Below are positions 1-64,000 of a DNA stretch of 64,000 nt, piece by piece. The notes beneath the pieces were generated by a model. The model worked only from the letters and a program-made list of their open reading frames with translations, did not search any database and was not told the origin of the DNA. Origin of the DNA: a virus. The translations under genes were made by a program, and so were the position numbers. The stretch covers positions 20,284 to 84,283 of IMG/VR virus record IMGVR_UViG_3300020411_003820. One strand, 5' to 3'. How positions within the stretch are numbered: the first letter of the stretch is position 1; the number at the start of each line of letters is the position of its first letter.

Positions 1-880
1 TATTTGGATCTTTTATCATGGTTGAGCCTATGAAGGCTCTGCCGTCATTACCCAAGCATGTTTCCAAATCCTTACTGTCGAAAGATTGGATCGGTGAATC
101 CTCAGTGGAGAGTTTAAGCACTTGGGCAAGCGACTTAGCAAATTGCGTGTTGGCTACCGGGTACATACCGAGCATGCCAATTCTACCACGCAGTAATCTA
201 GTTGATCGTTCGTTATCAAGAATAATATGCGGATGCTTTGTGACGTCATTTGCCAGCGTCAACGCATTACGAGCGATCGTTGGGTTAAGGTTTTCTTGTG
301 CAGTTGGCCATGAAACTATATAAACGACCTTACCACTTGACTGCACAGAGCGCATGTAACGCTCAAAGACAGGATGGAGAGCGGTAACAGAACTACCGGT
401 GCCACCGCCACCGCCAGCAAGGACGAATAACCAATCCACTTTACCGAGTTTGATGCGCAAAGCATCTTCAATAATTGCACCATTTTGACTTAATACCTCT
501 TTTCCATAGTCTACGTTTTTGCCGATTCCATCAGAATCGGGAATAAGGACAACGTGATCCTCTTCGACATTCTTTGGAATGTCTTTACCTGTTGTATTAA
601 CAAGCAGCGTTTTGTTGAAACCAAGCTCAATGAAAGCGTTGGCCATTTTGTTGCCTCCACCGCCAACCCCAACAATACCGATGTTAAGCGAAGAAGGTGC
701 TGTGTTTTCGGGAAGCAGATCTTCATCAGAGTATTCCATCTGGAGACCGAAATCTTCAACCATGCCGAAATCTTCGGCGTCCACTTGTTCGTGGTAGCTA
801 TCCTTTTCCTGCACAAATGCGGGTGGGGGTTCTGCGGGAGGCAGAAAATCAAATTCGTTGTTATCGTTTTCGTCTGACAT
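1..880 (-). CDS. FtsZ/tubulin-like GTPase (C-terminal part cut by window edge)
   Basis: The frame is open from the ATG at 880 to the window edge, giving 293 residues without a stop. An acidic, proline-containing N-terminal extension of about 63 residues precedes the GTPase fold. The tubulin/FtsZ landmarks are visible in order: the T1 loop GVGGGGNKMANAF (residues 71-83), a T3-like NTTGKD (95-100), the phosphate-binding T4 loop AGGGGGTGSS (155-164), a ribose/base-contact-like NERSTRLL (223-230), and a T7-like SFDSKDL (266-272). The last aligns with NLDFADV of FtsZ and keeps both acidic residues. Such proteins polymerise with GTP; phage members are known to position or segregate DNA. The T1 and T7 loops look more like FtsZ/CetZ than eukaryotic tubulin. 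The gene follows 906-1520 after 25 bases, with an AGGA ribosome site. Family assignment is firm; the polymer's role is inference. Confidence 0.88.
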   Translation of the reverse strand, partial: MSDENDNNEFDFLPPAEPPPAFVQEKDSYHEQVDAEDFGMVEDFGLQMEYSDEDLLPENTAPSSLNIGIVGVGGGGNKMANAFIELGFNKTLLVNTTGKDIPKNVEEDHVVLIPDSDGIGKNVDYGKEVLSQNGAIIEDALRIKLGKVDWLFVLAGGGGGTGSSVTALHPVFERYMRSVQSSGKVVYIVSWPTAQENLNPTIARNALTLANDVTKHPHIILDNERSTRLLRGRIGMLGMYPVANTQFAKSLAQVLKLSTEDSPIQSFDSKDLETCLGNDGRAFIGSTMIKDPN

Positions 881-905
881 TGTATATTCCTGTATGGGTG
901 TAAGT

Positions 906-1520
906 TTACTTTATATTGCGCAGCGCATCTTCGAGTTCTTCTCTAATAAACTGTTTAAGTTTCTTTTCGTTAATTGAAGCTAACAACTCATCTTCTTCAG
1001 TACCTTGTTTTAATTGAATTCTTCTTTTAGCTTTTCTTACCATGCGATCGTACTCTTTTTTACCTCCAGTAGTTTGATATGCCCTTTCTCTATCACGCGT
1101 GAGCTGAACTTGCTTGTCGGACAAATCTGCATCTGCTTGTTTTTTCTCGGCATCACGACGCTGTAGACGATCACTTTCTCTACCGGCTGTGTGTTCAACA
1201 CTAAAATCTTCTAATGCGTTAGCAAGATGCTTACGTTGCTTTTGTACTTTACTCTGATAGTTTGGATCGTTTATGCGATCGGCGGTTATCTGCTTTAACT
1301 CGTTAGATACTTTTGGCCAAAATTCGTTGAACCATTTTTCGTTGTCTTCTTCACTCCAAGTTGACATAATTCTGTTTCTTTCTTGACGAGCTTCTTTTTC
1401 GTCTTTAGGAGCAAACGCAAAGTCTATCAACTTAAACAATGTACTAAGATAGCCCTCTTGAAGTGTAGATTTTACTTCTTCTTCAATAATCTGCTTGAGT
1501 TGTGATTGTGTAATTTTCAT
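906..1520 (-). CDS. Charged helical protein with LKQII-type peptide at both ends
   Basis: A 204-residue protein of unknown function. It starts MKITQSQLKQIIEEEV, a peptide shared with the genes at 6566-7111 and, more loosely, 5762-6559. A second copy, INEKKLKQFIREELEDAL, closes the protein at residues 183-200. The middle is rich in Lys, Arg, Glu and Gln (about residues 100-170) and is probably a long helix or coiled coil. No catalytic motif or membrane segment is seen. It lies 11 bases downstream of the nuclease/ATPase fusion and 25 bases upstream of the FtsZ-like gene, so the three are probably co-transcribed from the promoter near 4790. The N-terminal peptide resembles a virion-packaging tag, which would make this an internal head protein; that is inference. 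Confidence 0.75.
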   Translation of the reverse strand: MKITQSQLKQIIEEEVKSTLQEGYLSTLFKLIDFAFAPKDEKEARQERNRIMSTWSEEDNEKWFNEFWPKVSNELKQITADRINDPNYQSKVQKQRKHLANALEDFSVEHTAGRESDRLQRRDAEKKQADADLSDKQVQLTRDRERAYQTTGGKKEYDRMVRKAKRRIQLKQGTEEDELLASINEKKLKQFIREELEDALRNIK

Positions 1521-1531
1521 TTAGTAATCTC

Positions 1532-4500
1532 CTATTGATTTACTCTCGCGTATCCTGCTTTCTTTTCAATTACTATTTGCATGTCAACGCAATCTTTGAG
1601 CGAATCAAGGTGCGAGATCAACAAAACGTTCTTAAAATACACTTTAATTAGTTCCAAGATCCGAATAAAACCCTCCATATTTTCTTCGTCTAAAGCAGTA
1701 CCGGGTTCATCAAGGATGAATAAATCAGATTTAGGCAATGACGACACCGATAGAAGTGCCAAGCGAATAGCCATGGCCGCCATTGTTTTCTCAGCACCTG
1801 ACGCCATCTCAATAGGACGTTCATCATACTCAGGGTGTTTAATAAAAATATCAAACTTATTACCAGATGTTTCAAAGAAAACTTCAAAATCAACGATATT
1901 GGCTAAAACTTTAGCAATTTCACTGTTGATTACTGGAATTTTCTTTTTAATAATATCGTAAGCGATGCCGTTTGAATGCATACACCTCATAAACAAATCA
2001 TATGCAGCAAAGTCTTTTCTTAATTCGCTGTGTTCTGATTGTTGTTCTTTGAGATTTTTGAGTTGTTGTTCATATGATCCAACATGTTTATAAAGATCAA
2101 GCGTTTGTTCTCTATTGTCTTCAATTTGTCTTTTATATTTGGCAATGCCTTTTTCATGTTCAGTTTTTTCCTTTAATAACTTCTCAAGATTCTCGATCGT
2201 TTCTTTGTTACCTTCGTATATTAATTCTTTATTTCTTAATTCAAATACAGAATTATTAAGTCTATCCAAGGCGCCGTTGTTTCTTTCAATAGAAAGCTTG
2301 AGGTCTCTGATATATACTTCTGTTTCTTGTTTCTTACCATTTAATTTTGTATACTTTTCAATATGGTCTCTAACAATAGCCGGCGAAAGGTGGGCCAGTT
2401 TGTCTTCAAATTCGTTAATTTGTCCTTTTATTTCTGGCAACGTTGATACTGCCACATGTGCATCTTTAATAAATTTGCAAGTTTGAAATTTTGTGCCACA
2501 AGGAATGTCATCCAATAATTTTTCCTTTGCAATTGCATTGTCAAACACGACAGTCAAATTAGCCAGCTCTGCTTCAGCTTCTCTAATTTCTTTTTGTTGC
2601 GTTAAAAGGGAATCATAATCTAATTGACCTAAAAGCTTATTAATCTTTATTAGTCGACCCTTTTCTTTATCTAACAAGCTAGCTTCTTCAATGACCTTGC
2701 TAGACAACACATTAATTTGCTTTTGACTTTGCTGTAGTTCTCTCCTGACGTCAAATATATCGATAGCCTCTGTAGGTATTTCAGAAATTGATTTGACTAT
2801 TTCTGCCATCGCTAATTCAGATTGTTCCAAAGAATTATTGTAAGAAATATGAAGCGATTCATGATGCTCAACCGATGTGCGAGCACCATTAAGTTCTTCT
2901 TTTAGTTCTAAAATTTCTTCATCGTAATTTCGACCCTCAAGCTTTTTAAGTATAACTTTGGTGTCTACAGAGTCATCTTTTGACAGCTTGAACTTTTTGT
3001 CAAAAATTTCTAGGTCTAAAAACTTAGCAATAATCTCTTTACGTCGTGTCGAGCCTTCATCAATAAATGCTAGTGCACCGTGTTGCGATGCTAACGAAGA
3101 TACTGAAAAGTCTTCCATTGTTCCAAAATGCTTTCGGATGTTTGCATCGGTGTGGTTTCTGGTAAGTCCATTGAGAGATGTTACCACATCCGTAGCCATA
3201 TCATATACTTCAAAGTTTAAATCGGTTTTTGCTTCTAAAGTTTCTTCGCCCTTAAGTCTCTTAGTATATTTTTGTGCGGTTCTCTCAACAGTATAAGTTT
3301 TATTACCAACAGTAATTGTTAGTTTGCCGCGGCAAGAGTCTTTATTCTGGTTAATAACATTGAGATTCTTGCGCTCATTTTTCGAGGTTGAGTTAAAAAG
3401 AGTCCAAAGCACACCATCCACAATAGAACTCTTGCCGGAAAAGTTTTTACCGAAAATACCGACAATCCCCCCCAATTCATCAAAGTTAACATTATTATTC
3501 TCTCCATAATTAAATAAGTTATCAAATTCAAAATTGACCAATTTCCAGTTTATATTTCTAGATATTTCTTCGTTGTCCTCAATAATTTTGTTGTATTTTC
3601 TATTCAGTTCATAGACTCTCTCAAGCATTTCATCGCTAGTTTCGTAGTCAGTTAGATACTCTTTGATAAACTGTTCTTGTACGTTAATGTCGCGCAGATT
3701 TTCATCGTTAATAGAATTTGTCAAATCTTCAACATTACCACGTTCACCGGATGCACGATTCAAGAACGATATACTTTCAGGCTTAAACCTATGTTTTGCT
3801 ATGTCTACTGCACGCTTCATCACATTTAGTGGCAAGTTGTTGTTGCTAACCAAGCGCAGACGTGCTGACGTAGGGACTTCAATGTTCTTGGGCATGCGAC
3901 CCTTTCTGGTCAACACGATAGTCATGAAAGGCCGAGGATTCTTAAACACAATAGGCTCAATATCCCAATTGTCTTTGTCCTGAATATCCCATATCAATAT
4001 GCCCTTGTCGTTTGTTTCACCATGGTTTTGTTGGATTGTTGAGCCAGCATACCACACGCGTCCTTCTTCATCTAAGAATTGACGGCGATGAATGTCGCCA
4101 AGCATTGAAAAATCAAAATCGTTGAAGATATTAATGTCGTCTTCGCCGTTGGCCATGGTCCAGTTTGTATCAGTCTTGCAGTTAGAGATAGAGCCGTGGT
4201 ACAATGCAATATTAATCTTGCTATCATCCGTTGGTTTCATCCAATTGTCTCTATCAAAAACTGAAAGCACGTTAAGGCAAAACTTATCATCGATATGAGT
4301 TTCGCCAGAGTCTTTTAGTAAGTATAAATCTTGTATGTCAAGCGCTTCTGCAATAGGTGTGAGTGCGTCTTGACGACTGCTATTCTTAAGATTTCCATCG
4401 TGGTTCCCAAGAATAATGTATGTAGGCGCGATGGCCGCTAGATTACGGAAGAACTCAGAACACATCTCAACAAACTCAGGTGATATTTGAGTTTTTGTAT

Positions 4501-4639
4501 GTGCGATATCTCCGCAATGTATAATGTAATCTACCTCTTGTTTTCGTAACTCTTCGTATAATTGGTCGAAAACAATCCGGTATTCGTAGTGATACTTCAA
4601 ATTCTTGATATGAGTATCACTTATATGTGCAAACTTCAC
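1532..4639 (-). CDS. Fused SbcD/gp47 nuclease and SbcC/gp46 ATPase (Mre11-Rad50 type)
   Basis: One 1035-residue frame contains both halves of the Mre11-Rad50 machine that processes DNA ends for recombination. The N-terminal 340 residues are a calcineurin-type phosphoesterase with ISDTH, HCGDIAH, LGNHDGN, YHGS and GDIHRR motifs, which bind two metals. After a short linker comes an SMC-type ATPase: Walker A GKNFSGKSS (about residue 400), coiled coils, a zinc-hook-like C-GTKFQT-C (about 710), a second coiled coil, signature SGAEKTMA (about 946), Walker B LFILDEP (about 980) and H-loop ISHLD. In T4 these functions are two genes, 47 and 46. The hook has six residues between the cysteines instead of the usual CxxC. 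The ATG at 4639 is the only start preceding the metallophosphatase motif. I see no stop or frameshift at the junction. Confidence 0.93.
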   Translation of the reverse strand: MKFAHISDTHIKNLKYHYEYRIVFDQLYEELRKQEVDYIIHCGDIAHTKTQISPEFVEMCSEFFRNLAAIAPTYIILGNHDGNLKNSSRQDALTPIAEALDIQDLYLLKDSGETHIDDKFCLNVLSVFDRDNWMKPTDDSKINIALYHGSISNCKTDTNWTMANGEDDINIFNDFDFSMLGDIHRRQFLDEEGRVWYAGSTIQQNHGETNDKGILIWDIQDKDNWDIEPIVFKNPRPFMTIVLTRKGRMPKNIEVPTSARLRLVSNNNLPLNVMKRAVDIAKHRFKPESISFLNRASGERGNVEDLTNSINDENLRDINVQEQFIKEYLTDYETSDEMLERVYELNRKYNKIIEDNEEISRNINWKLVNFEFDNLFNYGENNNVNFDELGGIVGIFGKNFSGKSSIVDGVLWTLFNSTSKNERKNLNVINQNKDSCRGKLTITVGNKTYTVERTAQKYTKRLKGEETLEAKTDLNFEVYDMATDVVTSLNGLTRNHTDANIRKHFGTMEDFSVSSLASQHGALAFIDEGSTRRKEIIAKFLDLEIFDKKFKLSKDDSVDTKVILKKLEGRNYDEEILELKEELNGARTSVEHHESLHISYNNSLEQSELAMAEIVKSISEIPTEAIDIFDVRRELQQSQKQINVLSSKVIEEASLLDKEKGRLIKINKLLGQLDYDSLLTQQKEIREAEAELANLTVVFDNAIAKEKLLDDIPCGTKFQTCKFIKDAHVAVSTLPEIKGQINEFEDKLAHLSPAIVRDHIEKYTKLNGKKQETEVYIRDLKLSIERNNGALDRLNNSVFELRNKELIYEGNKETIENLEKLLKEKTEHEKGIAKYKRQIEDNREQTLDLYKHVGSYEQQLKNLKEQQSEHSELRKDFAAYDLFMRCMHSNGIAYDIIKKKIPVINSEIAKVLANIVDFEVFFETSGNKFDIFIKHPEYDERPIEMASGAEKTMAAMAIRLALLSVSSLPKSDLFILDEPGTALDEENMEGFIRILELIKVYFKNVLLISHLDSLKDCVDMQIVIEKKAGYARVNQ

Positions 4640-4649
4640 TATTCCTCCG

Positions 4650-4745
4650 TTAGTTTAACAGCATCCAAAAGAAGGCATTAAAGCCGTACCATGAAGTATA
4701 AATAAACACAGCTTTCACAAGCGTATCAACAGTAAAATTAAGCAT
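4650..4745 (-). CDS. Possible 31-residue hydrophobic small protein
   Basis: A short frame, ATG at 4745 to TAA at 4650, encodes 31 residues with a largely hydrophobic aromatic centre (residues 13-30 include VFIYTSWYGFNAFFWMLL). An AAGGGGG ribosome-site-like stretch lies about 6 bases upstream. It sits between a strong promoter (4766-4794) and the nuclease/ATPase gene, with 10 bases to the next ATG. It could be a small membrane protein or a leader peptide, or simply an untranslated leader with chance coding. I recognise no family. Confidence 0.4.
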   Translation of the reverse strand: MLNFTVDTLVKAVFIYTSWYGFNAFFWMLLN

Positions 4746-4765
4746 AAGTGCCCCCTTATACATAT

Positions 4766-4794
4766 ACTATATCACCTTAAGGCAGCGCTGTCAA
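4766..4794 (-). promoter_or_regulatory. Sigma70-like promoter for the nuclease/ATPase operon
   Basis: On the minus strand, TTGACA (4789-4794) is followed by 17 bases and TATAGT (4766-4771). The -35 is exact consensus, the spacing is optimal and the -10 has one mismatch at a weak position. Start of transcription would be near 4759, just before the small frame at 4745. The spacer holds two perfect 8-base palindromes, CAGCGCTG and CCTTAAGG, next to each other, which could be an operator. It would be read by host RNA polymerase, so the downstream genes are probably early. Confidence 0.75.
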
Positions 4795-4820
4795 GTATTT
4801 CTTTAAAAGAAATTAGCTTT

Positions 4821-5750
4821 TTACAATGATGTTATGGTCATTGACGCCCAATCTATCTCAGCAAAATATGTATAGCTTCCGTCGCCTTCAATTATTCGAG
4901 TGTCTGTCCAAGCCAGAATTCCATCAAGATAAATATTGACTGTGACCTCATTACCGCCGTAGAAGTCAGGTGTTGAGCCTGTGTAGTCGTGAACCACAAC
5001 AGTGTATACCCCACCAGTAACTGGATCTGCTATGTTGATGTTCTCTGGTCCCGTGCCCGGGATGTCATCTAAATCCAGAATGGGATTGTCTTCTGTGTAA
5101 CCTGAAATACCCCAATCCATAGGAAACAAAAACTGTGCAGACTCAGTACAGTTTGAGTAGTAACAGTCTGTTCTAGTTTCAAGTGTTCCGCCGGGTGCAA
5201 GGAGGTGTAGATCCATGTCGTCTTGAAATTCAGACCAGAACATTTCAACCCATAGATTTTGATCAGGCACTGCTTCCAATGTAGTTTCACAAGGATCTGA
5301 AACTAAACCAGATTCATTGGTCACTATAAGTCTTGCTGTGTATTCTCCTGCTAGCACAGGAGTGAAAGGACCGCGATTGGCGCCACCAAAGGGCATTGTC
5401 ACTGTTGATCCTTCGGGTGCTGATATTAGCTGCCAGTCGTATTGTTCTATTCTTTCACCGGCCGGGTCAAACGAGTCGTCGCCAATCCAAGTTGCGACCT
5501 CAAAGGGCGGTGAAATAGGATCGGGTGTGACATCACATATTGCAACAGGCACAGTGGGATCTGGTTCCTCTTCGGGTTCATCCTCTGGCTGCTCTTCGGG
5601 TTCATCAACACCCGTATCTATCGAAGGTAACTCTTCAGCATATGCTGTATCAATTTCAGGGAGTTCTGAACCTGGATCAACTGAACCAACGCCGCTAAGT
5701 TTGTAGTCTGAACACGACAGACTAAGAAGTGTAAACAGTAAGATTCTCAT
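4821..5750 (-). CDS. Secreted lipoprotein-like protein with PKD-like domain
   Basis: A 309-residue exported protein. The N-terminus is a very short signal sequence (MRILLFTLLSLSC), with Cys13 as a probable lipidation site; the lipobox is imperfect because position -3 is Ser. Residues about 25-70 form an acidic Asp/Glu/Pro linker. A PKD/Ig-like domain follows (about 70-160, with IEQYDWQLISAPEGS and GEYTARLIVTN). The C-terminal domain (about 165-305) has the DMDLHLLAPGG...CYYSNC pattern of uncharacterised secreted proteins that I associate with Myxococcota and related bacteria. A GGAGG ribosome site precedes the ATG at 5750. Such a protein is not a typical virion part; it may alter the host surface, for example for superinfection exclusion. 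Its gene may have been acquired from a host. Confidence 0.7.
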   Translation of the reverse strand: MRILLFTLLSLSCSDYKLSGVGSVDPGSELPEIDTAYAEELPSIDTGVDEPEEQPEDEPEEEPDPTVPVAICDVTPDPISPPFEVATWIGDDSFDPAGERIEQYDWQLISAPEGSTVTMPFGGANRGPFTPVLAGEYTARLIVTNESGLVSDPCETTLEAVPDQNLWVEMFWSEFQDDMDLHLLAPGGTLETRTDCYYSNCTESAQFLFPMDWGISGYTEDNPILDLDDIPGTGPENINIADPVTGGVYTVVVHDYTGSTPDFYGGNEVTVNIYLDGILAWTDTRIIEGDGSYTYFAEIDWASMTITSL

Positions 5751-5761
5751 AAAGCCTCCAT

Positions 5762-6559
5762 TTATTTGAGAGTATTTTTTGTTTCTTGGGCTTTTTTAAA
5801 TGCTGAAAAGTCGGCATTTAATAATAAAATTGGTATTTGTTTACCGCTGGCATCGGCTGTTTGTCCAATCTTTTTAAATTTACCGTAACCAAACGAACCA
5901 AAATCTTGTATTTGTCTGTCCATGATTGAATTTAATTTTTCAGCATCCATCATACCATAATATTTCATCTTACCATCGATTCCGTATTTGCCTGTCGAAA
6001 AATCAGTGTAGGAAGAATCAATATTGTCATATGGAACATAATAAAAAACGCCACCCGTGGCCGGATCTCGAAGAGGCTGCCCATTATCGCCAGTTGCCAT
6101 TACAAGATCTGCTTGGTATTTGCTTACAAAATTATCTGTGTCGCTAACCCGCTTCTTCTCGCCACTGTCAACTCCTAAGTCGGCGGTGCCGCGGTCAAGA
6201 GCACGCTGAACAAGTTTTTGCAACTCTTTATCTTTTAGCGCTTCAACAGCATCTCTAGCGTTTTCGGCATTTGCTAACTCTTGAGCGGCACCTGGTGTAA
6301 CCCCTACATCATTAAGTACCTGTAAATCATTACCAATTTGACTCCCAAAGGCTGCAAGCGCAATAGGAAGAATAATCTTCATGTTGCTGCCAATCGCAGA
6401 CTTGAGAGTATCTAAAACACTTTTTTCTAAAATTAAAATTTGCTCTTCGGACAAATCAAGTTGCATTTCAGTAATAACTGATCTGATTTCTTCTATAACA
6501 ATCTTTTCAGATACTTCTTCTAATATAAGCTGTTTTAATTTTGATTCTGCTATGATCAT
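5762..6559 (-). CDS. Unknown protein with LKQLILEEV N-terminal peptide
   Basis: A 265-residue protein whose start, MIIAESKLKQLILEEV, is the diverged third member of the LKQII peptide group in this window. Residues 12-14 read I-L-E, in register with I-E-E and I-R-E of the other two. An amphipathic helical stretch (to about 55) and a weakly hydrophobic Ala/Ile/Leu segment (about 58-75, MKIILPIALAAFG) follow. The C-terminal half is soluble and globular, with Gly/Tyr/Asp-rich FYYVPYDN and GSFGYGKF. No known domain is recognised. It lies between the lipoprotein gene (11 bases downstream) and 6566-7111 (6 bases upstream), so the three are one operon. It could be an internal virion protein. Confidence 0.7.
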   Translation of the reverse strand: MIIAESKLKQLILEEVSEKIVIEEIRSVITEMQLDLSEEQILILEKSVLDTLKSAIGSNMKIILPIALAAFGSQIGNDLQVLNDVGVTPGAAQELANAENARDAVEALKDKELQKLVQRALDRGTADLGVDSGEKKRVSDTDNFVSKYQADLVMATGDNGQPLRDPATGGVFYYVPYDNIDSSYTDFSTGKYGIDGKMKYYGMMDAEKLNSIMDRQIQDFGSFGYGKFKKIGQTADASGKQIPILLLNADFSAFKKAQETKNTLK

Positions 6560-6565
6560 AATTTA

Positions 6566-7111
6566 TTACCGTGATACCAATTGAGGTGGTACATTTTTTG
6601 TATTCATCGAAAACTGCAACCGCTGTCCGCTTTGTGTATCAAAGACAAATGTTGTTTCCCCGCTTTTCGCGTCCGTATTTTGATTTTGAAGTCCATATTT
6701 GTTGAATACGTCCATACGTTTAAATTTATCATCGCCAGCGGCTTCAAGTTCTGCAGCTATTTTAGATAAAGAATCCTTGGCACTGTCGACATCTGTAGGT
6801 AAACTTTTGCTAGACTTTTTATCACCCATGTCAAACCTTGGATCATCATCCATATTAAATTTAGAATCGTCAAAGTCCGCGGACATTGAAGACAGCTCTT
6901 TATCAAGAGCGGCCCACTTATCAGCCATGGCAGGATTAGGCGCTAAAACTCCAGCAGCAGTTGTAACCAACATGCCTGCTGAAACCATTTTTTTAACCCA
7001 ATTTGGCATTGCTTCTTGAAGTTGTATTTCTGTAAGCTGTATGTCGCTTGATAAAGCAGCTTCGACCTCTTCTCTGATAATCTGTTTTAATTGTGATTCA
7101 GTAATCTTCAT
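6566..7111 (-). CDS. Unknown protein with MKITESQLKQIIREEV peptide
   Basis: A 181-residue protein with the clearest copy of the shared N-terminal peptide. The peptide is followed by two further L-x-E tripeptides (LTE at 26-28, LQE at 31-33) and a hydrophobic stretch (about 42-62, ending in PAMADKWAA) that resembles a signal or membrane segment placed after the tag. The remainder is acidic (DDSKFNMDDDPRFDMGD) and then mixed, with no recognised domain. A purine-rich GGAGAG ribosome site precedes the ATG at 7111. It is downstream of the primase by 9 bases. The L/I-x-E sites resemble those cut by T4-type prohead proteases, so it may be processed during head maturation; this is inference. Confidence 0.72.
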   Translation of the reverse strand: MKITESQLKQIIREEVEAALSSDIQLTEIQLQEAMPNWVKKMVSAGMLVTTAAGVLAPNPAMADKWAALDKELSSMSADFDDSKFNMDDDPRFDMGDKKSSKSLPTDVDSAKDSLSKIAAELEAAGDDKFKRMDVFNKYGLQNQNTDAKSGETTFVFDTQSGQRLQFSMNTKNVPPQLVSR

Positions 7112-7120
7112 GACGCTCTC

Positions 7121-8059
7121 CTACACTGCTGACAACAAATCTAGCAATAAATAGTTGTCTCTGTCGATAAAAGATGCATTTCTTTTTCGTTCGTCAAATA
7201 CATCTTTTGGCATGGCGCCTACGTCCTCAAACCCTGAAATATTAATTTTGTATACTTCCACGTCGTAACGCAGTAGCATCTCAATAATCCTACGCTCTTT
7301 GTCAGCAGCATCGGGGTCAAGCGCGACGTAGACAGGGGTGTCGTTTCGTACAATCTCTCGTAATAATTTGGACCCTGACCGTAGGGTTGAACCCAATATA
7401 GGAACAGCATTTCCGGCGACCAATGCATCAAAAACTCCTTCAACAATAGTTAGATCTGAATTCCAGTCAATAAATAGCTCATTAAACACAATGTCCTTGG
7501 ACACTCTCGGGTTTTTATATTTATATGAGTCACCCGAGTAAGACCTTGCAATAAAGTAGCTACAATCGCCATTGTGATTGAATGACGGTATAACAATTCT
7601 ATTGCGATATTCTCCACTAAAACAAAAGCCAATCTTCCATCTCAATATATCTTGTTTGCTAACACCACGTTTCTGTAAATATTTCACTGCATATGTGGCC
7701 GTAGCTGGCATGTCTGTAGCACAAAGACTTATAAATTCATCCGGGAGTTGTACTTTCTCTTCGCTTCGCTCATGCTCGCGGTCCATAAATAAGTCAGCGA
7801 ATCTTTCAAGATCGGGACGATCTGTAACTTGGTCCCATTTTTGTAATTGGATATAGGAACCAAAACGCCTAATAGCACGACGAATGCTACGACCGCGATA
7901 ATCACAAATCCAACACTTAAAAGCATTTTTGGCCAAATTAATAGAGAATTTACGTTTGTGATGACCGCATGCCGGGCACGTGAAAAGTAATTCTTCGCCC
8001 TTGTCTGCGTAGTTCCCAAACGTTTCATGTAATACCTTTTTTGCTTCTTTCTTGTTCAT
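7121..8059 (-). CDS. DNA primase, zinc ribbon plus TOPRIM
   Basis: A 312-residue DnaG-type phage primase that makes RNA primers for lagging-strand synthesis. The N-terminal zinc ribbon has Cys28, Cys31, Cys49 and Cys52 (CPACG and CWICD). A core segment (about 120-200) contains NRIVIPSF, typical of the region before TOPRIM. The TOPRIM catalytic residues are Glu207 in IVEGVFDA and Asp248/Asp250 in ALDPD. Length is short compared with bacterial DnaG because the helicase-binding C-terminal domain is missing, as is usual for T4-like and other phage primases. It is the first gene after a strong promoter and terminator pair (8073-8130) and begins the operon 8059 to 4821. Confidence 0.93.
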   Translation of the reverse strand: MNKKEAKKVLHETFGNYADKGEELLFTCPACGHHKRKFSINLAKNAFKCWICDYRGRSIRRAIRRFGSYIQLQKWDQVTDRPDLERFADLFMDREHERSEEKVQLPDEFISLCATDMPATATYAVKYLQKRGVSKQDILRWKIGFCFSGEYRNRIVIPSFNHNGDCSYFIARSYSGDSYKYKNPRVSKDIVFNELFIDWNSDLTIVEGVFDALVAGNAVPILGSTLRSGSKLLREIVRNDTPVYVALDPDAADKERRIIEMLLRYDVEVYKINISGFEDVGAMPKDVFDERKRNASFIDRDNYLLLDLLSAV

Positions 8060-8072
8060 AACCCCTCAAGTA

Positions 8073-8101
8073 ATAATAACACAGGAAGCAAGTCGTGTCA
8101 A
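8073..8101 (-). promoter_or_regulatory. Sigma70-like promoter for the primase operon
   Basis: On the minus strand, TTGACA (8096-8101) is followed by 17 bases and TATTAT (8073-8078). Transcription should start near 8066, giving a very short leader with a GAGGGG ribosome site before the primase ATG at 8059. The -35 begins directly after the T-run of the Hsp20 terminator. Confidence 0.75.
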
Positions 8102-8130
8102 GAAAAAAATGCTCCCCTAAAAAGGGGAGC
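8102..8130 (-). terminator. Intrinsic terminator after hsp20
   Basis: On the minus strand, GCTCCCC and GGGGAGC pair around a six-base loop (8111-8130), a perfect 7-bp G/C-rich stem, followed by a T-rich run ATTTTTTTCT (8101-8110). The hairpin starts 7 bases after the hsp20 stop. This is a classical Rho-independent terminator and the clearest one in the window. Confidence 0.9.
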
Positions 8131-8137
8131 AATTAAA

Positions 8138-8623
8138 TTACTTGATTTCTATCTTACGTACCACAGGTTCAGCATTTGTTGGTACTAATTTCGGAATTGT
8201 AATCGTCAATACGCCATTTTCGTGCTTTCCAATAATTCCATGCTGATCTAGATTATCGTCTAATCTAAAAGATCTAGCGAACGCTGATCGCTTGAGTTCT
8301 CGCTTCACATACTGTGAATCTTCAACCTCTTGTCTCTGGTTGCTAGCTCCCTTGATTGTCAAGACGCCGTCTACAATTTCGACGTCCACATTTTCTTTAG
8401 CAAGGCCCGGGATGGCCGCTTCGATCTCAACTTTATCATCAAAATTCAAAACATTGCATTTTGGGTACGAGCCTTGTATGAAAAAGTCGTTACCAAATTC
8501 TTGATGAAGTGTTGGAAACATATCACCAAGCATAGTGTTGAACAATTCGTCAAACGGTGTTAAGAATTCCCTTTTTGAAATATTGCGTGCGGGAAACGCA
8601 GGTCTGCGAATAATACTTGTCAT
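8138..8623 (-). CDS. Small heat-shock protein, Hsp20/alpha-crystallin
   Basis: A 161-residue holdase chaperone. The N-terminal 50 residues are variable and Phe-rich; residues about 53-155 are the alpha-crystallin domain, with VEIEAAIPGLAKENVDVEI, SQYVKRELKRSAFARSFRL and the family hallmark NGVLTITIPK near the end. Hsp20 genes are known in cyanophages and other marine myoviruses, where a role in virion protein folding has been proposed. The ATG at 8623 has a strong AAAGGAG ribosome site. Its 5' leader can form two hairpins (see 8634-8683). The gene is bounded by its own weak promoter and a strong terminator, so it seems to be expressed as a single-gene unit or as the end of the FKBP unit. Confidence 0.95.
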   Translation of the reverse strand: MTSIIRRPAFPARNISKREFLTPFDELFNTMLGDMFPTLHQEFGNDFFIQGSYPKCNVLNFDDKVEIEAAIPGLAKENVDVEIVDGVLTIKGASNQRQEVEDSQYVKRELKRSAFARSFRLDDNLDQHGIIGKHENGVLTITIPKLVPTNAEPVVRKIEIK

Positions 8624-8633
8624 TTTATTTCTC

Positions 8634-8716
8634 CTTTATCAATGATAGTATAAAGTTGCAAACAGGCGCATTGCTCTGCTTGCACTATAAATATAGCCTT
8701 AAATCGTTAAAATCAA
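8634..8716 (-). promoter_or_regulatory. hsp20 leader: weak promoter and two hairpins near the ribosome site
   Basis: On the minus strand, a weak promoter TTGATT (8711-8716), 17 bases, TATTTA (8688-8693) precedes an inverted repeat GCAAGCAG/CTGTTTGC (8676-8683 and 8658-8665, 7 of 8 pairs, 10-base loop). A second hairpin, CTTTAT/ATAAAG (8650-8655 and 8634-8639), has a 10-base loop and its 3' arm covers part of the AAAGGAG ribosome site. The inverted repeats are exact reading; a regulatory role, for example as an RNA thermometer, is inference. Confidence 0.4.
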
Positions 8717-8728
8717 AATAAATTCAAA

Positions 8729-9340
8729 CTATTGTGCACTGAGTGCTTCGATAATTTGAGCTTTTGTTGACCGAGTATTAACAGGTAGTCCGCGAGATTT
8801 TGCAACTTGCAATAGTTCAGCCTTGCGCATAGACGCGTTCCAATCAGACATCACAATTTCTTGTTCAGGATAAGGATCTTGGTCAATAACCTCTGGTTCC
8901 TCAGTTATCTCTTCAACATCCATTGCAACTAACTCAATATCAAAAGTTAGGTGTTCACCAGCAAGAGGATGATTTAAATCCAATACAACTTCATCATCAT
9001 CAAAATCCTCAATACTAGCTAAGAATTTTCCTTGCGGTCCGTTGCCTTGTACAGTACCACCGACTTCGAATTCAAAATCAGGCGGAAAGGCGCCGCGTGG
9101 CACAGCTTGTCTCGCGTCAGGGTCGCGATGGCCATATGCATCAGCGGGTTGTAAAGTGACCTGCTTTGTCTGCCCAATAGACATTCCTAGAATTGCATCC
9201 ACAAATCCGGGAATCATATCAGTTACGCCCATTTGAAATTGCAACGGAACGCCGCGCAATCTCGAATTATCAAATTCAGTACCATCCTGCAAGGTACCTG
9301 TATAATGAACACTTACGTGGTGTCCCATTTGTACTTTCAT
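8729..9340 (-). CDS. FKBP/SlyD-type prolyl isomerase with SAP-like tail
   Basis: A 203-residue peptidyl-prolyl cis-trans isomerase. The FKBP core is seen in VSVHYTGTLQDGTEFDNS, MIPGFVDAILGMSIGQTKQV and HPLAGEHLTFDIELVAM, with an inserted-in-flap segment as in SlyD (about residues 70-125). The start is placed at 9340 because an AGGAGA site lies 5 bases upstream and the domain starts at once; an upstream in-frame ATG at 9394 lies inside the promoter. After an acidic linker, the last 35 residues (KAELLQVAKSRGL...STKAQIIEAL) look like a SAP/Rho-N helix-turn-helix DNA- or RNA-binding motif, which is not part of ordinary FKBPs. It is preceded by its own promoter. Confidence 0.9.
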   Translation of the reverse strand: MKVQMGHHVSVHYTGTLQDGTEFDNSRLRGVPLQFQMGVTDMIPGFVDAILGMSIGQTKQVTLQPADAYGHRDPDARQAVPRGAFPPDFEFEVGGTVQGNGPQGKFLASIEDFDDDEVVLDLNHPLAGEHLTFDIELVAMDVEEITEEPEVIDQDPYPEQEIVMSDWNASMRKAELLQVAKSRGLPVNTRSTKAQIIEALSAQ

Positions 9341-9374
9341 TTTTTCTCCTATAGATGAAAAGTCATCAATGTTT

Positions 9375-9402
9375 ATTATAACGTATTTTTTCAATACGTC
9401 AA
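9375..9402 (-). promoter_or_regulatory. Promoter for the FKBP gene with palindrome in the spacer
   Basis: On the minus strand, TTGACG (9397-9402) is followed by 16 bases and a consensus TATAAT (9375-9380). The spacer is almost filled by the perfect palindrome ACGTATT-GAAAA-AATACGT (9381-9399), which overlaps the end of the -35 and touches the -10. There is no T-run after it, so it looks more like a repressor site than a terminator for the resolvase gene. Confidence 0.65.
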
Positions 9403-9406
9403 GTCT

Positions 9407-9967
9407 TTAATTAGTATTTTTTAAATTATATCCTGCTAATGCAACAATAATAGCGTCAGCACGATCATATGATTCGGGCTTGGGGTTGCCATTTTTTGTA
9501 TATTCTATCTTAAACGCAGGTTCATTGTCAAGTAAATGTTGCAAAACAACTTGTTTTGCCTTTTGTCCTCTTGGGACTTTAATACCAGCGGATTTTCTTG
9601 CTGAGCTAGCACCAATAAACTCTGGTCTTATTTCAAATAATTCATACACCAGCCACGATACAATACCATTAAATCGTGTAAGTGTGGATAATGTTTTGGC
9701 AGACGATTTGCCGCCCATAAACATATGCAAAGATTGTTCAATATATATGTGTTCTATGGGAAATGGCGAATTTCCTACATTAAGGGCTCCTTCGTTATCG
9801 CATTGATACATTTCGTACAAATCTAGCAAACGTTCTTTCATTGCAATGGTCTTATCAAATATGTTTTTATATTTTCTCAAGTCAATAGAGTCGTAATACA
9901 CAATTTGTCCGTCTGCAACAACAGCAAAACCGGTAATACTTGTTGATATATCAATGCCCAAAATCAT
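9407..9967 (-). CDS. RuvC-like Holliday-junction resolvase
   Basis: A 186-residue RNase H-fold nuclease. The four acidic residues of RuvC are visible: Asp6 in LGIDIS, Glu77 in YIEQS, and Asp168 and Asp171 in DRADAIIVAL. A phage-type RuvC resolves or debranches recombination intermediates before packaging, the job done by endonuclease VII (gp49) in T4. It is the last gene of the virion block and lies 12 bases after the upstream gene's stop. No Shine-Dalgarno sequence precedes the ATG at 9967; instead the sequence is TATAATATTATAATG. Family assignment rests on the motif set and the length, both of which fit. Confidence 0.85.
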   Translation of the reverse strand: MILGIDISTSITGFAVVADGQIVYYDSIDLRKYKNIFDKTIAMKERLLDLYEMYQCDNEGALNVGNSPFPIEHIYIEQSLHMFMGGKSSAKTLSTLTRFNGIVSWLVYELFEIRPEFIGASSARKSAGIKVPRGQKAKQVVLQHLLDNEPAFKIEYTKNGNPKPESYDRADAIIVALAGYNLKNTN

Positions 9968-9979
9968 TATAATATTATA

Positions 9980-11311
9980 CTATATATCCAATTTAATTTT
10001 AAACGAATATCCATCTTCTTCGTTTTTTAATATTGGGTTGGCTAAGGTTGCCAAACCGAGTAATTTTCTATTTTTATCATAAATAGCAATTCTTGAAATA
10101 TAAACTTGTCTTTTATAATCTGCATCGTGCCCATGAAAGCTTGAACTTACAACATTCGCTATAAGTCTATCTGGGTTCTCTTCGTATATGAACGAACTAG
10201 TTGTAGATAAAATTTTATTTTGGCCCTGCTGTATGTAAGTTGGGTTATTAGAAATGTTAACCTTGCCTTTTGGAGCATGTGCAAACATTGTAATTACTTG
10301 GGTGTCTGTTTGTCCTCTAAATGAAATTTCAAAAGCTGCTCTGTTGAGGTTACCACCAGATGTAATTCCATCTTTGCAACCAGCGCCAAAATAAAGCCAT
10401 CGTGGTGAACGATTTTCAAAAGCGCCTGACTCCTTGTACAATCTTATAGCTGGGGCGCCATCGCCTATAATCCAAGAACCTGTTAACATAATAAAGCCTT
10501 CGTTGTATAAAACAACGCCAGCAACAGAGCCAGAACCGGGACTACCATGGGGCCCTACTTGAATTAATTCACCGTTTTGTTTAACGTCTTGTAGCTCACC
10601 AATTAATGAGCCGGTATAATTCCATTTTAATGAGACACTGCCGGGATCAATTTTAGTGCCATAAAAGATTGATGGTATAGAAATTAAATTTATCGACTGA
10701 TTATCTTTGTTCCAACCCGTGCGCTCTGGCAGCAAAACATTGCTAGAGTTATATCCAGCAGGTCTAGTGCTGGCTGTAATTGCGTAATGCTCGCTCATAG
10801 CATGAAGAAACTGTAGGCGATTACGCAAAGCAAAATATCTTGGGTTAACCGCTGGTCCTTTGTTTGGAAGAGTTTCACCAGTCTCTTCGTTGTATATTGT
10901 ATCTCTCTGCGAAGCTGTGTGAAAATAATCTCTCGATATAGAGGCAGATAATGGGTAGTGATGTGTCATAATATCACCAAAAACAAAATCTGACGAGTAT
11001 GCGGTTGAGCTTACCGTAGAAAAAGCGGCACCGGCAGATTGCTTTGTGATAAAAGGGTATATACTTTTAGCTGGAGTAAAGGGATTGCCCGGTTCTCCCG
11101 CAATCCCCTGATCTATAATTCTATCAATATTATACTCAAAAAGGCTAATGTGTCCGGGAGGAACAACTCTAACATAAGTCGCTCTAGAACCCGATAAAGG
11201 AGGTTCGTCATTATAAAAAACATCGCCATTATAGATAAGAAATTTTACGCGAGGGAAAGCCCTCATCGTATTTTGTATAATATCTTTTTCGCCAAACTTT
11301 TTGAGGGACAT
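9980..11311 (-). CDS. Virion/tail-associated protein, paralogue of 11321-12457
   Basis: A 443-residue protein of unknown function, probably a tail or baseplate appendage. Its last 180 residues align by eye with the neighbouring protein: FEISFRGQTDTQVITMF and NNPTYI in the middle and the end ISRIAIYDKNRKLLGLATLA...FKIKLDI match CSISFNNTTE, TNPTYL and ITTIGMYNTAGELLATAKLS...LRVRLDY there. The composition (Ser, Thr, Gly, Asn; few Cys) is typical of beta-rich phage fibres. There is no signal peptide or membrane segment. The ATG at 11311 follows the upstream stop by 9 bases. No enzymatic motif is visible. Confidence 0.75.
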   Translation of the reverse strand: MSLKKFGEKDIIQNTMRAFPRVKFLIYNGDVFYNDEPPLSGSRATYVRVVPPGHISLFEYNIDRIIDQGIAGEPGNPFTPAKSIYPFITKQSAGAAFSTVSSTAYSSDFVFGDIMTHHYPLSASISRDYFHTASQRDTIYNEETGETLPNKGPAVNPRYFALRNRLQFLHAMSEHYAITASTRPAGYNSSNVLLPERTGWNKDNQSINLISIPSIFYGTKIDPGSVSLKWNYTGSLIGELQDVKQNGELIQVGPHGSPGSGSVAGVVLYNEGFIMLTGSWIIGDGAPAIRLYKESGAFENRSPRWLYFGAGCKDGITSGGNLNRAAFEISFRGQTDTQVITMFAHAPKGKVNISNNPTYIQQGQNKILSTTSSFIYEENPDRLIANVVSSSFHGHDADYKRQVYISRIAIYDKNRKLLGLATLANPILKNEEDGYSFKIKLDI

Positions 11312-11320
11312 CCCGACCCC

Positions 11321-12457
11321 CTAATAATCCAGTCTCACGCGAAGAGTCAATTCGTTTGTAGGATCTTTACGTAATGGTTCTGACAGCTTTGCGGTTGCTA
11401 ATAGTTCGCCAGCGGTGTTGTACATACCAATAGTTGTAATATATGCTATTGGGCTATCACTTGCAATGTTTTTAACGCGGATTTGGGCTCCGCTAAGATA
11501 CGTTGGATTAGTACTGTAATTATAACGATTCCAAGGAACACGGCAGAAATAAATGTTAGAATTAATTTCAGTTGTGTTGTTGAAAGAAATGCTGCATATT
11601 CTGTGTCTAAGTGCATTACATGAAGCTGTTATTGCACTGCCAGTAAAACAACCTTGGACGTACTTTTGATTAGCACCCAAATCACCTACTTGATCCGAGA
11701 AGCACTCGGTACCACGTGGTGTCGAGTTGCCGGCGCTTTGTGACGCATATTGAAAAATAGATGAACTAAGAACTACAACACCTGCTTGGTAGAAAATATT
11801 ACCACAGCGGCCGCCAGTAATTCCATCCCTCTCTTTCATCAAAGTAGCTAAAGGTCCATCTTCCACGCGAAGCAATCCCATGTCTCCACCTAAGTGTGTA
11901 ACAGTGCCTCCATTGTCGGATGCACTTGAATCAGTGATAGTGACTGTCGCACCGGCATTATAGGCATCTTGGAAGGAACCAGTAGCAATTGTAATGCTAA
12001 ACGTACCTTTCTTAATTTGATCCTTAGTTAAAAGTCTTGAGAAATTAATGAAAAATACTTCTTTCATTGGGCGTTTTGCTGTAATGTCTTTTTGAATGTC
12101 AGGCTCAAATTTATGAATTCCGTCTGCTTGTGAAGACTCGTACCCCATGAGAGTTTGAGCCATCATGTTATACATATTGATTTTTTTCGCATTTTGGACT
12201 GCAGCTGAAGATGAAAAAGATGATTCTTCGTCGTATCCAACAGCAATATCAAAAAGATGATTAGCTGAAGAACTTAAATATGGGTAGTCGTACACAGCTT
12301 GAAACTGTCCGTGACTAAAATTTTTAATGTTTTCTTCGATATAAGAACCGGTCGCAAACTTATATATTGTGCCAGTTAGCGGGATAGCTTCGTGCAGCAA
12401 TGTTTTTGTTGAAACAATATCCTTATTTAAATTAAAGGGTTGAAATTGATTAGGCAT
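11321..12457 (-). CDS. Virion/tail-associated protein, paralogue of 9980-11311
   Basis: A 378-residue beta-rich, Ser/Thr/Asn-rich protein. The C-terminal third (from CSISFNNTTE to LRVRLDY) corresponds to the same region of the 443-residue neighbour, while the first 200 residues differ, so the two share a C-terminal module and vary in front of it. The N-terminal part includes KDITAKRPMKEVFFINFSRL and a long middle of GAT and SSA-rich loops. An ATTCTCC stretch (GGAGAAT on the minus strand) precedes the ATG at 12457. It is most likely a structural part of the tail tip or fibres, judged by position in the virion block. Confidence 0.75.
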   Translation of the reverse strand: MPNQFQPFNLNKDIVSTKTLLHEAIPLTGTIYKFATGSYIEENIKNFSHGQFQAVYDYPYLSSSANHLFDIAVGYDEESSFSSSAAVQNAKKINMYNMMAQTLMGYESSQADGIHKFEPDIQKDITAKRPMKEVFFINFSRLLTKDQIKKGTFSITIATGSFQDAYNAGATVTITDSSASDNGGTVTHLGGDMGLLRVEDGPLATLMKERDGITGGRCGNIFYQAGVVVLSSSIFQYASQSAGNSTPRGTECFSDQVGDLGANQKYVQGCFTGSAITASCNALRHRICSISFNNTTEINSNIYFCRVPWNRYNYSTNPTYLSGAQIRVKNIASDSPIAYITTIGMYNTAGELLATAKLSEPLRKDPTNELTLRVRLDY

Positions 12458-12471
12458 TTAAATTCTCCATT

Positions 12472-13500
12472 TTATACTACTTTCCTAATAAACCGGATCG
12501 GGACCTGCAATTGAACACCAGACGTTTTTCCAACGATATACACAATAGTATCTATATAATCGTATGTATTTCCGTCACCAAATAGATTTTGTCCCGTTTT
12601 TCCATAAAGTGCATATTTTGCTGATTTTGATCTAATATCCGAAATAGGTATAAACATAACCATTGAGATGACGCCCGGAGGTCCGTTAATTACTGAAAAG
12701 TCTAGAAAATCTACATTTTCATTTTCATCAGAGGCTATTTGAGATACCTTAGACGGGATAATTGCTGTTTTATAATGTTTTAATCCCATACGATTACCAG
12801 ATGCTACAACTGCTGAACTGGCCGGCTGTAATTCAAGCTTAGCTGTACCATTAGTAAGACTCCAGGTTGACGTTGATGGATCTAGTGTGCGGACACGGGT
12901 ACAAAATCTTGTATCAACATTTACATCAAAGTTTGAATCAATAAGATTGTTGGCTTCAACAAAATTAGCTTGATTGGATAAGTCTACTGTGCGTGGTGGA
13001 TTAGCATTTGACGAACTAATACCTGTTTCAATGTGGATGGCCTGCGCGTTACTAAAGCCACGTTGGTAAAATTGTCCTCCACCTTTTCCATTCAAAGAAA
13101 AAGCTTTTTTCAAAGCAGTAGAGGTTGTTGAGTTAACAGAAACGTAGTATACAGAACCAGTTGATTGCAGTACTCCTACACCAGAAGTAGTTATTGATTT
13201 ATCTAAAATTCTAGCTGTTGGCATATATAGTAGGTTTAAATTACCATTAAAGCTAGCAAGTCCGTAATTGATGTTAGCGTTTGATGTTGCAAATGCTTCC
13301 AAAATAGGTGTTTGCAAAATTTCTAGATCGTAATATGCCGAGCCAGAAGGGTGATCTTTGTTATACAAGCGATAATCAATCTCGTCATCGCCTAGTGCAA
13401 ATTGTGTAATCCTGAATGTTCCTTCTGACATCCTTTTGCGCCCAACATCAGTCAATACTGCATCAAGAATGATGTCTCCGCTGTTATCTAAAAAAGCCAT
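12472..13500 (-). CDS. Conserved virion protein (MAFLDNSGDIILDAVLT type)
   Basis: A 342-residue protein. The opening MAFLDNSGDIILDAVLTD, then GRKRMSEGTFRITQFALGDDE, is an N-terminal domain I recognise as recurring in structural proteins of marine T4-like phages, although I know no assigned function. The remainder is beta-rich with many Ser/Thr/Asn residues and ends in VQLQVPIRFIRKVV. The N-terminal domain probably attaches to the tail or baseplate and the rest projects outward. A strong GGAGAGAGGAAA ribosome site lies before the ATG at 13500. The 37-base gap upstream holds only that site. Confidence 0.75.
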   Translation of the reverse strand: MAFLDNSGDIILDAVLTDVGRKRMSEGTFRITQFALGDDEIDYRLYNKDHPSGSAYYDLEILQTPILEAFATSNANINYGLASFNGNLNLLYMPTARILDKSITTSGVGVLQSTGSVYYVSVNSTTSTALKKAFSLNGKGGGQFYQRGFSNAQAIHIETGISSSNANPPRTVDLSNQANFVEANNLIDSNFDVNVDTRFCTRVRTLDPSTSTWSLTNGTAKLELQPASSAVVASGNRMGLKHYKTAIIPSKVSQIASDENENVDFLDFSVINGPPGVISMVMFIPISDIRSKSAKYALYGKTGQNLFGDGNTYDYIDTIVYIVGKTSGVQLQVPIRFIRKVV

Positions 13501-13537
13501 TTATTTCCTCTCTCCTTCATAAATAGTTTAAAAATGT

Positions 13538-16309
13538 TTATTCGCCGCGATTATATTCGCGCTTCAAATTATAAGTAATATTCACATCTAATTTTTTACC
13601 TGTTTTCTTTGACGTCAATCTTAGTTTAAATTTTTTATTCCATATTGGGCTGTCGGCTAAACCGATTTTTAGTTTATTAAGCACTTTGCTAGAGCTATCT
13701 GAAGTTTTGTAAGAACTTTCATCAATAACAAGATGTTGGTAGCTTGGCCTTATATCTAATATTTTTTTAAATGAATCTCTAGTTTTTGCCGATTTTCTTT
13801 TTTCTGCAGCTGTTGCAAAATTATATATATCAAATATTGGATAATTATATCCTCCGTCATCTACCAACGTAGCCTTATGAATTACAGAGGGTCGACCCGG
13901 GTTGCCATGTTCGTTTACAAATCTAAACACGTAATAATAATCTTTATTAGTTTCTATCTTATCATAACAAATGTATTCTTTTAAGGTGTGTTGACTATTT
14001 TCTATCTTTAAATCAACAGTTTTTATCAATTTGCCATCAAAATCTGAAAACTTTTGTGGAGGTTTGTCTGTTCTATACACTTGTAAAAATCTTGGATACG
14101 ATATAGAGCCTTTATCTATTGGTGTTTTTGGCAAAAGATTATTAGAAAACATATAATCTTTTCTATAGTTATCATCAGCTTCACTAATAGCAGGTGGGAA
14201 TTGTTTATTATCTGTAGCAGTATATTCGATATCATACCCAATGCGGTTTGAACCATCTTCAACGGGAAACGGGAGCGCTTGGGCTGTGTTTGGTGGCGCA
14301 TCTAATATTTTAATTGTTTTTGACGTCAAGGGCATTTCTACAACTTTGATTGACGGTTGTACTGTTACATTAAAATCTGCAAGGTATTTATTTACATTTG
14401 CAAGCTGAGAGGTAGTCATAAAATCATTGTTAACCGCAACATCTCCACTTCCTTCTCCTTTGTAAAGGGCTGGTCTTGTTTCACCAGTTAAAGGATCGTA
14501 AAACTCTAAACAGTATAATGGCTTTTGGGCGCCGTCTTCTCCTTCATCAAGTTTTGCAATAACTCTGGTTATTCTATGGTCAGATAATTCATACCTTGAG
14601 CCAGCAGTGACAACATATGCATAAACTTTATATGTGTATTCTTCTCCATATTTAACTTGGGTATCACAAAAATCAAAATCTTTTTGCTTAGAAGAATCTG
14701 GTGTTCTGTTAGTTAATGCATTACAATTGGAAAACCAAAAATTTTGTATCACGCGTTGTGTGTTAGAATCACCAGTGGGAGGTCCGCCAATTTTTTCAAC
14801 TCTATACGCAATTGTTTCGGTGTATTTTCCGGCAGAAGTATCATCATGAAATGGTTCTTTAATTTCGTTTAAATATTTTGATTCATCAGCAAAATCAAGA
14901 AAATCAAGCAATACTTTGGTGGCACTGCGATTATTGTGAAATCTATAGTTTCCATCGGTGTCATACGCAGATTGACGGGGCAGAGAACTTTGTCGGCCCA
15001 TAAAGCACCAATCTGATTTTGTGTTTATATACCTAAGTCTAGCTTCATTTAGCATCACGCCTAAATCAGCTAAACGTACGTCAACCGTTCCAACTTTATT
15101 TATGTTTCTTCTTTTAATTCTTTCTCCAAATTGTGCGACAAATTGGTTTTCATCTGGTTGGAAATAAGTTGGATTAGTGCCAAAAACTTCTTTAAGAGCT
15201 ACTAAAAGTTTGCCACTAAAATTATTTTGTCGAAAGGACTCGCAAAAATAACCTGTCTTAGATGCTTCAAAACTAATTTTTGCATAATATGGAAATAAAC
15301 TTTTATTTGGTATCGCAGTTTGAAACACGGTAGCCATTGCATGTGCATCAAATAAAATATTATTTGATTTTTCCATAATTGCCTGCTCATCTTCAAATCG
15401 TAAAGGGTTTTTTGGAACATCAAAATTAAGATATTTTCTCATACGATGACGACGGTTTTTATTAAATTGTCTTTTTTCTCTAATACTAAAATTTTCTTCA
15501 TTTTCAAAATCAGTTTCATCTTTTAATAAATCCGACCATTCGCTTTTTGGTAATTTATATCTTGAAACTGCATTTATATCTTCTTGTTTAAAGAAGCGCT
15601 TCAGCCGTACTTCTTCTATGTCGTCAGCCTCGCTAAACATTTGTAATGTATAAAGGTTGGGTATTAATTTTTCATCAGGCAGATTCCCAGCATATCTTTC
15701 GTACTTTTTCATAAAACGATTATATTCATAACCAACGTTGATTTCATCCATAATTGGTATTTGTTTGAATCTTTGTTTTAATTCTTCTACTTCTAAAGAT
15801 GTATATGGCATTTCATATTTATACCAATGATCAAAATACTCAGCATCCATAAACATTCCATCATACTCAGTATCCATGTAAACTCCGCCATTAATAAAAG
15901 CATCCCATTGCATATCATTTTCAATTTTATCAGCGTCACCATAAATACGCCCTGAATATCTTATAACAGGCACTGCATTGGCAGAATCATAGCGAATTGC
16001 ATCCAGCGTTCCCACATTAGCAGTAGCTAAAGATGCCACATTCCTAATTAATGCATTTGAAGTTGGGTCTTTCGGGGGCTGGTACGTGTCCTTACTTTTG
16101 TTAGCTTTATTTATATCTTGATTTTTTAGAATTCTTTTTTGGCGGCTTTTATCCGTTTCTCTAACAAGATAAGTACCGTATCGATTTCTTGGGTGTGGAT
16201 CCTTCGTTACAACTAAACCAGCGCCGATTGTTGTTCTAAAAGTATCGACCGAGCCAGACATTAAGGTTGGATCAAATATCTTAACCAATTTTGATCTAAA
16301 TTCACTCAT
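13538..16309 (-). CDS. Large virion protein with FN3-like segments
   Basis: A 923-residue protein of unknown function in the tail block. Residues about 1-330 are charged and Tyr/Asp-rich without a recognised fold. Two segments look like fibronectin type III or similar Ig-like domains: around residues 490-590 (YRVEKIGG followed by VKYGEEYTYKVYAYVV) and around 730-830 (FLQVYRT followed by KDYYYVFRFVNEHGNPG). The C-terminus is basic and strand-like (KLRLTSKKTGKKLDVNITYN). Such repeats are common in phage tail and baseplate proteins that bind host surfaces. It follows 16315-17988 after 5 bases. The assignment as structural rests on context and domain look. Confidence 0.72.
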   Translation of the reverse strand: MSEFRSKLVKIFDPTLMSGSVDTFRTTIGAGLVVTKDPHPRNRYGTYLVRETDKSRQKRILKNQDINKANKSKDTYQPPKDPTSNALIRNVASLATANVGTLDAIRYDSANAVPVIRYSGRIYGDADKIENDMQWDAFINGGVYMDTEYDGMFMDAEYFDHWYKYEMPYTSLEVEELKQRFKQIPIMDEINVGYEYNRFMKKYERYAGNLPDEKLIPNLYTLQMFSEADDIEEVRLKRFFKQEDINAVSRYKLPKSEWSDLLKDETDFENEENFSIREKRQFNKNRRHRMRKYLNFDVPKNPLRFEDEQAIMEKSNNILFDAHAMATVFQTAIPNKSLFPYYAKISFEASKTGYFCESFRQNNFSGKLLVALKEVFGTNPTYFQPDENQFVAQFGERIKRRNINKVGTVDVRLADLGVMLNEARLRYINTKSDWCFMGRQSSLPRQSAYDTDGNYRFHNNRSATKVLLDFLDFADESKYLNEIKEPFHDDTSAGKYTETIAYRVEKIGGPPTGDSNTQRVIQNFWFSNCNALTNRTPDSSKQKDFDFCDTQVKYGEEYTYKVYAYVVTAGSRYELSDHRITRVIAKLDEGEDGAQKPLYCLEFYDPLTGETRPALYKGEGSGDVAVNNDFMTTSQLANVNKYLADFNVTVQPSIKVVEMPLTSKTIKILDAPPNTAQALPFPVEDGSNRIGYDIEYTATDNKQFPPAISEADDNYRKDYMFSNNLLPKTPIDKGSISYPRFLQVYRTDKPPQKFSDFDGKLIKTVDLKIENSQHTLKEYICYDKIETNKDYYYVFRFVNEHGNPGRPSVIHKATLVDDGGYNYPIFDIYNFATAAEKRKSAKTRDSFKKILDIRPSYQHLVIDESSYKTSDSSSKVLNKLKIGLADSPIWNKKFKLRLTSKKTGKKLDVNITYNLKREYNRGE

Positions 16310-16314
16310 TTTGG

Positions 16315-17988
16315 TTAATACTTCCCACCTTTTGTATACATTGATTTCATGTAGTTATCAGATTTGCTTATTGAGCCTTGTCTAATTCTCATTGAGCTAT
16401 TAGATACTGCTTGAGCTTTTTGAGATTTCATCATTTGCGGTGCACCAATACTGCGAGATACAGAACTGCGTGAGCCGGCTTGAATTTTGAACATGTTAGA
16501 TTTTTGCGTAAGTCCACTAAAACCCTGAGCGGCGCTTTTTTGTAAATTTCCAACGACTGGTGATTTTGAAATTTTCATAGAGCTTCCTCCTGTCATCATA
16601 ACACTACGTTGGGATGCCATTGGTGCACCGCGCAAAGTAAAAGATGACATGCGAGATGCTTGTGGAGCAGCTTTTTTAACTGACATACCTTGGCCGAGCA
16701 TTTTTGTAAATGCACTCTGCGATCCTTGTCCGCGACCGGGCATTTTCAATCCTGGGGCTCCCATTTGGGCGCCCATTCTAAACCCGTCTGGACCCACTTT
16801 AAATCCGCCGGGTGCTGCAGTAAGTTTTGTTTTTGCAGCTATTAGTCTAGTTTGAGGCCCTTGTCCATACTTAAAAAGATCTAGTTTTGACGATGCTGCC
16901 ATGTTAAGAATGGTAGCTGGGGTGCTACTCAAAGCACTAAAAGGATCTATAGCACTTGATCTAAATGCTCTAGTTGGAATTCTTTTTGGGCGACCGAAAA
17001 CACCGTATGCATTAAGTTCTGCAAGTTTTCGAGCTTCTCCAACACTATTAGCTACAATACTAGCAGCAGCATCTGACAAATTAGTCGCAACAATTTCAGA
17101 ATTATTAAGAGGGCGATTTTTAATATGACTAAAGCTTTCCACACTTCTAACACGGGTGGACAACATTTGCTCAGCAAATGTCATAAAAGCGGTGTTAATG
17201 ATTGTCTGATGGCGTCTGGGGTGAATTATGCAACCAAATTGAGATGTTAACATAGTAGCTTCGTTGTTGGAGTATATAACCTCATATTTATCTTTACGAA
17301 TTTCTGTGCCCCCATTAGCTAAACGATCTTTACGATATCTTTCGTATAAACCATTGTAGGCTTTTTGATCAATTTTTGCAGATGATTCTGGAATAGTAAA
17401 TCTTCTAACTTTTTGATCTGGACGTCCAGTAACATCTTTTGGCTCAAGCAACTCTGGTGGCTGGTTCCATTCATCGGGAATAACAACCTCAAACTGTTTC
17501 TCTGGTACATTATCACGGTTGCCCAATTGCGGAGTCTTTGATTTTACCTGGGGATCGCTTTTGACTGCGGTGCCGCGATTGATCGAGGGCGTCGTTCCGG
17601 ACGTCGATGCCCTTTTGGCCGCCTTGGCTTCGGCATCGCCGCCGCTGCTACGGGTAGAAATGGCGCCTTTGGCTGCTTTTGCTGACGCGCCTCCGCCACT
17701 GACTCCTGCTATATCATCATCGGGGTGACATGCTCCTGCGAGGAACGTCGAACCCGGCGGGCAAAAACAACCGCAATGTCCAGCTGGACATTTATAATAT
17801 GTTTTAGCTGGTTCTGATGCACACGGATCTATCGCAGAGGCTAGCGCGTCATCCAGCAAGCTGACGGCGCCGCCGCTGTAGCTGCTTTTTTTAGTAGCAG
17901 TAGAACTACTAGAACTACTACTGCGGCCCGTTCCAAAAGACGTAGAGCCTCCAAAACCACCAGCAGCCATACCAGCACCAAACCCCAT
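16315..17988 (-). CDS. Low-complexity virion protein with Cys-rich segment
   Basis: A 557-residue protein with three parts. Residues 1-45 are Gly- and Ser-rich (GRSSSSSSSTATKKSSYSGG). Residues about 55-160 contain a Cys-rich patch (YKCPAGHCGCFCPPGSTFL, then GACHPDD) and Ala/Ser/Gly-rich linker. Residues about 165-345 are a folded-looking region (VIPDEWNQPPELLEP, IIHPRRHQTIINTAFMTFAEQ). The rest is basic, Met/Gly/Ser-rich and repetitive (SKSPVVGNLQKSAAQGF, SMRIRQGSIS). The DNA for the linker near 17581-17640 is about 40 G+C of 60, far above the surrounding sequence. It overlaps the upstream gene by one base. Function unknown; probably a flexible virion part. Confidence 0.7.
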   Translation of the reverse strand: MGFGAGMAAGGFGGSTSFGTGRSSSSSSSTATKKSSYSGGAVSLLDDALASAIDPCASEPAKTYYKCPAGHCGCFCPPGSTFLAGACHPDDDIAGVSGGGASAKAAKGAISTRSSGGDAEAKAAKRASTSGTTPSINRGTAVKSDPQVKSKTPQLGNRDNVPEKQFEVVIPDEWNQPPELLEPKDVTGRPDQKVRRFTIPESSAKIDQKAYNGLYERYRKDRLANGGTEIRKDKYEVIYSNNEATMLTSQFGCIIHPRRHQTIINTAFMTFAEQMLSTRVRSVESFSHIKNRPLNNSEIVATNLSDAAASIVANSVGEARKLAELNAYGVFGRPKRIPTRAFRSSAIDPFSALSSTPATILNMAASSKLDLFKYGQGPQTRLIAAKTKLTAAPGGFKVGPDGFRMGAQMGAPGLKMPGRGQGSQSAFTKMLGQGMSVKKAAPQASRMSSFTLRGAPMASQRSVMMTGGSSMKISKSPVVGNLQKSAAQGFSGLTQKSNMFKIQAGSRSSVSRSIGAPQMMKSQKAQAVSNSSMRIRQGSISKSDNYMKSMYTKGGKY

Positions 17989-19043
17989 TAGAAACCTCCT
18001 AAAGTAAATGTAAATGGCTTAAAACTCATTGAACTCAAAGCATCCGATTCTGTTCTAGAAACTCCTGTTTTTTTCGTGGCAGTTTTAGTTCCAGAACTAG
18101 AAGAACTAGAGCCTCCGGAATAAGTTGATGTTATTCCTGTTTTTGCGCCGGCGCCGAGACTTGCAACAGGATCGCCCTTACTTACAGTTTTTGAGCTACT
18201 ACCGGGCGATTTTGATGTTTTTGTTCCGCCATGTGTAGAACCAGCTGAACCCTCCGAGGGATCCCATATTTGTTTGCCACCGGGGCCCATCAATCGCGGA
18301 TCATCACTGGAAACCCGTTCGGCATCTTCAAAGCCATCATTTTCCAATTTGTCTCTTACAACTGGATTTTCTCTTGGTGGTGTTTTTCTTGGGGCCGGCG
18401 GCGTATAAGTTTTAGCCGGTGGCGCGTCTTTTAAGCCGGCTATAATTAATTCTTCTTCGGATAATATGGCGGATTTGGTGCCGGGTTTGTTCATCATTAC
18501 CACCTCAAAAGGCATACAGTATTCAACACCATCAGAAGTTGTTATTAATATGTTTTTATTTAAATCACATTCATAATTTACTGTAAATTGATCTGCCCCG
18601 TTGCTTGTGTTGCTAACCATAATAGCAACATCGCCAGAAGGTATATACGAAATTTGCCTATCGTCCCTATCAGACGATAGTAGATCGTCACTATTTTCTC
18701 TCAATAAAACTATGCCATTCTTACTTGCTAACGCTTGCTTATATGCCTCTTCGAGTCCATACAATTTCTGTTTAGTTACATCACAAAATAACAATTTTTG
18801 ACCGCTATCAAAACCACATGCAAAATCAGTTTGATCCCTACCTTGTTTTGAATCACTAATTAATTCATACATTGGAGGTTCATCATCCAAAACTACTCGT
18901 TTGTTTGGTGGATCTGCTGGTGGATCTTTTTTGGTATTATTTATTAAAGACTGCCAGCCTTGCATTTCAGCTGCATCTTCTTTGGTAATTTTTGCTAAAT
19001 CACCTGATTTAGCTTCGTTAATTGCTGATTGTTTAGCTGGCAT
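17988..19043 (-). CDS. Virion protein with disordered Ser/Gly-rich C-terminus
   Basis: A 351-residue protein of unknown function. The first 210 residues look folded and mostly hydrophilic (DEPPMYELISDSKQGRDQTDF, VNYECDLNKNILITTSDGVEY). From about 210 it becomes Pro-, Gly- and Ser-rich, ending with SGGSSSSSSGTKTATKKTG and a short tail SMSFKPFTFTLGGF. That linker resembles the start of the next protein (SSSSSSSTATKK). Stop and start of the two genes overlap by one base. The structural role is inferred from position and composition only. Confidence 0.68.
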   Translation of the reverse strand: MPAKQSAINEAKSGDLAKITKEDAAEMQGWQSLINNTKKDPPADPPNKRVVLDDEPPMYELISDSKQGRDQTDFACGFDSGQKLLFCDVTKQKLYGLEEAYKQALASKNGIVLLRENSDDLLSSDRDDRQISYIPSGDVAIMVSNTSNGADQFTVNYECDLNKNILITTSDGVEYCMPFEVVMMNKPGTKSAILSEEELIIAGLKDAPPAKTYTPPAPRKTPPRENPVVRDKLENDGFEDAERVSSDDPRLMGPGGKQIWDPSEGSAGSTHGGTKTSKSPGSSSKTVSKGDPVASLGAGAKTGITSTYSGGSSSSSSGTKTATKKTGVSRTESDALSSMSFKPFTFTLGGF

Positions 19044-19068
19044 TGCAAAATCTCACTATACTATAAAA

Positions 19069-19803
19069 CTAAATTTTTATTACTTCATCTTCATCAAAAT
19101 CAAAATTTAAATTTGGATTGGAAAAGTCCTTAAACTCAAGATTAGAATTATCAACTGTTGGATTGGCAACAAACTGTTGAGTAATTTTAAAAACCGGCAA
19201 CATCGCGTCAGATTTTAAGGTGAATTGAAGCTCATTAAGTTCTTGCACAATGTCAATTAAATTTGATGTTTCTGCTGTTTTTAATTTTTGTTGTCTTAAA
19301 TAAACTTCTTTAAGCTCTTCTTGTGGCTGGGGCTCAAACAATGTATTTTTACTAAAATTTTGAAACATTACTGTGGCCGGGATCATCGGAGCTTTTGAAA
19401 ATTGTTTTTTGACGCTTTTGATATCGGTGATGTTGGGATTAGGAATAACAGTGTTATCGGTTTCAGTCATTTTTAAAGAATAACCAGTTTTTAATTTAAT
19501 TTTTGTTCCGATATCATGTTCTTTGGAAACGGTATCTTTACTAATTTCAGTCACCACACCAGCACCGATAGAAGACATAATCGTCCTAGACATCTCTTTC
19601 ATACTCATATTTTTATCGGCTTGTGCAATTTGTCCAGATTTATTAAGACTATTAATTACTTTACCGATTTTGTTCATACGACCATCAGGTTCAACTGAGC
19701 AAAGTTTATCGCCTACGCGAGCGCGCTTTTTTAGTATTGGTACGGGACTTTTACCAATCCTTTTAACTTCCGCTAATTGCAGTGGTGTTATTTGTCTAGG
19801 CAT
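19069..19803 (-). CDS. Unknown protein of the virion block
   Basis: A 244-residue protein with no recognised domain. The N-terminus is basic (MPRQITPLQLAEVKRIGKSP); the middle contains a Lys/Thr-rich region (GTKIKLKTGYSLKMTET) and a probable helical stretch (QPQEELKEVYLRQQKLKTAETSNLIDIVQELNE is the charged section at about 155-190). The C-terminus is acidic (NLNFDFDEDEVIKI). It lies between two structural genes with gaps of 25 and 63 bases; the 63-base gap upstream is AT-rich with an AAAGGAA ribosome site and no convincing promoter. It may be a connector or chaperone for the neighbouring large proteins; that is a guess. Confidence 0.65.
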   Translation of the reverse strand: MPRQITPLQLAEVKRIGKSPVPILKKRARVGDKLCSVEPDGRMNKIGKVINSLNKSGQIAQADKNMSMKEMSRTIMSSIGAGVVTEISKDTVSKEHDIGTKIKLKTGYSLKMTETDNTVIPNPNITDIKSVKKQFSKAPMIPATVMFQNFSKNTLFEPQPQEELKEVYLRQQKLKTAETSNLIDIVQELNELQFTLKSDAMLPVFKITQQFVANPTVDNSNLEFKDFSNPNLNFDFDEDEVIKI

Positions 19804-19866
19804 TTTTATTGTTCCTTTGAAGTAAATATAATAAACTTATATTTTTTGTAATTTTTAGCGTATTTC

Positions 19867-22800
19867 CTACCCTTTATACCGCCCTGATGCTTTAATTACT
19901 GATTTTAACGCTGAAGTACTTGTTGATTCCAGTTGCCAAGTTCCATTGCTCATCATACTGTAGCAGCGGCACTTTTTGCTATTCTTCTTGAAGAGCTTGC
20001 CGCAGCAACAATCTTTTTTGCGTCTGCGCATGGCTCGATCTGATGGTGTTCCATATCTAGATTTATTATATTTCTCATACTTATTGCCATTTGTATAAAC
20101 CCAATAATATCCAGCAGGATCAGAGCCGGCAGGGTTCATGTATCGCACGTACCTGCAATCTAACTTGTTTTTATTATGGTACTCTTTATTCTTCTTTATG
20201 TACCCCGCTTCGTAGCTGGCTTGGTCATCTGAAATTGAATCCGAAGATGATGCCGCGGAGTCGTTCGCTGAGCTTTTGGCTGCTTTTTGCTCGGTGGCGC
20301 TGGGTTTGTCGCTGCCGCCCACATCAATCACTATAAGATCATTGTTGTAGGTCGTCCCAGTCGACCCGAATGATTGTTCCTTTTCTAGTGTGTGTGTCGG
20401 TTGACACTTGCCGTTTTCGTCTTCTGCTGTTAAAGATGGGCATACACAAATGCCATCTTTAACTATTTTACCGCTACACTTTTTAGCGCCCGGAAGGGCC
20501 ATCTGCATAAATGGGTTGCCACACTGGAAAGCGGTGGTTGGGCAACCGCCTTCAAACGCAGGATCAATTTCTTTTTCCATGGGGGGCAATGAAGCACGGA
20601 ATATGGCGTCATTATATTCTTGCTCGGCATCGCGATAGCGTGTTCTTTCATCGTTAATAAGCGACAAAAATTCGTTTCTATCATCAACCACAAAAGAGCT
20701 TCTAACATATGACTCATGTGTCGCTCTATAATTTCTCTGATAAATAACAGGATTGAAAATACCATTTTTACCATTACCGTCCAATTCGCTTGAAGTTTTT
20801 TGTAAATACCTACCAATTTTTGAGTTGGGTCCATAAAAATCATCAAATGTTTCTTGTAAAATATTCCAAAAAGCTTCAACTTGATCAAGATCTCCAGTAT
20901 CTGGGGATATTCTTTGCAACAAATCTCTTGCTTCAAGCAATTGATCTGAAGTATTTCCATTAAATCTGTCTGTCAAAAATTCCATGTGTCTAACATACAT
21001 GCACACAGAGTAAACCCATGGAGCGCGGGTTGGATCATCGGCATATCTTTGATTTATGGCAGTTTGGAAAAAGTCGTTAAAACGATTATCTATGTTATTA
21101 TAGCTACAAAATTGTCTTGCCAAGTCCACATACTCTTCTTTAAATATCATCATATTGTCATAGAAATTTTGTATTATTGCCAAGACACATTGTCTGGTAC
21201 CATCAGCAATATCAATCTCCACATCATATTTATCATAAACTTTATCTTCATACTTATCCAACGTTGCTTGTTGATCAATATTTTGAAACTCAAAAGCCAT
21301 AAGCCTATATCGATTGTTAATATAGTTTGCGTTTATATCTTCACCATAAATATAAGATAAATCAACACCAACTTTATCATTGAGAAGATTTTCGTTTACT
21401 ACATGAAGTGATCTCTGAGCTAGGTAAGAATTAATAACGATTGAGGGTGTTGAAGATTTTTTCGACTTATCATTACGGTTGAGTGCGGCGGAGGCTCTTC
21501 CAATATTTCCCGGTCCGCTACCTTTACCAAAAAGACCTATTCCTTTTCCGCCCCCACCAGAACTAAGTTTGTTTCCAGCGCTGAATAAAGTTGTCCCTCT
21601 TAGGCGATCGCTTGGTTTTGAAAAAGTCTCAGGGGGATTTTTTTGTGCAATTTCAATTTTTTCAGGAAATTCTTGATGAGGGGCGCCATTTTCATAAGTT
21701 GTACCATGTCTATAGATTTCGCCATGAGCATTTGGATGCGCGCCGCCGGGATGGTATTCGTTTGTTCCAGTCCGTTTTGGGTCAGTCCAACTCAGTGGCG
21801 TCACAAATGTCATTATTGGATGTTTGTGAGTTTGGTTTAATTTTGGTGATGGATCGTACTTATGTAGCCTTACTTGTAAAGGTTGATAGTAAGCTTGCAC
21901 AAAAGGCATTCCAAAAAAATCAATAATCCTATCAACATCAAATATATTTGCTACATACGAATTTTTTCTTATAGCTGTGTCATAATCAAACAGAAAATAA
22001 CCAAAAGTAACATTATACTCTTCCATTGCAAAATAATTATCGTTTAATAAACCTTGATATTCTGGATCATCTAGTGACCAAACCTTACCATTTGGCAACA
22101 TCATAAGTAGTAAATCGTCATCATCATAAGATGTAAATTCATCAGCACCTAATCCATCTATATAGCTTTCAAATCTGGTGTCTGCGGCCACATCATAATC
22201 AGCAAACGATACTCTACTTGATGGTTGATTGGTAGTAACTATTTTACGGTCTAAGAAAAAATTCTTTAGTAAATCAGAACCTTTTGACATTTGTTGTGCG
22301 ACAACTTTAGGATCTGGTAAATCATAAAGATTTTCTTTTTGTCTTCGATCAATTATTTTAGAGTTTGCTATCAAATTTTTGGCAACTTGTGGTTGTCGTT
22401 CTATAACAGCATTTGCGCGTGTTAGCAATGTTCCTAAATCTTCATAAAGCTGACCGGTGAATGTGCCTGTACTTCTTTCTGGCATAATACGGCGTGCTTT
22501 TTGTATTTCTGGCAAAATAGTAATAGAATTACTTGTAGCCATGGCAAACTTAATCGAGTTAATAGATTCCATCAAGGGGCCTGGTCGGGGAGATGCGGCA
22601 TTCTCTGCGAGTGCTTCTGGCTGATATGAGTCCAAAACTGCATTAAATTTTTGGATGATTTCAGGTCTTAAGTCAGGAACAGATTTATGGTGGGTGCCAT
22701 TAATACTTTGCATAGGAACATCGTTATATAACTCGTTATTAATATCAAAAAATTTAGTTTGTACTTGATTAGGAACAGTAAACGTAGGACTCTGGAAGTT

Positions 22801-23562
22801 TCCATCAGAAATTAGTAACCTTTCGTACGCAATGTCTGAAAAATACAGAGCATTTGCTCGACTTGTTGTCATTCTATTGCGATTTTTAGGATTAAACAAT
22901 TGACTTATTGGCTCTATACTACTAAACGCCAGTAAAGACAAGTCGCCGGCGGCGCCAGCAGACTTGTAACCGCTAAAAGGATAAAGCATGTCGTGTACTT
23001 TTTCTTTTACAATGCCAGAAACTTTAACTACTCTAGTCTCACCGTCAGTTGTAAAGTTAGAATATTCTTTTTTCAGCATTTTTTCTCGCAATTGCTTTTC
23101 ATCAATATCAACGATTATAGAATCGCTATCTTTATCAATAGATTTTAAAACATCAAACAACAGGGAGCTATCGTAAGTTAGCATCTCTACAACATCAAAT
23201 GGATTGGAAAGGGTATTTAATTTTGCAATTGGTAATCCAAAACTTTTATAATCCAAAATGTCTGGGTTGTCGTCTTGTTTAATTTTATTGATGACGCCGG
23301 CTTGTTCGCCTATATATGAAGGTGTTCTTGCTAGAAGCATATAAAAATGATAGCTTGACAATGTTTCAGATATTATTGCCATATTTTCTTCAAGTTTTTT
23401 ATCTTGAATTTCTGGTGGCATGTTAAATAAAAATGAATAATGTATTTCAACCGTTATCATCTGATCGCCTTGATCGTCAATATAAACCCTATCAATATAA
23501 GGGACCGGATAATATTCACCGAAATTTTTCTGTAAATTTCCTTCTAAAATTAATCTTGACAT
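19867..23562 (-). CDS. Large tail/baseplate-associated protein with Cys-rich C-terminal region
   Basis: A 1231-residue protein. Residues 1-100 (MSRLILEGNLQKNFGEYYPVPYIDRVYIDD) begin a beta-rich folded region that seems to continue to about 600. A Gly-rich linker (SSGGGGKGIGLFGKGSGPG) lies near 680. Residues about 715-1010 are mostly helical and acidic. The C-terminus changes character: GGCPTTAFQCGNPFM, GICVCPSLTAEDENGKCQP, a Ser/Ala-rich acidic linker, then a basic Cys cluster (RRRKKDCCCGKLFKKNSKKC) that looks like a metal- or disulfide-stabilised knob. The Cys-rich part uses more G+C-rich DNA than the rest. Start at 23562 overlaps the upstream stop by 13 bases. Virion assignment is by size and context. 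Confidence 0.7.
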   Translation of the reverse strand: MSRLILEGNLQKNFGEYYPVPYIDRVYIDDQGDQMITVEIHYSFLFNMPPEIQDKKLEENMAIISETLSSYHFYMLLARTPSYIGEQAGVINKIKQDDNPDILDYKSFGLPIAKLNTLSNPFDVVEMLTYDSSLLFDVLKSIDKDSDSIIVDIDEKQLREKMLKKEYSNFTTDGETRVVKVSGIVKEKVHDMLYPFSGYKSAGAAGDLSLLAFSSIEPISQLFNPKNRNRMTTSRANALYFSDIAYERLLISDGNFQSPTFTVPNQVQTKFFDINNELYNDVPMQSINGTHHKSVPDLRPEIIQKFNAVLDSYQPEALAENAASPRPGPLMESINSIKFAMATSNSITILPEIQKARRIMPERSTGTFTGQLYEDLGTLLTRANAVIERQPQVAKNLIANSKIIDRRQKENLYDLPDPKVVAQQMSKGSDLLKNFFLDRKIVTTNQPSSRVSFADYDVAADTRFESYIDGLGADEFTSYDDDDLLLMMLPNGKVWSLDDPEYQGLLNDNYFAMEEYNVTFGYFLFDYDTAIRKNSYVANIFDVDRIIDFFGMPFVQAYYQPLQVRLHKYDPSPKLNQTHKHPIMTFVTPLSWTDPKRTGTNEYHPGGAHPNAHGEIYRHGTTYENGAPHQEFPEKIEIAQKNPPETFSKPSDRLRGTTLFSAGNKLSSGGGGKGIGLFGKGSGPGNIGRASAALNRNDKSKKSSTPSIVINSYLAQRSLHVVNENLLNDKVGVDLSYIYGEDINANYINNRYRLMAFEFQNIDQQATLDKYEDKVYDKYDVEIDIADGTRQCVLAIIQNFYDNMMIFKEEYVDLARQFCSYNNIDNRFNDFFQTAINQRYADDPTRAPWVYSVCMYVRHMEFLTDRFNGNTSDQLLEARDLLQRISPDTGDLDQVEAFWNILQETFDDFYGPNSKIGRYLQKTSSELDGNGKNGIFNPVIYQRNYRATHESYVRSSFVVDDRNEFLSLINDERTRYRDAEQEYNDAIFRASLPPMEKEIDPAFEGGCPTTAFQCGNPFMQMALPGAKKCSGKIVKDGICVCPSLTAEDENGKCQPTHTLEKEQSFGSTGTTYNNDLIVIDVGGSDKPSATEQKAAKSSANDSAASSSDSISDDQASYEAGYIKKNKEYHNKNKLDCRYVRYMNPAGSDPAGYYWVYTNGNKYEKYNKSRYGTPSDRAMRRRKKDCCCGKLFKKNSKKCRCYSMMSNGTWQLESTSTSALKSVIKASGRYKG

Positions 23563-24674
23563 ATTTCAGGTACTCCTGCGTTTTCTCCATAAATATCGCC
23601 AGCGCCGGCGCCGGGTTGACTTGATAATGAATCTGAGGCAGCGTTGTCGCCCGCACTTGCAACACCATAAATGTCAACATTTACATTAGTGCTATCCGAA
23701 TGAGTGCAATCAAAATCAAGATCAACATAAAACGATTCTTTATTAAACATTGTTGCACCGCGACAAGCAACTGTTCTGTCAACTTCTTTATCTTTAAGCA
23801 TATCAAAATAATATTCAACAGACTGAGTTGTTTGATCTTCGGGGTTGACTTGGTGACGTGGTATTTTTTCGGACATCATTAAACCATCAATAATTTGTGG
23901 TTCTTTTTTATTGTAATATTTTCTTTTTAAAAATTTTATTACAAGGGGTTCACCATCTATAAGCTTCTTATCTTTAGGTTCATGTTCTGCATATTCAAAA
24001 ACTTCAATATCAAAATTTTCAGTTAATAGCTGCGTATTAACTTCTTCAAAATATAAAACTGGACTAGTTCTTTCCAAATAAACAACTTTATTATCTTCCA
24101 AAGGGCTTGTTACTAATTGAACATCTAGAGGATCTTGCGATTTAAAAACCTTATTGTTGTTATATTCATCAGCATCCATCACTTTTAACACATAACTAGA
24201 GCTAATGTTAATCTGCGGTATTCTGTTTTCGTTTTTGAAATCCATAAAATGTGACGAACTTATTTGCCCTTGTAATGTCACAACTTTCCACGATGGTGCG
24301 ACCCTAGATTCACCTAACAAAAACGCATCTCCCAATATTTGATCAAAACGATAGAATTCAGTACTTTGCACTTCTTCTCTTGGCCTTACATCACCGGGCT
24401 TAAATTCCATCTCATCAATTGCATCATCTAATCCATAATCTTCCAAATCTTGAAATAACACAAGCCCTTCGAGATATTGTGTATCTTCTTTGATTCTTTT
24501 TCTAGCAGAGCTTTGAGTCTCAGATATGCCGGCATAAGCAGCATCATAGATAATATTGTCATCTAAAAAAGCATAATATTCTGGCTTAAAAGTGCCAGCA
24601 CCAAGAAGATATTTACCATGGGAGGTAAGCTTTAATTCAATAACTTCTTCTTTTTTGTCTAATAATCTAGCCAT
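23550..24674 (-). CDS. Conserved virion protein
   Basis: A 374-residue acidic protein. The opening MARLLDKKEEVIELKLTSHG, then KYLLGAGTFKPEYYAFLDDNI, is a domain I associate with baseplate or tail proteins of marine T4-like phages, with no known function. The middle (SWKVVTLQGQISSSHFMDF, YVLKVMDADEYNNNKVF) is beta-rich. The C-terminus is Gly/Ala/Ser-rich (SAGDNAASDSLSSQPGAGAG) and ends in PEICQD. It lies 37 bases downstream of the 4112-residue giant and overlaps the 1231-residue gene, so the three are probably expressed together and assemble together. Confidence 0.72.
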   Translation of the reverse strand: MARLLDKKEEVIELKLTSHGKYLLGAGTFKPEYYAFLDDNIIYDAAYAGISETQSSARKRIKEDTQYLEGLVLFQDLEDYGLDDAIDEMEFKPGDVRPREEVQSTEFYRFDQILGDAFLLGESRVAPSWKVVTLQGQISSSHFMDFKNENRIPQINISSSYVLKVMDADEYNNNKVFKSQDPLDVQLVTSPLEDNKVVYLERTSPVLYFEEVNTQLLTENFDIEVFEYAEHEPKDKKLIDGEPLVIKFLKRKYYNKKEPQIIDGLMMSEKIPRHQVNPEDQTTQSVEYYFDMLKDKEVDRTVACRGATMFNKESFYVDLDFDCTHSDSTNVNVDIYGVASAGDNAASDSLSSQPGAGAGDIYGENAGVPEICQD

Positions 24675-24711
24675 CAGTATTAATTAGCCTCTCTAGATAT
24701 TTTTAAATTCA

Positions 24712-27700
24712 TTACTTCTTACCGCCTTGATTGCCGCCGCCTTGGTTTGAACCTCCTGACTTGTTAAAGCTGTCACCGAATAAGCCAGTTGAAAAACTTG
24801 GCATAGAAAATTTAACTCCTGTAGGTTGTTTAATTGGATCCTTGGGTTCAGGATTTGTGGATATATCTTCTCCAGATTCGTTTAAATTCAAACGTTCTAG
24901 AGCATCATTGACGGCGATTTGCGGTGTTATTCCCACAGAAATTTGTTTAGCTATTAATTTTGGATCTGGTAATTCTTCGTTGTCTTTTTCGTAAGGTTTA
25001 GATTGTTTTTCATCGATTTCTTCCATAATAAGGTTTGTTGTTTTAACAACCTTGTCATCATATAAGACTTCAATCTCAACTTTTACACCTTCGACAATTG
25101 AAAGATAATCGTATGGCCAGTTATACTGTAGTTCATAGGTGTTTTCTCTAATAACACCATTTCCATCTGTATCGTCTAAAACGTTTTCAGAAAAATCTAG
25201 ATTATATTGCAAACTTTTACTAGCGATATCTTCTAATGTGTTGGCTGTCTTTTGTTGGGCGCCCACCTGTGTTGCAACGTGCGAGAAATAATCACCAGTA
25301 GCTTTTTGTTTAACTTTGAAAAACATCCATTGTACATCTTTATCTAAAAGTTCTTGTGCATCTAGCAACTCAGTGTTGTTTAGTTCATGAGCAATAGAAG
25401 ACTCTTGAAAACTTACCTTTTTGTAATTTCGTGGCGCTATGTTTTGCCAAATATACGACAAATCATCTTTATCAAGCTTATAGTGAAAATCAAAAATGTA
25501 CATGGCAATTGGCGGTGCAGCTGGGTTTCTTAAGAAATCAAATTGTGGAGGTAAAATGTATTTCTTCATTTTTCTCACCAATCTTCTAATTGACTCACCA
25601 GCAACATCTAGAGACTGCCCAGTATCAGTTTGAGAATTTGCCGCTAGAGCCGCAGCTACTCGGAATGGCTCAATTCCAAAAAATTCTTTTCTAGTTCTAT
25701 TGCTTTGAACGTTAGCTTGAGAAGCGTTTCCAACTAAAACATTTCTATATGGAATTCCAACGACAGCTTCGCGAATAACTTTGTATCTTGCTATTTCACC
25801 GAGTCTTACTGGTGTCTTTTTAAATTGGAAAACGTCCGCAAGTGATTTCATATCAGAATGTATATTAGCGCCGTTAGCATCAACATCATTGCCGTTGTAT
25901 AATGAGCTTGTTTGACGGACCATATAATGGTATTTCAGCCAGTTTTTCGGAATATCAGACATTTCCATAAAAATGCCGCGGTTTTTGTCAGGCTCTAAAT
26001 ACCCAAATTGATGCCACATACCGTGAGGCACAGAAGCGCTGGCGAAGAGAGGCACCGATCCTTCACTGAGTGCGCCTATGTGAGATGCGGGTCTGTACCT
26101 AGAGTTAAAGTTAAGCATTGGTGTTTCAAATTTTGGCTTAATGACCCATCTTGTTGCTTTAGTTTCGTTGCGCTTCGCATTAGGGTTTCCAAACTGATCT
26201 GTTTCCAAGAAACTTTCTTTTCGAATTCCAAAAACATTCAAACTAGCAGACACTTGCATTGCACTAGCATTAACGTTGCGACCATCATAGATGCACTGTT
26301 CCCTGTGAGAACTACTGATATATGCGGGGGTACCGGTGTGGCCGTGTCCATCTTTACTGATTACAGGTCCGGGATCAACTCGCCAACATTGATGTTCTAC
26401 TTCTTCTAAAACTTCTTCTAACGTATATTGTGTTTTGTTTGGCCTGAACACCAAATCCATCCAAGCCTCACCGTGATAATATGGAGGCGTATAAGCCCAG
26501 TTGTATCCTTCAAGCGAATCTTTGATTCCGTACATGGAAGCTGAGGCAGCGCGGTGCGCATTTGTAAGCACTCTACCGGACACTGGGGGTCCAAATGCGG
26601 ACGGTCTACTGTACATAGTGTAAGATTCTCTTGTGATATCTCCATTTTGAGCAACGTTGTTAGCACCAAGAGAACCTGTAAATTTTTGAGCTATGTATGG
26701 GTGTATGGGATCTTGTGGTAATTCGTAGCCGGCGCCGGATACAAACGCTTGGATACGCGTATCGAAAAAGCGACCTCCAAGCGGGGAATAGGCGCCATTA
26801 GGATATGTACTTCCCCATGCATCGCGATCGAAAGAATAGTAACGCCGTGTAGCGCCAGCAATAGGCGTGGTGCCTTGTTCGTTGTCACCTGTGTCGCCGG
26901 CGCCACCGGTGGTATTAATATCTTGAATTGATTGGAAGGTACCGAGAGATCTTTTAAGCCTCAAGCGAGCGCCATATACTGTTCCTGATTTAAATGTAAT
27001 AATATTGTCATCAACTCTACCAGAAACTAATTCCGTGTAGGTTCTACCTCTTAAGAAAAAGTTAGCTGTTTCTCCAAAAAAGTTTCTTGCCATTAATGTG
27101 TAAAAGCTGTCGTTATTATTAGATACTAGTGAGGCACTGAAATCAACAGTTGCAGATGGGTGAGGTTCTAAATCGGCAAAATCTTCTCCAAGCATTGAGC
27201 CTTCTGGGGCCAAAATTGTTTCAAAAGGTAACCGAGTGTCCCAGAATGGTGTGCCGGATTCCCATGGCGCATTACTCTGTGCTGGTTCAAGCACTGATGC
27301 TGTACAGTGAATCATATATGTGTGCAGGTCAACTGCGGACTCCATTCCAGCATATTCATCAAAATTGCTAATTCTTGCGTAGTCCTTGGCGTTTCCTTTA
27401 TATAATGAGCCAAAAATAGCAGGCCAGTCAACAGCCATACCAGATTTAATTGAATTAAATAAAATTCCAGGCATAAATAAAGGTTGATATACGGGACGCG
27501 CATTACCAAACAGTGCGCCGGCTGGTAGCCAGTCTGTACCGTCGTGTTTACCTTTTGTTCTTTTTGTTTGTATTGAATTGTTGTAGGAGCTACTAAATTG
27601 TCTAACCAAGTCAATTGTTCTTTGTGCTGGATAAAAACCCTTGTATGGATTCCACTTCTTCACCGCTTTCACAGAAATTTTTATTTCTTTAGCGGTTAAG

Positions 27701-30700
27701 TTAGTTTTAAGACCTTGCTGCCTAAAAAATTGCATTTTTGAAGAATCCATATATTGTTCAAAGAATGCGCCTGTTACACTAGTAATGCCAGTGCCCGGAA
27801 GCGTAAATGTATCAAATTTGTCATTATCATCAATATCAAATTTATTATATTCAACAATATTATCACTTATTCTAAATTCAGGAATTACGACATAATCTTT
27901 AGCTATGTATCTTAAATCTAGTCTAAAATCTTCGTAATTATCATACCACGGCTTAGATGGTTTTGAAATGAATGTGAAAGCTTTACCTGATTTTCTTAAA
28001 ATACCAGCTTGTTCGCCAGCTTCCCACAAGGCTTCACCGCCGTTAACAAACACACTTTGCGTCAGCAACATTCCAAGATTTGCGGCGCCTCTGTATAAAG
28101 AAGTACCGATGCCAGTGACACCTAATGTTCCAGTAGTTTTAATTTCCATACCTGTTGGGTTTCCTACTGATAGAAACGGACTCAGCATGTGTTTTCTAGC
28201 ATACAGGGCACCGACGTTAAGAAAAGAAAACTGTCCGTCGTACTTAGAGCCTCTTCCGCCGCGGGTAGCATCGTGAGCAAAGTGAGCATGTCCCTGACAG
28301 TTTTGAAGCTCACCCGCTGCATGTGATATAGCTATCTGCACGTTTGGATATACTGCAGAAGCCACAGTACTGTCGGCACTGACACCACCAGCATGGTTGA
28401 AAGGTCCAGCACGAAGATAGTTTCTATTAACACCAGCACCCTTAAACGGGGATGGTCTTTGTGACGCTGTGTGAAGCCCAACTACTGTATTTGAACCTAC
28501 AATAGAACCAGAACGAACTAAAAAGTTTGCCGGTGCATCGAGTGGCCAACAACTTCGGGATAAATAGTCTGTCCGACCGCTCGCCAAAAATTGTGCTGCT
28601 GCGTTGCGTCCGACAGACGGATCAGTAGCATTTCCTAATTCGTTTCTTAAGCGGCGTTCATCTCGCCACATTTGCATATCATAGCCGGTTCTTTTTTGTG
28701 AATGACTAACAAATTCATTTCTTGCTGACGGGTATACTTTTTCAGTATATGACATCCAGTTTAATCCAAAATCTCTGTGTTTGCTTGTCATTAGTAATAT
28801 GTGATCAAGTGGAGTAACTATTTCTTTTGGGTTAATCTTTGTAAGGTTATTTAAGCCAATACTATTGAACATAATTTTTTCATTAATATCAGTAACCTTA
28901 AGGGTAATTGATGGGTTTGCAGATTGCGGATTTGCACTGTTTCCGCATTCTTCTAGAGGATCATAAGGAGTATAATTAACCAATGTGGGGCGAGCGCGCA
29001 TTGAAACAGGCTTCAAAGCATATTTTTCAATTTGCCCTTTTGCTCTATTATAAACACTAATCGTACTAGAAGATCTTTCCATTCTTAAAACAGGATGTTG
29101 TCTATTTTTTCGTGCCATTGCAAATGTGCTGTATCCATATGGTCCATTTCTTTTAAGCATCAGTGTATTGAAAAGATAACCTTGCAATTGGCCATCTGCG
29201 GCATTTGCTTCCCCGGGGAATGAGGCTGAAACACCGCCTCGCACATACGACCAGAAGCCTCCATAGCCCTCATCCGGCGGCTCAAAAAACCTGACATTTC
29301 GGTATTGATCACCTGGCGCGGTGGTGCGGTCGATGGTTCTGAAGACCGGAGTTCCCATTGATGCAGATTTGACTAGCTCTCCGGGGTTCCCTTCCGGTTT
29401 TGGCACTGAGTGCACTGCTGTGGCCCATCCTAAAGTGTTTACCATGCTAGCACTCTGCTCAATTGGTTCGTAAATAATTGTATTTAAGCCAGCAAAATCT
29501 TGACCTTTAAAATCGTCCGAAAAAGCGTTGGAGCTATATTTTATAGCTCCTAAAAGTGCAAAATCGGGACGGCGAAACAGGCTGGTATTGGTATCTCTTG
29601 TATAGCCAAATTCAGATTCACTCAAAAATCCAAAATATGGCTCATAAACTGTAACACTTTCAGTAGTATTAGCATACATCCCTTGTTGTGGTCCAAATAT
29701 TGGCATATAGCCGCTAAAACGCACATTTCGAGGATCTTGATCCTCAATTGCGCCGGTTATCCATGCGTACTGTCGATCATTTCTAGGTATCATGTGCTGG
29801 ACAAAAAAGTTGTCATTTTCGGCACGTGGTTCGTATACGTAGCGCACTGACGCTGACTGACCAAGCACTAGCGGAGGACAGCCGGTTTTAGGTGTCGGGA
29901 ATACTCCCGCGTTCAAAGAATTTTGTGTTTGACCCACTGGGGTTGTTAGCGCAATACCTAGGTATTGATTTTGATTAACGCTTACTGGAAAAAGATGATT
30001 TTCATCTGCAATTACGTTGAAAATAGCATTTGAAGCCGATGCGAATGAAGTCGTTCGACTGGAGGCTACTTTGTCAGTATTAGCAGTTTGCTGGTTTTGG
30101 GACGTCGAAGGGCGTGAGGCTTCGCCAAGTTTGTACCATGCGAACAGATTAGCAGTATTATCAGCATAAGCAGTAGATGATGTAATATCGCAAGGTATGC
30201 CGGTATTATATAATTCAGTAACCTCAGTAGAATTTAGTGCTGTTGTCCAAATTGATATTTGATCCATAGCACCTGAGTATCCAAAAGATGCCAAATTATT
30301 GCCACCCTTCGTTGGGTCTCTACCAAACGCAAAACTAGCGGTACCTTGGCGTACCATATTTCCGCCAAGTCCCAATATATCAGTACCTACTTGCGAATTT
30401 TCAACTTTTCTATCCCAGTAGGCTGCAGGAGATGTGTCTTCTTCGACTGGTTGCGCAACACCATTAAAATAAATAGAAGGTGCTGCAGGTCCGGTATAGG
30501 GATAGGAAGAAGAAACAGGAACAGATACAACAAGATGAATCCATTCCCCCTCATTCAAAGCTTTCACCTGATCCGTGGGGTTTTGATTTGCAGTATTAAC
30601 TTTCCATACTGCGCGAGTGGGTGAACCGGCGCTGTAGGTAACATTCGTTCGAGTGGAAATTTGAACACTAAGACTAGCACTAACTTTTGATATTTCAATA

Positions 30701-33700
30701 AATGGCTCACTTTGTGCTGCGTCCTTTCCAACTCCAAAGAAATATTGATGACCAACATTTTGTCTGGCAGATGACTCGGCACATCGAACCCAGCCACTAT
30801 AAGTAAAGCCGGCAGGTCTAGACGCGCTTAAAAATCGAGCTGCGGTATTGTTTAGCTCTCGACCGTCAGCATTAAGCAGCATTGAACCATGTGTTTCAGG
30901 TGTGAAAAAATACAGTGCCTTTGTATTTTCGTTTCCTCGATGTTGAAAAATAGTTGAGATGTCATGAGTTTCTGATTTAATGCCAATCGATGCGCCCGAA
31001 TTTCTATGAATTTTGTGAAAGCTTGGTAACTCTTGAACAACATTAAGATTGTCGGAATATCCGGGGCCGCGTTGTTCTTCATACTTTGACGCATTGTAAA
31101 TAGCTGCAATTTCCTCGCTGGATAGCACTTTATTCCAAATAGCAGTATCTGCTATATTGCCTTGGAAAGCATATTCGTTTTTTAAGGTCGGGTGGGCTAA
31201 GTTACCAATCAAGCATCGGGGGAACCCATGGGTTACAGATTGTCCAGCTCCATACCAATCTGTCATGTCGGCATTAGCAATGCTGTCACCGCCATTTACT
31301 TTAGGACCTACGAAACTAACCTCAGAACCATTAATATAGCATTTTGGATTATTTAAATTAGATGTTGCATCATAGGTAACAGCTACATGTGACCAAACAT
31401 TATAGTTAACAGCATGTGTGTTGAACCATACGACCTGAGTTTCGGAGCCGGTGGTGTTCCAGTTGGTCATAAACCCAACATATCCGACGTGGTTTGTAAA
31501 TATATCTATTGTCTTTCCCATTGAAAAAATGCGTGAAAATCCAGACGATCCTGCGGCAATCGGATAAATCCATGCAGCAAATGTCATTTTTTGAGTTGAG
31601 CCGCTGGCTGGGCTGTTACCAATTAATCCATTCCACATGATAGAGGAACCAATATCAATTTCAGTAGTGTTCACTCCGTTTGACTGAGTAAAATTGTTGA
31701 ACGCTGCAGAGCCTGTTTGAATCCAGTCTGATGGTCCTAAATTGCCGGAGAAAAACGGACGAAATAGAGAACCAGAATTAAACGTACCATCGCGGTTATT
31801 ACCGCTTGAATCAACCGCAGTGCCAGAAACAGCGAGCGTATAAAAGTTATTGTCTAGTCTCCACCATCCCATCACTTTATCACCAGAGCGATAAATCTTT
31901 TTATCACCAAATCCGATAAATGGTTTAGTTAAGTCGTAAGCTAATCTTCGACTGTCAGACGGATAGTACAAACTATCTCTTCCAAACCTAGCAGAAGCGC
32001 GGGCCAAATGTGCAGTTAATCCATAATCCAAACCATGTATATCGCTAATTTGAATATTTGTGGTGTCACCATTCACTAATACGTTACTGATAGACGTCGG
32101 GTTTTGGAAAGGTGCTCTGACAGTCAAGTTTCTATAGGGTATCGCATTGTACACTGAGAATTCCGTTGACCTGAAGTCCTGATAGCCTTTAGTATCGACT
32201 TCAATACCGCCGCCGTGAGAAAATCTTTGGATGAAAACTGACTTGTTTTTAGCACCAGTAAGGTATGCAGTAGAATAATCTGCTGCGCCGGGGCGGCCAT
32301 CTGCAATTCTTTTGATATCTCGTATTGTTCTAATAGATGTAGCTTTGTTTGAGTTCGAGTGGTGATTCAATACGACAGTTTCACCAACAGAACCTGTAAC
32401 AGTGAAATTTGGTGGCCCATCACGGAAGCCAATTGGATTTGACCACGCACCAACTGTCTGGATAAATTCATATGTATTTCTATAGTTACCCAGTCTAGTT
32501 GGGAATGTTCCACTTGGACCGGCACGGAGTTGAATGTTCTTGATATTAAACGGCTGCTTAATCATCATGCCGCGGTACCAAGGTGCCTTCAACGATGCTG
32601 TTGCAGGATATGGAAGCTTGCCAGTTTCGTAACCTGCGTTTGGTAACGGATAATCAGGTCCGACCATACCAAGGACGCCAGATCCAAACATTTCGGTGTT
32701 AGTACCATGTGGTGCGCATGCTTCACCAGTAGGATATCCTAATTGTATTTTCCAAGCTTCAGGTCGATTTGTTTCGTTATCATTGCCAATATTGATAGGA
32801 ACATGTCTAGATTGATGACCACCAACCACGTGCTCGGTAAAAATTGTTTGCATTGGCTTTTCCATATCCTCGCCATACACATCATGATGAAGATTGGTAA
32901 TTTCAATATTTCCTGTTACTCTTTGAACAACAAGGCGATTGTATCCGGTTGTAACACTAGAACTAACTATGTTGAAGGGAAACGCTGATAGTGCATCGAT
33001 TGTCGAATATCCATCCACATCTCGACCATGCTGGACTCGAACATTTAATAAAACTTTTTCACTAGGGCGATTTCTATATAACTGATCATTTGCGTGAGGC
33101 TCAGGACCATAAACTAACCCTCTTTTATATCTTGTTTCACGTATTAGATCTTTTAAAGTTCCATCGCGATTTAAAAACTGTGCAAACAATACGTTTTCTG
33201 GAATGAAGTTGCCACTTTCTTGATTAATTCTGCCAGCTGGTCGTAGTGCATTATAAGCATAATCAATTCTCTTTGCATGCCTAAAGTTTACGCCACCTTT
33301 GATAGTTTTCATCGGTGAATAAGTTGTTAAATAATCTGATTCTACAATAGCGTCAAATTTATATGGTAAAGATAATTTACGTTTAATGTATGGAGTTCTT
33401 AAATAAGAATGTCCCGTAACAATATCTTTTTTGCGTTCTTTTTTCTGATTATTATCGTTTGCAATAGTTTCTCGATAAATGTCACGTGAACCATCCAGAT
33501 CACTGTCGCCAGCGGAAACCGGAGACATATTAACATCACGCTCTGCTCTATCGCGCCACCAGTCAGGATTAGTTGTTGTTTGATTATTTAGCGGGTGATG
33601 GTTGTGACTCCATTGATAAAGTCTTTCCCTAATTCCAAGCATGGGTGAAATTGGATCTTCTTGTTTAAATTCAATAGTGGGAAACATTGTTTTATATTTG

Positions 33701-36700
33701 TTTCTTTCAAGCACGTGACTTTCAACAACATTCATTGTGTTGTCAGCAAACTTACTCGCGGCCGGAACCATTTGTGATACAATTTTTGAAATTGCATCGT
33801 CAAACCACTTATAATATTCAACGTATTTTTCAACTTCTTTAGTCTGGTTTACTCTTTTGAAAAACTGTCTACGTAAATGCCCCATTGCCTTATAGCTTTC
33901 ACGATATCTATTGACAGGCTCTCCAATTAAGTTGTGAAAATCGATTGCACCAGCGAAAAAAGTTAACATTTCTTCGCTTATAGCATCGTACATGCTTTTC
34001 TCTAACGTGTTGTAGAAGTTTGGCACCGTGCTAGCAAAGCCATATACCTCATCATCATTTGTTAAAACTTTAACCATGTCGGATGAAGTAGCTTGCTCGG
34101 GATCAATAAATTTAAATGTATTTACTTGTTGTTTTGATTTTATAGAAGTGCTGTTTTCATCAAATCCAAAACCATAACCTTTGTGTAAAAATCCTCCAAC
34201 GCCACCAAGCCATCCGTTTTTTGCACCATCTGCCGCAGAGCCAGAACTCATATCTTGTGTGAAAAAGCGACCATTACTATCAGATGAGGTTAAATCACTA
34301 AAGTTCCAGTACATGGCTAATGTATCTTTGTTTAACATTTCATGTGGCATATTGGAACTGCTAACATAAGGGGCTAAATTTCTAAATGATCCAGAGATAC
34401 CTACATTATCTATATCTAATGCATGTTGTCTTAAAGTATCTGTGTCTAGGTATTTTGCCCAATACTTTACTGCAGACACCAAGACATCACTTCTATAGTT
34501 CAAAGTACCAGTAAAGTTTGTTCTGTTGGCGCCGACATATGGTCTTTTGGCCGAAGATACCATTCTATCACCAACATCTTTTGCAACAGATGCTGTTATT
34601 ACAAATGTGTCACTGACAGTTCCAAGATTTGTATTAATTCCTTCAAAAATTAAATCATATGTGTAATTTGATAGATTGCCAGCAACAAAAGTGGCATATG
34701 GATATGTACTCGGCTTCAATCTCACAGATATATTCCAATCAGAATTACTGTACACGTCCGTAAAAACACTACTTGTCAATTCATAAGATGGCAACAGTGA
34801 TGACGTTAGTGAAAAATAAACACTTTTTGGATTATCCAGCACCCTGTTAGCATAAACTTGGAAATCAGCGCCGCCATCTTCGAACATCCACTTAAAATCA
34901 GTAGCTCTGTCAACACTAGCAGAGTAAATACCAAACAAAGAAGATCTTTTAGTAGAGGTACGATCAATGGGATCTATACCTTCGTAAAAACGAGGAAACC
35001 TGATGTTAGCCTCCATAGTCATTCCAAAGCCAGATTCTAATTTTAAACTAGTTCCTGAGCCTGATATAAAACCTCTAGAGTTTGAGGTATCATCCGGGTC
35101 TTGCCTCAAAAAGCACACTGAACCTATGTTTTTTGCTGCATTAAACAACAACATGTTTCTGTTTTTTAAAACTTGTACAGAATTTGTATCAAGGTCGTAT
35201 ACTGAATTATCGACATATGTTTTAAATTTGATTACAGAATCGTCTAGATAGAAGCACCTAAGTATGTTTTTTACAGCTCTTTCAGTACCCTTACTTTTAT
35301 AAATGCTAGACATATTATTGTAAAGATTTTGATAAATGAGATTTTTTGTTTGTGTTAAATCGCCAGAAAACCTAAATTTATCCGATGCATTTAAAAAAGA
35401 ATTTACAACATTTGATTCAATAAATAAGTTTGGTGTATCAAGACCCAACGACTCAGGCAAGTGTTTTGCAAAAGATATTGGAGTAAATGATGCACTAGTA
35501 TTTTGTATACCCTTGAACGTTGGAAGCGCCTCGATTAAATTATAAATTTTGTCAAAATACGAACCAAGTATATGAGAAATTATCTCAGGATTTTCATTAC
35601 CATGATCTTCGTGTTCTGCCATAATCCAACTTGGCATGTAACTGAAAAAATTAGTGTTGTTGTTATAGTCATGGATAGAACCAGTATTATTTAATCCATT
35701 TTTTAATTCTACAACGTCTGGATGTGTGATGTAGATAATTGGATCTTTATATTCAATAGTGCTGGCAGATGACTCTATCATAGCAGAACTTAGTGATCTT
35801 GAGGCTGTTCCTGTCCATGTTCCATTAGATAGTCGGCCGGAATAATCTAAAACGTTGTTGTCTAAGGCTGTTGAGTTTGCAACACCTTCGTTAAATTTAT
35901 AATAAACACCTAATGTTGTATTAGATATATCCGAGTTGGTTCCGCCTCTTACTTGTTTAAACCAATTTTTTCCAATATCAGCGGAGCTTCGCGCCTCCTT
36001 CCAATATCTAAATTCATCTATAGAGCCAGTCAAAGTATGTGTATTGGCTGTTCTTGTAGAAGCTGCAGCATCTGACCTAAACGGCACTGTTACCAGCGAA
36101 CCTATACGACCAACCATATCTTTAGGTGGCAATTCACCAATTGCCAAGTTTGAATTAATTACAGTGTGATTTTCATAACCATTAACGTATAGTTTAGTAA
36201 CAAAATCAGAACCAGAATTGTGAAAAACAAATGCATAATGTTTCCAATCGTCTAAGGCAGTTGATAAAATATTTTGCCCAATTGATTGTTGGAATAGTGT
36301 TCCCGACCCGGGCATGCCAGAAGTCATACTTCCAGATTGAACAGTAAATCTGAACGGTGATGCACTAGAAGCACTTAAAATCTCAATAGTCATCCGTCCC
36401 ATGTCGACGGTGCCGGATGCATTATTGTTCCACATATCAAAAATTACTGAGTTAGAATTTTCGGCTATGTCTTTACTCTTTAGCCAAAATTCAACAGTAA
36501 CACCACTATCAAAATTTGCTCTTAGATTAGATTGGCGAGAACCGGTGCCATATGTGTTTGGTAATCCTGCAGATTCATATATGTTTTCATCATAAACATT
36601 AGCGAAAGATCTTTTTGATGTGTCATCATCTTTAAAAAGTCCAGCAGTCGTTAAACTGCCTATTGTGTGTGGACCACCTTTAAAATCAATATATGATGAT

Positions 36701-37050
36701 GAATTAAAATTAGCATACCCGTGAGTACGTGGCCAAAGATTGTCAAATATGTGGCGCTCAATCCCCATTGATTTATTATAGAATTCGTTTTGTTCAGCAT
36801 CTGAACCATCATATGGGTAATAATCTAATATTCTACCCACAGCACCACTGTAATAAAGACGTGCTGAACCATATCTAGCAAACTTAGAGGGATCAGAATA
36901 ATCAACTGGTGGGGAGTATTCGTTTTGCCTCTTAAGAATTTCATCAACGTTTTTTGCAGACTCTGCCGGGTGGAAAAGATCTTTTTCATTGGCATCGGAT
37001 AAAAAACTGTTATTTTCATCATAAGGACCAAATAGTTTTTTAATACTCAT
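24712..37050 (-). CDS. Giant 4112-residue tail protein with three LamG-like domains
   Basis: A single uninterrupted 12.3-kb frame. Three concanavalin/LamG-type lectin domains are recognisable by matching signposts: about residues 150-380 (VTVEFWLKS, DWKHYAFVFHN, SIDEFRYWKEARSS), about 1735-1985 (MTFAAWIYP, WSHVAVTYDA, IADTAIWNKVLSSEEIAAIY) and about 2065-2290 (FTYSGWVRC, WIHLVVSVPVS, MDQISIWTTALNSTEVTELY). Between and after them are long Tyr/Asn/Arg-rich regions without a known fold. The C-terminus is helical and ends in a Gly/Asn/Lys tail (GGSNQGGGNQGGKK). It follows gp6 and a 507-residue protein, where T4 has gp7 and other wedge or fibre proteins. LamG domains bind carbohydrates, so a role in host recognition is likely. 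The start at 37050 overlaps the upstream stop by 11 bases. Confidence 0.85.
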   Translation of the reverse strand: MSIKKLFGPYDENNSFLSDANEKDLFHPAESAKNVDEILKRQNEYSPPVDYSDPSKFARYGSARLYYSGAVGRILDYYPYDGSDAEQNEFYNKSMGIERHIFDNLWPRTHGYANFNSSSYIDFKGGPHTIGSLTTAGLFKDDDTSKRSFANVYDENIYESAGLPNTYGTGSRQSNLRANFDSGVTVEFWLKSKDIAENSNSVIFDMWNNNASGTVDMGRMTIEILSASSASPFRFTVQSGSMTSGMPGSGTLFQQSIGQNILSTALDDWKHYAFVFHNSGSDFVTKLYVNGYENHTVINSNLAIGELPPKDMVGRIGSLVTVPFRSDAAASTRTANTHTLTGSIDEFRYWKEARSSADIGKNWFKQVRGGTNSDISNTTLGVYYKFNEGVANSTALDNNVLDYSGRLSNGTWTGTASRSLSSAMIESSASTIEYKDPIIYITHPDVVELKNGLNNTGSIHDYNNNTNFFSYMPSWIMAEHEDHGNENPEIISHILGSYFDKIYNLIEALPTFKGIQNTSASFTPISFAKHLPESLGLDTPNLFIESNVVNSFLNASDKFRFSGDLTQTKNLIYQNLYNNMSSIYKSKGTERAVKNILRCFYLDDSVIKFKTYVDNSVYDLDTNSVQVLKNRNMLLFNAAKNIGSVCFLRQDPDDTSNSRGFISGSGTSLKLESGFGMTMEANIRFPRFYEGIDPIDRTSTKRSSLFGIYSASVDRATDFKWMFEDGGADFQVYANRVLDNPKSVYFSLTSSLLPSYELTSSVFTDVYSNSDWNISVRLKPSTYPYATFVAGNLSNYTYDLIFEGINTNLGTVSDTFVITASVAKDVGDRMVSSAKRPYVGANRTNFTGTLNYRSDVLVSAVKYWAKYLDTDTLRQHALDIDNVGISGSFRNLAPYVSSSNMPHEMLNKDTLAMYWNFSDLTSSDSNGRFFTQDMSSGSAADGAKNGWLGGVGGFLHKGYGFGFDENSTSIKSKQQVNTFKFIDPEQATSSDMVKVLTNDDEVYGFASTVPNFYNTLEKSMYDAISEEMLTFFAGAIDFHNLIGEPVNRYRESYKAMGHLRRQFFKRVNQTKEVEKYVEYYKWFDDAISKIVSQMVPAASKFADNTMNVVESHVLERNKYKTMFPTIEFKQEDPISPMLGIRERLYQWSHNHHPLNNQTTTNPDWWRDRAERDVNMSPVSAGDSDLDGSRDIYRETIANDNNQKKERKKDIVTGHSYLRTPYIKRKLSLPYKFDAIVESDYLTTYSPMKTIKGGVNFRHAKRIDYAYNALRPAGRINQESGNFIPENVLFAQFLNRDGTLKDLIRETRYKRGLVYGPEPHANDQLYRNRPSEKVLLNVRVQHGRDVDGYSTIDALSAFPFNIVSSSVTTGYNRLVVQRVTGNIEITNLHHDVYGEDMEKPMQTIFTEHVVGGHQSRHVPINIGNDNETNRPEAWKIQLGYPTGEACAPHGTNTEMFGSGVLGMVGPDYPLPNAGYETGKLPYPATASLKAPWYRGMMIKQPFNIKNIQLRAGPSGTFPTRLGNYRNTYEFIQTVGAWSNPIGFRDGPPNFTVTGSVGETVVLNHHSNSNKATSIRTIRDIKRIADGRPGAADYSTAYLTGAKNKSVFIQRFSHGGGIEVDTKGYQDFRSTEFSVYNAIPYRNLTVRAPFQNPTSISNVLVNGDTTNIQISDIHGLDYGLTAHLARASARFGRDSLYYPSDSRRLAYDLTKPFIGFGDKKIYRSGDKVMGWWRLDNNFYTLAVSGTAVDSSGNNRDGTFNSGSLFRPFFSGNLGPSDWIQTGSAAFNNFTQSNGVNTTEIDIGSSIMWNGLIGNSPASGSTQKMTFAAWIYPIAAGSSGFSRIFSMGKTIDIFTNHVGYVGFMTNWNTTGSETQVVWFNTHAVNYNVWSHVAVTYDATSNLNNPKCYINGSEVSFVGPKVNGGDSIANADMTDWYGAGQSVTHGFPRCLIGNLAHPTLKNEYAFQGNIADTAIWNKVLSSEEIAAIYNASKYEEQRGPGYSDNLNVVQELPSFHKIHRNSGASIGIKSETHDISTIFQHRGNENTKALYFFTPETHGSMLLNADGRELNNTAARFLSASRPAGFTYSGWVRCAESSARQNVGHQYFFGVGKDAAQSEPFIEISKVSASLSVQISTRTNVTYSAGSPTRAVWKVNTANQNPTDQVKALNEGEWIHLVVSVPVSSSYPYTGPAAPSIYFNGVAQPVEEDTSPAAYWDRKVENSQVGTDILGLGGNMVRQGTASFAFGRDPTKGGNNLASFGYSGAMDQISIWTTALNSTEVTELYNTGIPCDITSSTAYADNTANLFAWYKLGEASRPSTSQNQQTANTDKVASSRTTSFASASNAIFNVIADENHLFPVSVNQNQYLGIALTTPVGQTQNSLNAGVFPTPKTGCPPLVLGQSASVRYVYEPRAENDNFFVQHMIPRNDRQYAWITGAIEDQDPRNVRFSGYMPIFGPQQGMYANTTESVTVYEPYFGFLSESEFGYTRDTNTSLFRRPDFALLGAIKYSSNAFSDDFKGQDFAGLNTIIYEPIEQSASMVNTLGWATAVHSVPKPEGNPGELVKSASMGTPVFRTIDRTTAPGDQYRNVRFFEPPDEGYGGFWSYVRGGVSASFPGEANAADGQLQGYLFNTLMLKRNGPYGYSTFAMARKNRQHPVLRMERSSSTISVYNRAKGQIEKYALKPVSMRARPTLVNYTPYDPLEECGNSANPQSANPSITLKVTDINEKIMFNSIGLNNLTKINPKEIVTPLDHILLMTSKHRDFGLNWMSYTEKVYPSARNEFVSHSQKRTGYDMQMWRDERRLRNELGNATDPSVGRNAAAQFLASGRTDYLSRSCWPLDAPANFLVRSGSIVGSNTVVGLHTASQRPSPFKGAGVNRNYLRAGPFNHAGGVSADSTVASAVYPNVQIAISHAAGELQNCQGHAHFAHDATRGGRGSKYDGQFSFLNVGALYARKHMLSPFLSVGNPTGMEIKTTGTLGVTGIGTSLYRGAANLGMLLTQSVFVNGGEALWEAGEQAGILRKSGKAFTFISKPSKPWYDNYEDFRLDLRYIAKDYVVIPEFRISDNIVEYNKFDIDDNDKFDTFTLPGTGITSVTGAFFEQYMDSSKMQFFRQQGLKTNLTAKEIKISVKAVKKWNPYKGFYPAQRTIDLVRQFSSSYNNSIQTKRTKGKHDGTDWLPAGALFGNARPVYQPLFMPGILFNSIKSGMAVDWPAIFGSLYKGNAKDYARISNFDEYAGMESAVDLHTYMIHCTASVLEPAQSNAPWESGTPFWDTRLPFETILAPEGSMLGEDFADLEPHPSATVDFSASLVSNNNDSFYTLMARNFFGETANFFLRGRTYTELVSGRVDDNIITFKSGTVYGARLRLKRSLGTFQSIQDINTTGGAGDTGDNEQGTTPIAGATRRYYSFDRDAWGSTYPNGAYSPLGGRFFDTRIQAFVSGAGYELPQDPIHPYIAQKFTGSLGANNVAQNGDITRESYTMYSRPSAFGPPVSGRVLTNAHRAASASMYGIKDSLEGYNWAYTPPYYHGEAWMDLVFRPNKTQYTLEEVLEEVEHQCWRVDPGPVISKDGHGHTGTPAYISSSHREQCIYDGRNVNASAMQVSASLNVFGIRKESFLETDQFGNPNAKRNETKATRWVIKPKFETPMLNFNSRYRPASHIGALSEGSVPLFASASVPHGMWHQFGYLEPDKNRGIFMEMSDIPKNWLKYHYMVRQTSSLYNGNDVDANGANIHSDMKSLADVFQFKKTPVRLGEIARYKVIREAVVGIPYRNVLVGNASQANVQSNRTRKEFFGIEPFRVAAALAANSQTDTGQSLDVAGESIRRLVRKMKKYILPPQFDFLRNPAAPPIAMYIFDFHYKLDKDDLSYIWQNIAPRNYKKVSFQESSIAHELNNTELLDAQELLDKDVQWMFFKVKQKATGDYFSHVATQVGAQQKTANTLEDIASKSLQYNLDFSENVLDDTDGNGVIRENTYELQYNWPYDYLSIVEGVKVEIEVLYDDKVVKTTNLIMEEIDEKQSKPYEKDNEELPDPKLIAKQISVGITPQIAVNDALERLNLNESGEDISTNPEPKDPIKQPTGVKFSMPSFSTGLFGDSFNKSGGSNQGGGNQGGKK

Positions 37051-38563
37051 AATTCTCCACTCTAAACTTAAACGTTTGATCTTGTTCGACCCAATCTAAT
37101 AGTGCTGAGTCATAGAATGCAAACCTTATTGCATATTCATATCCGGGTTGTAGTAACGACATATCAAGATCAAAATAGTTTCCAGATATATCGTGTGACA
37201 TGACAGTATGTAAATCACTGCCAGTGCCGTGTGGGATAGCATCGTAACCATCTATAACTCGATATACTCTATAAGAAGCACTTTCAATTGTTTTAGTTTC
37301 AATGTTTGTTGTTGCTTTTGTGTAAATTGTAGGCGACCAATCTTTTTCACGCGTATATAAATTAAATCTAGCAGTTTCTTTGTCGCGATATTTGTCTTTA
37401 AGATTTGTAATGTTTAAATAATAAGTTGGTCTAGTTGATATTCTTTCAGCTTCAAATGTTTTTGGTTTAAACGAGCCCGTAAAAAATCTCGTACTGCCAG
37501 TATACCATACGTCAAACATGTTGGTAATCTTGTTTCTGGCAGTGCCAGTAATTGCAAGGCTGCAGCTGTATATACCAGTTGAAACATGTCCTGCTGTAGC
37601 GTAGAGTTGTGAATCACCATACCCCGTACGATCATCAACAGTTAGGGTTAGCGCACTACCGGAAGGCTTAGTATTATCTATCGAGCCAGAATGAAGACGT
37701 ACTCTTAACAACCCTGTGCCTACATCTGGAATATTTTGTAATCTACCACGAACATAATTGTAAAAATATAAAGTATTCAAGTTTTGTTCGCCAGTGGCCA
37801 AAGAACTACTGTAATAAAAATTGCCTCTATCATCTTTTATTGAAGAATTCCATCTCGCTTCAATAACTGGACGTTTAAAAAAGTATTGGGTTCCGCGGGC
37901 AAAAAACCTTTTGGTGTAATATGATGTTGCAGCACCTGTTAAATTATATGAAGCACTAGCTTCTAGTGAGGATGATAGAGATATACCAAAACCATAGTTT
38001 GAATAGACATCGCCTAGCCATTCTTCCATCAAAATTGTGACATCAATTTCTAAATCTTCTAAACCACTTTCAAAAACTTGTTCATAATTTGAAGCAGTTA
38101 AATAATCACCACCTTCGTTTGCCCAATCAGAACCTTGTTGCCGTTGTACCCAATCTGAACCCGTGTTACCAACAGTATAATCTAAGTAATTGATCGTATC
38201 TAGTCCTGTACCTTCTTGCCATGATTGCGAAACGGGTCTAACTGAAAGCGTAAAATTGCTTGGCACTGTATTACTAGTTTCGGCATTATAGAGCTTTAAA
38301 TAAAAATTAACACTACCGCTAGCTGGGAGGACTCCGGAAGAGCGATCCGCAGCAATAGATGTAACCGGGAACTGTATTAATGCTCTTGAAAGCTCAACTT
38401 GTTTGTTTTGAGCGGATGAAGTATATGCTCTTTGAAAAATTGAATAAACTTCTAACACATCAGCTTTACCCATATTAGAACCAGTTGCTCTTGTACTCAA
38501 GTCGCTCAACCAGGCATTAGTGATTGTGTTATCAGCAATAGCTGTATATTTTTTTATGGCCAT
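37040..38563 (-). CDS. Virion protein with DNRLRE-like beta-sandwich start
   Basis: A 507-residue protein. The N-terminal 200 residues (AIADNTITNAWLSDLSTRATGSNMGKADVLEV, listed here only as its start region, followed by SRALIQFPV, FYLKLYNAE and VRPVSQSWQEG) follow the pattern of DNRLRE-type carbohydrate-binding or matrix domains. Later parts contain beta-rich repeats (ARWNSSIKDDRGNFYYSSS, TYYLNITNLKDKY, YEYAIRFAFYDS) that resemble FN3-like modules. It overlaps the gp6 stop by one base and the giant gene by 11 bases, which places it in the baseplate wedge or fibre attachment. The fold assignment is by pattern only. Confidence 0.7.
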   Translation of the reverse strand: MAIKKYTAIADNTITNAWLSDLSTRATGSNMGKADVLEVYSIFQRAYTSSAQNKQVELSRALIQFPVTSIAADRSSGVLPASGSVNFYLKLYNAETSNTVPSNFTLSVRPVSQSWQEGTGLDTINYLDYTVGNTGSDWVQRQQGSDWANEGGDYLTASNYEQVFESGLEDLEIDVTILMEEWLGDVYSNYGFGISLSSSLEASASYNLTGAATSYYTKRFFARGTQYFFKRPVIEARWNSSIKDDRGNFYYSSSLATGEQNLNTLYFYNYVRGRLQNIPDVGTGLLRVRLHSGSIDNTKPSGSALTLTVDDRTGYGDSQLYATAGHVSTGIYSCSLAITGTARNKITNMFDVWYTGSTRFFTGSFKPKTFEAERISTRPTYYLNITNLKDKYRDKETARFNLYTREKDWSPTIYTKATTNIETKTIESASYRVYRVIDGYDAIPHGTGSDLHTVMSHDISGNYFDLDMSLLQPGYEYAIRFAFYDSALLDWVEQDQTFKFRVENYEY

Positions 38564-40359
38564 TATCTAACCTTTCCTACGATATCCACTTCTGGAAACT
38601 TAACCTCTACAATTGCATTTTTTGGAATGACAACATGATCACCATCAGGTGATGTATTTTCGTTAATATCTATTTCTGCTTGACTATAGCCAAGTCCATT
38701 TTTGGGTATCGCCTGTACATTTAAAACATCTAGAACGTCCGGAACATCTTTTAAAACTGAATAAATATCACTAATTGAAAATGGCTGTCCAATATAGTAG
38801 CAATTGGAATAATACGCTCTTAAAGATTGTATAGCTGCTTCAAGTGTTGCAAATTTATTTGTACCGGGTTTAGACTTAATTACAAAATTAATACCAAAAT
38901 TTAAAATAAAAGGATCAAGAATATCAATAGTGTCACTAATCATTCTATAATTGTTTAGCCAAGTTTTTAAGTTATTTTTTATTGTATCGTTAGTTTTTAT
39001 CAATTTTCCAAATTTGTCTTCTGATACAACATACATGTTAATGTTTCTTTTTTGGGAATCAGGGTCTCTTTGTGCTGAAACTCTTTTTATAGAACCAAAC
39101 TTTACGGGCATGCGATAACACAAACTTTCATAATCTGTTTGTGTCACAGCTCTATTTTGAGTTGGGAATGTATCGTAAATTCTTTGCTTAATTTCATCTG
39201 AGTCTGGGTAGGTTACATCCCCGACAATCGGTTTTTCATTAGTAACCTCTAAAGATGCATTAACAGTTGAAACTGTGGCATCTACCAGCTTGGTTCTGTC
39301 TTTATAATTAAACATAGCACGATTGACATTGTTTAATTGTCCAGTCGAAACATTTGAATTTAAAGGATCAGTTGTTCGATAGGTAATGTTTAGTGTTGTG
39401 TTTGATGGTGAAATTCCATAATTTGTGTTAGCTGACAATCTTGAAGGATCAAAGGTGGTGCTCGAAACGTAGTCCTTTCCAAATATATCAATAGCAACAG
39501 TTTGAGGCTCAGCTAAGACATTTGTACCAGCTTCATCGCCACTACCAAATTGTAAAGCTACTGAATCTCTATCGTATTCGACAACAAATTTTCTAGAAAC
39601 GAGCATCGGTTGTAATATTGATGGTACGTTATCATCTTGAAAATTTCTATTTGTAATCTCTTGAAAAATAATATCTTGGGCCAAATAATCTACTTCATAA
39701 AATTCGTTACCTTGAGAATCAGTTACAGATATGATTTCAGCAATGTTAGAACTTTGCAGTTCGACGCGTCTGAATCTTTCATAACTTCCAAGTTCTATTT
39801 GCTCCTGCTCAAAAACACCTGAGACTACATTGCCAAAAGCTCTTATAGCATAAAATGTCGGAGCACCAGTTGATGCGTCAGTTCTCGCAACCACAACTCT
39901 GTTGCTCGGATCTGCAAAGTCTACATTTTCTGTCAGAATAAAATTTACACCACCTGAGCTGGTAAATTTAGCCCCTCTTTTTAAAATTGGTATATAGTCA
40001 TTGTCCGGACCCAAAGTTACTGCCGAGGCAGGCACTAAAATGTATAGTGAAATTTGTCCATATGTGGAGGCACGTCCTTGTGACTTATAACCAAGAATGC
40101 GCCCATGTCTAATAATATTGTTATACTGATACGCAGTATCTAAAAATGATTCATTTACATTATAATCTAAATAAAAGGATAGCTGATCTCCAACATATGC
40201 AACTGCGTCTATCATCAAAGAACCAAACGACGCTTCCGTGAAATCTTGAAAATTGTCTGGATAATATCTTTCTGCAATTTCTAATAAATCGTCCCGAATT
40301 GATCTAAAGTCTCTACTTGTGTAGTCAATTGGCACTATTTTTTTCTGATCGTCTGGCAT
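38563..40359 (-). CDS. Baseplate wedge protein, gp6/baseplate-J family
   Basis: A 598-residue protein. The N-terminus (VPIDYTSRDFRSIRDDLLEIAE, residues 9-30, then YPDNFQDFTEASFGSLMIDAVAYVGDQLSFYLD) is the classical opening of T4 gp6 and its relatives in marine myoviruses. The later section (QNRAVTQTDYESLCYRMPVKFGSIKRVSAQRD) and the C-terminal TLEAAIQSLRAYYSN...FSISDIYSVLKDVPDVLDVLNV complete the baseplate-J pattern. gp6 forms the ring that joins baseplate wedges. It lies 23 bases after the gp25 gene, the same pair that is adjacent in many contractile-tail systems. The length is close to the 660 residues of T4 gp6. Confidence 0.93.
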   Translation of the reverse strand: MPDDQKKIVPIDYTSRDFRSIRDDLLEIAERYYPDNFQDFTEASFGSLMIDAVAYVGDQLSFYLDYNVNESFLDTAYQYNNIIRHGRILGYKSQGRASTYGQISLYILVPASAVTLGPDNDYIPILKRGAKFTSSGGVNFILTENVDFADPSNRVVVARTDASTGAPTFYAIRAFGNVVSGVFEQEQIELGSYERFRRVELQSSNIAEIISVTDSQGNEFYEVDYLAQDIIFQEITNRNFQDDNVPSILQPMLVSRKFVVEYDRDSVALQFGSGDEAGTNVLAEPQTVAIDIFGKDYVSSTTFDPSRLSANTNYGISPSNTTLNITYRTTDPLNSNVSTGQLNNVNRAMFNYKDRTKLVDATVSTVNASLEVTNEKPIVGDVTYPDSDEIKQRIYDTFPTQNRAVTQTDYESLCYRMPVKFGSIKRVSAQRDPDSQKRNINMYVVSEDKFGKLIKTNDTIKNNLKTWLNNYRMISDTIDILDPFILNFGINFVIKSKPGTNKFATLEAAIQSLRAYYSNCYYIGQPFSISDIYSVLKDVPDVLDVLNVQAIPKNGLGYSQAEIDINENTSPDGDHVVIPKNAIVEVKFPEVDIVGKVR

Positions 40360-40382
40360 CTAAAAAGTATCCCTTTTGTTAA

Positions 40383-40751
40383 TTAAATAGTAAATTCTAG
40401 TAAATCTGATTCCGCAATTGCAGGTATAACGTATGTGATTCTTAAGGCTAGCAAGTTTTCATCTATACCGGTTTGTCCAAAATTAATTTCTTGTATTGAT
40501 ACAGATGGCAGATAGGCAGCAGTTTGAGCACGAATTCTAGTATCAATTTGTTGAAATGTTCCGTGTCCAAAATTTTCAAACAGAAACGTTTTGATACCTA
40601 CACCAAACTCTGGATCCATTACCCTTTCGCCGGGATTGGTCAAGATTAACATTTTAAAATTTTGTCTAATTACATCTTTGGCTTTTTTTAACATTCTAAA
40701 GCCATCAGTATTATCTTTGACAAGTGGGAGCGCTACACCGAAGGAAGACAT
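40383..40751 (-). CDS. Baseplate wedge protein gp25 (GPW family)
   Basis: A 122-residue protein with the GPW/gp25 signature: IRQNFKMLILTNPGERVMDPEFG (residues about 29-51) and then FLFENFG. The family forms the sheath-initiating part of the baseplate in contractile tails, from T4 to type VI secretion (TssE). Residue spacing and length match the family (T4 gp25 has 132). It stands directly upstream of gp6, as expected for wedge assembly. A GAGGTAAA ribosome site lies before the ATG at 40751. Confidence 0.95.
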   Translation of the reverse strand: MSSFGVALPLVKDNTDGFRMLKKAKDVIRQNFKMLILTNPGERVMDPEFGVGIKTFLFENFGHGTFQQIDTRIRAQTAAYLPSVSIQEINFGQTGIDENLLALRITYVIPAIAESDLLEFTI

Positions 40752-40783
40752 TTTTTTTACCTCTTAATAAATACTCAATAATA

Positions 40784-43700
40784 TCATTTTTTGCACATGT
40801 TTCCATTCTTATCAAACGGATTTGAGCGCAGGCGACGTTTTTTAAACCACGGAAAGTGTCTTTCTCCCGGTGATGACCTAAATGCTTCTGCTAGTGCAGA
40901 TGCTGCACTGGCTCCCACATCATCATCCAAACTATTGGTAAACTCTCTTTGATTATAATAATTTTTAAATAATTTTTTTAATCTTGGTTTTGTTTTAGAA
41001 AGTACGCGGCGATCCCATTTGTCAAAATGATAACCAAAAAATCCGTTGCCTCTAAAAATACCGGGCCATCGAGTTTCAGCGGGTGCCCAAGCACCATCGT
41101 CGCCACCGCCGGCTACTAGTTTAAATGTATCTCCGTCTTCCTCAGCATAAACACCCGGCTTATCGGCAAGGGTGTCGGTTTTAAGATCTTCTACAGTTGA
41201 TTCACCAATTGATGGCAAAAATCCCATATCGTTATAAATCGCTAGAGTAGAAAGAATTTTCTTAACTGGAAAGATATAAGACATAATCATTTTAAAACGC
41301 TCATCATCTACAAGATTGTTAACTAAGCAAAACAACAACTTGCTATCCGGTTCTAAAGGAGCAAATTGTCCAATCGGTAAATCTAAAGCATCTATTTCGG
41401 TTTCAATAACCTTATAATTGGTACCGCTAACAGTTACTGAAAATCTTAAGCCGTACCTTACGCCCAATTCGCCAGAAAGCCCGATTGGTGTATCGGTGGT
41501 TGGATCTCTAACGACCGTCATAGTTCCCGGATAAACATCGGAAATGTTTAAGGATAAATCGTTAGAGGTTACTGTATCAACTCCTTGGCTTGGTGTTTTA
41601 TATTGTCCGTTTACTTTTATGTAAGTTTCTAGTACGAAGGGTGCTGCAGATGTCCCTTTTGCGCCAGTGCCAATTGGTCCAATATTGCCTATTGGGACTA
41701 TTATTTTGTTAGAAAAAGGAAACAACAAAGCACCTGCGTCTTCACCGTATTCCTCGCCTTCCATATATATTGGTTGTCCAGTTTCTTCATCTATTTGTAC
41801 GTGATAGTACCCAATATAAGGCTCACCAGTTTCTTCATTTGCCAGTTCACCACCACTAGTGTAAAGTTGTTCTCCCTCTAAAGGCAAGCCAGAAACTTGC
41901 TCTTCTATTCGTTTCTGTAAATCTAAAGAATTGTTTACTGATAAATTCTGTAATACATAATAACCTAGATTAGTGATCATGTTGGATGGCTTAACCATAT
42001 TAATTTCTTCTAAGTTTTTCAAAAAGATGTTGGCCATGTGCTCCATCTCATCAATAACAAATTCTTTCAAAATTAATTTTGCTAAATCTTCAGATTCTTT
42101 AATAGCTTCTAAATTTCTTTCATAACGATAGCCTTTGAGTCTTTTAAATTTGCCAACTTCTTTTGCTTTCTTGGCTTGCTTTAAACGTGGACGATATGGA
42201 TATCTGTAATTTTTCTCAAATTTTTCTAATTCACGTAAAACAGCAAGAACAGAAGGACTCGGCTCTACTTCACCATCAGCAACTTTTCTAGCATAACACT
42301 GAACTGACTGTTCCAAAAATGCATACCAAAATTCGTCATCTTTGAACGGATTAAAAGCTTCTGCGAGGGCGCTTGGTTGCGCGTCTTTCAATTCTTCTTC
42401 CATAACCTCAACTATGTAAGCAGCGTAAATAGAACTAAAATTGTTTCTAAGGTCTGGATAAAATTTAGTGAATGTAGCTAATGATTTAAGAAAGTGTTGA
42501 CTTGCAAAAATGCGACATGTTGCGTGAATTAATCCTTCAATACCAGCCTTTGAATTACGCTCAAGAATTCTATTGTATGGTTTTTCTGTAACACAATCTG
42601 GATCAGATTTTAACCTTTTGTCTTCTGGAATCTTGCTGTACACCTCGTTGATCAACTGTTTAATTTCGCCAAAGTCCACCAAATCTGTTCTATTTGGCTT
42701 ACATGGGCTCATTTCCGGAAACATTGCTTCGACAATCCCTAGCCATCCATTTTTATCAGCTGGCTTAAGGTACACTGGTGGGTTTAGGTTATTTCCACCA
42801 TATGACGTAGGATCTAGATAAAATACTCGGTTAGCGGGCGAGCTATCGCATTTTGAAGGGTATTCTTCACAATATTGCATATAACTCATACCAAACGGTG
42901 CTTCGGCTCTAGGGTTATCAAGATTTTTTGCATAATCTTGCATTTCAATAAAGTTTCCACCGGCACCAACAACGCCATATCTTATCTGTTTCTCTGTAAT
43001 GTCATCTATTGCAGCTCCATAATTGAAAGCTTTTTCATTTTCATATATTTCTTTACCAAATTGTTGGGTTATCGAATTAGTGAAATTTTTATGCATAGTT
43101 TTTAATCCAGAAATTGGTGGCGCTGAGCCGCCATTAGCAGATTTTATAATGTCCTTAAATAATATAAACTGTGGTGGCGTATTAGAAATTGGGGATTGAA
43201 TAGCTTGTATGAATTCTTCATAAGTGTTATCTGCTTGAAAAAGATTCGAATTCATATCAAGCCCATCATCCGTAGACAAAAACTCGTATGCGCCCCACTC
43301 CATTATCTTTTCTCCTGTACTGTCTTTAGCCGGATCTTCCACTTCATCTTTCAGTTCATCATCGCCGGGCCCTTTATATTCTGTGTTAAGTCTGTTTATG
43401 ATAACAACTCTGGCGTTATCATCAGCTCTGTTGTAAAACGCGCCATCTTGCCCTTTGATAATATCAGATGTGTACAACTCAATATTGAAACCATACATAA
43501 ACCCATCTTTTCTGCCTTGGGCTCGATCTTTAAACTTTAAAGTTAAATCAGGACTTTTCTTACGTGCGTGTTGTGTAAACTTAATTTTCTTGTCATCATA
43601 TTTTGGAGTAACTGTTACATTGTAGCCGTAATTTGGTAACTCAGTTAAATCAACATCATCAAAAAGTCCACCAATATTTAAATCTTTGAATGTTTTGGTA

Positions 43701-46700
43701 AACGATTTGTCATCTTGTGCTTTATTTTTTAATTCAAAAGACGCGCCGTCAAAAGCAGATTTCATTTTTTTCTGCAGGTGTCCTGCAACTTTAGTCGGGA
43801 ACGCTCCACGTTGACGTTTTATCTTGGCAAAATTACCATCGTCGTCGAAACCGCCGCCTTTTGAATCAATATAAAAGTCTACATATTTTCTTTTCGATAA
43901 CCATCCACCGGAATTAGCAGACTTTCTTATATGTGTTGTATAAGGATTACCCATTGTGTCTGCTAAAATCATGTTCATGAATCCCCAATTATTTTTGCCG
44001 GGACCATTACCAAGCATGTCTTGGGCATATGCTATTTTTAAAACATCTAAACTGCCGCCAAGAGCTGTGCTAGCAGCACCAGCAATTTCATCCGGCTCAT
44101 ATGGTATTAAGCCATCATTACAGGTTGGGTCCGATGACATAAGTGGTGGCATATTGTCTTCAAAATATGCTGGAATACCACCTTGCATAATATCTGCAAC
44201 TGATTCAAGATCATCCTCAAAAGAACCTCTGGCAGCATCACAAAGTTGTTGAATTTGTTGAGGCTCAGCCCGACCTTCAAGAATTTGAGCCCTAACCGCA
44301 CAGAAATTATCTAAATCTTCTTGAGTTGCACACAATGTTGGATTAGCCGGTAATTCAATATCATCTGGTAGTTGAGCTAACACATCTCTGGCTGCTGCTC
44401 TTGCTTCAATTGGCATTAAATTACCGATATTTGTAAAAAATTGTGCTGTTTGTTCACCATTTGGAAACATTGTTGCGAACTGCGGGTGTTCAAGACTAGT
44501 GAGTTCTTGAACAGCACCCAAAAATGTTGATGAAGGTTCTCCCAATATGGCACTCATTAATTCATTTTGAGTTGTGGTAGCTGACAAATCTTCAACAAAA
44601 TTCATTAAACTTTGTCGATCGCCGGCAGCTTCGGCACCACCTTGTCCAATTTGCTTAAATAAGTCTTCAATTGTATCTTCAACCTTTTCTTGGTCGGCGC
44701 CCGGGCCACAGAGCGTATCTCGAATAGCATCAGCAAACGTTGTCCTACCGCCAGTTAATGCTGCTGCGGCTAATGAACCCAGCATTTCAAGCGCTTTACA
44801 AATAGCATCAGATATTTTTTCACATATCCAAACAAAAAGCCGACAAATTAAACGCCACACTAGGTCATATAACATTTGTACAGCTAACCACCACAGAACT
44901 CTCATTATGTCCCAAATTTTTGGAAGCCATGCAAATGGGTTGTCCATTCTCGGAAGTCCGATATGTTGAACATTTCTGCAGAACGGTAACTCTAAATCTT
45001 TCAAGAAATCCATTATGCTTGGATCAAATAGCGGCGGACGTACACAATCAAATGTAGCAATTACTTTAGCAATAATTTCTGCACCCGGAAATTTGTTGAG
45101 TTCATCTAAAAGGCTCATTAAATCTTCAGAATACACTTCAATTAATGCTATCATATAAGCTTCCATAATCACATTCGGACTTAAACCTTGTCCTGCGTCT
45201 GATAATTGAGCACTATACGTAGCTTTTGAAAGTTGGGAGTTTGGATCACCACCACCAGGTACGCCAGTGGGCACCATACCTTCGAGTGGACCTTCAACCA
45301 TCATCGAAGATTTTTGTTCTGCAACAACTGCAGCATCATTCCATGGTTTTTTAAACTTCACTTTTCCAAAAAACGGCGGTGAAGATGGACCAACACCACT
45401 TTCAATTGCGGTCGATGCTCGATCAAGGTTGCGTCCAGCGCCCGAAATGTCTCCACTGGCTAATTTTTGCTGAACCAAAGCGTCCAACTCAGCTTGTTTA
45501 TCGGGCGGCAATCCAACAAAAAGAGAACCAAAATTTTCAATTGACATTGCTTTTAGTGCTGAACGTATGATAGTAGCTAACATTTGTTCAAAGGTAACAC
45601 CGCCCATTAAACATTTTAATAAATCAGCCATCATGTCAAACAAGCCACAAAGACGTAAAGGATCTAATGTGTGCAGCCATAAAAGATCAAATCTATTTTG
45701 TGTTCCCGGACCACCACACATTGCCATAAGACGATGACATATACCAGTCATAATTACGTTATTTTCTTCAAGCTCATCGTATGCTTGGGCTTGCATTTTA
45801 GCTCTGACATTCTTTCTTCTTTTCTTATTATTAGCTTCTTTCTTATCTTGTTCTTCCGGTGAGTCATTTTTGCCCATGACATACTCAGATAATAAAATTT
45901 CAGTATATTCAGGCTCACAAATCATTTTGTGAAATTGAGCAGCAACAGCATCTCCAATGCCAAATACCTCATCCATCATGTCTTGACCAAGTTGCTTCAA
46001 ATCATTTTGTAATGCCTCACCGACACAACTCATAGCCTCTTGCATAGGTCCTAATTCTTGAGGTGGGCTTGTCTGTGTATCATAAATTTCAGGATACGTG
46101 TATTTTACTAAAAACTCAACCCATGGTTTAGGTCGTCGCGCTGTTAAATCTGTTTCCATTTTGTCAATTCGTGCAAAATAGGCCATGGCAGTAGGGTCTT
46201 TGAAAGATTGTTTATTATTTAACACCTTAAGTTTTCTTTTGCCAATTTGATATGGTTTTTCTTTGCAACTTTCTGCCCAAACTCTTATTTTTTGAATCTT
46301 AAATTCAGGGCTAAAAGTACATTCAAATTTATGAACTGCGTCCCTGCTAGGGAAGAAGGGGCTACGGCGGCCAAGAGTAAACCCATGTTGTCTAAAAAAA
46401 TCATTTAATTCAGGCATAATACGGGACATGATTGAAGTGCCAAACAATGCAAAATCGCCATATTGCTCTAAATTAAAAACCCCACCTTTTGTAAAAAGTA
46501 GATTTTTACCTTCAAGAGCGCGGTAAACCTTTAAATTACGATTATAAACATGAAGCCCCTTCCTAACACGTATTAAATTTCTTTGCAGCATATTTGGTAT
46601 ATACGTGACAACAATGTCCTCTCCCGGGGCATCTTCTTCTTCCTCTTCTTCGTCTTCAGCATCATCTAAATTATTTAAAACAGTAAAAGGAAACGAATAT

Positions 46701-47119
46701 AATAATTTTAAATGAGATGAAGGTAATGCTGCCAAATCATACTGAGAATATTCAATTTCTTGCATTAATTCCGCTATGACATCTGTGTTGCTTTCTTTAT
46801 TGTAATAGTTTAGTATTTCTACAATTGCTTCTTCTGCAAACTCATCAAACCGACTATTCATAATTTCTTCGGCTTCTTCAAAAGAATCAGCTAATTCTCC
46901 ACCAGTAGTGGTATATGGAGTAGTGTATGTGATTTGAAACTTGCACTGTCTTTGATTTAAAAATGGACTATAAACATCTCTTTTTTTCCAATCTGGAACA
47001 ATTGCTGATGGTTTGGGAGAACACTCCAAACATTTTGGCTCATTTCTTGGGAGTGCAGTTTCGCATATATCTATGAAACCATCTCCGTTTTTATCTTGTA
47101 GTTTTAAAATTTCAGACAT
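40784..47119 (-). CDS. 2111-residue virion protein with EF-hand-like N-terminus
   Basis: A very long frame of unknown function. Residues 9-20 form a canonical EF-hand/dockerin-type calcium loop, DKNGDGFIDICE, with Asp9, Asn11, Asp13, Asp17 and Glu20 in the expected positions. An acidic run (DAEDEEEEEEDAPGED) lies near 155. Around residues 700-850 are several Leu/Ile/Trp-rich stretches (IMRVLWWLAVQMLYDLVWRLICRLFVWICE) that could be membrane-active or buried helices. Later regions are hydrophilic with many Asp, Lys and Tyr residues; the end is basic (PWFKKRRLRSNPFDKNG). Its place between the spike genes and gp25 suggests a baseplate hub or tape-measure-like role. The length, and hydrophobic helices, would suit a tape measure, but this is inference. 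Confidence 0.7.
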   Translation of the reverse strand: MSEILKLQDKNGDGFIDICETALPRNEPKCLECSPKPSAIVPDWKKRDVYSPFLNQRQCKFQITYTTPYTTTGGELADSFEEAEEIMNSRFDEFAEEAIVEILNYYNKESNTDVIAELMQEIEYSQYDLAALPSSHLKLLYSFPFTVLNNLDDAEDEEEEEEDAPGEDIVVTYIPNMLQRNLIRVRKGLHVYNRNLKVYRALEGKNLLFTKGGVFNLEQYGDFALFGTSIMSRIMPELNDFFRQHGFTLGRRSPFFPSRDAVHKFECTFSPEFKIQKIRVWAESCKEKPYQIGKRKLKVLNNKQSFKDPTAMAYFARIDKMETDLTARRPKPWVEFLVKYTYPEIYDTQTSPPQELGPMQEAMSCVGEALQNDLKQLGQDMMDEVFGIGDAVAAQFHKMICEPEYTEILLSEYVMGKNDSPEEQDKKEANNKKRRKNVRAKMQAQAYDELEENNVIMTGICHRLMAMCGGPGTQNRFDLLWLHTLDPLRLCGLFDMMADLLKCLMGGVTFEQMLATIIRSALKAMSIENFGSLFVGLPPDKQAELDALVQQKLASGDISGAGRNLDRASTAIESGVGPSSPPFFGKVKFKKPWNDAAVVAEQKSSMMVEGPLEGMVPTGVPGGGDPNSQLSKATYSAQLSDAGQGLSPNVIMEAYMIALIEVYSEDLMSLLDELNKFPGAEIIAKVIATFDCVRPPLFDPSIMDFLKDLELPFCRNVQHIGLPRMDNPFAWLPKIWDIMRVLWWLAVQMLYDLVWRLICRLFVWICEKISDAICKALEMLGSLAAAALTGGRTTFADAIRDTLCGPGADQEKVEDTIEDLFKQIGQGGAEAAGDRQSLMNFVEDLSATTTQNELMSAILGEPSSTFLGAVQELTSLEHPQFATMFPNGEQTAQFFTNIGNLMPIEARAAARDVLAQLPDDIELPANPTLCATQEDLDNFCAVRAQILEGRAEPQQIQQLCDAARGSFEDDLESVADIMQGGIPAYFEDNMPPLMSSDPTCNDGLIPYEPDEIAGAASTALGGSLDVLKIAYAQDMLGNGPGKNNWGFMNMILADTMGNPYTTHIRKSANSGGWLSKRKYVDFYIDSKGGGFDDDGNFAKIKRQRGAFPTKVAGHLQKKMKSAFDGASFELKNKAQDDKSFTKTFKDLNIGGLFDDVDLTELPNYGYNVTVTPKYDDKKIKFTQHARKKSPDLTLKFKDRAQGRKDGFMYGFNIELYTSDIIKGQDGAFYNRADDNARVVIINRLNTEYKGPGDDELKDEVEDPAKDSTGEKIMEWGAYEFLSTDDGLDMNSNLFQADNTYEEFIQAIQSPISNTPPQFILFKDIIKSANGGSAPPISGLKTMHKNFTNSITQQFGKEIYENEKAFNYGAAIDDITEKQIRYGVVGAGGNFIEMQDYAKNLDNPRAEAPFGMSYMQYCEEYPSKCDSSPANRVFYLDPTSYGGNNLNPPVYLKPADKNGWLGIVEAMFPEMSPCKPNRTDLVDFGEIKQLINEVYSKIPEDKRLKSDPDCVTEKPYNRILERNSKAGIEGLIHATCRIFASQHFLKSLATFTKFYPDLRNNFSSIYAAYIVEVMEEELKDAQPSALAEAFNPFKDDEFWYAFLEQSVQCYARKVADGEVEPSPSVLAVLRELEKFEKNYRYPYRPRLKQAKKAKEVGKFKRLKGYRYERNLEAIKESEDLAKLILKEFVIDEMEHMANIFLKNLEEINMVKPSNMITNLGYYVLQNLSVNNSLDLQKRIEEQVSGLPLEGEQLYTSGGELANEETGEPYIGYYHVQIDEETGQPIYMEGEEYGEDAGALLFPFSNKIIVPIGNIGPIGTGAKGTSAAPFVLETYIKVNGQYKTPSQGVDTVTSNDLSLNISDVYPGTMTVVRDPTTDTPIGLSGELGVRYGLRFSVTVSGTNYKVIETEIDALDLPIGQFAPLEPDSKLLFCLVNNLVDDERFKMIMSYIFPVKKILSTLAIYNDMGFLPSIGESTVEDLKTDTLADKPGVYAEEDGDTFKLVAGGGDDGAWAPAETRWPGIFRGNGFFGYHFDKWDRRVLSKTKPRLKKLFKNYYNQREFTNSLDDDVGASAASALAEAFRSSPGERHFPWFKKRRLRSNPFDKNGNMCKK

Positions 47120-47130
47120 TATAATACCTT

Positions 47131-48192
47131 TTAATATGTTGCTCTGACAGAGCGGCTACCAATAAACTTATATGAAAATTGCTGTAGATAATCCATGCGC
47201 CATGCAAGCTTGGTAGCTCTAGCTTGGTGCATCGGAGCTGCAACGCGTGAAACCGAAAGACCTGCCTGCGCTGTCATTACTGCCGCGGCTGATCCGCACG
47301 GGGCGCCGATGCCTGGGAATACTGCTAATGCGGCAAAAGCTAACGCGGCGGATTGATTACTAAACATACAAATCATGCTAAGACTTTGAATACTTGACAT
47401 AATATCATCCAGAATACCATCAAGCTCCATCATACAGTCACGCATATTGTATGCTACAGTTACAGGCTGTAACCTTTGTATTGTTTCTGGCAATAAGTCG
47501 GGCCCTCTCACAGTATAGGGTGATGAATTGTTTCCTGCAATCAGATCAATACCGGGTGCAGACGGTAGCTTTCCGCCTTTAGAATTTGTTTCGCCTTTTA
47601 ATCCCGCTTTAACATTTCTCATTTGACCAGTAACAATTTTTATTCCCTCACGACCAATAATTCTTGTATGGTCTGACTTGATTGCAACAGTGGATTTGCC
47701 GATAGCGTTTCCAACAAGCCCATCGACTAAACCAAAGTTTTTGTCAACATCAGTTGTTTCGCAAATATAAATTCTTGCTGCATCATGTGGTATTGAATTG
47801 TCGACAAGTGTTCCGGGATCTAAACCTTTTCCGCCTCTAGCAGAAGCCATACGACCCACAACAAACTCAACACGGGATGCATCAATACTCTTTTTAGTTG
47901 TACCAATATAGCCATCACCACCATAGCCAGATGCTTCGGTGTCCGGACGATCTTTGCCTAAAACGACATAGCCGCAACCGGGTCCAGTTATAACTCTTTC
48001 GTTAAGAGCATTTTTATATTGCACCCTACATGGTCCCGCGGGCATCGTATTCATAATGCCGCCCATAGCTTTAGTAAATAGAATAGATACTGAGCCGTCA
48101 GGGTTGGTAAAAAAGTCTGCGCGTGGGGAAATATCGCTGGGATTCCATACTGGGGAACCTTTTGGGTTTACTTTTCTTTTCTTACTAAACAT
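47131..48192 (-). CDS. Spike-like virion protein
   Basis: A 353-residue protein. A middle segment (STVAIKSDHTRIIGREGIKIVTG, residues about 165-190) has the alternating strand pattern of the beta-helix needle in T4 gp5 and VgrG spikes. The C-terminal third becomes helical with an Ala/Gly/Met-rich stretch (AALAFAALAVFPGIGAPCG) before a basic end. The neighbour upstream (48221-49591) carries an OB-like domain and a peptidase, so the spike functions seem split over two adjacent genes. A GAAGGA ribosome site precedes the ATG at 48192. The assignment is moderate, because the beta-helix repeat is short. Confidence 0.6.
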   Translation of the reverse strand: MFSKKRKVNPKGSPVWNPSDISPRADFFTNPDGSVSILFTKAMGGIMNTMPAGPCRVQYKNALNERVITGPGCGYVVLGKDRPDTEASGYGGDGYIGTTKKSIDASRVEFVVGRMASARGGKGLDPGTLVDNSIPHDAARIYICETTDVDKNFGLVDGLVGNAIGKSTVAIKSDHTRIIGREGIKIVTGQMRNVKAGLKGETNSKGGKLPSAPGIDLIAGNNSSPYTVRGPDLLPETIQRLQPVTVAYNMRDCMMELDGILDDIMSSIQSLSMICMFSNQSAALAFAALAVFPGIGAPCGSAAAVMTAQAGLSVSRVAAPMHQARATKLAWRMDYLQQFSYKFIGSRSVRATY

Positions 48193-48220
48193 AAATCCTT
48201 CTAATAATCATAAACTTTAT

Positions 48221-49591
48221 CTACGGCATACTGGACAACATACTTGTGGCACTAGCCAACTCCTGTTCTTGTGCTCGATCTCTATCAGCTTCAGCGCTGG
48301 TACTTTCAAATTCTTCATCACTATTTACACCAATAGACTGTTTAGGTGGTGGTGCAGGTTGTGGGACACCCGGGATTCCTAAAGCACGCGCATTGTCAGT
48401 ATACCAATCAAAAAACGGCACTGTGTATCCAGTTGTAGCATTTTGAGTTTCAGTTACAGGTGGTCCTTGCCCGTATGCATCTGTTTTGGTGCCCCCTTTC
48501 GTACTTCTACCGCCAACCCACACTTCAAGATGCAAATGGGGTCCTGTGCTACTACCAGCATTGGGATCATTTGAGCCGCCGCCGGATATACCAATAACGT
48601 CGCCGGCTTTGACATTTTTACTAGATGTCCAAGTTTGCAAGTGGGCATAAACTGAATACACTACCTTATTAGGATCTTTTAAATAATCTTTATTTTTGTG
48701 CTTAATTCTAACACGCCCTCCGAAACCATCGCCCGGACCTTTGCCGGAAACGCTAGCATCAACAACTTGACCATCTGCTATAGCAAGTATTTCTGTACCA
48801 GATGGTGTATCAAAGTCAGTACCACCGTGACGTCGACCTCTTAGTCCACGAATAGAGCCGGGTGGACCCCACGGGCTTGTAATTGGAAAATTACCTTTAA
48901 ATGGCATTCCAACTTTGTTTAACGCCCATTGCGGTATTGCCTCGCCTTTTCGAACCGGGTTATTATATGCATATTTTGCTCCACCACCTGTAAGGGCCCA
49001 TGGAATGTCAAAATTTGCTATTGTTTGTTTGGCATCCTCGGCACTCACAATTGTTCCCTCATATCTGCCTTTTTGCAAATCAAAAGAGCCGTCGTCGCCT
49101 TTGTCCAAAAAAACTTCTACAAGTTGTCCAGCACTTGGATATCCTAGACCGGCGCCAATAGAGAAATCTTCTCTTGAATAAAATATAGTATGCATTGATA
49201 TTAATTTCATTCGAACTTGTTCATATTCATCACCTAAAGTTGCTTCTGCGAATTCTAAAGATTCGCAAGGATTGGGTATAAAAGCATGTGGTGAATTTGG
49301 ACCTAATATTCTAGCACGAAAAGAAATCTTGCCAATCTTTTTTCTAGTACCCTCGACGCCGGCAAATTCTCGCGCTTTATCAGCAGTTGTAGGCTGTGGG
49401 GCTCCAGTTTCAAGCGATGCTTCATCTGTGGTGTGTCTAGTAGGATTTGCCAAAACAAGGGCAATAAAGTGATTTTTGCCAGCATACGCATCATATTCAA
49501 GTGCTTTTCGAACCGAATTAGCTGTAAGTTTGTTAGCTTGACGTGGACTGGCAAAATCTGAAAAATCAATAGCATGTTTTGTCGAAGCCAT
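48221..49591 (-). CDS. Tail spike/hub protein with M23 peptidase domain
   Basis: A 456-residue protein combining an N-terminal virion domain with a peptidoglycan hydrolase. Residues about 60-180 look like the OB-fold part of a gp5-type hub (MHTIFYSREDFSIGAGLGYP, GQLVEVFLDKGDDGSFDLQ). Residues about 230-365 form the M23/LytM domain: HGGTDFD (HxxxD, about 254), a Gly/Lys-rich strand, and the zinc site HLHLEVW (HxH, about 352). M23 enzymes cut peptide cross-links in murein. In T4 the corresponding position holds a lysozyme, so here a peptidase replaces it for local wall penetration. The Gly/Ser linker before the end and the Glu/Ala-rich tail look flexible. Confidence 0.88.
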   Translation of the reverse strand: MASTKHAIDFSDFASPRQANKLTANSVRKALEYDAYAGKNHFIALVLANPTRHTTDEASLETGAPQPTTADKAREFAGVEGTRKKIGKISFRARILGPNSPHAFIPNPCESLEFAEATLGDEYEQVRMKLISMHTIFYSREDFSIGAGLGYPSAGQLVEVFLDKGDDGSFDLQKGRYEGTIVSAEDAKQTIANFDIPWALTGGGAKYAYNNPVRKGEAIPQWALNKVGMPFKGNFPITSPWGPPGSIRGLRGRRHGGTDFDTPSGTEILAIADGQVVDASVSGKGPGDGFGGRVRIKHKNKDYLKDPNKVVYSVYAHLQTWTSSKNVKAGDVIGISGGGSNDPNAGSSTGPHLHLEVWVGGRSTKGGTKTDAYGQGPPVTETQNATTGYTVPFFDWYTDNARALGIPGVPQPAPPPKQSIGVNSDEEFESTSAEADRDRAQEQELASATSMLSSMP

Positions 49592-49899
49592 TAGTTATCC
49601 CCCTGAATCATATCAAAAAGACTAGCTTTATCTTCTTCGCTTAATCCAACGTCTTGTATCGTTTGTTTTTGCTTAATATTAATAAGTTTAACAAGTTGTT
49701 CGTTTGAGCGTTGCATTGTTTCAACATGCTTAGCAGCTACAGGAGAAAGTGAGCGATTGTTATCCGGATCAATAGCAATTTGATTAGCTAATTCATTCAA
49801 AAATTCACGGGCCAACTTTCGATCATTACGAATATTGTCCAGAGCTTCGTCAACTAAATTATCTAAATCTTGCTTACTCACAATCCGCCGTTCTCCCAA
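49591..49899 (-). CDS. Small helical protein of unknown function
   Basis: A 102-residue, charged, probably all-helical protein (LDNLVDEALDNIRNDRKLAR, then EQLVKLINIKQKQT). No known domain is recognised. Its stop overlaps the start of the M23 spike gene by one base, and its own start overlaps the end of the sigma-factor gene by about 20 bases, so it is translationally coupled to both. In T4-like phages small helical proteins at this place can be head or terminase accessories, but I cannot support a specific one. Confidence 0.65.
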   Translation of the reverse strand: MGERRIVSKQDLDNLVDEALDNIRNDRKLAREFLNELANQIAIDPDNNRSLSPVAAKHVETMQRSNEQLVKLINIKQKQTIQDVGLSEEDKASLFDMIQGDN

Positions 49900-50597
49900 T
49901 CTTTTTTAAACCCACGATATAACACACGAAATTTGTTTAATGAACTCACTACTTGTTTGGTATTTAAGCCAGTTATTTCACGCAGGTAAAGGTAAATAGC
50001 TTTTTTGTTAAAAATTTCTATATCATCTTTTGACTCAAAAAGAATAATAATTGCTTTATGCACCTTTTGATCGTTAGCTCTCATTTTGGTCACATCCCAA
50101 GTTCTCAACTGTTGGTAAAAGGAGTCCCAAAACTCTTTTTCTAATTTATCAGTAAGCCACGATTGTTGTGTAGACAAATACTCTTCTTCATAATTCTTTG
50201 GTACAGCATCAAAATCAACTTCTCTTTTGTTTCTTTTTTGTTGTTTTTTGACTTTGTGAATAAACCAGTTTTTAGTAATTACACTAAAATATGAAAATGC
50301 TTTATACCCTTTATCCGGATCATATTTATCAAGAATGGTCATAAGCCAAACTTTACATTCATCTCTTAAATAATCAATATTGGGTAGTGTTGTAAATTTA
50401 TAAGTGAATACGATTTTGTCAACCATCTCATCAAAAGCTGGCTCTAAATATTTTACATATAATTCAGTCCTGACCCGTACGCAATCAGTTTTACAGTATT
50501 TAATTACTGCATCTTCGTGTTCTTTTGTGAAGTAATATTTTTTAGCCGCTTTCTTCTTCTTCGTAGTCTTCTTCTTCGCTGTCTCTGCTTGGCTCAT
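49878..50597 (-). CDS. gp55-like late sigma factor
   Basis: A 239-residue protein with sigma70 region-2 features: YDPDKGYKAFSYFSVITKNW (about residues 92-111) followed by a basic helix (KVKKQQKRNKRE), typical of the -10 binding and melting helices. The C-terminal ITGLNTKQVVSSLNKFRVLY resembles a helix-turn-helix. T4-like phages use such a factor (gp55) for late, virion-gene transcription. I place the start at 50597 (AAGGAAA ribosome site upstream) rather than the earlier in-frame codon at 50621. The first 20 residues are Lys/Thr-rich (KKKTTKKKKAAKK), an extension not needed for the fold. It is encoded just upstream of the virion block. Confidence 0.85.
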   Translation of the reverse strand: MSQAETAKKKTTKKKKAAKKYYFTKEHEDAVIKYCKTDCVRVRTELYVKYLEPAFDEMVDKIVFTYKFTTLPNIDYLRDECKVWLMTILDKYDPDKGYKAFSYFSVITKNWFIHKVKKQQKRNKREVDFDAVPKNYEEEYLSTQQSWLTDKLEKEFWDSFYQQLRTWDVTKMRANDQKVHKAIIILFESKDDIEIFNKKAIYLYLREITGLNTKQVVSSLNKFRVLYRGFKKDWENGGL

Positions 50598-50910
50598 TAA
50601 TTTGTGTTTCCTTGTTAGCATCCTCTTCGGTTGTTAGAGAATATATAAATTCAAACGTTTCCAGTTGTTCATTAAATGATATTGCATGTTCCATCAAAGC
50701 TCCTAAAGTTTGATCACCATAAAACATTTCAAGGCTATAAACATTTCTAAGGTGTTTTGAAAAATTATTAACCATATCTTGCAAATCGCCTAATTCTTCT
50801 GAAACAAACAAAAGTCTTGATAGTATGGAGCGCGTATAAATAAAAAATCCCACATTAGCTATTAATGATATTATTAACACTAATGTCATTACTGTTTCAA
50901 GACGGCTCAT
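50542..50910 (-). CDS. Membrane-anchored small protein
   Basis: A 122-residue protein with one N-terminal transmembrane segment (residues about 8-26, MTLVLIISLIANVGFFIY), a helical middle and a very acidic end (DSEEEDYEEEESG). The ATG at 50910 is chosen; an in-frame GTG nine bases upstream is possible. It overlaps the FmdB-like gene by 14 bases and the sigma-factor start by 56 bases, a larger overlap than usual. No family is recognised. It may sit in the host inner membrane or join host lysis or signalling functions; this cannot be settled here. Confidence 0.7.
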   Translation of the reverse strand: MSRLETVMTLVLIISLIANVGFFIYTRSILSRLLFVSEELGDLQDMVNNFSKHLRNVYSLEMFYGDQTLGALMEHAISFNEQLETFEFIYSLTTEEDANKETQINEPSRDSEEEDYEEEESG

Positions 50911-51151
50911 AATTCTCACTTTTAGATTCGTTTTTCAAATCTTTTAATATTTCCTTGTTGGCTTTTATATATTCGTCAGTTAACTGACCTGTTTTTTCTG
51001 CTGGTTTTGTAATAGCCCGTAAAGGCTTTGAAATAATTTTTGATATGTCGCTGCTTCCACACTCAGTGCATATATCGTGCTTTTCTTCCCAATGATGAAA
51101 AACACAAAATTGTTCGTCACATGTATTGCATGCATATCTATATCTTGGCAT
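50897..51151 (-). CDS. FmdB-type zinc-ribbon protein
   Basis: An 84-residue protein beginning MPRYRYACNTCDEQFCVFH and continuing with CTECGSSDISKI, so two CxxC pairs (Cys8/Cys11 and Cys32/Cys35) form the zinc ribbon of the FmdB regulatory family. The rest is a Lys/Glu-rich helical tail (ADEYIKANKEILKDLKNE-like). FmdB proteins are known as small putative transcription regulators in bacteria and occur in many phages. It overlaps the upstream gene by one base (TAATG) and sits directly before the membrane-protein gene and the sigma-factor gene. Confidence 0.85.
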   Translation of the reverse strand: MPRYRYACNTCDEQFCVFHHWEEKHDICTECGSSDISKIISKPLRAITKPAEKTGQLTDEYIKANKEILKDLKNESKSENYEPS

Positions 51152-51369
51152 TATTTAACCATTTTCAATAAATCTTCTTCTGTAATTGGTGCATCGTTAG
51201 AAACCCTCACAGTAGGTGGGTTTGCGACAACCAAACCTTCTTCACCCTCAACAAGTTCAAAACCTTTTAAAATTGGCACAATGTCCAATTCATTAAGAAG
51301 TGACTCTTGTAGGGCCATCATAACAGCTCCCAAAGCTTGGTTTGAAAGTTTAAGTGTAGGTGTATTCAT
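51151..51369 (-). CDS. Small conserved-looking phage protein
   Basis: A 72-residue protein. It starts MNTPTLKLSNQALGAVMMAL and ends NDAPITEEDLLKMVK, with a helical start and an acidic helical end. The ribosome site GGAGGATAATTAA spans the stop of the dehydrogenase gene, whose TAA abuts the ATG with no gap. I recognise no family. Its fixed place between glycan genes and the sigma-factor cassette suggests a small regulator or structural accessory. Confidence 0.65.
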   Translation of the reverse strand: MNTPTLKLSNQALGAVMMALQESLLNELDIVPILKGFELVEGEEGLVVANPPTVRVSNDAPITEEDLLKMVK

Positions 51370-52215
51370 TTAATTATCCTCCGAAATTGCTCTACCTTTT
51401 AATTGTTCCCAGTCTCTCTCTGGGCGTACTTCTAAATTCTTTTCCCATACCGCTGATAAAACTGATGTATTAACACCCAATAACCCAGCGAAGTATATTA
51501 ACGCATTGATATCTTTCGGGAAACAAGAACCGCCAAAACCCGATTTACCATCTGGTCCCGGTGTTGAGAAGTGTGATTTGCCTAGGCGCTCATCATAAAG
51601 CGCATATTCAACTACTTTATCATAATCAACATCAACATTGTCGCATATCTGCTTAAATTCGTTAGCAAAACTAACTTTAGTTGCTAAGAATGTATTGATA
51701 AAATACTTCACTGACTCTGCGGTATTTGAACCAGTTTTGATAATTGGTACTTCTTGAAAAACTTTTCTAAACATATTCTTAACAAGTGTCGACGCAGGGC
51801 GTGGCCCACCAATAATAATTCTATTTTGATTCTTAAAATCGTCGATGTAATTTGCTTCTGTTAAAAATTCAGGATTAAATACAACTTGAATGTTTTTGCA
51901 TTTTTCGTTAAATAACGCTGTAGTTCCGGGTGGGATCGTAGATTTTATAACTACTATATTGTCTAAATTATAGCTATCAATCTTGTAGACCACTTCTTGT
52001 AAAATAGATAAATCACAAGACCCGTCTTTTTTCATTGGTGTCGGCAAACAAACAAAAACAATTTTTGCACAATGACACACTTCTCTTATGTCAGGGCAAT
52101 TAGATTTTTCTTCTAAAAATTTATCATATGTATAAACGTCAAAGTGATCACGAAGACCCTCACACGTTGCTGTACCTACAAAGCCTTGACCAATAATGCC
52201 AATACTATTACTCAT
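51370..52215 (-). CDS. UDP-glucose/nucleotide-sugar dehydrogenase, short form
   Basis: A 281-residue enzyme. The NAD-binding start is IGIIGQGFVGTATCEGL; KSTIPPGTT and VFNPEFLTEA are family landmarks, and the catalytic cysteine is in GFGGSCFPKD. Typical UDP-glucose 6-dehydrogenases have about 390-450 residues with a separate UDP-binding C-terminal domain; here the protein stops soon after the central domain. I place the start at 52215, because AGGAGA lies upstream and the Rossmann motif begins there; the longer frame to 52356 lies inside the neighbour. It overlaps the epimerase gene by 8 bases. It would oxidise a nucleotide hexose to a uronic acid if active in this short form. Confidence 0.85.
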   Translation of the reverse strand: MSNSIGIIGQGFVGTATCEGLRDHFDVYTYDKFLEEKSNCPDIREVCHCAKIVFVCLPTPMKKDGSCDLSILQEVVYKIDSYNLDNIVVIKSTIPPGTTALFNEKCKNIQVVFNPEFLTEANYIDDFKNQNRIIIGGPRPASTLVKNMFRKVFQEVPIIKTGSNTAESVKYFINTFLATKVSFANEFKQICDNVDVDYDKVVEYALYDERLGKSHFSTPGPDGKSGFGGSCFPKDINALIYFAGLLGVNTSVLSAVWEKNLEVRPERDWEQLKGRAISEDN

Positions 52216-53089
52216 CTTTGATTCTCCTAAAACAATCTTCAATGCCTTCAAAAATATCAATCTTAGCAGTCCAACCAGCGCCTTTGAGTGGGGTAATATT
52301 TGCTTTTGTTTCCTGCACGTCGCCCGGGCGTGGCGATCTATATTCAAACTGTACATCAGGAAAATGTTTGTTTACTATTTTTTTGATTTGATTTAAAGAT
52401 ATGTTCGTGCCAGTGCCTATCTCAAACACGGCGCCATTAAAATCTATTTCTTGTTCCATACAAAAAATATTTGCTTTTACAACATCATCAACATTCACCA
52501 TATCTCTTCTTTGCTCGCCGTCGCCATTGATATGTGGGGTTATATTATTACGTATTGCATGCATCCAATTAGAAATAGCTGTAGCATATGGACCATTAAT
52601 AGTTTGATCGTGAGAATACACATTAAAATATCGTAAACTTACAGTATCAAGCCCATAAAGTTTAGAATATAATGTGGTTTCAATTTCTGTTGTATATTTT
52701 TGCAATGCATATGGACTTTCTGGTCCAGTACCATTACCCATCACTGACGACGAGCTAGAGTAGATCACCCTTTTTACAGAGCCAACCTTGCGTGCAAAAT
52801 TTAATAATACAGTTCCAGCAAGAATATTATTTGTAGCTGTTTCTACAGGGTTTTCTACACTATACCCAACGCGTGGCCAACAAGCCATGTGAAAAACATA
52901 TTCTGGCTTGAAGTTATACCAGTGTGGGTGAAATTTTCCATCACTTCCTTCAGCTAAAGTCGTAATAATATCATGTTGAATGTCTTCTTCTAAATCAATT
53001 CCCATAACACTGTGTCCAGCATCTTGGAGTGCTTTATAAAGTTTTGAGCCGATATAGCCTTTGTGTCCTGTAACTAAACATCTAGCCAT
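52208..53089 (-). CDS. NAD-dependent nucleotide-sugar epimerase/dehydratase
   Basis: A 293-residue extended short-chain dehydrogenase. The start is VTGHKGYIGSKL (GxxGxxG), the catalytic pair is in SPYALQKYTTE (YxxxK), with Ser in VIYSSSSSVMG, and IEIGTGTNISLNQI resembles the substrate-binding region. The start at 53089 follows a GGAGAG site; an upstream in-frame ATG at 53113 lies within the neighbour's coding region. It overlaps the small gene 53082-53303 by 8 bases. The class (4-epimerase, 4,6-dehydratase or decarboxylase) cannot be told from sequence by eye. Confidence 0.88.
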   Translation of the reverse strand: MARCLVTGHKGYIGSKLYKALQDAGHSVMGIDLEEDIQHDIITTLAEGSDGKFHPHWYNFKPEYVFHMACWPRVGYSVENPVETATNNILAGTVLLNFARKVGSVKRVIYSSSSSVMGNGTGPESPYALQKYTTEIETTLYSKLYGLDTVSLRYFNVYSHDQTINGPYATAISNWMHAIRNNITPHINGDGEQRRDMVNVDDVVKANIFCMEQEIDFNGAVFEIGTGTNISLNQIKKIVNKHFPDVQFEYRSPRPGDVQETKANITPLKGAGWTAKIDIFEGIEDCFRRIKDE

Positions 53090-53303
53090 TATTGCTCTCC
53101 AATTTTTCAACATTATAATCTATAAAACTATGAATATCGCTATGTTTAAAACGATAAACATCATACAACTTATTTTTGTAAATTCCACCGTAGTAATTCA
53201 TATTTTTAACTTTCATAATAATTCCACTACCAGCATCTTTGACAATTGTATCGTCGGCGTACAACTCGTACCATTTTACTAAATCACCCACTTTTGCCGA
53301 CAT
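53082..53303 (-). CDS. Small SH3-like conserved protein
   Basis: A 73-residue protein. [20 protein letters not shown] and [15 protein letters not shown] suggest a small beta-barrel, of a type I have seen as short conserved proteins in marine phage genomes. Its function is unknown. It overlaps the end of gmd (about 20 bases) and the start of the epimerase gene. It lies inside the glycan cassette but has no visible enzymatic residue. Confidence 0.65.
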
Positions 53304-54276
53304 TAAAAAGACTCCTTAGATCTTCATCATACATCATTCTAGCCAATTCTTTAAATTTAACTTTTGGTTCCCAATTAAGTTTCTTCTTAGCTTTTGTAGC
53401 ATCACCTAACAAAAGTGGCACCTCATGTGGTCTATATAACCTTTTGTCGGTTTCAAGGTGTTTTTTCACACTAAGTCCAGCATAATCAAAAACTTCATGT
53501 AAAAACTCTTCAACAGTGTGTGTTTCTCCAGTTGCAATAACGTAGTCATCTGGATTTTCTTGCTGCAACATTAACCACATCGCCTCTACGTAGTCACCTG
53601 CGAAGCCCCAATCTCTCTTGGCATGGAGATTGCCGAGTTGAATTTTATCTTGAAGACCTAATTTGATTTTAGCTGCGGCCATTGTAATCTTTCTTGTCAC
53701 AAATGTCTCGCCTCTTCGGGGTGATTCGTGATTAAATAAAATTCCACAAGAAGCGTGCAATCCGTAACTTTGTCGATAATTTCTAACTAAATTGTGCGCA
53801 AAAACTTTAGAACAAGCATAGGGTGAGGCTGGCATGAAGGTCGATTGTTCATTAAAAGGAGCCTCGGGGTTGTCACCAAACATTTCGGAAGATGATGCCT
53901 GATATAGCTTAATTTTGGGATTAACATTGCGAATAGCTTCCAGCAATTTAAGCGTACCCATGCCTACTGCTTCCGCAGTCTCTTGTGGAGTATCAAACGA
54001 AACACGAACATGTGATTGTGCAGCTAAATTATAAACCTCATCTGGCTTATATTCTGTAAGCAGTCGATGTAATTGCCCAGAGTCATTCATGTTACCATAA
54101 ACTAAATTAAAATCAACAACTTTATCAACATCATCAAATACATGATCGATGCGATCTGTCGCTAAAATTGATGTACGTCTTTTGACGCCTATAACATGGT
54201 AACCTTTACTAAAAAGTAAATCGGCTAAATACGATCCATCTTGACCGGTAATCCCGGTAATTAACGCTCTTTTCAT
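53284..54276 (-). CDS. gmd: GDP-mannose 4,6-dehydratase
   Basis: A 330-residue enzyme that turns GDP-mannose into GDP-4-keto-6-deoxymannose. Clear Gmd landmarks are [60 protein letters not shown] (YxxxK) and [18 protein letters not shown]. The length is a little below the usual 345-375 residues, but all catalytic and NADP-binding regions are present. It overlaps the fcl start by 4 bases (ATGA), so the two are translationally coupled. Gmd-Fcl pairs are the standard route to GDP-fucose and are known in some large phages. Confidence 0.96.
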
Positions 54277-55211
54277 TCAACACCTCTAATATTTGGGTAG
54301 CTCTTTTCATACCACTCGCAAGTCATTTTTAATCCTTCTTCAAAATTTGTATATGTATCTTTTTTCCAACCAAGACTTAATAGCTTATTATTAGAACTTG
54401 GTTTTCTAAATTGTCCGCTTGGTTTTGAATTATCCCACCTAACGGGTCCGGTATATCTCATATATTGACAAACTGAATCGACCACAGATTTAATGCTTCT
54501 CTCTTCAACAGTTCCAATATTAACAGGTAGTGGCTCATTGTAGGTTTCTAATAAAAACAATAATATTTTAGATATGTCAGAAGCAAACGTAAATTCCCTT
54601 AAATTCTCACCAGTTCCCCAAAAAATAGGAGTTTTTTTAGTTAATTTAGCATCGTGAATTTTTCTAATTATAGCAGGAATTACATGTCCATTTTCTAAAT
54701 CAAAGTTGTCGTGCAATCCATATAAATTATTTGGGACAGCACATATAAAATTGCATCCATGTTGTTGCCTAAGTGCTCTTGAATAAACATCGATCATTCT
54801 CTTAGCATACGCATAACCAAAATTACTTTGGTGGGGCGGCCCATCATGAAATTGCTCTGGAGTTAAAGGATACTGCGCTTCATCAGGATACACACAAGTA
54901 GACAAAAGAGAGACTACCTTTTTAACTCCAAGTCTCATAGACGCATCAAGCACATTAGTATTCATTAATATGTTATCTCTGAAAAAATCTGCAACAAATT
55001 CTGTATTGCTTTTTACTCCCCCAACTCTGGCAGCTAAATGTATAATAGCATCAGGATTGTGATTTAAAATCATTGAATCAACCTCATCAGCATGGCATAA
55101 ATCATATTGACTTGAACCAACGAATATAAATTCATAATCAGTCTGTAGATTTTGAAAGCTTTGACCTACCATGCCGGTACCACCGGTTATGAGAATTTTT
55201 TTAATCACCAT
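54273..55211 (-). CDS. fcl: GDP-L-fucose synthase
   Basis: A 312-residue epimerase-reductase that converts the Gmd product to GDP-L-fucose. Landmarks: [55 protein letters not shown] (YxxxK), [17 protein letters not shown], and [17 protein letters not shown]. The sequence [16 protein letters not shown] is diagnostic for this family. It starts 6 bases before the DUF962 stop region and overlaps gmd, so the order of expression is DUF962, fcl, gmd. Confidence 0.96.
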
Positions 55212-55498
55212 ATTTTAATTTTACCAATTAGTATGTCCTTAAACATTATCCAATCACAAATTTTTGCTTTTATTGGAGCAGAGAAGGCAGCAGGCTCATT
55301 CTTTTCAAAAATGAAGTGTCCAGTCCATGCAAATGGATAAATAACAAATGGTGCAGCTAAAAGCAATAACCATAATTTGTGATATATAACAGTTGTTACA
55401 AACATTATTGTAACACATTGTCCTAGAAAGTGTAGTGCTCTACAATACTTATTTTGATGTAGAGTCAAGTAATACTCATAATATTGTTTTAAATCCAT
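55205..55498 (-). CDS. DUF962/Mpo1-like membrane protein
   Basis: A 97-residue protein of the DUF962 family, whose yeast member Mpo1 is an iron-dependent dioxygenase acting on 2-hydroxy fatty acids. Conserved features here are a His at 14 with Asn16 (LHQNKYCRALHFLG, with His23), hydrophobic segments (about 28-40 and 42-57), WTGHFIFEKNEPAAF (His61, Glu65) and DWIMFKDIL near the end. Those histidines are the proposed iron ligands. The protein is integral to membranes. It overlaps the GT11 stop and the fcl start, so it is part of the glycan operon. Its presence in a phage is unusual and could link to lipid A or other acyl chains. Confidence 0.8.
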   Translation of the reverse strand: MDLKQYYEYYLTLHQNKYCRALHFLGQCVTIMFVTTVIYHKLWLLLLAAPFVIYPFAWTGHFIFEKNEPAAFSAPIKAKICDWIMFKDILIGKIKIW

Positions 55499-56316
55499 TT
55501 AAACCATCCTTCTAAATTAACATCGCTTAAATTTTTATTTGAGGCGCCTTTCCACGGTCTCCAGGGTCCATAAACACCAACTTTTTTAGCATCGCTTAAT
55601 GCCGCGGCCCACCAACACAAAGTGCCGTGCTGAAAAAGTATATTATTAAAACACCTAATAAAACTAAAATCTTCCGCAACTGAATTTTTTCTATGAATTG
55701 GGTTAAATTGCGAAAGTCCCTCAACAATTGAATTGAAGTAGTCAACTGATTGTTGTGGTGACACTCTTTTATCTTCTTCTACATTAACATGAAACTTCAT
55801 ATTATTGAGTTGTTGTGGACTAATTTGTTCCCATTCGGGCATATCAGTAACAATATATAAATTATCAAAATTAAATTGCTGTATAGCGTTTACAAAATTT
55901 TGTGCTTGTGGTTTACTATCGTATTCATTTGCATAAAATAAACGATCGCCAGCTCTGAAATGTAATACTAAATCGTTTTCGTTTTTGTTTTTTATATCAG
56001 GAAACCATGTTTTTATTAAATCAATATTATTTTTAAAATATTTATAATTTTCAAAATAACCGCGAATCACAAAATCACTATTTTTATATTTAGAATTAAA
56101 AAAATGTGTATAGTTTATGTCACTAACAAGTTCGCAATTTGGAATTTCTGTATTATGGAGAGCAATCCCAATTTTTTCAAACTCACGAATACCATAATAA
56201 TCTGGCGTTGGTGGCACAGCTACTACTTCTTGTCCATGAAACGTTGCTAACAGACGTCCAGCAATATATTGAAATAAATTGTTTCCAAAACCATTAGTTA
56301 ATTGAACATACACCAT
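55489..56316 (-). CDS. GT11-family fucosyltransferase-like glycosyltransferase
   Basis: A 275-residue protein. The start VQLTNGFGNNLFQYIAGR is the GT11 (alpha-1,2-fucosyltransferase) opening, usually GGLGNQLFQYA. RGYFENYKYFKNN matches the family GYFQSEKYF block and LVLHFRAGDRLF is the HxRxGD motif that binds GDP-fucose. Length is near that of bacterial FucTs. With gmd and fcl in the same operon the donor is very likely GDP-fucose. It overlaps the neighbour upstream by one base. It lacks a signal or membrane segment, so it acts in the cytoplasm. Confidence 0.85.
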   Translation of the reverse strand: MVYVQLTNGFGNNLFQYIAGRLLATFHGQEVVAVPPTPDYYGIREFEKIGIALHNTEIPNCELVSDINYTHFFNSKYKNSDFVIRGYFENYKYFKNNIDLIKTWFPDIKNKNENDLVLHFRAGDRLFYANEYDSKPQAQNFVNAIQQFNFDNLYIVTDMPEWEQISPQQLNNMKFHVNVEEDKRVSPQQSVDYFNSIVEGLSQFNPIHRKNSVAEDFSFIRCFNNILFQHGTLCWWAAALSDAKKVGVYGPWRPWKGASNKNLSDVNLEGWFKWI

Positions 56317-57101
56317 TATTTTTGTTCCACCAAATTACCATTTGCGTCAATTAGTTTCTCGTCAGTTTGTCTGAATGGGAAATCAGTAACAGGTTGCGTC
56401 TTATCATACTGATAAAATGGCAAGCAAATACTGGGTGCAAAATAAATTTTCATTCCAATATCATATAGATTATTCTCTAATGCAACTTCGGGACACTCAA
56501 AATTATTATCAGTTCTAGACTCATCAGCATCTTTCTGATATACAAACGAACAATATTTATCAAACGTATCGGGTTCAGAAAAAGAAAAAAACCATGGATC
56601 TTTGTGACCACTAGGATATATTGTGGTATATATTTCATTAGGCTGAATATCAAAAACCGAAAGGTTTATCAATTTTAAAAACATAGAATTATCAGGTCGA
56701 CACCTAACAATGACATCATATTTAAAATTATTATGTTCTGAATATTCTTTGGCCATAAGAAACCCATTTCTAATGTTTTGCATCTGATTATTCATTCTTT
56801 TTTTAAAATATCCTAAAGTGCCAAAATTTGAATCGTCTAATTCCTCATTTTCATCGATTTTTAAACCTTTCAAGTAATTTCCATAAATTTCAGTAACATC
56901 TATTCTTATCTTATCAGCTGAATCAGATGTAGTAATTTTATAATTTTGTGTTACATTAGCGCCGGTTGTATGTAGAGTATTTTTACTGCAAGCATATACA
57001 AACACATCTGCATTATTTGGCTCAATAATGTGTTTCAAATGATTGATGCAATTAATTTTATAATCTCTTAATTGACCAGTAATAATAACAGCTACTCTCA
57101 T
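56316..57101 (-). CDS. Glycosyltransferase-like protein
   Basis: A 261-residue protein beginning MRVAVIITGQLRDYKINCIN, a pattern found in capsule or envelope transferase-like proteins of phages and bacteria. The middle YDVIVRCRPDNSMF resembles a GT-A fold DxD-bearing section (RPD). The end is acidic and then Lys-rich. It overlaps the methyltransferase start by 4 bases and the GT11 gene by one base. No Cys-rich or membrane region is seen. I am confident that it belongs to the glycan cassette but only moderately that it is a glycosyltransferase. Confidence 0.65.
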   Translation of the reverse strand: MRVAVIITGQLRDYKINCINHLKHIIEPNNADVFVYACSKNTLHTTGANVTQNYKITTSDSADKIRIDVTEIYGNYLKGLKIDENEELDDSNFGTLGYFKKRMNNQMQNIRNGFLMAKEYSEHNNFKYDVIVRCRPDNSMFLKLINLSVFDIQPNEIYTTIYPSGHKDPWFFSFSEPDTFDKYCSFVYQKDADESRTDNNFECPEVALENNLYDIGMKIYFAPSICLPFYQYDKTQPVTDFPFRQTDEKLIDANGNLVEQK

Positions 57102-58309
57102 GTTACCCTAACCTCTGGAAAATATCTGATAAATGACAATTTAGAGTTTGTGATTTCGTTAGCGCGGTTGCTGATCTCGTCGAAAAAGTTCCATGCTAAA
57201 GGAACGACCAAAAGTTTTTCAGGATCTTCATCAGCTAAAACAGCAGGATTTTTAATTGGTATATTTCGACCGGGTGTATAAAGATCCCACTTCAATTCAT
57301 TATCGTCTACAATATAATCTAAATCTGCTTGTGCAAAATTTAGAAAGGTATTGCCTTTTGCTGCAGCACCATAGCCAACCGTTTTATATCCTTTATCCTT
57401 GAACTTTTTCAATTCATCATTGAAGTCTTGCGTGACTTTAATACATTTTTTAGCATATTCCACGTATGTTTCAAGATTATATAAACCTTGTTCTTTTTCA
57501 TTTTTTATCCTCTTTTTGGCAATCGTTTCATCATGCTCACCTAAGCGTAGAACAAACACATAACTTCCACCATGAATATCAGCAGAAAATACATCTACAA
57601 GCGAATACCCGTTTAAATTAGCACATTTTTTCATTGATTTTGTGTTAAAAAACGAAAGATGTTCGTGATAAATTGTATCAAATTCATTATTAACAATCAT
57701 ATTAGCTTGTGAAGTTTGTATAAAAATATTTGTTTTATCATCACTCACATTTTGGCATGCTTTTAAAAAGTCATGTATACCGTTTGTGTGAGCAAAAACG
57801 TTTTGAGCAATTATAGCATCAAAAATAATATGCGCCTGTTCAGCCATATCTAACGAAACGTTTTCAGACCAATAATCACAAATTATATTATGATTTTGGC
57901 TACTTAACGGATATAAATTTTTAGCAGGATCAACACCAAACGTCTTCCAGCCTAAAGACTTAAACTTATCTAATTGCGTGCCGTCATTGCATGCAATATC
58001 TAAAACTGTTCTTCTTCCACTAGAGTATTCTGCGCACATGTTTGCGAAGTCCTCAAAATATGAATGTAGTGTTTTGCTTGTACCACTAACGTACAAATAA
58101 TCCTTAAACATTAAATCTGGATTAACAATGACACTCAATTGAACATGACAACACTCGCTACAAACATTAATTTTTAACGGATATTCCTCTTGTGCTTCAT
58201 CGTTACTGTGATAGCTATTAGCTAATGGCTGATTATTCAAATCTAAAACTTCTACCAATTTATCACTCGAACAAACACGACAATGTTTTATTTCAATATA
58301 ATTTTGCAT
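57098..58309 (-). CDS. Sugar C-methyltransferase-type SAM enzyme
   Basis: A 403-residue enzyme of the type that methylates C3 of NDP-4-keto-deoxyhexoses (NovU/TylCIII-like). An N-terminal zinc site is formed by CRVCSSDK and CSECC; LNNQPLANSY is a family motif. The SAM region is VLDIACNDGTQLDKF, followed by FGVDPAKN. YHEHLSFFNTKSM and ADIHGGSYVFVLR are further hallmarks, and a C-terminal Rossmann-like domain has YGAAAKGNTFLNF. The start at 58309 is chosen because the CxxC domain begins there and AAAGGAAA lies upstream; a longer reading would have to use TTG. It overlaps the epimerase gene by 17 bases. Confidence 0.85.
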   Translation of the reverse strand: MQNYIEIKHCRVCSSDKLVEVLDLNNQPLANSYHSNDEAQEEYPLKINVCSECCHVQLSVIVNPDLMFKDYLYVSGTSKTLHSYFEDFANMCAEYSSGRRTVLDIACNDGTQLDKFKSLGWKTFGVDPAKNLYPLSSQNHNIICDYWSENVSLDMAEQAHIIFDAIIAQNVFAHTNGIHDFLKACQNVSDDKTNIFIQTSQANMIVNNEFDTIYHEHLSFFNTKSMKKCANLNGYSLVDVFSADIHGGSYVFVLRLGEHDETIAKKRIKNEKEQGLYNLETYVEYAKKCIKVTQDFNDELKKFKDKGYKTVGYGAAAKGNTFLNFAQADLDYIVDDNELKWDLYTPGRNIPIKNPAVLADEDPEKLLVVPLAWNFFDEISNRANEITNSKLSFIRYFPEVRVT

Positions 58310-59225
58310 CTGATCTATTTCCTTTGTATATTGTATCAAACTGTGCGACAATTGATTTTACAATCGTACTCGGCGTTTCTTTAAATTCAAAATCAAATAC
58401 TTCTTCAAACTTACTTGAATCAATTAAAAAGTCATATGCTTTTGTTTGAAGTTTAACGTTTGTAATCGTTTCAGGTAAAGTATCTACAATTTCAAGTTCT
58501 GCACCGGTGTGCTCGGCAACTGCAAGGGATATTGTCTTAGCAGTTGAGTTAAATGATGCAAGATTATAAATTCCACAATTATCATTAGTGCCGTGTTTAA
58601 TAATAGTCTGCATAGCACGGCATAAGTCTTCGATTCCAAGAATAGGGCGATGTACTTCTGGATTGAAACAAAATACTTTCCCATTTTGTAAAGCATTATA
58701 AGTCATAGCATTAATCATAATGTCATTTCTGAGATTTGGTGAGGCACCGTTAACAGTACCAAAACGTAAACCAAAAAATCTTTTACCTGATAGTTTTGCA
58801 TATGAGTCGATTTCATGTTTTGATAAATCATAATAGTTATTTGGCTCAAAACGATTATAACCTTCGTTTACAACATAACTTTTTGTATCTCCATAGACTG
58901 AAGATGAACTAGCGTAAATAAAAGTTTGATCATTTCCGATAAGCTCCAAAAGTTTAGCAAAATTCAACACATTGTTTTTTACAGTTGGCACCATATTTTT
59001 GTCACACATTTTAACGCTTGAATGGCCGGCTAACAAAATAACAATGTCATAAAACTCAACTTCTTTCTTAGTCAAATCAGCAAAGTCTTTAACAATATTG
59101 AAGCGATTAATATGGTTGCCATACCATTCAATGTCAACAGAATCCACTGCGTGCTCTTCATTTAAAACTTGGAATAATCGGCTGCCAATATATCCACAGC
59201 CGCCAATCAACAATATGTTAGCCAT
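58293..59225 (-). CDS. NAD-dependent epimerase/dehydratase
   Basis: A 310-residue extended short-chain dehydrogenase: ILLIGGCGYIGSRLF, IYASSSSVYGD, and NYYDLSKHEIDSY (YxxxK). The order of motifs fits nucleotide-sugar epimerases or 4-ketoreductases. Its stop overlaps the methyltransferase start and its start is 8 bases inside the end of the next gene, so it is tightly coupled. The C-methyltransferase makes a 4-keto product that needs reduction, which this enzyme could do; that is inference. Confidence 0.85.
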   Translation of the reverse strand: MANILLIGGCGYIGSRLFQVLNEEHAVDSVDIEWYGNHINRFNIVKDFADLTKKEVEFYDIVILLAGHSSVKMCDKNMVPTVKNNVLNFAKLLELIGNDQTFIYASSSSVYGDTKSYVVNEGYNRFEPNNYYDLSKHEIDSYAKLSGKRFFGLRFGTVNGASPNLRNDIMINAMTYNALQNGKVFCFNPEVHRPILGIEDLCRAMQTIIKHGTNDNCGIYNLASFNSTAKTISLAVAEHTGAELEIVDTLPETITNVKLQTKAYDFLIDSSKFEEVFDFEFKETPSTIVKSIVAQFDTIYKGNRSDAKLY

Positions 59226-60150
59226 TTTTATACAACCTATTATTCATATGTACGATAGGGAACACCCTTAGAAGCTCGTCAATGCCCTCATCGACACTAA
59301 TAGTAGTGTCATAGCCCAATTCATTAATCTTGTCATACGAGACAACGTAGTCGCGTTTATCAGCATCGCCATCAAAATCAGCATAATGTACATAACAATC
59401 TGTTTTTTCTTGTATTAGTTTGCAAACGTCACCCTTTGAATGATTCATTGAGTTAGAACCAACATTATATACTTCACCGGACATTTCTTCTGGATGTTCG
59501 ATAGCAAACATAAACACTTTAGCAATATCCTTAACATGGATAAAGGTTCTCATAAAATGTGACTCGTATACAGCAATGTATTTTTGATTATATGCTGAGT
59601 ATGATAAATCGTTTACAAGCAAATCCAAACGTAGACGCGGACTTACCCCAAAGGCAGTTGCAAATCTAAATGCAATTCCATTTGGATATTTCATTACCTC
59701 TTCTTCGCCAAGTGTTTTACTACGGCCATAAATACTTAACGGATTGAGGGGTGTCTCTTCGGTACAAACACCGTCTACGGTTCCATAATTCGAACCTGTA
59801 GAACCATAAAGCAACATTTGTTTACCATCAACACCGGCAACAACATTAATTGTACCTTGGTGGTTCACCCTGTAAGAATTCTGTTCGTCAATCCTACATG
59901 CTGTATATCCAACAATAGCAGCCAAATGAACAATTACGTCGTGACCTTTCATAGATTGGTGTAAAAACTCTTTATTTAAAATGTCGCCTTTAATAAAAGT
60001 AAAATTGTCATGTGAAAAATTATGTATCAACCCATGACCACCATACATCAGACTATCGTATACGGTTACTTCATAGCCATTTTCTAACAACATTGGCACC
60101 AATGTACAGCCAATATATCCAGCGCCACCAGTAATAAACACCTTTTTCAT
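59218..60150 (-). CDS. NAD-dependent epimerase/dehydratase (GalE-like)
   Basis: A 310-residue extended short-chain dehydrogenase: FITGGAGYIGCTLVPMLL, IVHLAAIVGYTACRID, LYGSTGSNYG, and SIYGRSKTLGEEEV (YxxxK). MRTFIHVKDIAKVFMFAIEH is the typical second region. It is the first gene after a perfect sigma70-type promoter (60175-60203) and starts a sub-operon that continues to 51370 or beyond. A TAGGAG ribosome site precedes the ATG at 60150. The exact substrate is not determinable. Confidence 0.87.
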   Translation of the reverse strand: MKKVFITGGAGYIGCTLVPMLLENGYEVTVYDSLMYGGHGLIHNFSHDNFTFIKGDILNKEFLHQSMKGHDVIVHLAAIVGYTACRIDEQNSYRVNHQGTINVVAGVDGKQMLLYGSTGSNYGTVDGVCTEETPLNPLSIYGRSKTLGEEEVMKYPNGIAFRFATAFGVSPRLRLDLLVNDLSYSAYNQKYIAVYESHFMRTFIHVKDIAKVFMFAIEHPEEMSGEVYNVGSNSMNHSKGDVCKLIQEKTDCYVHYADFDGDADKRDYVVSYDKINELGYDTTISVDEGIDELLRVFPIVHMNNRLYKNG

Positions 60151-60174
60151 AATTTTTAAATACTCCTATTACGT

Positions 60175-60203
60175 ATTATAATCTCAAAAGTTTGTTTTGT
60201 CAA
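60175..60203 (-). promoter_or_regulatory. Consensus sigma70-type promoter inside the glycan cassette
   Basis: On the minus strand, TTGACA (60198-60203), 17 bases, TATAAT (60175-60180): exact consensus with optimal spacing. Transcription should start near 60168, giving a leader of about 18 bases before the ATG at 60150. It overlaps the last codons of the sulfotransferase-like gene, so it is an internal promoter that could drive the downstream glycan genes early in infection. Confidence 0.85.
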
Positions 60204-61573
60204 GTTAAATTTATATTAGTTTTATAATCATGTTGGGTATCGTATAGCCAATAATTATAAAGATTTTCACCAAGTTTAGATTTTGCAAAATTTAATAATT
60301 CAATGTCATAATACTCACCACTAAGGAAAAACTTTTGGATATCCCTATTCAAAGTTCTTTTATAATCAATTTTTTCGTAAGGATTAAATTGCCCAGTGCC
60401 AAGACCACAACCATATTCATGCGCCCACAAACGACCCATATCTGGTGATATTGATGGCTCTACGCTTGGGTCTGCCCAGTTAACAAATTCGGCGCCTTCG
60501 TGTTCTAAATTTTTAAGAAAATATTCAAGAAAAATAATTTTGCTATCTACACCATTTCTAATATCTTTTTTATATTCTTCAATAATGTTAACAGTTTGTT
60601 CAACTATCTGTTTTAATAAAAGCATATCTTTGGGAGCCGGCACACAAATATCAGGCGGTCTAAGACTTAAAGCAACCCTAAAAGGATTTCTTACAAGATA
60701 GCACTTTTTATCGTATTCATGATTTTTGAAACTAACATCACAATAAGGCCCAAAATGGTTTTTATAGTTTCGGTAATGTTCTTCACTTTCCCAATCTAAA
60801 ATTTGTGGCACTTTTATAACTAAATTTTCTATTTTAGCTGGATCTTTAATACGATTGTCCAGTCCTAAAAACATGGACTTTCCTTGCTGAAATAACCAAT
60901 TAATTAACAAATGATCATTAGTTGGGATAGCAGGCACATAATATTCATACTTTGACTTTTTTACTGTTATTTTGTTTAGCTCATCTTCAGGTAATGTTGC
61001 TTCTAACATAACACGGTTATTAGCTTTCAATACATCCATAATTTTTTGTGTTGTTTGTTTACCATCAATGCTATTAGCAAGTAAACGCGTTAAAATGGGC
61101 TCATAATTTTCGCCAGTAACAATTGTTTCAGCTAAGGCTGCACAATTGTAAGAAGCGAACATCGCATGCCCGGGCGTAATTACTCCTTTTTGAACATCGC
61201 CTTGGATATCTGTATATTTTATTTCTTCTTCATAATAGGATGAACCGTTGAAAAGAGTTGCTGCGATTTCGGTGCATTGCTTAGCAATGGCACGGAAGCT
61301 TCCAGATGCGTCATTCCATGTTTTTTCTTCATAAATATTTTCTACAATATGATTAAAAAAATTTTGATATCTGTTAGATTCCTCCGCTACCATGACTGGG
61401 CGTATGGCTGACCCTGCCTCGGGAAGAGACTCGTAATCATTAGTGTCAAATTCAAATTTTTCAGTTAACGAAAAAAAATTAGGATGATAGTGCAATAAAG
61501 CAAGGATTAAATTACTACCACTTCTGTGAAGTGTTTTTAGCCCTATACGGTTAAGTTTAAAGTTTGTCTTCAT
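60200..61573 (-). CDS. Sulfotransferase-like P-loop protein
   Basis: A 457-residue protein. LHRSGSNLILALLHYHP near the N-terminus resembles the PAPS 5'-phosphosulfate loop (RSGSTxL type) and CYLVRNPFRVALSL (about residue 297) resembles the 3'-phosphate motif of sulfotransferases. Between them are helical charged regions without recognised domain; the protein is longer than usual (250-350). The ATG at 61573 is preferred, as earlier codons lie in the neighbour; no clear Shine-Dalgarno is seen. It overlaps the upstream gene by 17 bases. It may sulfate a sugar or modify a protein; the donor and acceptor are unknown. Confidence 0.6.
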   Translation of the reverse strand: MKTNFKLNRIGLKTLHRSGSNLILALLHYHPNFFSLTEKFEFDTNDYESLPEAGSAIRPVMVAEESNRYQNFFNHIVENIYEEKTWNDASGSFRAIAKQCTEIAATLFNGSSYYEEEIKYTDIQGDVQKGVITPGHAMFASYNCAALAETIVTGENYEPILTRLLANSIDGKQTTQKIMDVLKANNRVMLEATLPEDELNKITVKKSKYEYYVPAIPTNDHLLINWLFQQGKSMFLGLDNRIKDPAKIENLVIKVPQILDWESEEHYRNYKNHFGPYCDVSFKNHEYDKKCYLVRNPFRVALSLRPPDICVPAPKDMLLLKQIVEQTVNIIEEYKKDIRNGVDSKIIFLEYFLKNLEHEGAEFVNWADPSVEPSISPDMGRLWAHEYGCGLGTGQFNPYEKIDYKRTLNRDIQKFFLSGEYYDIELLNFAKSKLGENLYNYWLYDTQHDYKTNINLT

Positions 61574-62537
61574 AATATTTGACTGTGTTAATAATACCTT
61601 GTTCATGCTCAAAAAAGGAAAATTTAGGCCACCAATCACGGATGACTGCGCTATGTAAGACTTTCATCGCATCTCCGTCAGTATATGATGTATCAAAGAC
61701 AATTTTACCTTCATAACCAATAGCTTTTTTAATTAAATGCGCAGACTCAGCTATTGAATGACCTTTTTCTTGTCCAACATTAAAAGGTTTAGCAGTTAGC
61801 CCGTATTCAGTTGATATTAATCTTGATCCCATAATCAGTGCATTAGAAAAATCATCTACATAACACCACTCACGCACAGGGTTTCCAGTTCCCCAAACTA
61901 CAAATTCAGGATCGCCTGCTTTTTTAGCCTGAAGCATGCGAATTATCATACCATTTAAAGCGTGAGTATGATTTGGATCTGTTGAATCTCCAGGTCCGTA
62001 AGTATTTGGCAATATTAAATTAATTGTTTTAATGCCATGTTGCATTAGGTAGCATTTTGAAATGTAATAAATTGTTCTTTTTGAATTTCCAAATGAAAAG
62101 ATTGATTCATGGACCGGTCCGCTTTCCCATTCATTTTCTTTCTGTAATTGAGTGCCGCCGGGGTATGAACAATTGGAAAAAGGCTGTATAACCGTTGCTT
62201 CACAACCGACCTCAACCATAGCCTTATAAATATTCAATGTCATTTGAATATTATCGTTAATTACATCAGATGCCTTTTCTTTAACATAATGCAAACTGCC
62301 ACCATGTGAAGCTAAATTGAAAATAAATCTTGGCTGGCTGTCAATAAGCAATTGTTTTGTTTCTTCGTAATTCCTTAAGTCAACACCAAGGGCTCTGGAG
62401 GCAGTGGTAACATTAATCTTGTTACCATCTACATCGGCTGAAGGTATATCGCCAAGGGCTCTTGAGCTAAGTGTTTTTAATTTATTTGTCAAATTTGTTC
62501 CGATAAAACCGGTTGCTCCTAATACGAGTACGTTCAT
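61557..62537 (-). CDS. NAD-dependent epimerase/reductase
   Basis: A 326-residue extended short-chain dehydrogenase. VLVLGATGFIGTNLTNKL is the nucleotide-binding start, FNLASHGGSLHYVKE, QPFSNCSYPGGT and YYISKCYLM (YxxxK) follow, then ILPNTYGPGDS and FVVWGTGNPVREWCYVDDF. The last two blocks recall GDP-fucose synthase, so this could be a second fucose-synthase-like epimerase-reductase or an NDP-sugar reductase. It overlaps the formyltransferase gene by 4 bases. Confidence 0.83.
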   Translation of the reverse strand: MNVLVLGATGFIGTNLTNKLKTLSSRALGDIPSADVDGNKINVTTASRALGVDLRNYEETKQLLIDSQPRFIFNLASHGGSLHYVKEKASDVINDNIQMTLNIYKAMVEVGCEATVIQPFSNCSYPGGTQLQKENEWESGPVHESIFSFGNSKRTIYYISKCYLMQHGIKTINLILPNTYGPGDSTDPNHTHALNGMIIRMLQAKKAGDPEFVVWGTGNPVREWCYVDDFSNALIMGSRLISTEYGLTAKPFNVGQEKGHSIAESAHLIKKAIGYEGKIVFDTSYTDGDAMKVLHSAVIRDWWPKFSFFEHEQGIINTVKYYEDKL

Positions 62538-63226
62538 TTTTTCTCCTTATAATATCTAAATTCATGTCCATGCAACTTCAATTTTGGTCCAAACTTACCA
62601 ATTGCAGTTGCTCGTATAATTTTTTGTAATTCTTCTTGTGATATATTTTGTTCTACTACCTGTAGTTTATCAATTTCTCTAATTCTACCAACTTTAGTGG
62701 CCCACTTTTGCTTTGAGTTATTTTCAACAAATTTTTGTAATATTTCTGCGCCATATTTTGTTATAGTCGTAACTAGATCATAAAACGCAGCTAGCTGTTT
62801 CATGTGGACTCTAGGTAATAATGTTTCAATATTGTCGTTTGGTAGAATTGGAATTCTAAATACCTTAATTATATCACCATTATCAATCTTCTCATTTAAA
62901 TAATGAATAGTGATGCCCGTTGTTTTTTCATTATTATAAAGTGCCCAGTTTACACATCCAGAACCGGGATACTCGGGTGAGCCGGGATGAAAATTTATGG
63001 CTGCTACTTTAGCATTGTCAATAAGAGTTTTTGGCAAAATATAATATGATTTCATATGAAAAATATAGTCACCTTTCCAGTTAATATAATCCTTTGGTAT
63101 TTTTTCTCTTCTATTTTTTGAAGCTTTAATCCAGTCAACATCAAAACCGCACACTTTCAAAAAGTTATTAGCTTTTTGACAATACTCACAGTCTTCAAAA
63201 CCAATAAACAAAGCACGACCCATCAT
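62534..63226 (-). CDS. Sugar N-formyltransferase-like enzyme
   Basis: A 230-residue protein of the formyltransferase family. INFHPGSPEYPGSG contains the catalytic Asn and His, and YLNEKIDNGDII contains the catalytic Asp; the spacing is normal. The N-terminal part is shorter than in methionyl-tRNA formyltransferase. Enzymes of this kind that sit beside sugar aminotransferases make N-formylamino sugars for O-antigens, using formyl-tetrahydrofolate. It overlaps the DegT gene by 4 bases and the epimerase gene by 4 bases. Confidence 0.85.
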   Translation of the reverse strand: MMGRALFIGFEDCEYCQKANNFLKVCGFDVDWIKASKNRREKIPKDYINWKGDYIFHMKSYYILPKTLIDNAKVAAINFHPGSPEYPGSGCVNWALYNNEKTTGITIHYLNEKIDNGDIIKVFRIPILPNDNIETLLPRVHMKQLAAFYDLVTTITKYGAEILQKFVENNSKQKWATKVGRIREIDKLQVVEQNISQEELQKIIRATAIGKFGPKLKLHGHEFRYYKEKK

Positions 63227-63831
63227 TCTGCTTTAAACCTACCCTGCTTAAAAACATCTAAGGTTGTCAAATCAACCCAATCTGTATGAACCCATTTCTT
63301 GGGCGGTGTATCAATAGCAGCAGGCAGTTTTTGTAATCCCAACTCAGCAGTCTCTGGCGTCATATAATAGTGGTAGCCAATCGTTTGGATATTTTGCACA
63401 GACCAAGAAACATCAGGACTTCTGCCGTCATACGACATCTTCTTGAGGGTGTCATAATCTTCTTGGTTATCAAACAAAATAACTCCGCCGCGGCCTAAGC
63501 TCAAGTGTTTTCTAAACTGAAAACTAATACACATGTATGTACCGGGCACATAGCTGTTTGGCTCCCAATGCACAGCAGCATCAACAATCTGGTCAGTCAT
63601 GTAATAATAGTTTTGCCATTCCTCATCTGTCCACTCAATCTCTATATCTAGTTTCTCAGCTAACATCGGTACCGAAAGATATGTGTGTTTTGGTACAGTA
63701 ATCTTTTGTGTACCTCTCATTCGTAAACAAAGTTCAATCCCATGAGTACAACAATCAACGGCAACCGCGTAAGGGGCTCCAAAAAACTTTGCGATTTCTC
63801 TCTCGAAATCAGCAATCACTTCAAACGACAT
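63223..63831 (-). CDS. Short DegT/DnrJ-type sugar aminotransferase
   Basis: A 202-residue protein of the PLP-dependent DegT/DnrJ/EryC1/StrS family. FGAPYAVAVDCCTHGIELCL is the conserved N-terminal block and ISFQFRKHLSLGRGG is the PLP-lysine block (usually SF..SKNLG..GEGG), so the lysine is present. The typical length is about 370 residues; here a middle segment of about 60 residues and the C-terminal domain are missing. It overlaps the next upstream frame by one base (TAATG). Activity in this short form is uncertain; with the formyltransferase it probably makes or once made a formylated amino sugar. Confidence 0.8.
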   Translation of the reverse strand: MSFEVIADFEREIAKFFGAPYAVAVDCCTHGIELCLRMRGTQKITVPKHTYLSVPMLAEKLDIEIEWTDEEWQNYYYMTDQIVDAAVHWEPNSYVPGTYMCISFQFRKHLSLGRGGVILFDNQEDYDTLKKMSYDGRSPDVSWSVQNIQTIGYHYYMTPETAELGLQKLPAAIDTPPKKWVHTDWVDLTTLDVFKQGRFKAE

Positions 63832-64000
63832 TACAACTCCTTAATTTGGTTTATTAAGTTTTTAGCCATATGATGCCATGTATAGTTGTTAGTGGCTGTA
63901 TCATACGCTGTTTCAATGACCCGACTCATTTCACTTTCATTGTTCAAATAATAATCAAGCTTTTCATCAAAATCACTTAAATCATTATTAAAGATAACAC
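63831..64000 (-). CDS. C-terminal end of a glycosyltransferase-like protein (cut by window edge)
   Basis: The last 56 codons of a gene run from the window edge to a TAA at 63831. The end, with LSDFDEKLDYYLNNESEMSRV and TATNNYTWHHMAKNLINQI, matches the usual closing helix of GT-B glycosyltransferases (CgeB/group-1 type: a helix with a final TxxH or YTW followed by a helix). The stop overlaps the DegT ATG by one base, so it is translationally coupled. Assignment is moderate because only the end is visible. Confidence 0.5.
   Translation of the reverse strand, partial: VIFNNDLSDFDEKLDYYLNNESEMSRVIETAYDTATNNYTWHHMAKNLINQIKEL

What the first reader, a model, noticed from the sequence alone, without database searches (positions are those of the whole stretch)
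1..880. FtsZ/tubulin-like GTPase in a T4-type phage
Seen: T1, T4 and T7 loops of the tubulin/FtsZ superfamily with intact acidic T7 residues, after a 60-residue acidic N-terminal extension. Known: phage tubulins (PhuZ, TubZ) are best studied in nucleus-forming jumbo phages and plasmid-like phages. Inference: the T4-type genes here place it in another lineage, and the FtsZ-like T1 loop suggests a host FtsZ origin or a mimic that poisons division.
Basis: partly seen in the sequence, partly recalled or inferred. Interest (0 to 1): 0.8.

Follow-up and report, generated by a model that had tools for sequence, protein, structure and literature searches.

The report
Phage tubulin without a phage nucleus
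An abundant, uncultured group of T4-like phages carries its own tubulin, the cytoskeletal protein that builds filaments; it is the most conserved protein shared by the three genomes compared, yet these phages lack the shell protein of the "phage nucleus" with which phage tubulins are usually linked.

Summary
The full 379-aa gene (contig 20024-21163, minus strand) encodes a complete tubulin/FtsZ fold: AlphaFold pLDDT 82, T4 GGGTG signature and both T7 aspartates invariant, C-terminal domain present. It is a coherent new family of phage tubulins, about 62-99% identical across 136 distinct sequences in hand. It is about 15-30% identical to everything else, including two other little-known phage FtsZ-like groups and Bacillus phage G gp138. 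It is not FtsZ, PhuZ or TubZ by the tests run, and a tree rejects grouping it with bacterial FtsZ, so host capture or mimicry is not supported. The carriers are about 190-kb T4-type phages without chimallin or an integrase gene. The tubulin is the most conserved protein in every genome pair compared. It sits in a gene block headed by a putative late promoter or, in a sister clade, between the major capsid and neck/sheath genes. Its most conserved stretch is a disordered acidic N-terminal tail; it has no C-terminal tail. All ten large relatives also encode a probable GTPase-dead second tubulin. Best reading: a late GTP-driven filament that organises virion assembly in a phage with no nucleus. 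Function is inferred, not shown.

The parts
1..880 (-). Phage tubulin/FtsZ-like GTPase (N-terminal 293 of 379 residues; the last 86 codons and stop lie before the window, contig 20024-20283)
692..880 (-). Acidic, proline-rich N-terminal tail (residues 1-63), predicted disordered; residues 38-63 (FGMVEDFGLQMEYSDEDLLPENTAPS) are the most conserved stretch of the protein
   Evidence: pLDDT <50; mean commonest-residue frequency 0.993 over 77 sequences
389..415 (-). T4 loop GGGGGTGSS (residues 156-164), tubulin signature motif
   Evidence: 116 of 116 sequences longer than 300 aa
68..85 (-). T7 loop SFDSKD (residues 266-271) with the two catalytic aspartates D268 and D271
   Evidence: invariant in 32 sequences from phage families and FtsZ; 113 of 116
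906..1520 (-). 204-aa gene with MKITQSQLKQIIEEE leader, immediately upstream in the same block
1532..4639 (-). Fused SbcD-SbcC (T4 gp47-gp46) recombination nuclease, one 1035-aa ORF, conserved neighbour in the main clade
7148..7155 (-). ACTATTTA, putative late-promoter motif at the head of the block that includes gp46/47 and the tubulin
   Evidence: over-represented in near-complete relatives, not in the window alone

Best explanation
It is a catalytically intact (by sequence) phage tubulin of a new family. Made late, together with head and tail proteins, it most likely assembles into GTP-driven filaments. These filaments would position or carry capsids, or the replicated and packaging DNA, during virion assembly: a PhuZ-like job done without a phage nucleus. 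The conserved acidic N-terminal tail would be the docking site for cargo or a partner, taking the place of the C-terminal tails of FtsZ and tubulin. Shown by computation: fold, invariant nucleotide-binding and T7 residues, strong purifying selection, position in late-type or structural gene blocks, absence of chimallin. Inferred: polymerisation, timing, cargo.
For: Full fold at pLDDT 82, pTM 0.80 with C-terminal domain; best structural matches CetZ, FtsZ, TubZ at E 1e-17 to 4.5e-20. D149, GGTG, P192, E196, N223, D268 and D271 are invariant across phage families and FtsZ. It is the most conserved ortholog in all three genome pairs: 94.5/87.7/88.5% against at most 79.9/81.9/79.5% for the next. 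Synonymous sites in G003/G006 and G000/G006 are as diverged as in other genes (35%), so selection rather than recent transfer explains it. Main clade: directly after gp46/47 in a block headed by ACTATTTA in three genomes. Sister clade: between MCP and neck/sheath genes, with the motif 0.3-0.9 kb upstream in all six loci examined. 12 of 13 TerL loci with enough flank carry it. No ChmA and no tyrosine integrase in six relatives of about 190 kb.
Against: No experiment: polymerisation, expression time and cargo are unknown. One close relative (L476; TerL 96% identical to G006) lacks the gene at its usual place and elsewhere on its 45-kb contig, so it is not strictly essential unless it has moved. 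The late-promoter motif is inferred from sequence and is not in excess within the 64-kb window itself. The block also holds gp46/47, a replication/recombination gene in T4.
Confidence: 0.5

Rival explanations
1. It targets the host division machinery: it co-assembles with or caps host FtsZ, or rebuilds a ring, to block or redirect division during infection.
For: FtsZ-like T1/T4 loops and full fold; phage proteins that bind FtsZ are known (T7 Gp0.4, studied in PMC13423816).
Against: About 15-20% identity to FtsZ; tree and AU test place it away from bacterial FtsZ; intact T7 aspartates and GTPase motifs rather than a capping mutant; no C-terminal FtsA/ZipA-binding peptide (ends at the last strand); late-type rather than early gene placement.
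Confidence: 0.15
2. It is part of the virion or of the head-assembly/packaging apparatus: a GTPase packaged in or built onto the capsid or neck.
For: Sister clade encodes it between MCP and neck genes; distant family members L176/L245 also lie on contigs with MCP-like and protease-like genes; extreme conservation like a structural core protein.
Against: Catalytic residues invariant, which a structural subunit need not keep; missing in one close relative; its own N-terminus lacks the leaders seen in neighbouring genes.
Confidence: 0.13
3. A TubZ-like DNA-segregation filament for a plasmid-like or pseudolysogenic state.
For: TubZ is among the close structural matches (TMq 0.67-0.69); pseudolysogeny has been proposed for tubulin-bearing jumbo phages (PMC7824862).
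Against: No recognisable DNA-binding TubR-like neighbour; no tyrosine integrase; T4-type late operon context.
Confidence: 0.1
4. Pseudogene, chance similarity or another P-loop/Rossmann GTPase.
For: Low identity to known tubulins; weak T1-only matches to dehydrogenases in the PDB search.
Against: Significant Pfam/NCBIfam hits, full tubulin fold, conserved in at least 151 contigs.
Confidence: 0.01

Closest known systems
PhuZ (tubulin of nucleus-forming phages, phiKZ gp39)
   Same: Phage-encoded tubulin fold with active-site aspartates; proposed spatial role in virion assembly
   Different: Only E 0.07 to the PhuZ family; no chimallin in the carriers; N-terminal rather than C-terminal tail; PhuZ is dispensable and absent from a third of its phage family (PMC10299810), this protein is the most conserved of its clade
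FtsZ (bacterial/archaeal cell division)
   Same: Full domain layout, T1, T4, T7 loops; TMt up to 0.81
   Different: 50 bits against cut-off 295; outside the FtsZ clade; no C-terminal linker and peptide; T7 Asn replaced by Ser
CetZ (archaeal; 3zid)
   Same: Best structural match, E 4.5e-20, 22% identity; full-length sequence match E 1.5e-9
   Different: Too distant to file as a member; CetZ not in the tree for lack of sequences
TubZ/RepX plasmid and phage partition tubulins
   Same: Fold, TMq 0.67-0.69
   Different: No TubR-like neighbour found, lytic-looking T4-type context
Bacillus phage G gp138 and uncultured phage FtsZ-like proteins (phrog_17961, unknown function; BFVD A0A6J5RW92)
   Same: Nearest phage relatives; group with this family apart from cellular FtsZ (100/99); phage G annotated only as putative FtsZ-like
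   Different: About 25% identity; other phage lineages; none with the conserved acidic tail of this family

Membership tests
Tubulin/FtsZ superfamily | GTPase domain with T4 signature GGGTG | tested here: met
   PF00091 over cut-off; 116/116
Tubulin/FtsZ superfamily | T7 loop acidic residues and C-terminal activation domain | tested here: met
   D268/D271 invariant; domain 281-377 modelled at pLDDT about 90
Tubulin/FtsZ superfamily | GTP-dependent polymerisation | not testable with these tools
   needs protein
FtsZ (equivalog) | TIGR00065 score over 295.2 bits | tested here: not met
   50.3 bits, on the truncated 293 aa
FtsZ (equivalog) | Falls in the FtsZ clade | tested here: not met
   FtsZ clade 100/99 excludes it; AU p 8e-7
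FtsZ (equivalog) | C-terminal linker and conserved peptide | tested here: not met
   7-10 residues after the PGL[IV]AI motif of the last strand in all members checked
PhuZ | Match to phrog_4733 | tested here: not met
   E 0.07; 0.0023 for one relative; phiKZ PhuZ itself 4.6e-118
PhuZ | Carried by chimallin-encoding phages | tested here: not met
   phrog_4795 absent in six relatives of 187-196 kb, positive in phiKZ
PhuZ | Tree position with PhuZ | tested here: inconclusive
   PhuZ branch length 5.98, unplaceable
TubZ | Adjacent TubR adaptor and centromere | tested here: inconclusive
   No HTH-type Pfam hit in the neighbours scanned; centromere repeats not searched
CetZ | Clade with CetZ | not tested
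   no CetZ sequences fetched

The most novel reading that the evidence does not exclude
These T4-type phages run a two-component tubulin system: an active tubulin with an N-terminal docking tail, plus a GTPase-dead tubulin-like partner encoded beside a PolA-like polymerase gene, present in all ten large relatives searched. Together they would form the first nucleus-independent phage cytoskeleton for virion assembly.
Probability: 0.22. Interest if true: 0.9.

Novelty: new variant of a known kind. Interest (0 to 1): 0.72.

Why it matters
Phage tubulins are understood almost entirely through PhuZ and the phage nucleus (and TubZ partition). Here a tubulin with intact active-site residues is the most conserved shared protein of an abundant T4-type phage group that lacks the nucleus protein and an integrase gene. 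That makes it directly testable whether phage cytoskeletons serve virion assembly on their own. The distant phage families found alongside suggest phage tubulins are an old, diverse group rather than repeated captures of host FtsZ.

Tried and rejected
First AlphaFold job with 12 close relatives: pLDDT 41.5, unusable; solved by adding distant phage tubulins and FtsZ. Host from the only genome hit, a Flavobacteriaceae MAG contig: rejected as probably misbinned, because the clade uses Shine-Dalgarno motifs (54-60% of starts, 11-13% in shuffles) while the nearest cultured relative, a Flavobacterium phage, does not (2.5%). Searching for the C-terminal half alone in the PDB: nothing. Tubulin in the nearest cultured phages by TerL (immuto, Mel-JY01, LR756508, SRB7757): none. 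Recent spread as the reason for high identity: excluded for G003/G006 and G000/G006 by saturated synonymous sites, but G000/G003 do show an excess (66% against about 26-56%), suggesting some exchange of this gene. Literature: no paper describing this family found in the held library; one relevant title (PMC12625630) is not held.

Full report
Observation. The window starts inside a minus-strand gene. The window is bases 20284-84283 of an 84,283-bp IMG/VR contig; fetching the missing side gives a 379-aa protein at contig 20024-21163. It passes the Pfam Tubulin cut-off and matches FtsZ structures over residues 66-288 and CetZ 3zid over 75-375.

Structure. With only close relatives AlphaFold failed. 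With 32 sequences, including distant phage tubulins and FtsZ, it gave pLDDT 82.3 and pTM 0.80: 1-63 disordered, 67-377 a full tubulin fold with both domains. Foldseek puts CetZ first (4.5e-20), then FtsZ and TubZ. Among viral models two uncultured-phage 'FtsZ' or 'cell division' proteins come first and a named PhuZ follows at 5.7e-12. FtsZ sequences were in the input alignment, so the model is not blind to the family; the sequence-only hits stand independently.

Residues. D149, G159, G160, T161, G162, P192, E196, N223, D268 and D271 are invariant across 32 sequences from several phage families and cellular-type FtsZ. In the family the T4 motif is in 116 of 116 and the T7 motif in 113 of 116 sequences longer than 300 aa. 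The protein ends 7-10 residues after the PGL[IV]AI motif of the last strand, so there is no C-terminal tail; the tail is N-terminal. Residues 38-63 have a mean commonest-residue frequency of 0.993 over 77 sequences, higher than any part of the core, while four-fold sites there are saturated (30-36%, on only 10-12 sites per pair). A disordered but nearly invariant acidic segment is best read as a binding motif (inference).

Distribution. At least 151 viral contigs carry close relatives; 136 distinct sequences are in hand, about 62-99% identical to the window's protein. TerL relatives exceed 560 contigs. Of 13 TerL loci with 7 kb or more of upstream DNA, 12 carry the tubulin 3.0-6.4 kb upstream. 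The exception, L476, is close to G006 (TerL 96%) and simply lacks the gene. Ten larger viral records (127-196 kb) each have exactly one PF00091 match. No cultured phage in INPHARED has it; only Bacillus phage G gp138 matches weakly.

Conservation. Against two near-complete relatives (195 and 191 kb), the tubulin is the most conserved ortholog in every pair: 94.5, 87.7 and 88.5%, next best 79.9, 81.9 and 79.5%. Four-fold sites are 35% identical in the G000/G006 and G003/G006 comparisons, like other genes, so this is purifying selection; G000/G003 (66%) hints at gene exchange.

Gene context. In the main clade the gene follows a fused gp47-gp46 gene, in the same direction as lysis-like small genes, TerL and portal. 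In a sister clade (62-64% identity) it lies between the major capsid protein and the neck and sheath genes. An octamer ACTATTTA is over-represented on the coding strand of the relatives (24 against 5, 31 against 3 expected; 2 on the other strand), often 15-35 nt before structural genes: a putative late promoter. It heads the gp46/47-tubulin block in all three genomes (window 7148-7155) and lies 0.3-0.9 kb upstream of the tubulin in the sister clade. In the window alone it is not in excess. Late expression is therefore an inference, not a measurement.

Lineage and host. TerL, portal, protease, MCP and sheath match T4-type PHROGs. The nearest cultured TerL is from a Flavobacterium phage, 46.6%, which has no tubulin. 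No chimallin and no tyrosine integrase. The host is unknown; Shine-Dalgarno use and TTGACA-type promoters argue against Bacteroidota.

Origin. Without the unplaceable PhuZ, cellular-type FtsZ and the phage families separate at 100/99, and the family with bacterial FtsZ as one clade is rejected (AU p 8e-7). Long branches limit this, and CetZ, TubZ and eukaryotic-type tubulins are not in the tree.

Second tubulin-like protein. Ten of ten large relatives encode a protein of about 280-288 aa, next to a PolA-like gene where inspected, with a T1-like loop but no GGGTG and no T7 aspartates. Profile comparison with the tubulin alignment gives 90% and E 1.4e-6 over 166 columns through helix H7; four control profiles give 8% or less. 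Against a four-sequence FtsZ profile alone it gave only 4.6%. It was not found in the window's contig, which is partial.

Verdict. Real, a new family of a known kind (phage tubulins), unusual in its carrier, conservation and tail arrangement. Function as an assembly filament is likely but unproven (0.5).

Noticed in passing
L162:861-1724 (G006), G003 162051-162893; L415-L424: Probable GTPase-dead second tubulin-like protein in all ten large relatives, beside a PolA-like gene where inspected; no Pfam or PHROG match.
   Followed up: partly
window 7148-7155, 13520-13527, 28561-28568, 40384-40391 (minus); many sites in L143-L162: ACTATTTA, strand-biased and often 15-35 nt upstream of structural genes: putative late promoter motif of this phage group, unlike T4's TATAAATA.
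   Followed up: partly
window 1532-4639: gp47 (SbcD) and gp46 (SbcC) fused in one 1035-aa ORF, conserved in the clade; separate genes in T4.
   Followed up: no
window 906-1520, 5762-6559, 6566-7111 and contig 17289-19910: Many otherwise unrelated small proteins share N-terminal leaders MKITxxQLKQIIKEE or MKLLxENWRKFxxE; they recall T4 capsid-targeting leaders cut by the head protease.
   Followed up: partly
L163 (PAAD01000063.1): A contig of this phage clade is binned in a Flavobacteriaceae MAG; probably a binning error.
   Followed up: yes
G003 ORF 199, G006 ORF 010: DnaE/PHP-type DNA polymerase III alpha (1143 aa, by eye) plus a small PolA-like protein in a T4-type genome.
   Followed up: no
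window 24712-37050: 4112-aa protein with two laminin-G-like (ConA lectin) stretches, encoded among the tail genes.
   Followed up: no
window 49878-63831: Large block of sugar-nucleotide and glycan-modification genes, including a GDP-mannose 4,6-dehydratase-like gene.
   Followed up: no
L218, L262, L189/L245/L176: Further uncharacterised phage tubulin groups (24-30% identity) in other phage types; L262 lies next to a lysozyme-like gene.
   Followed up: partly
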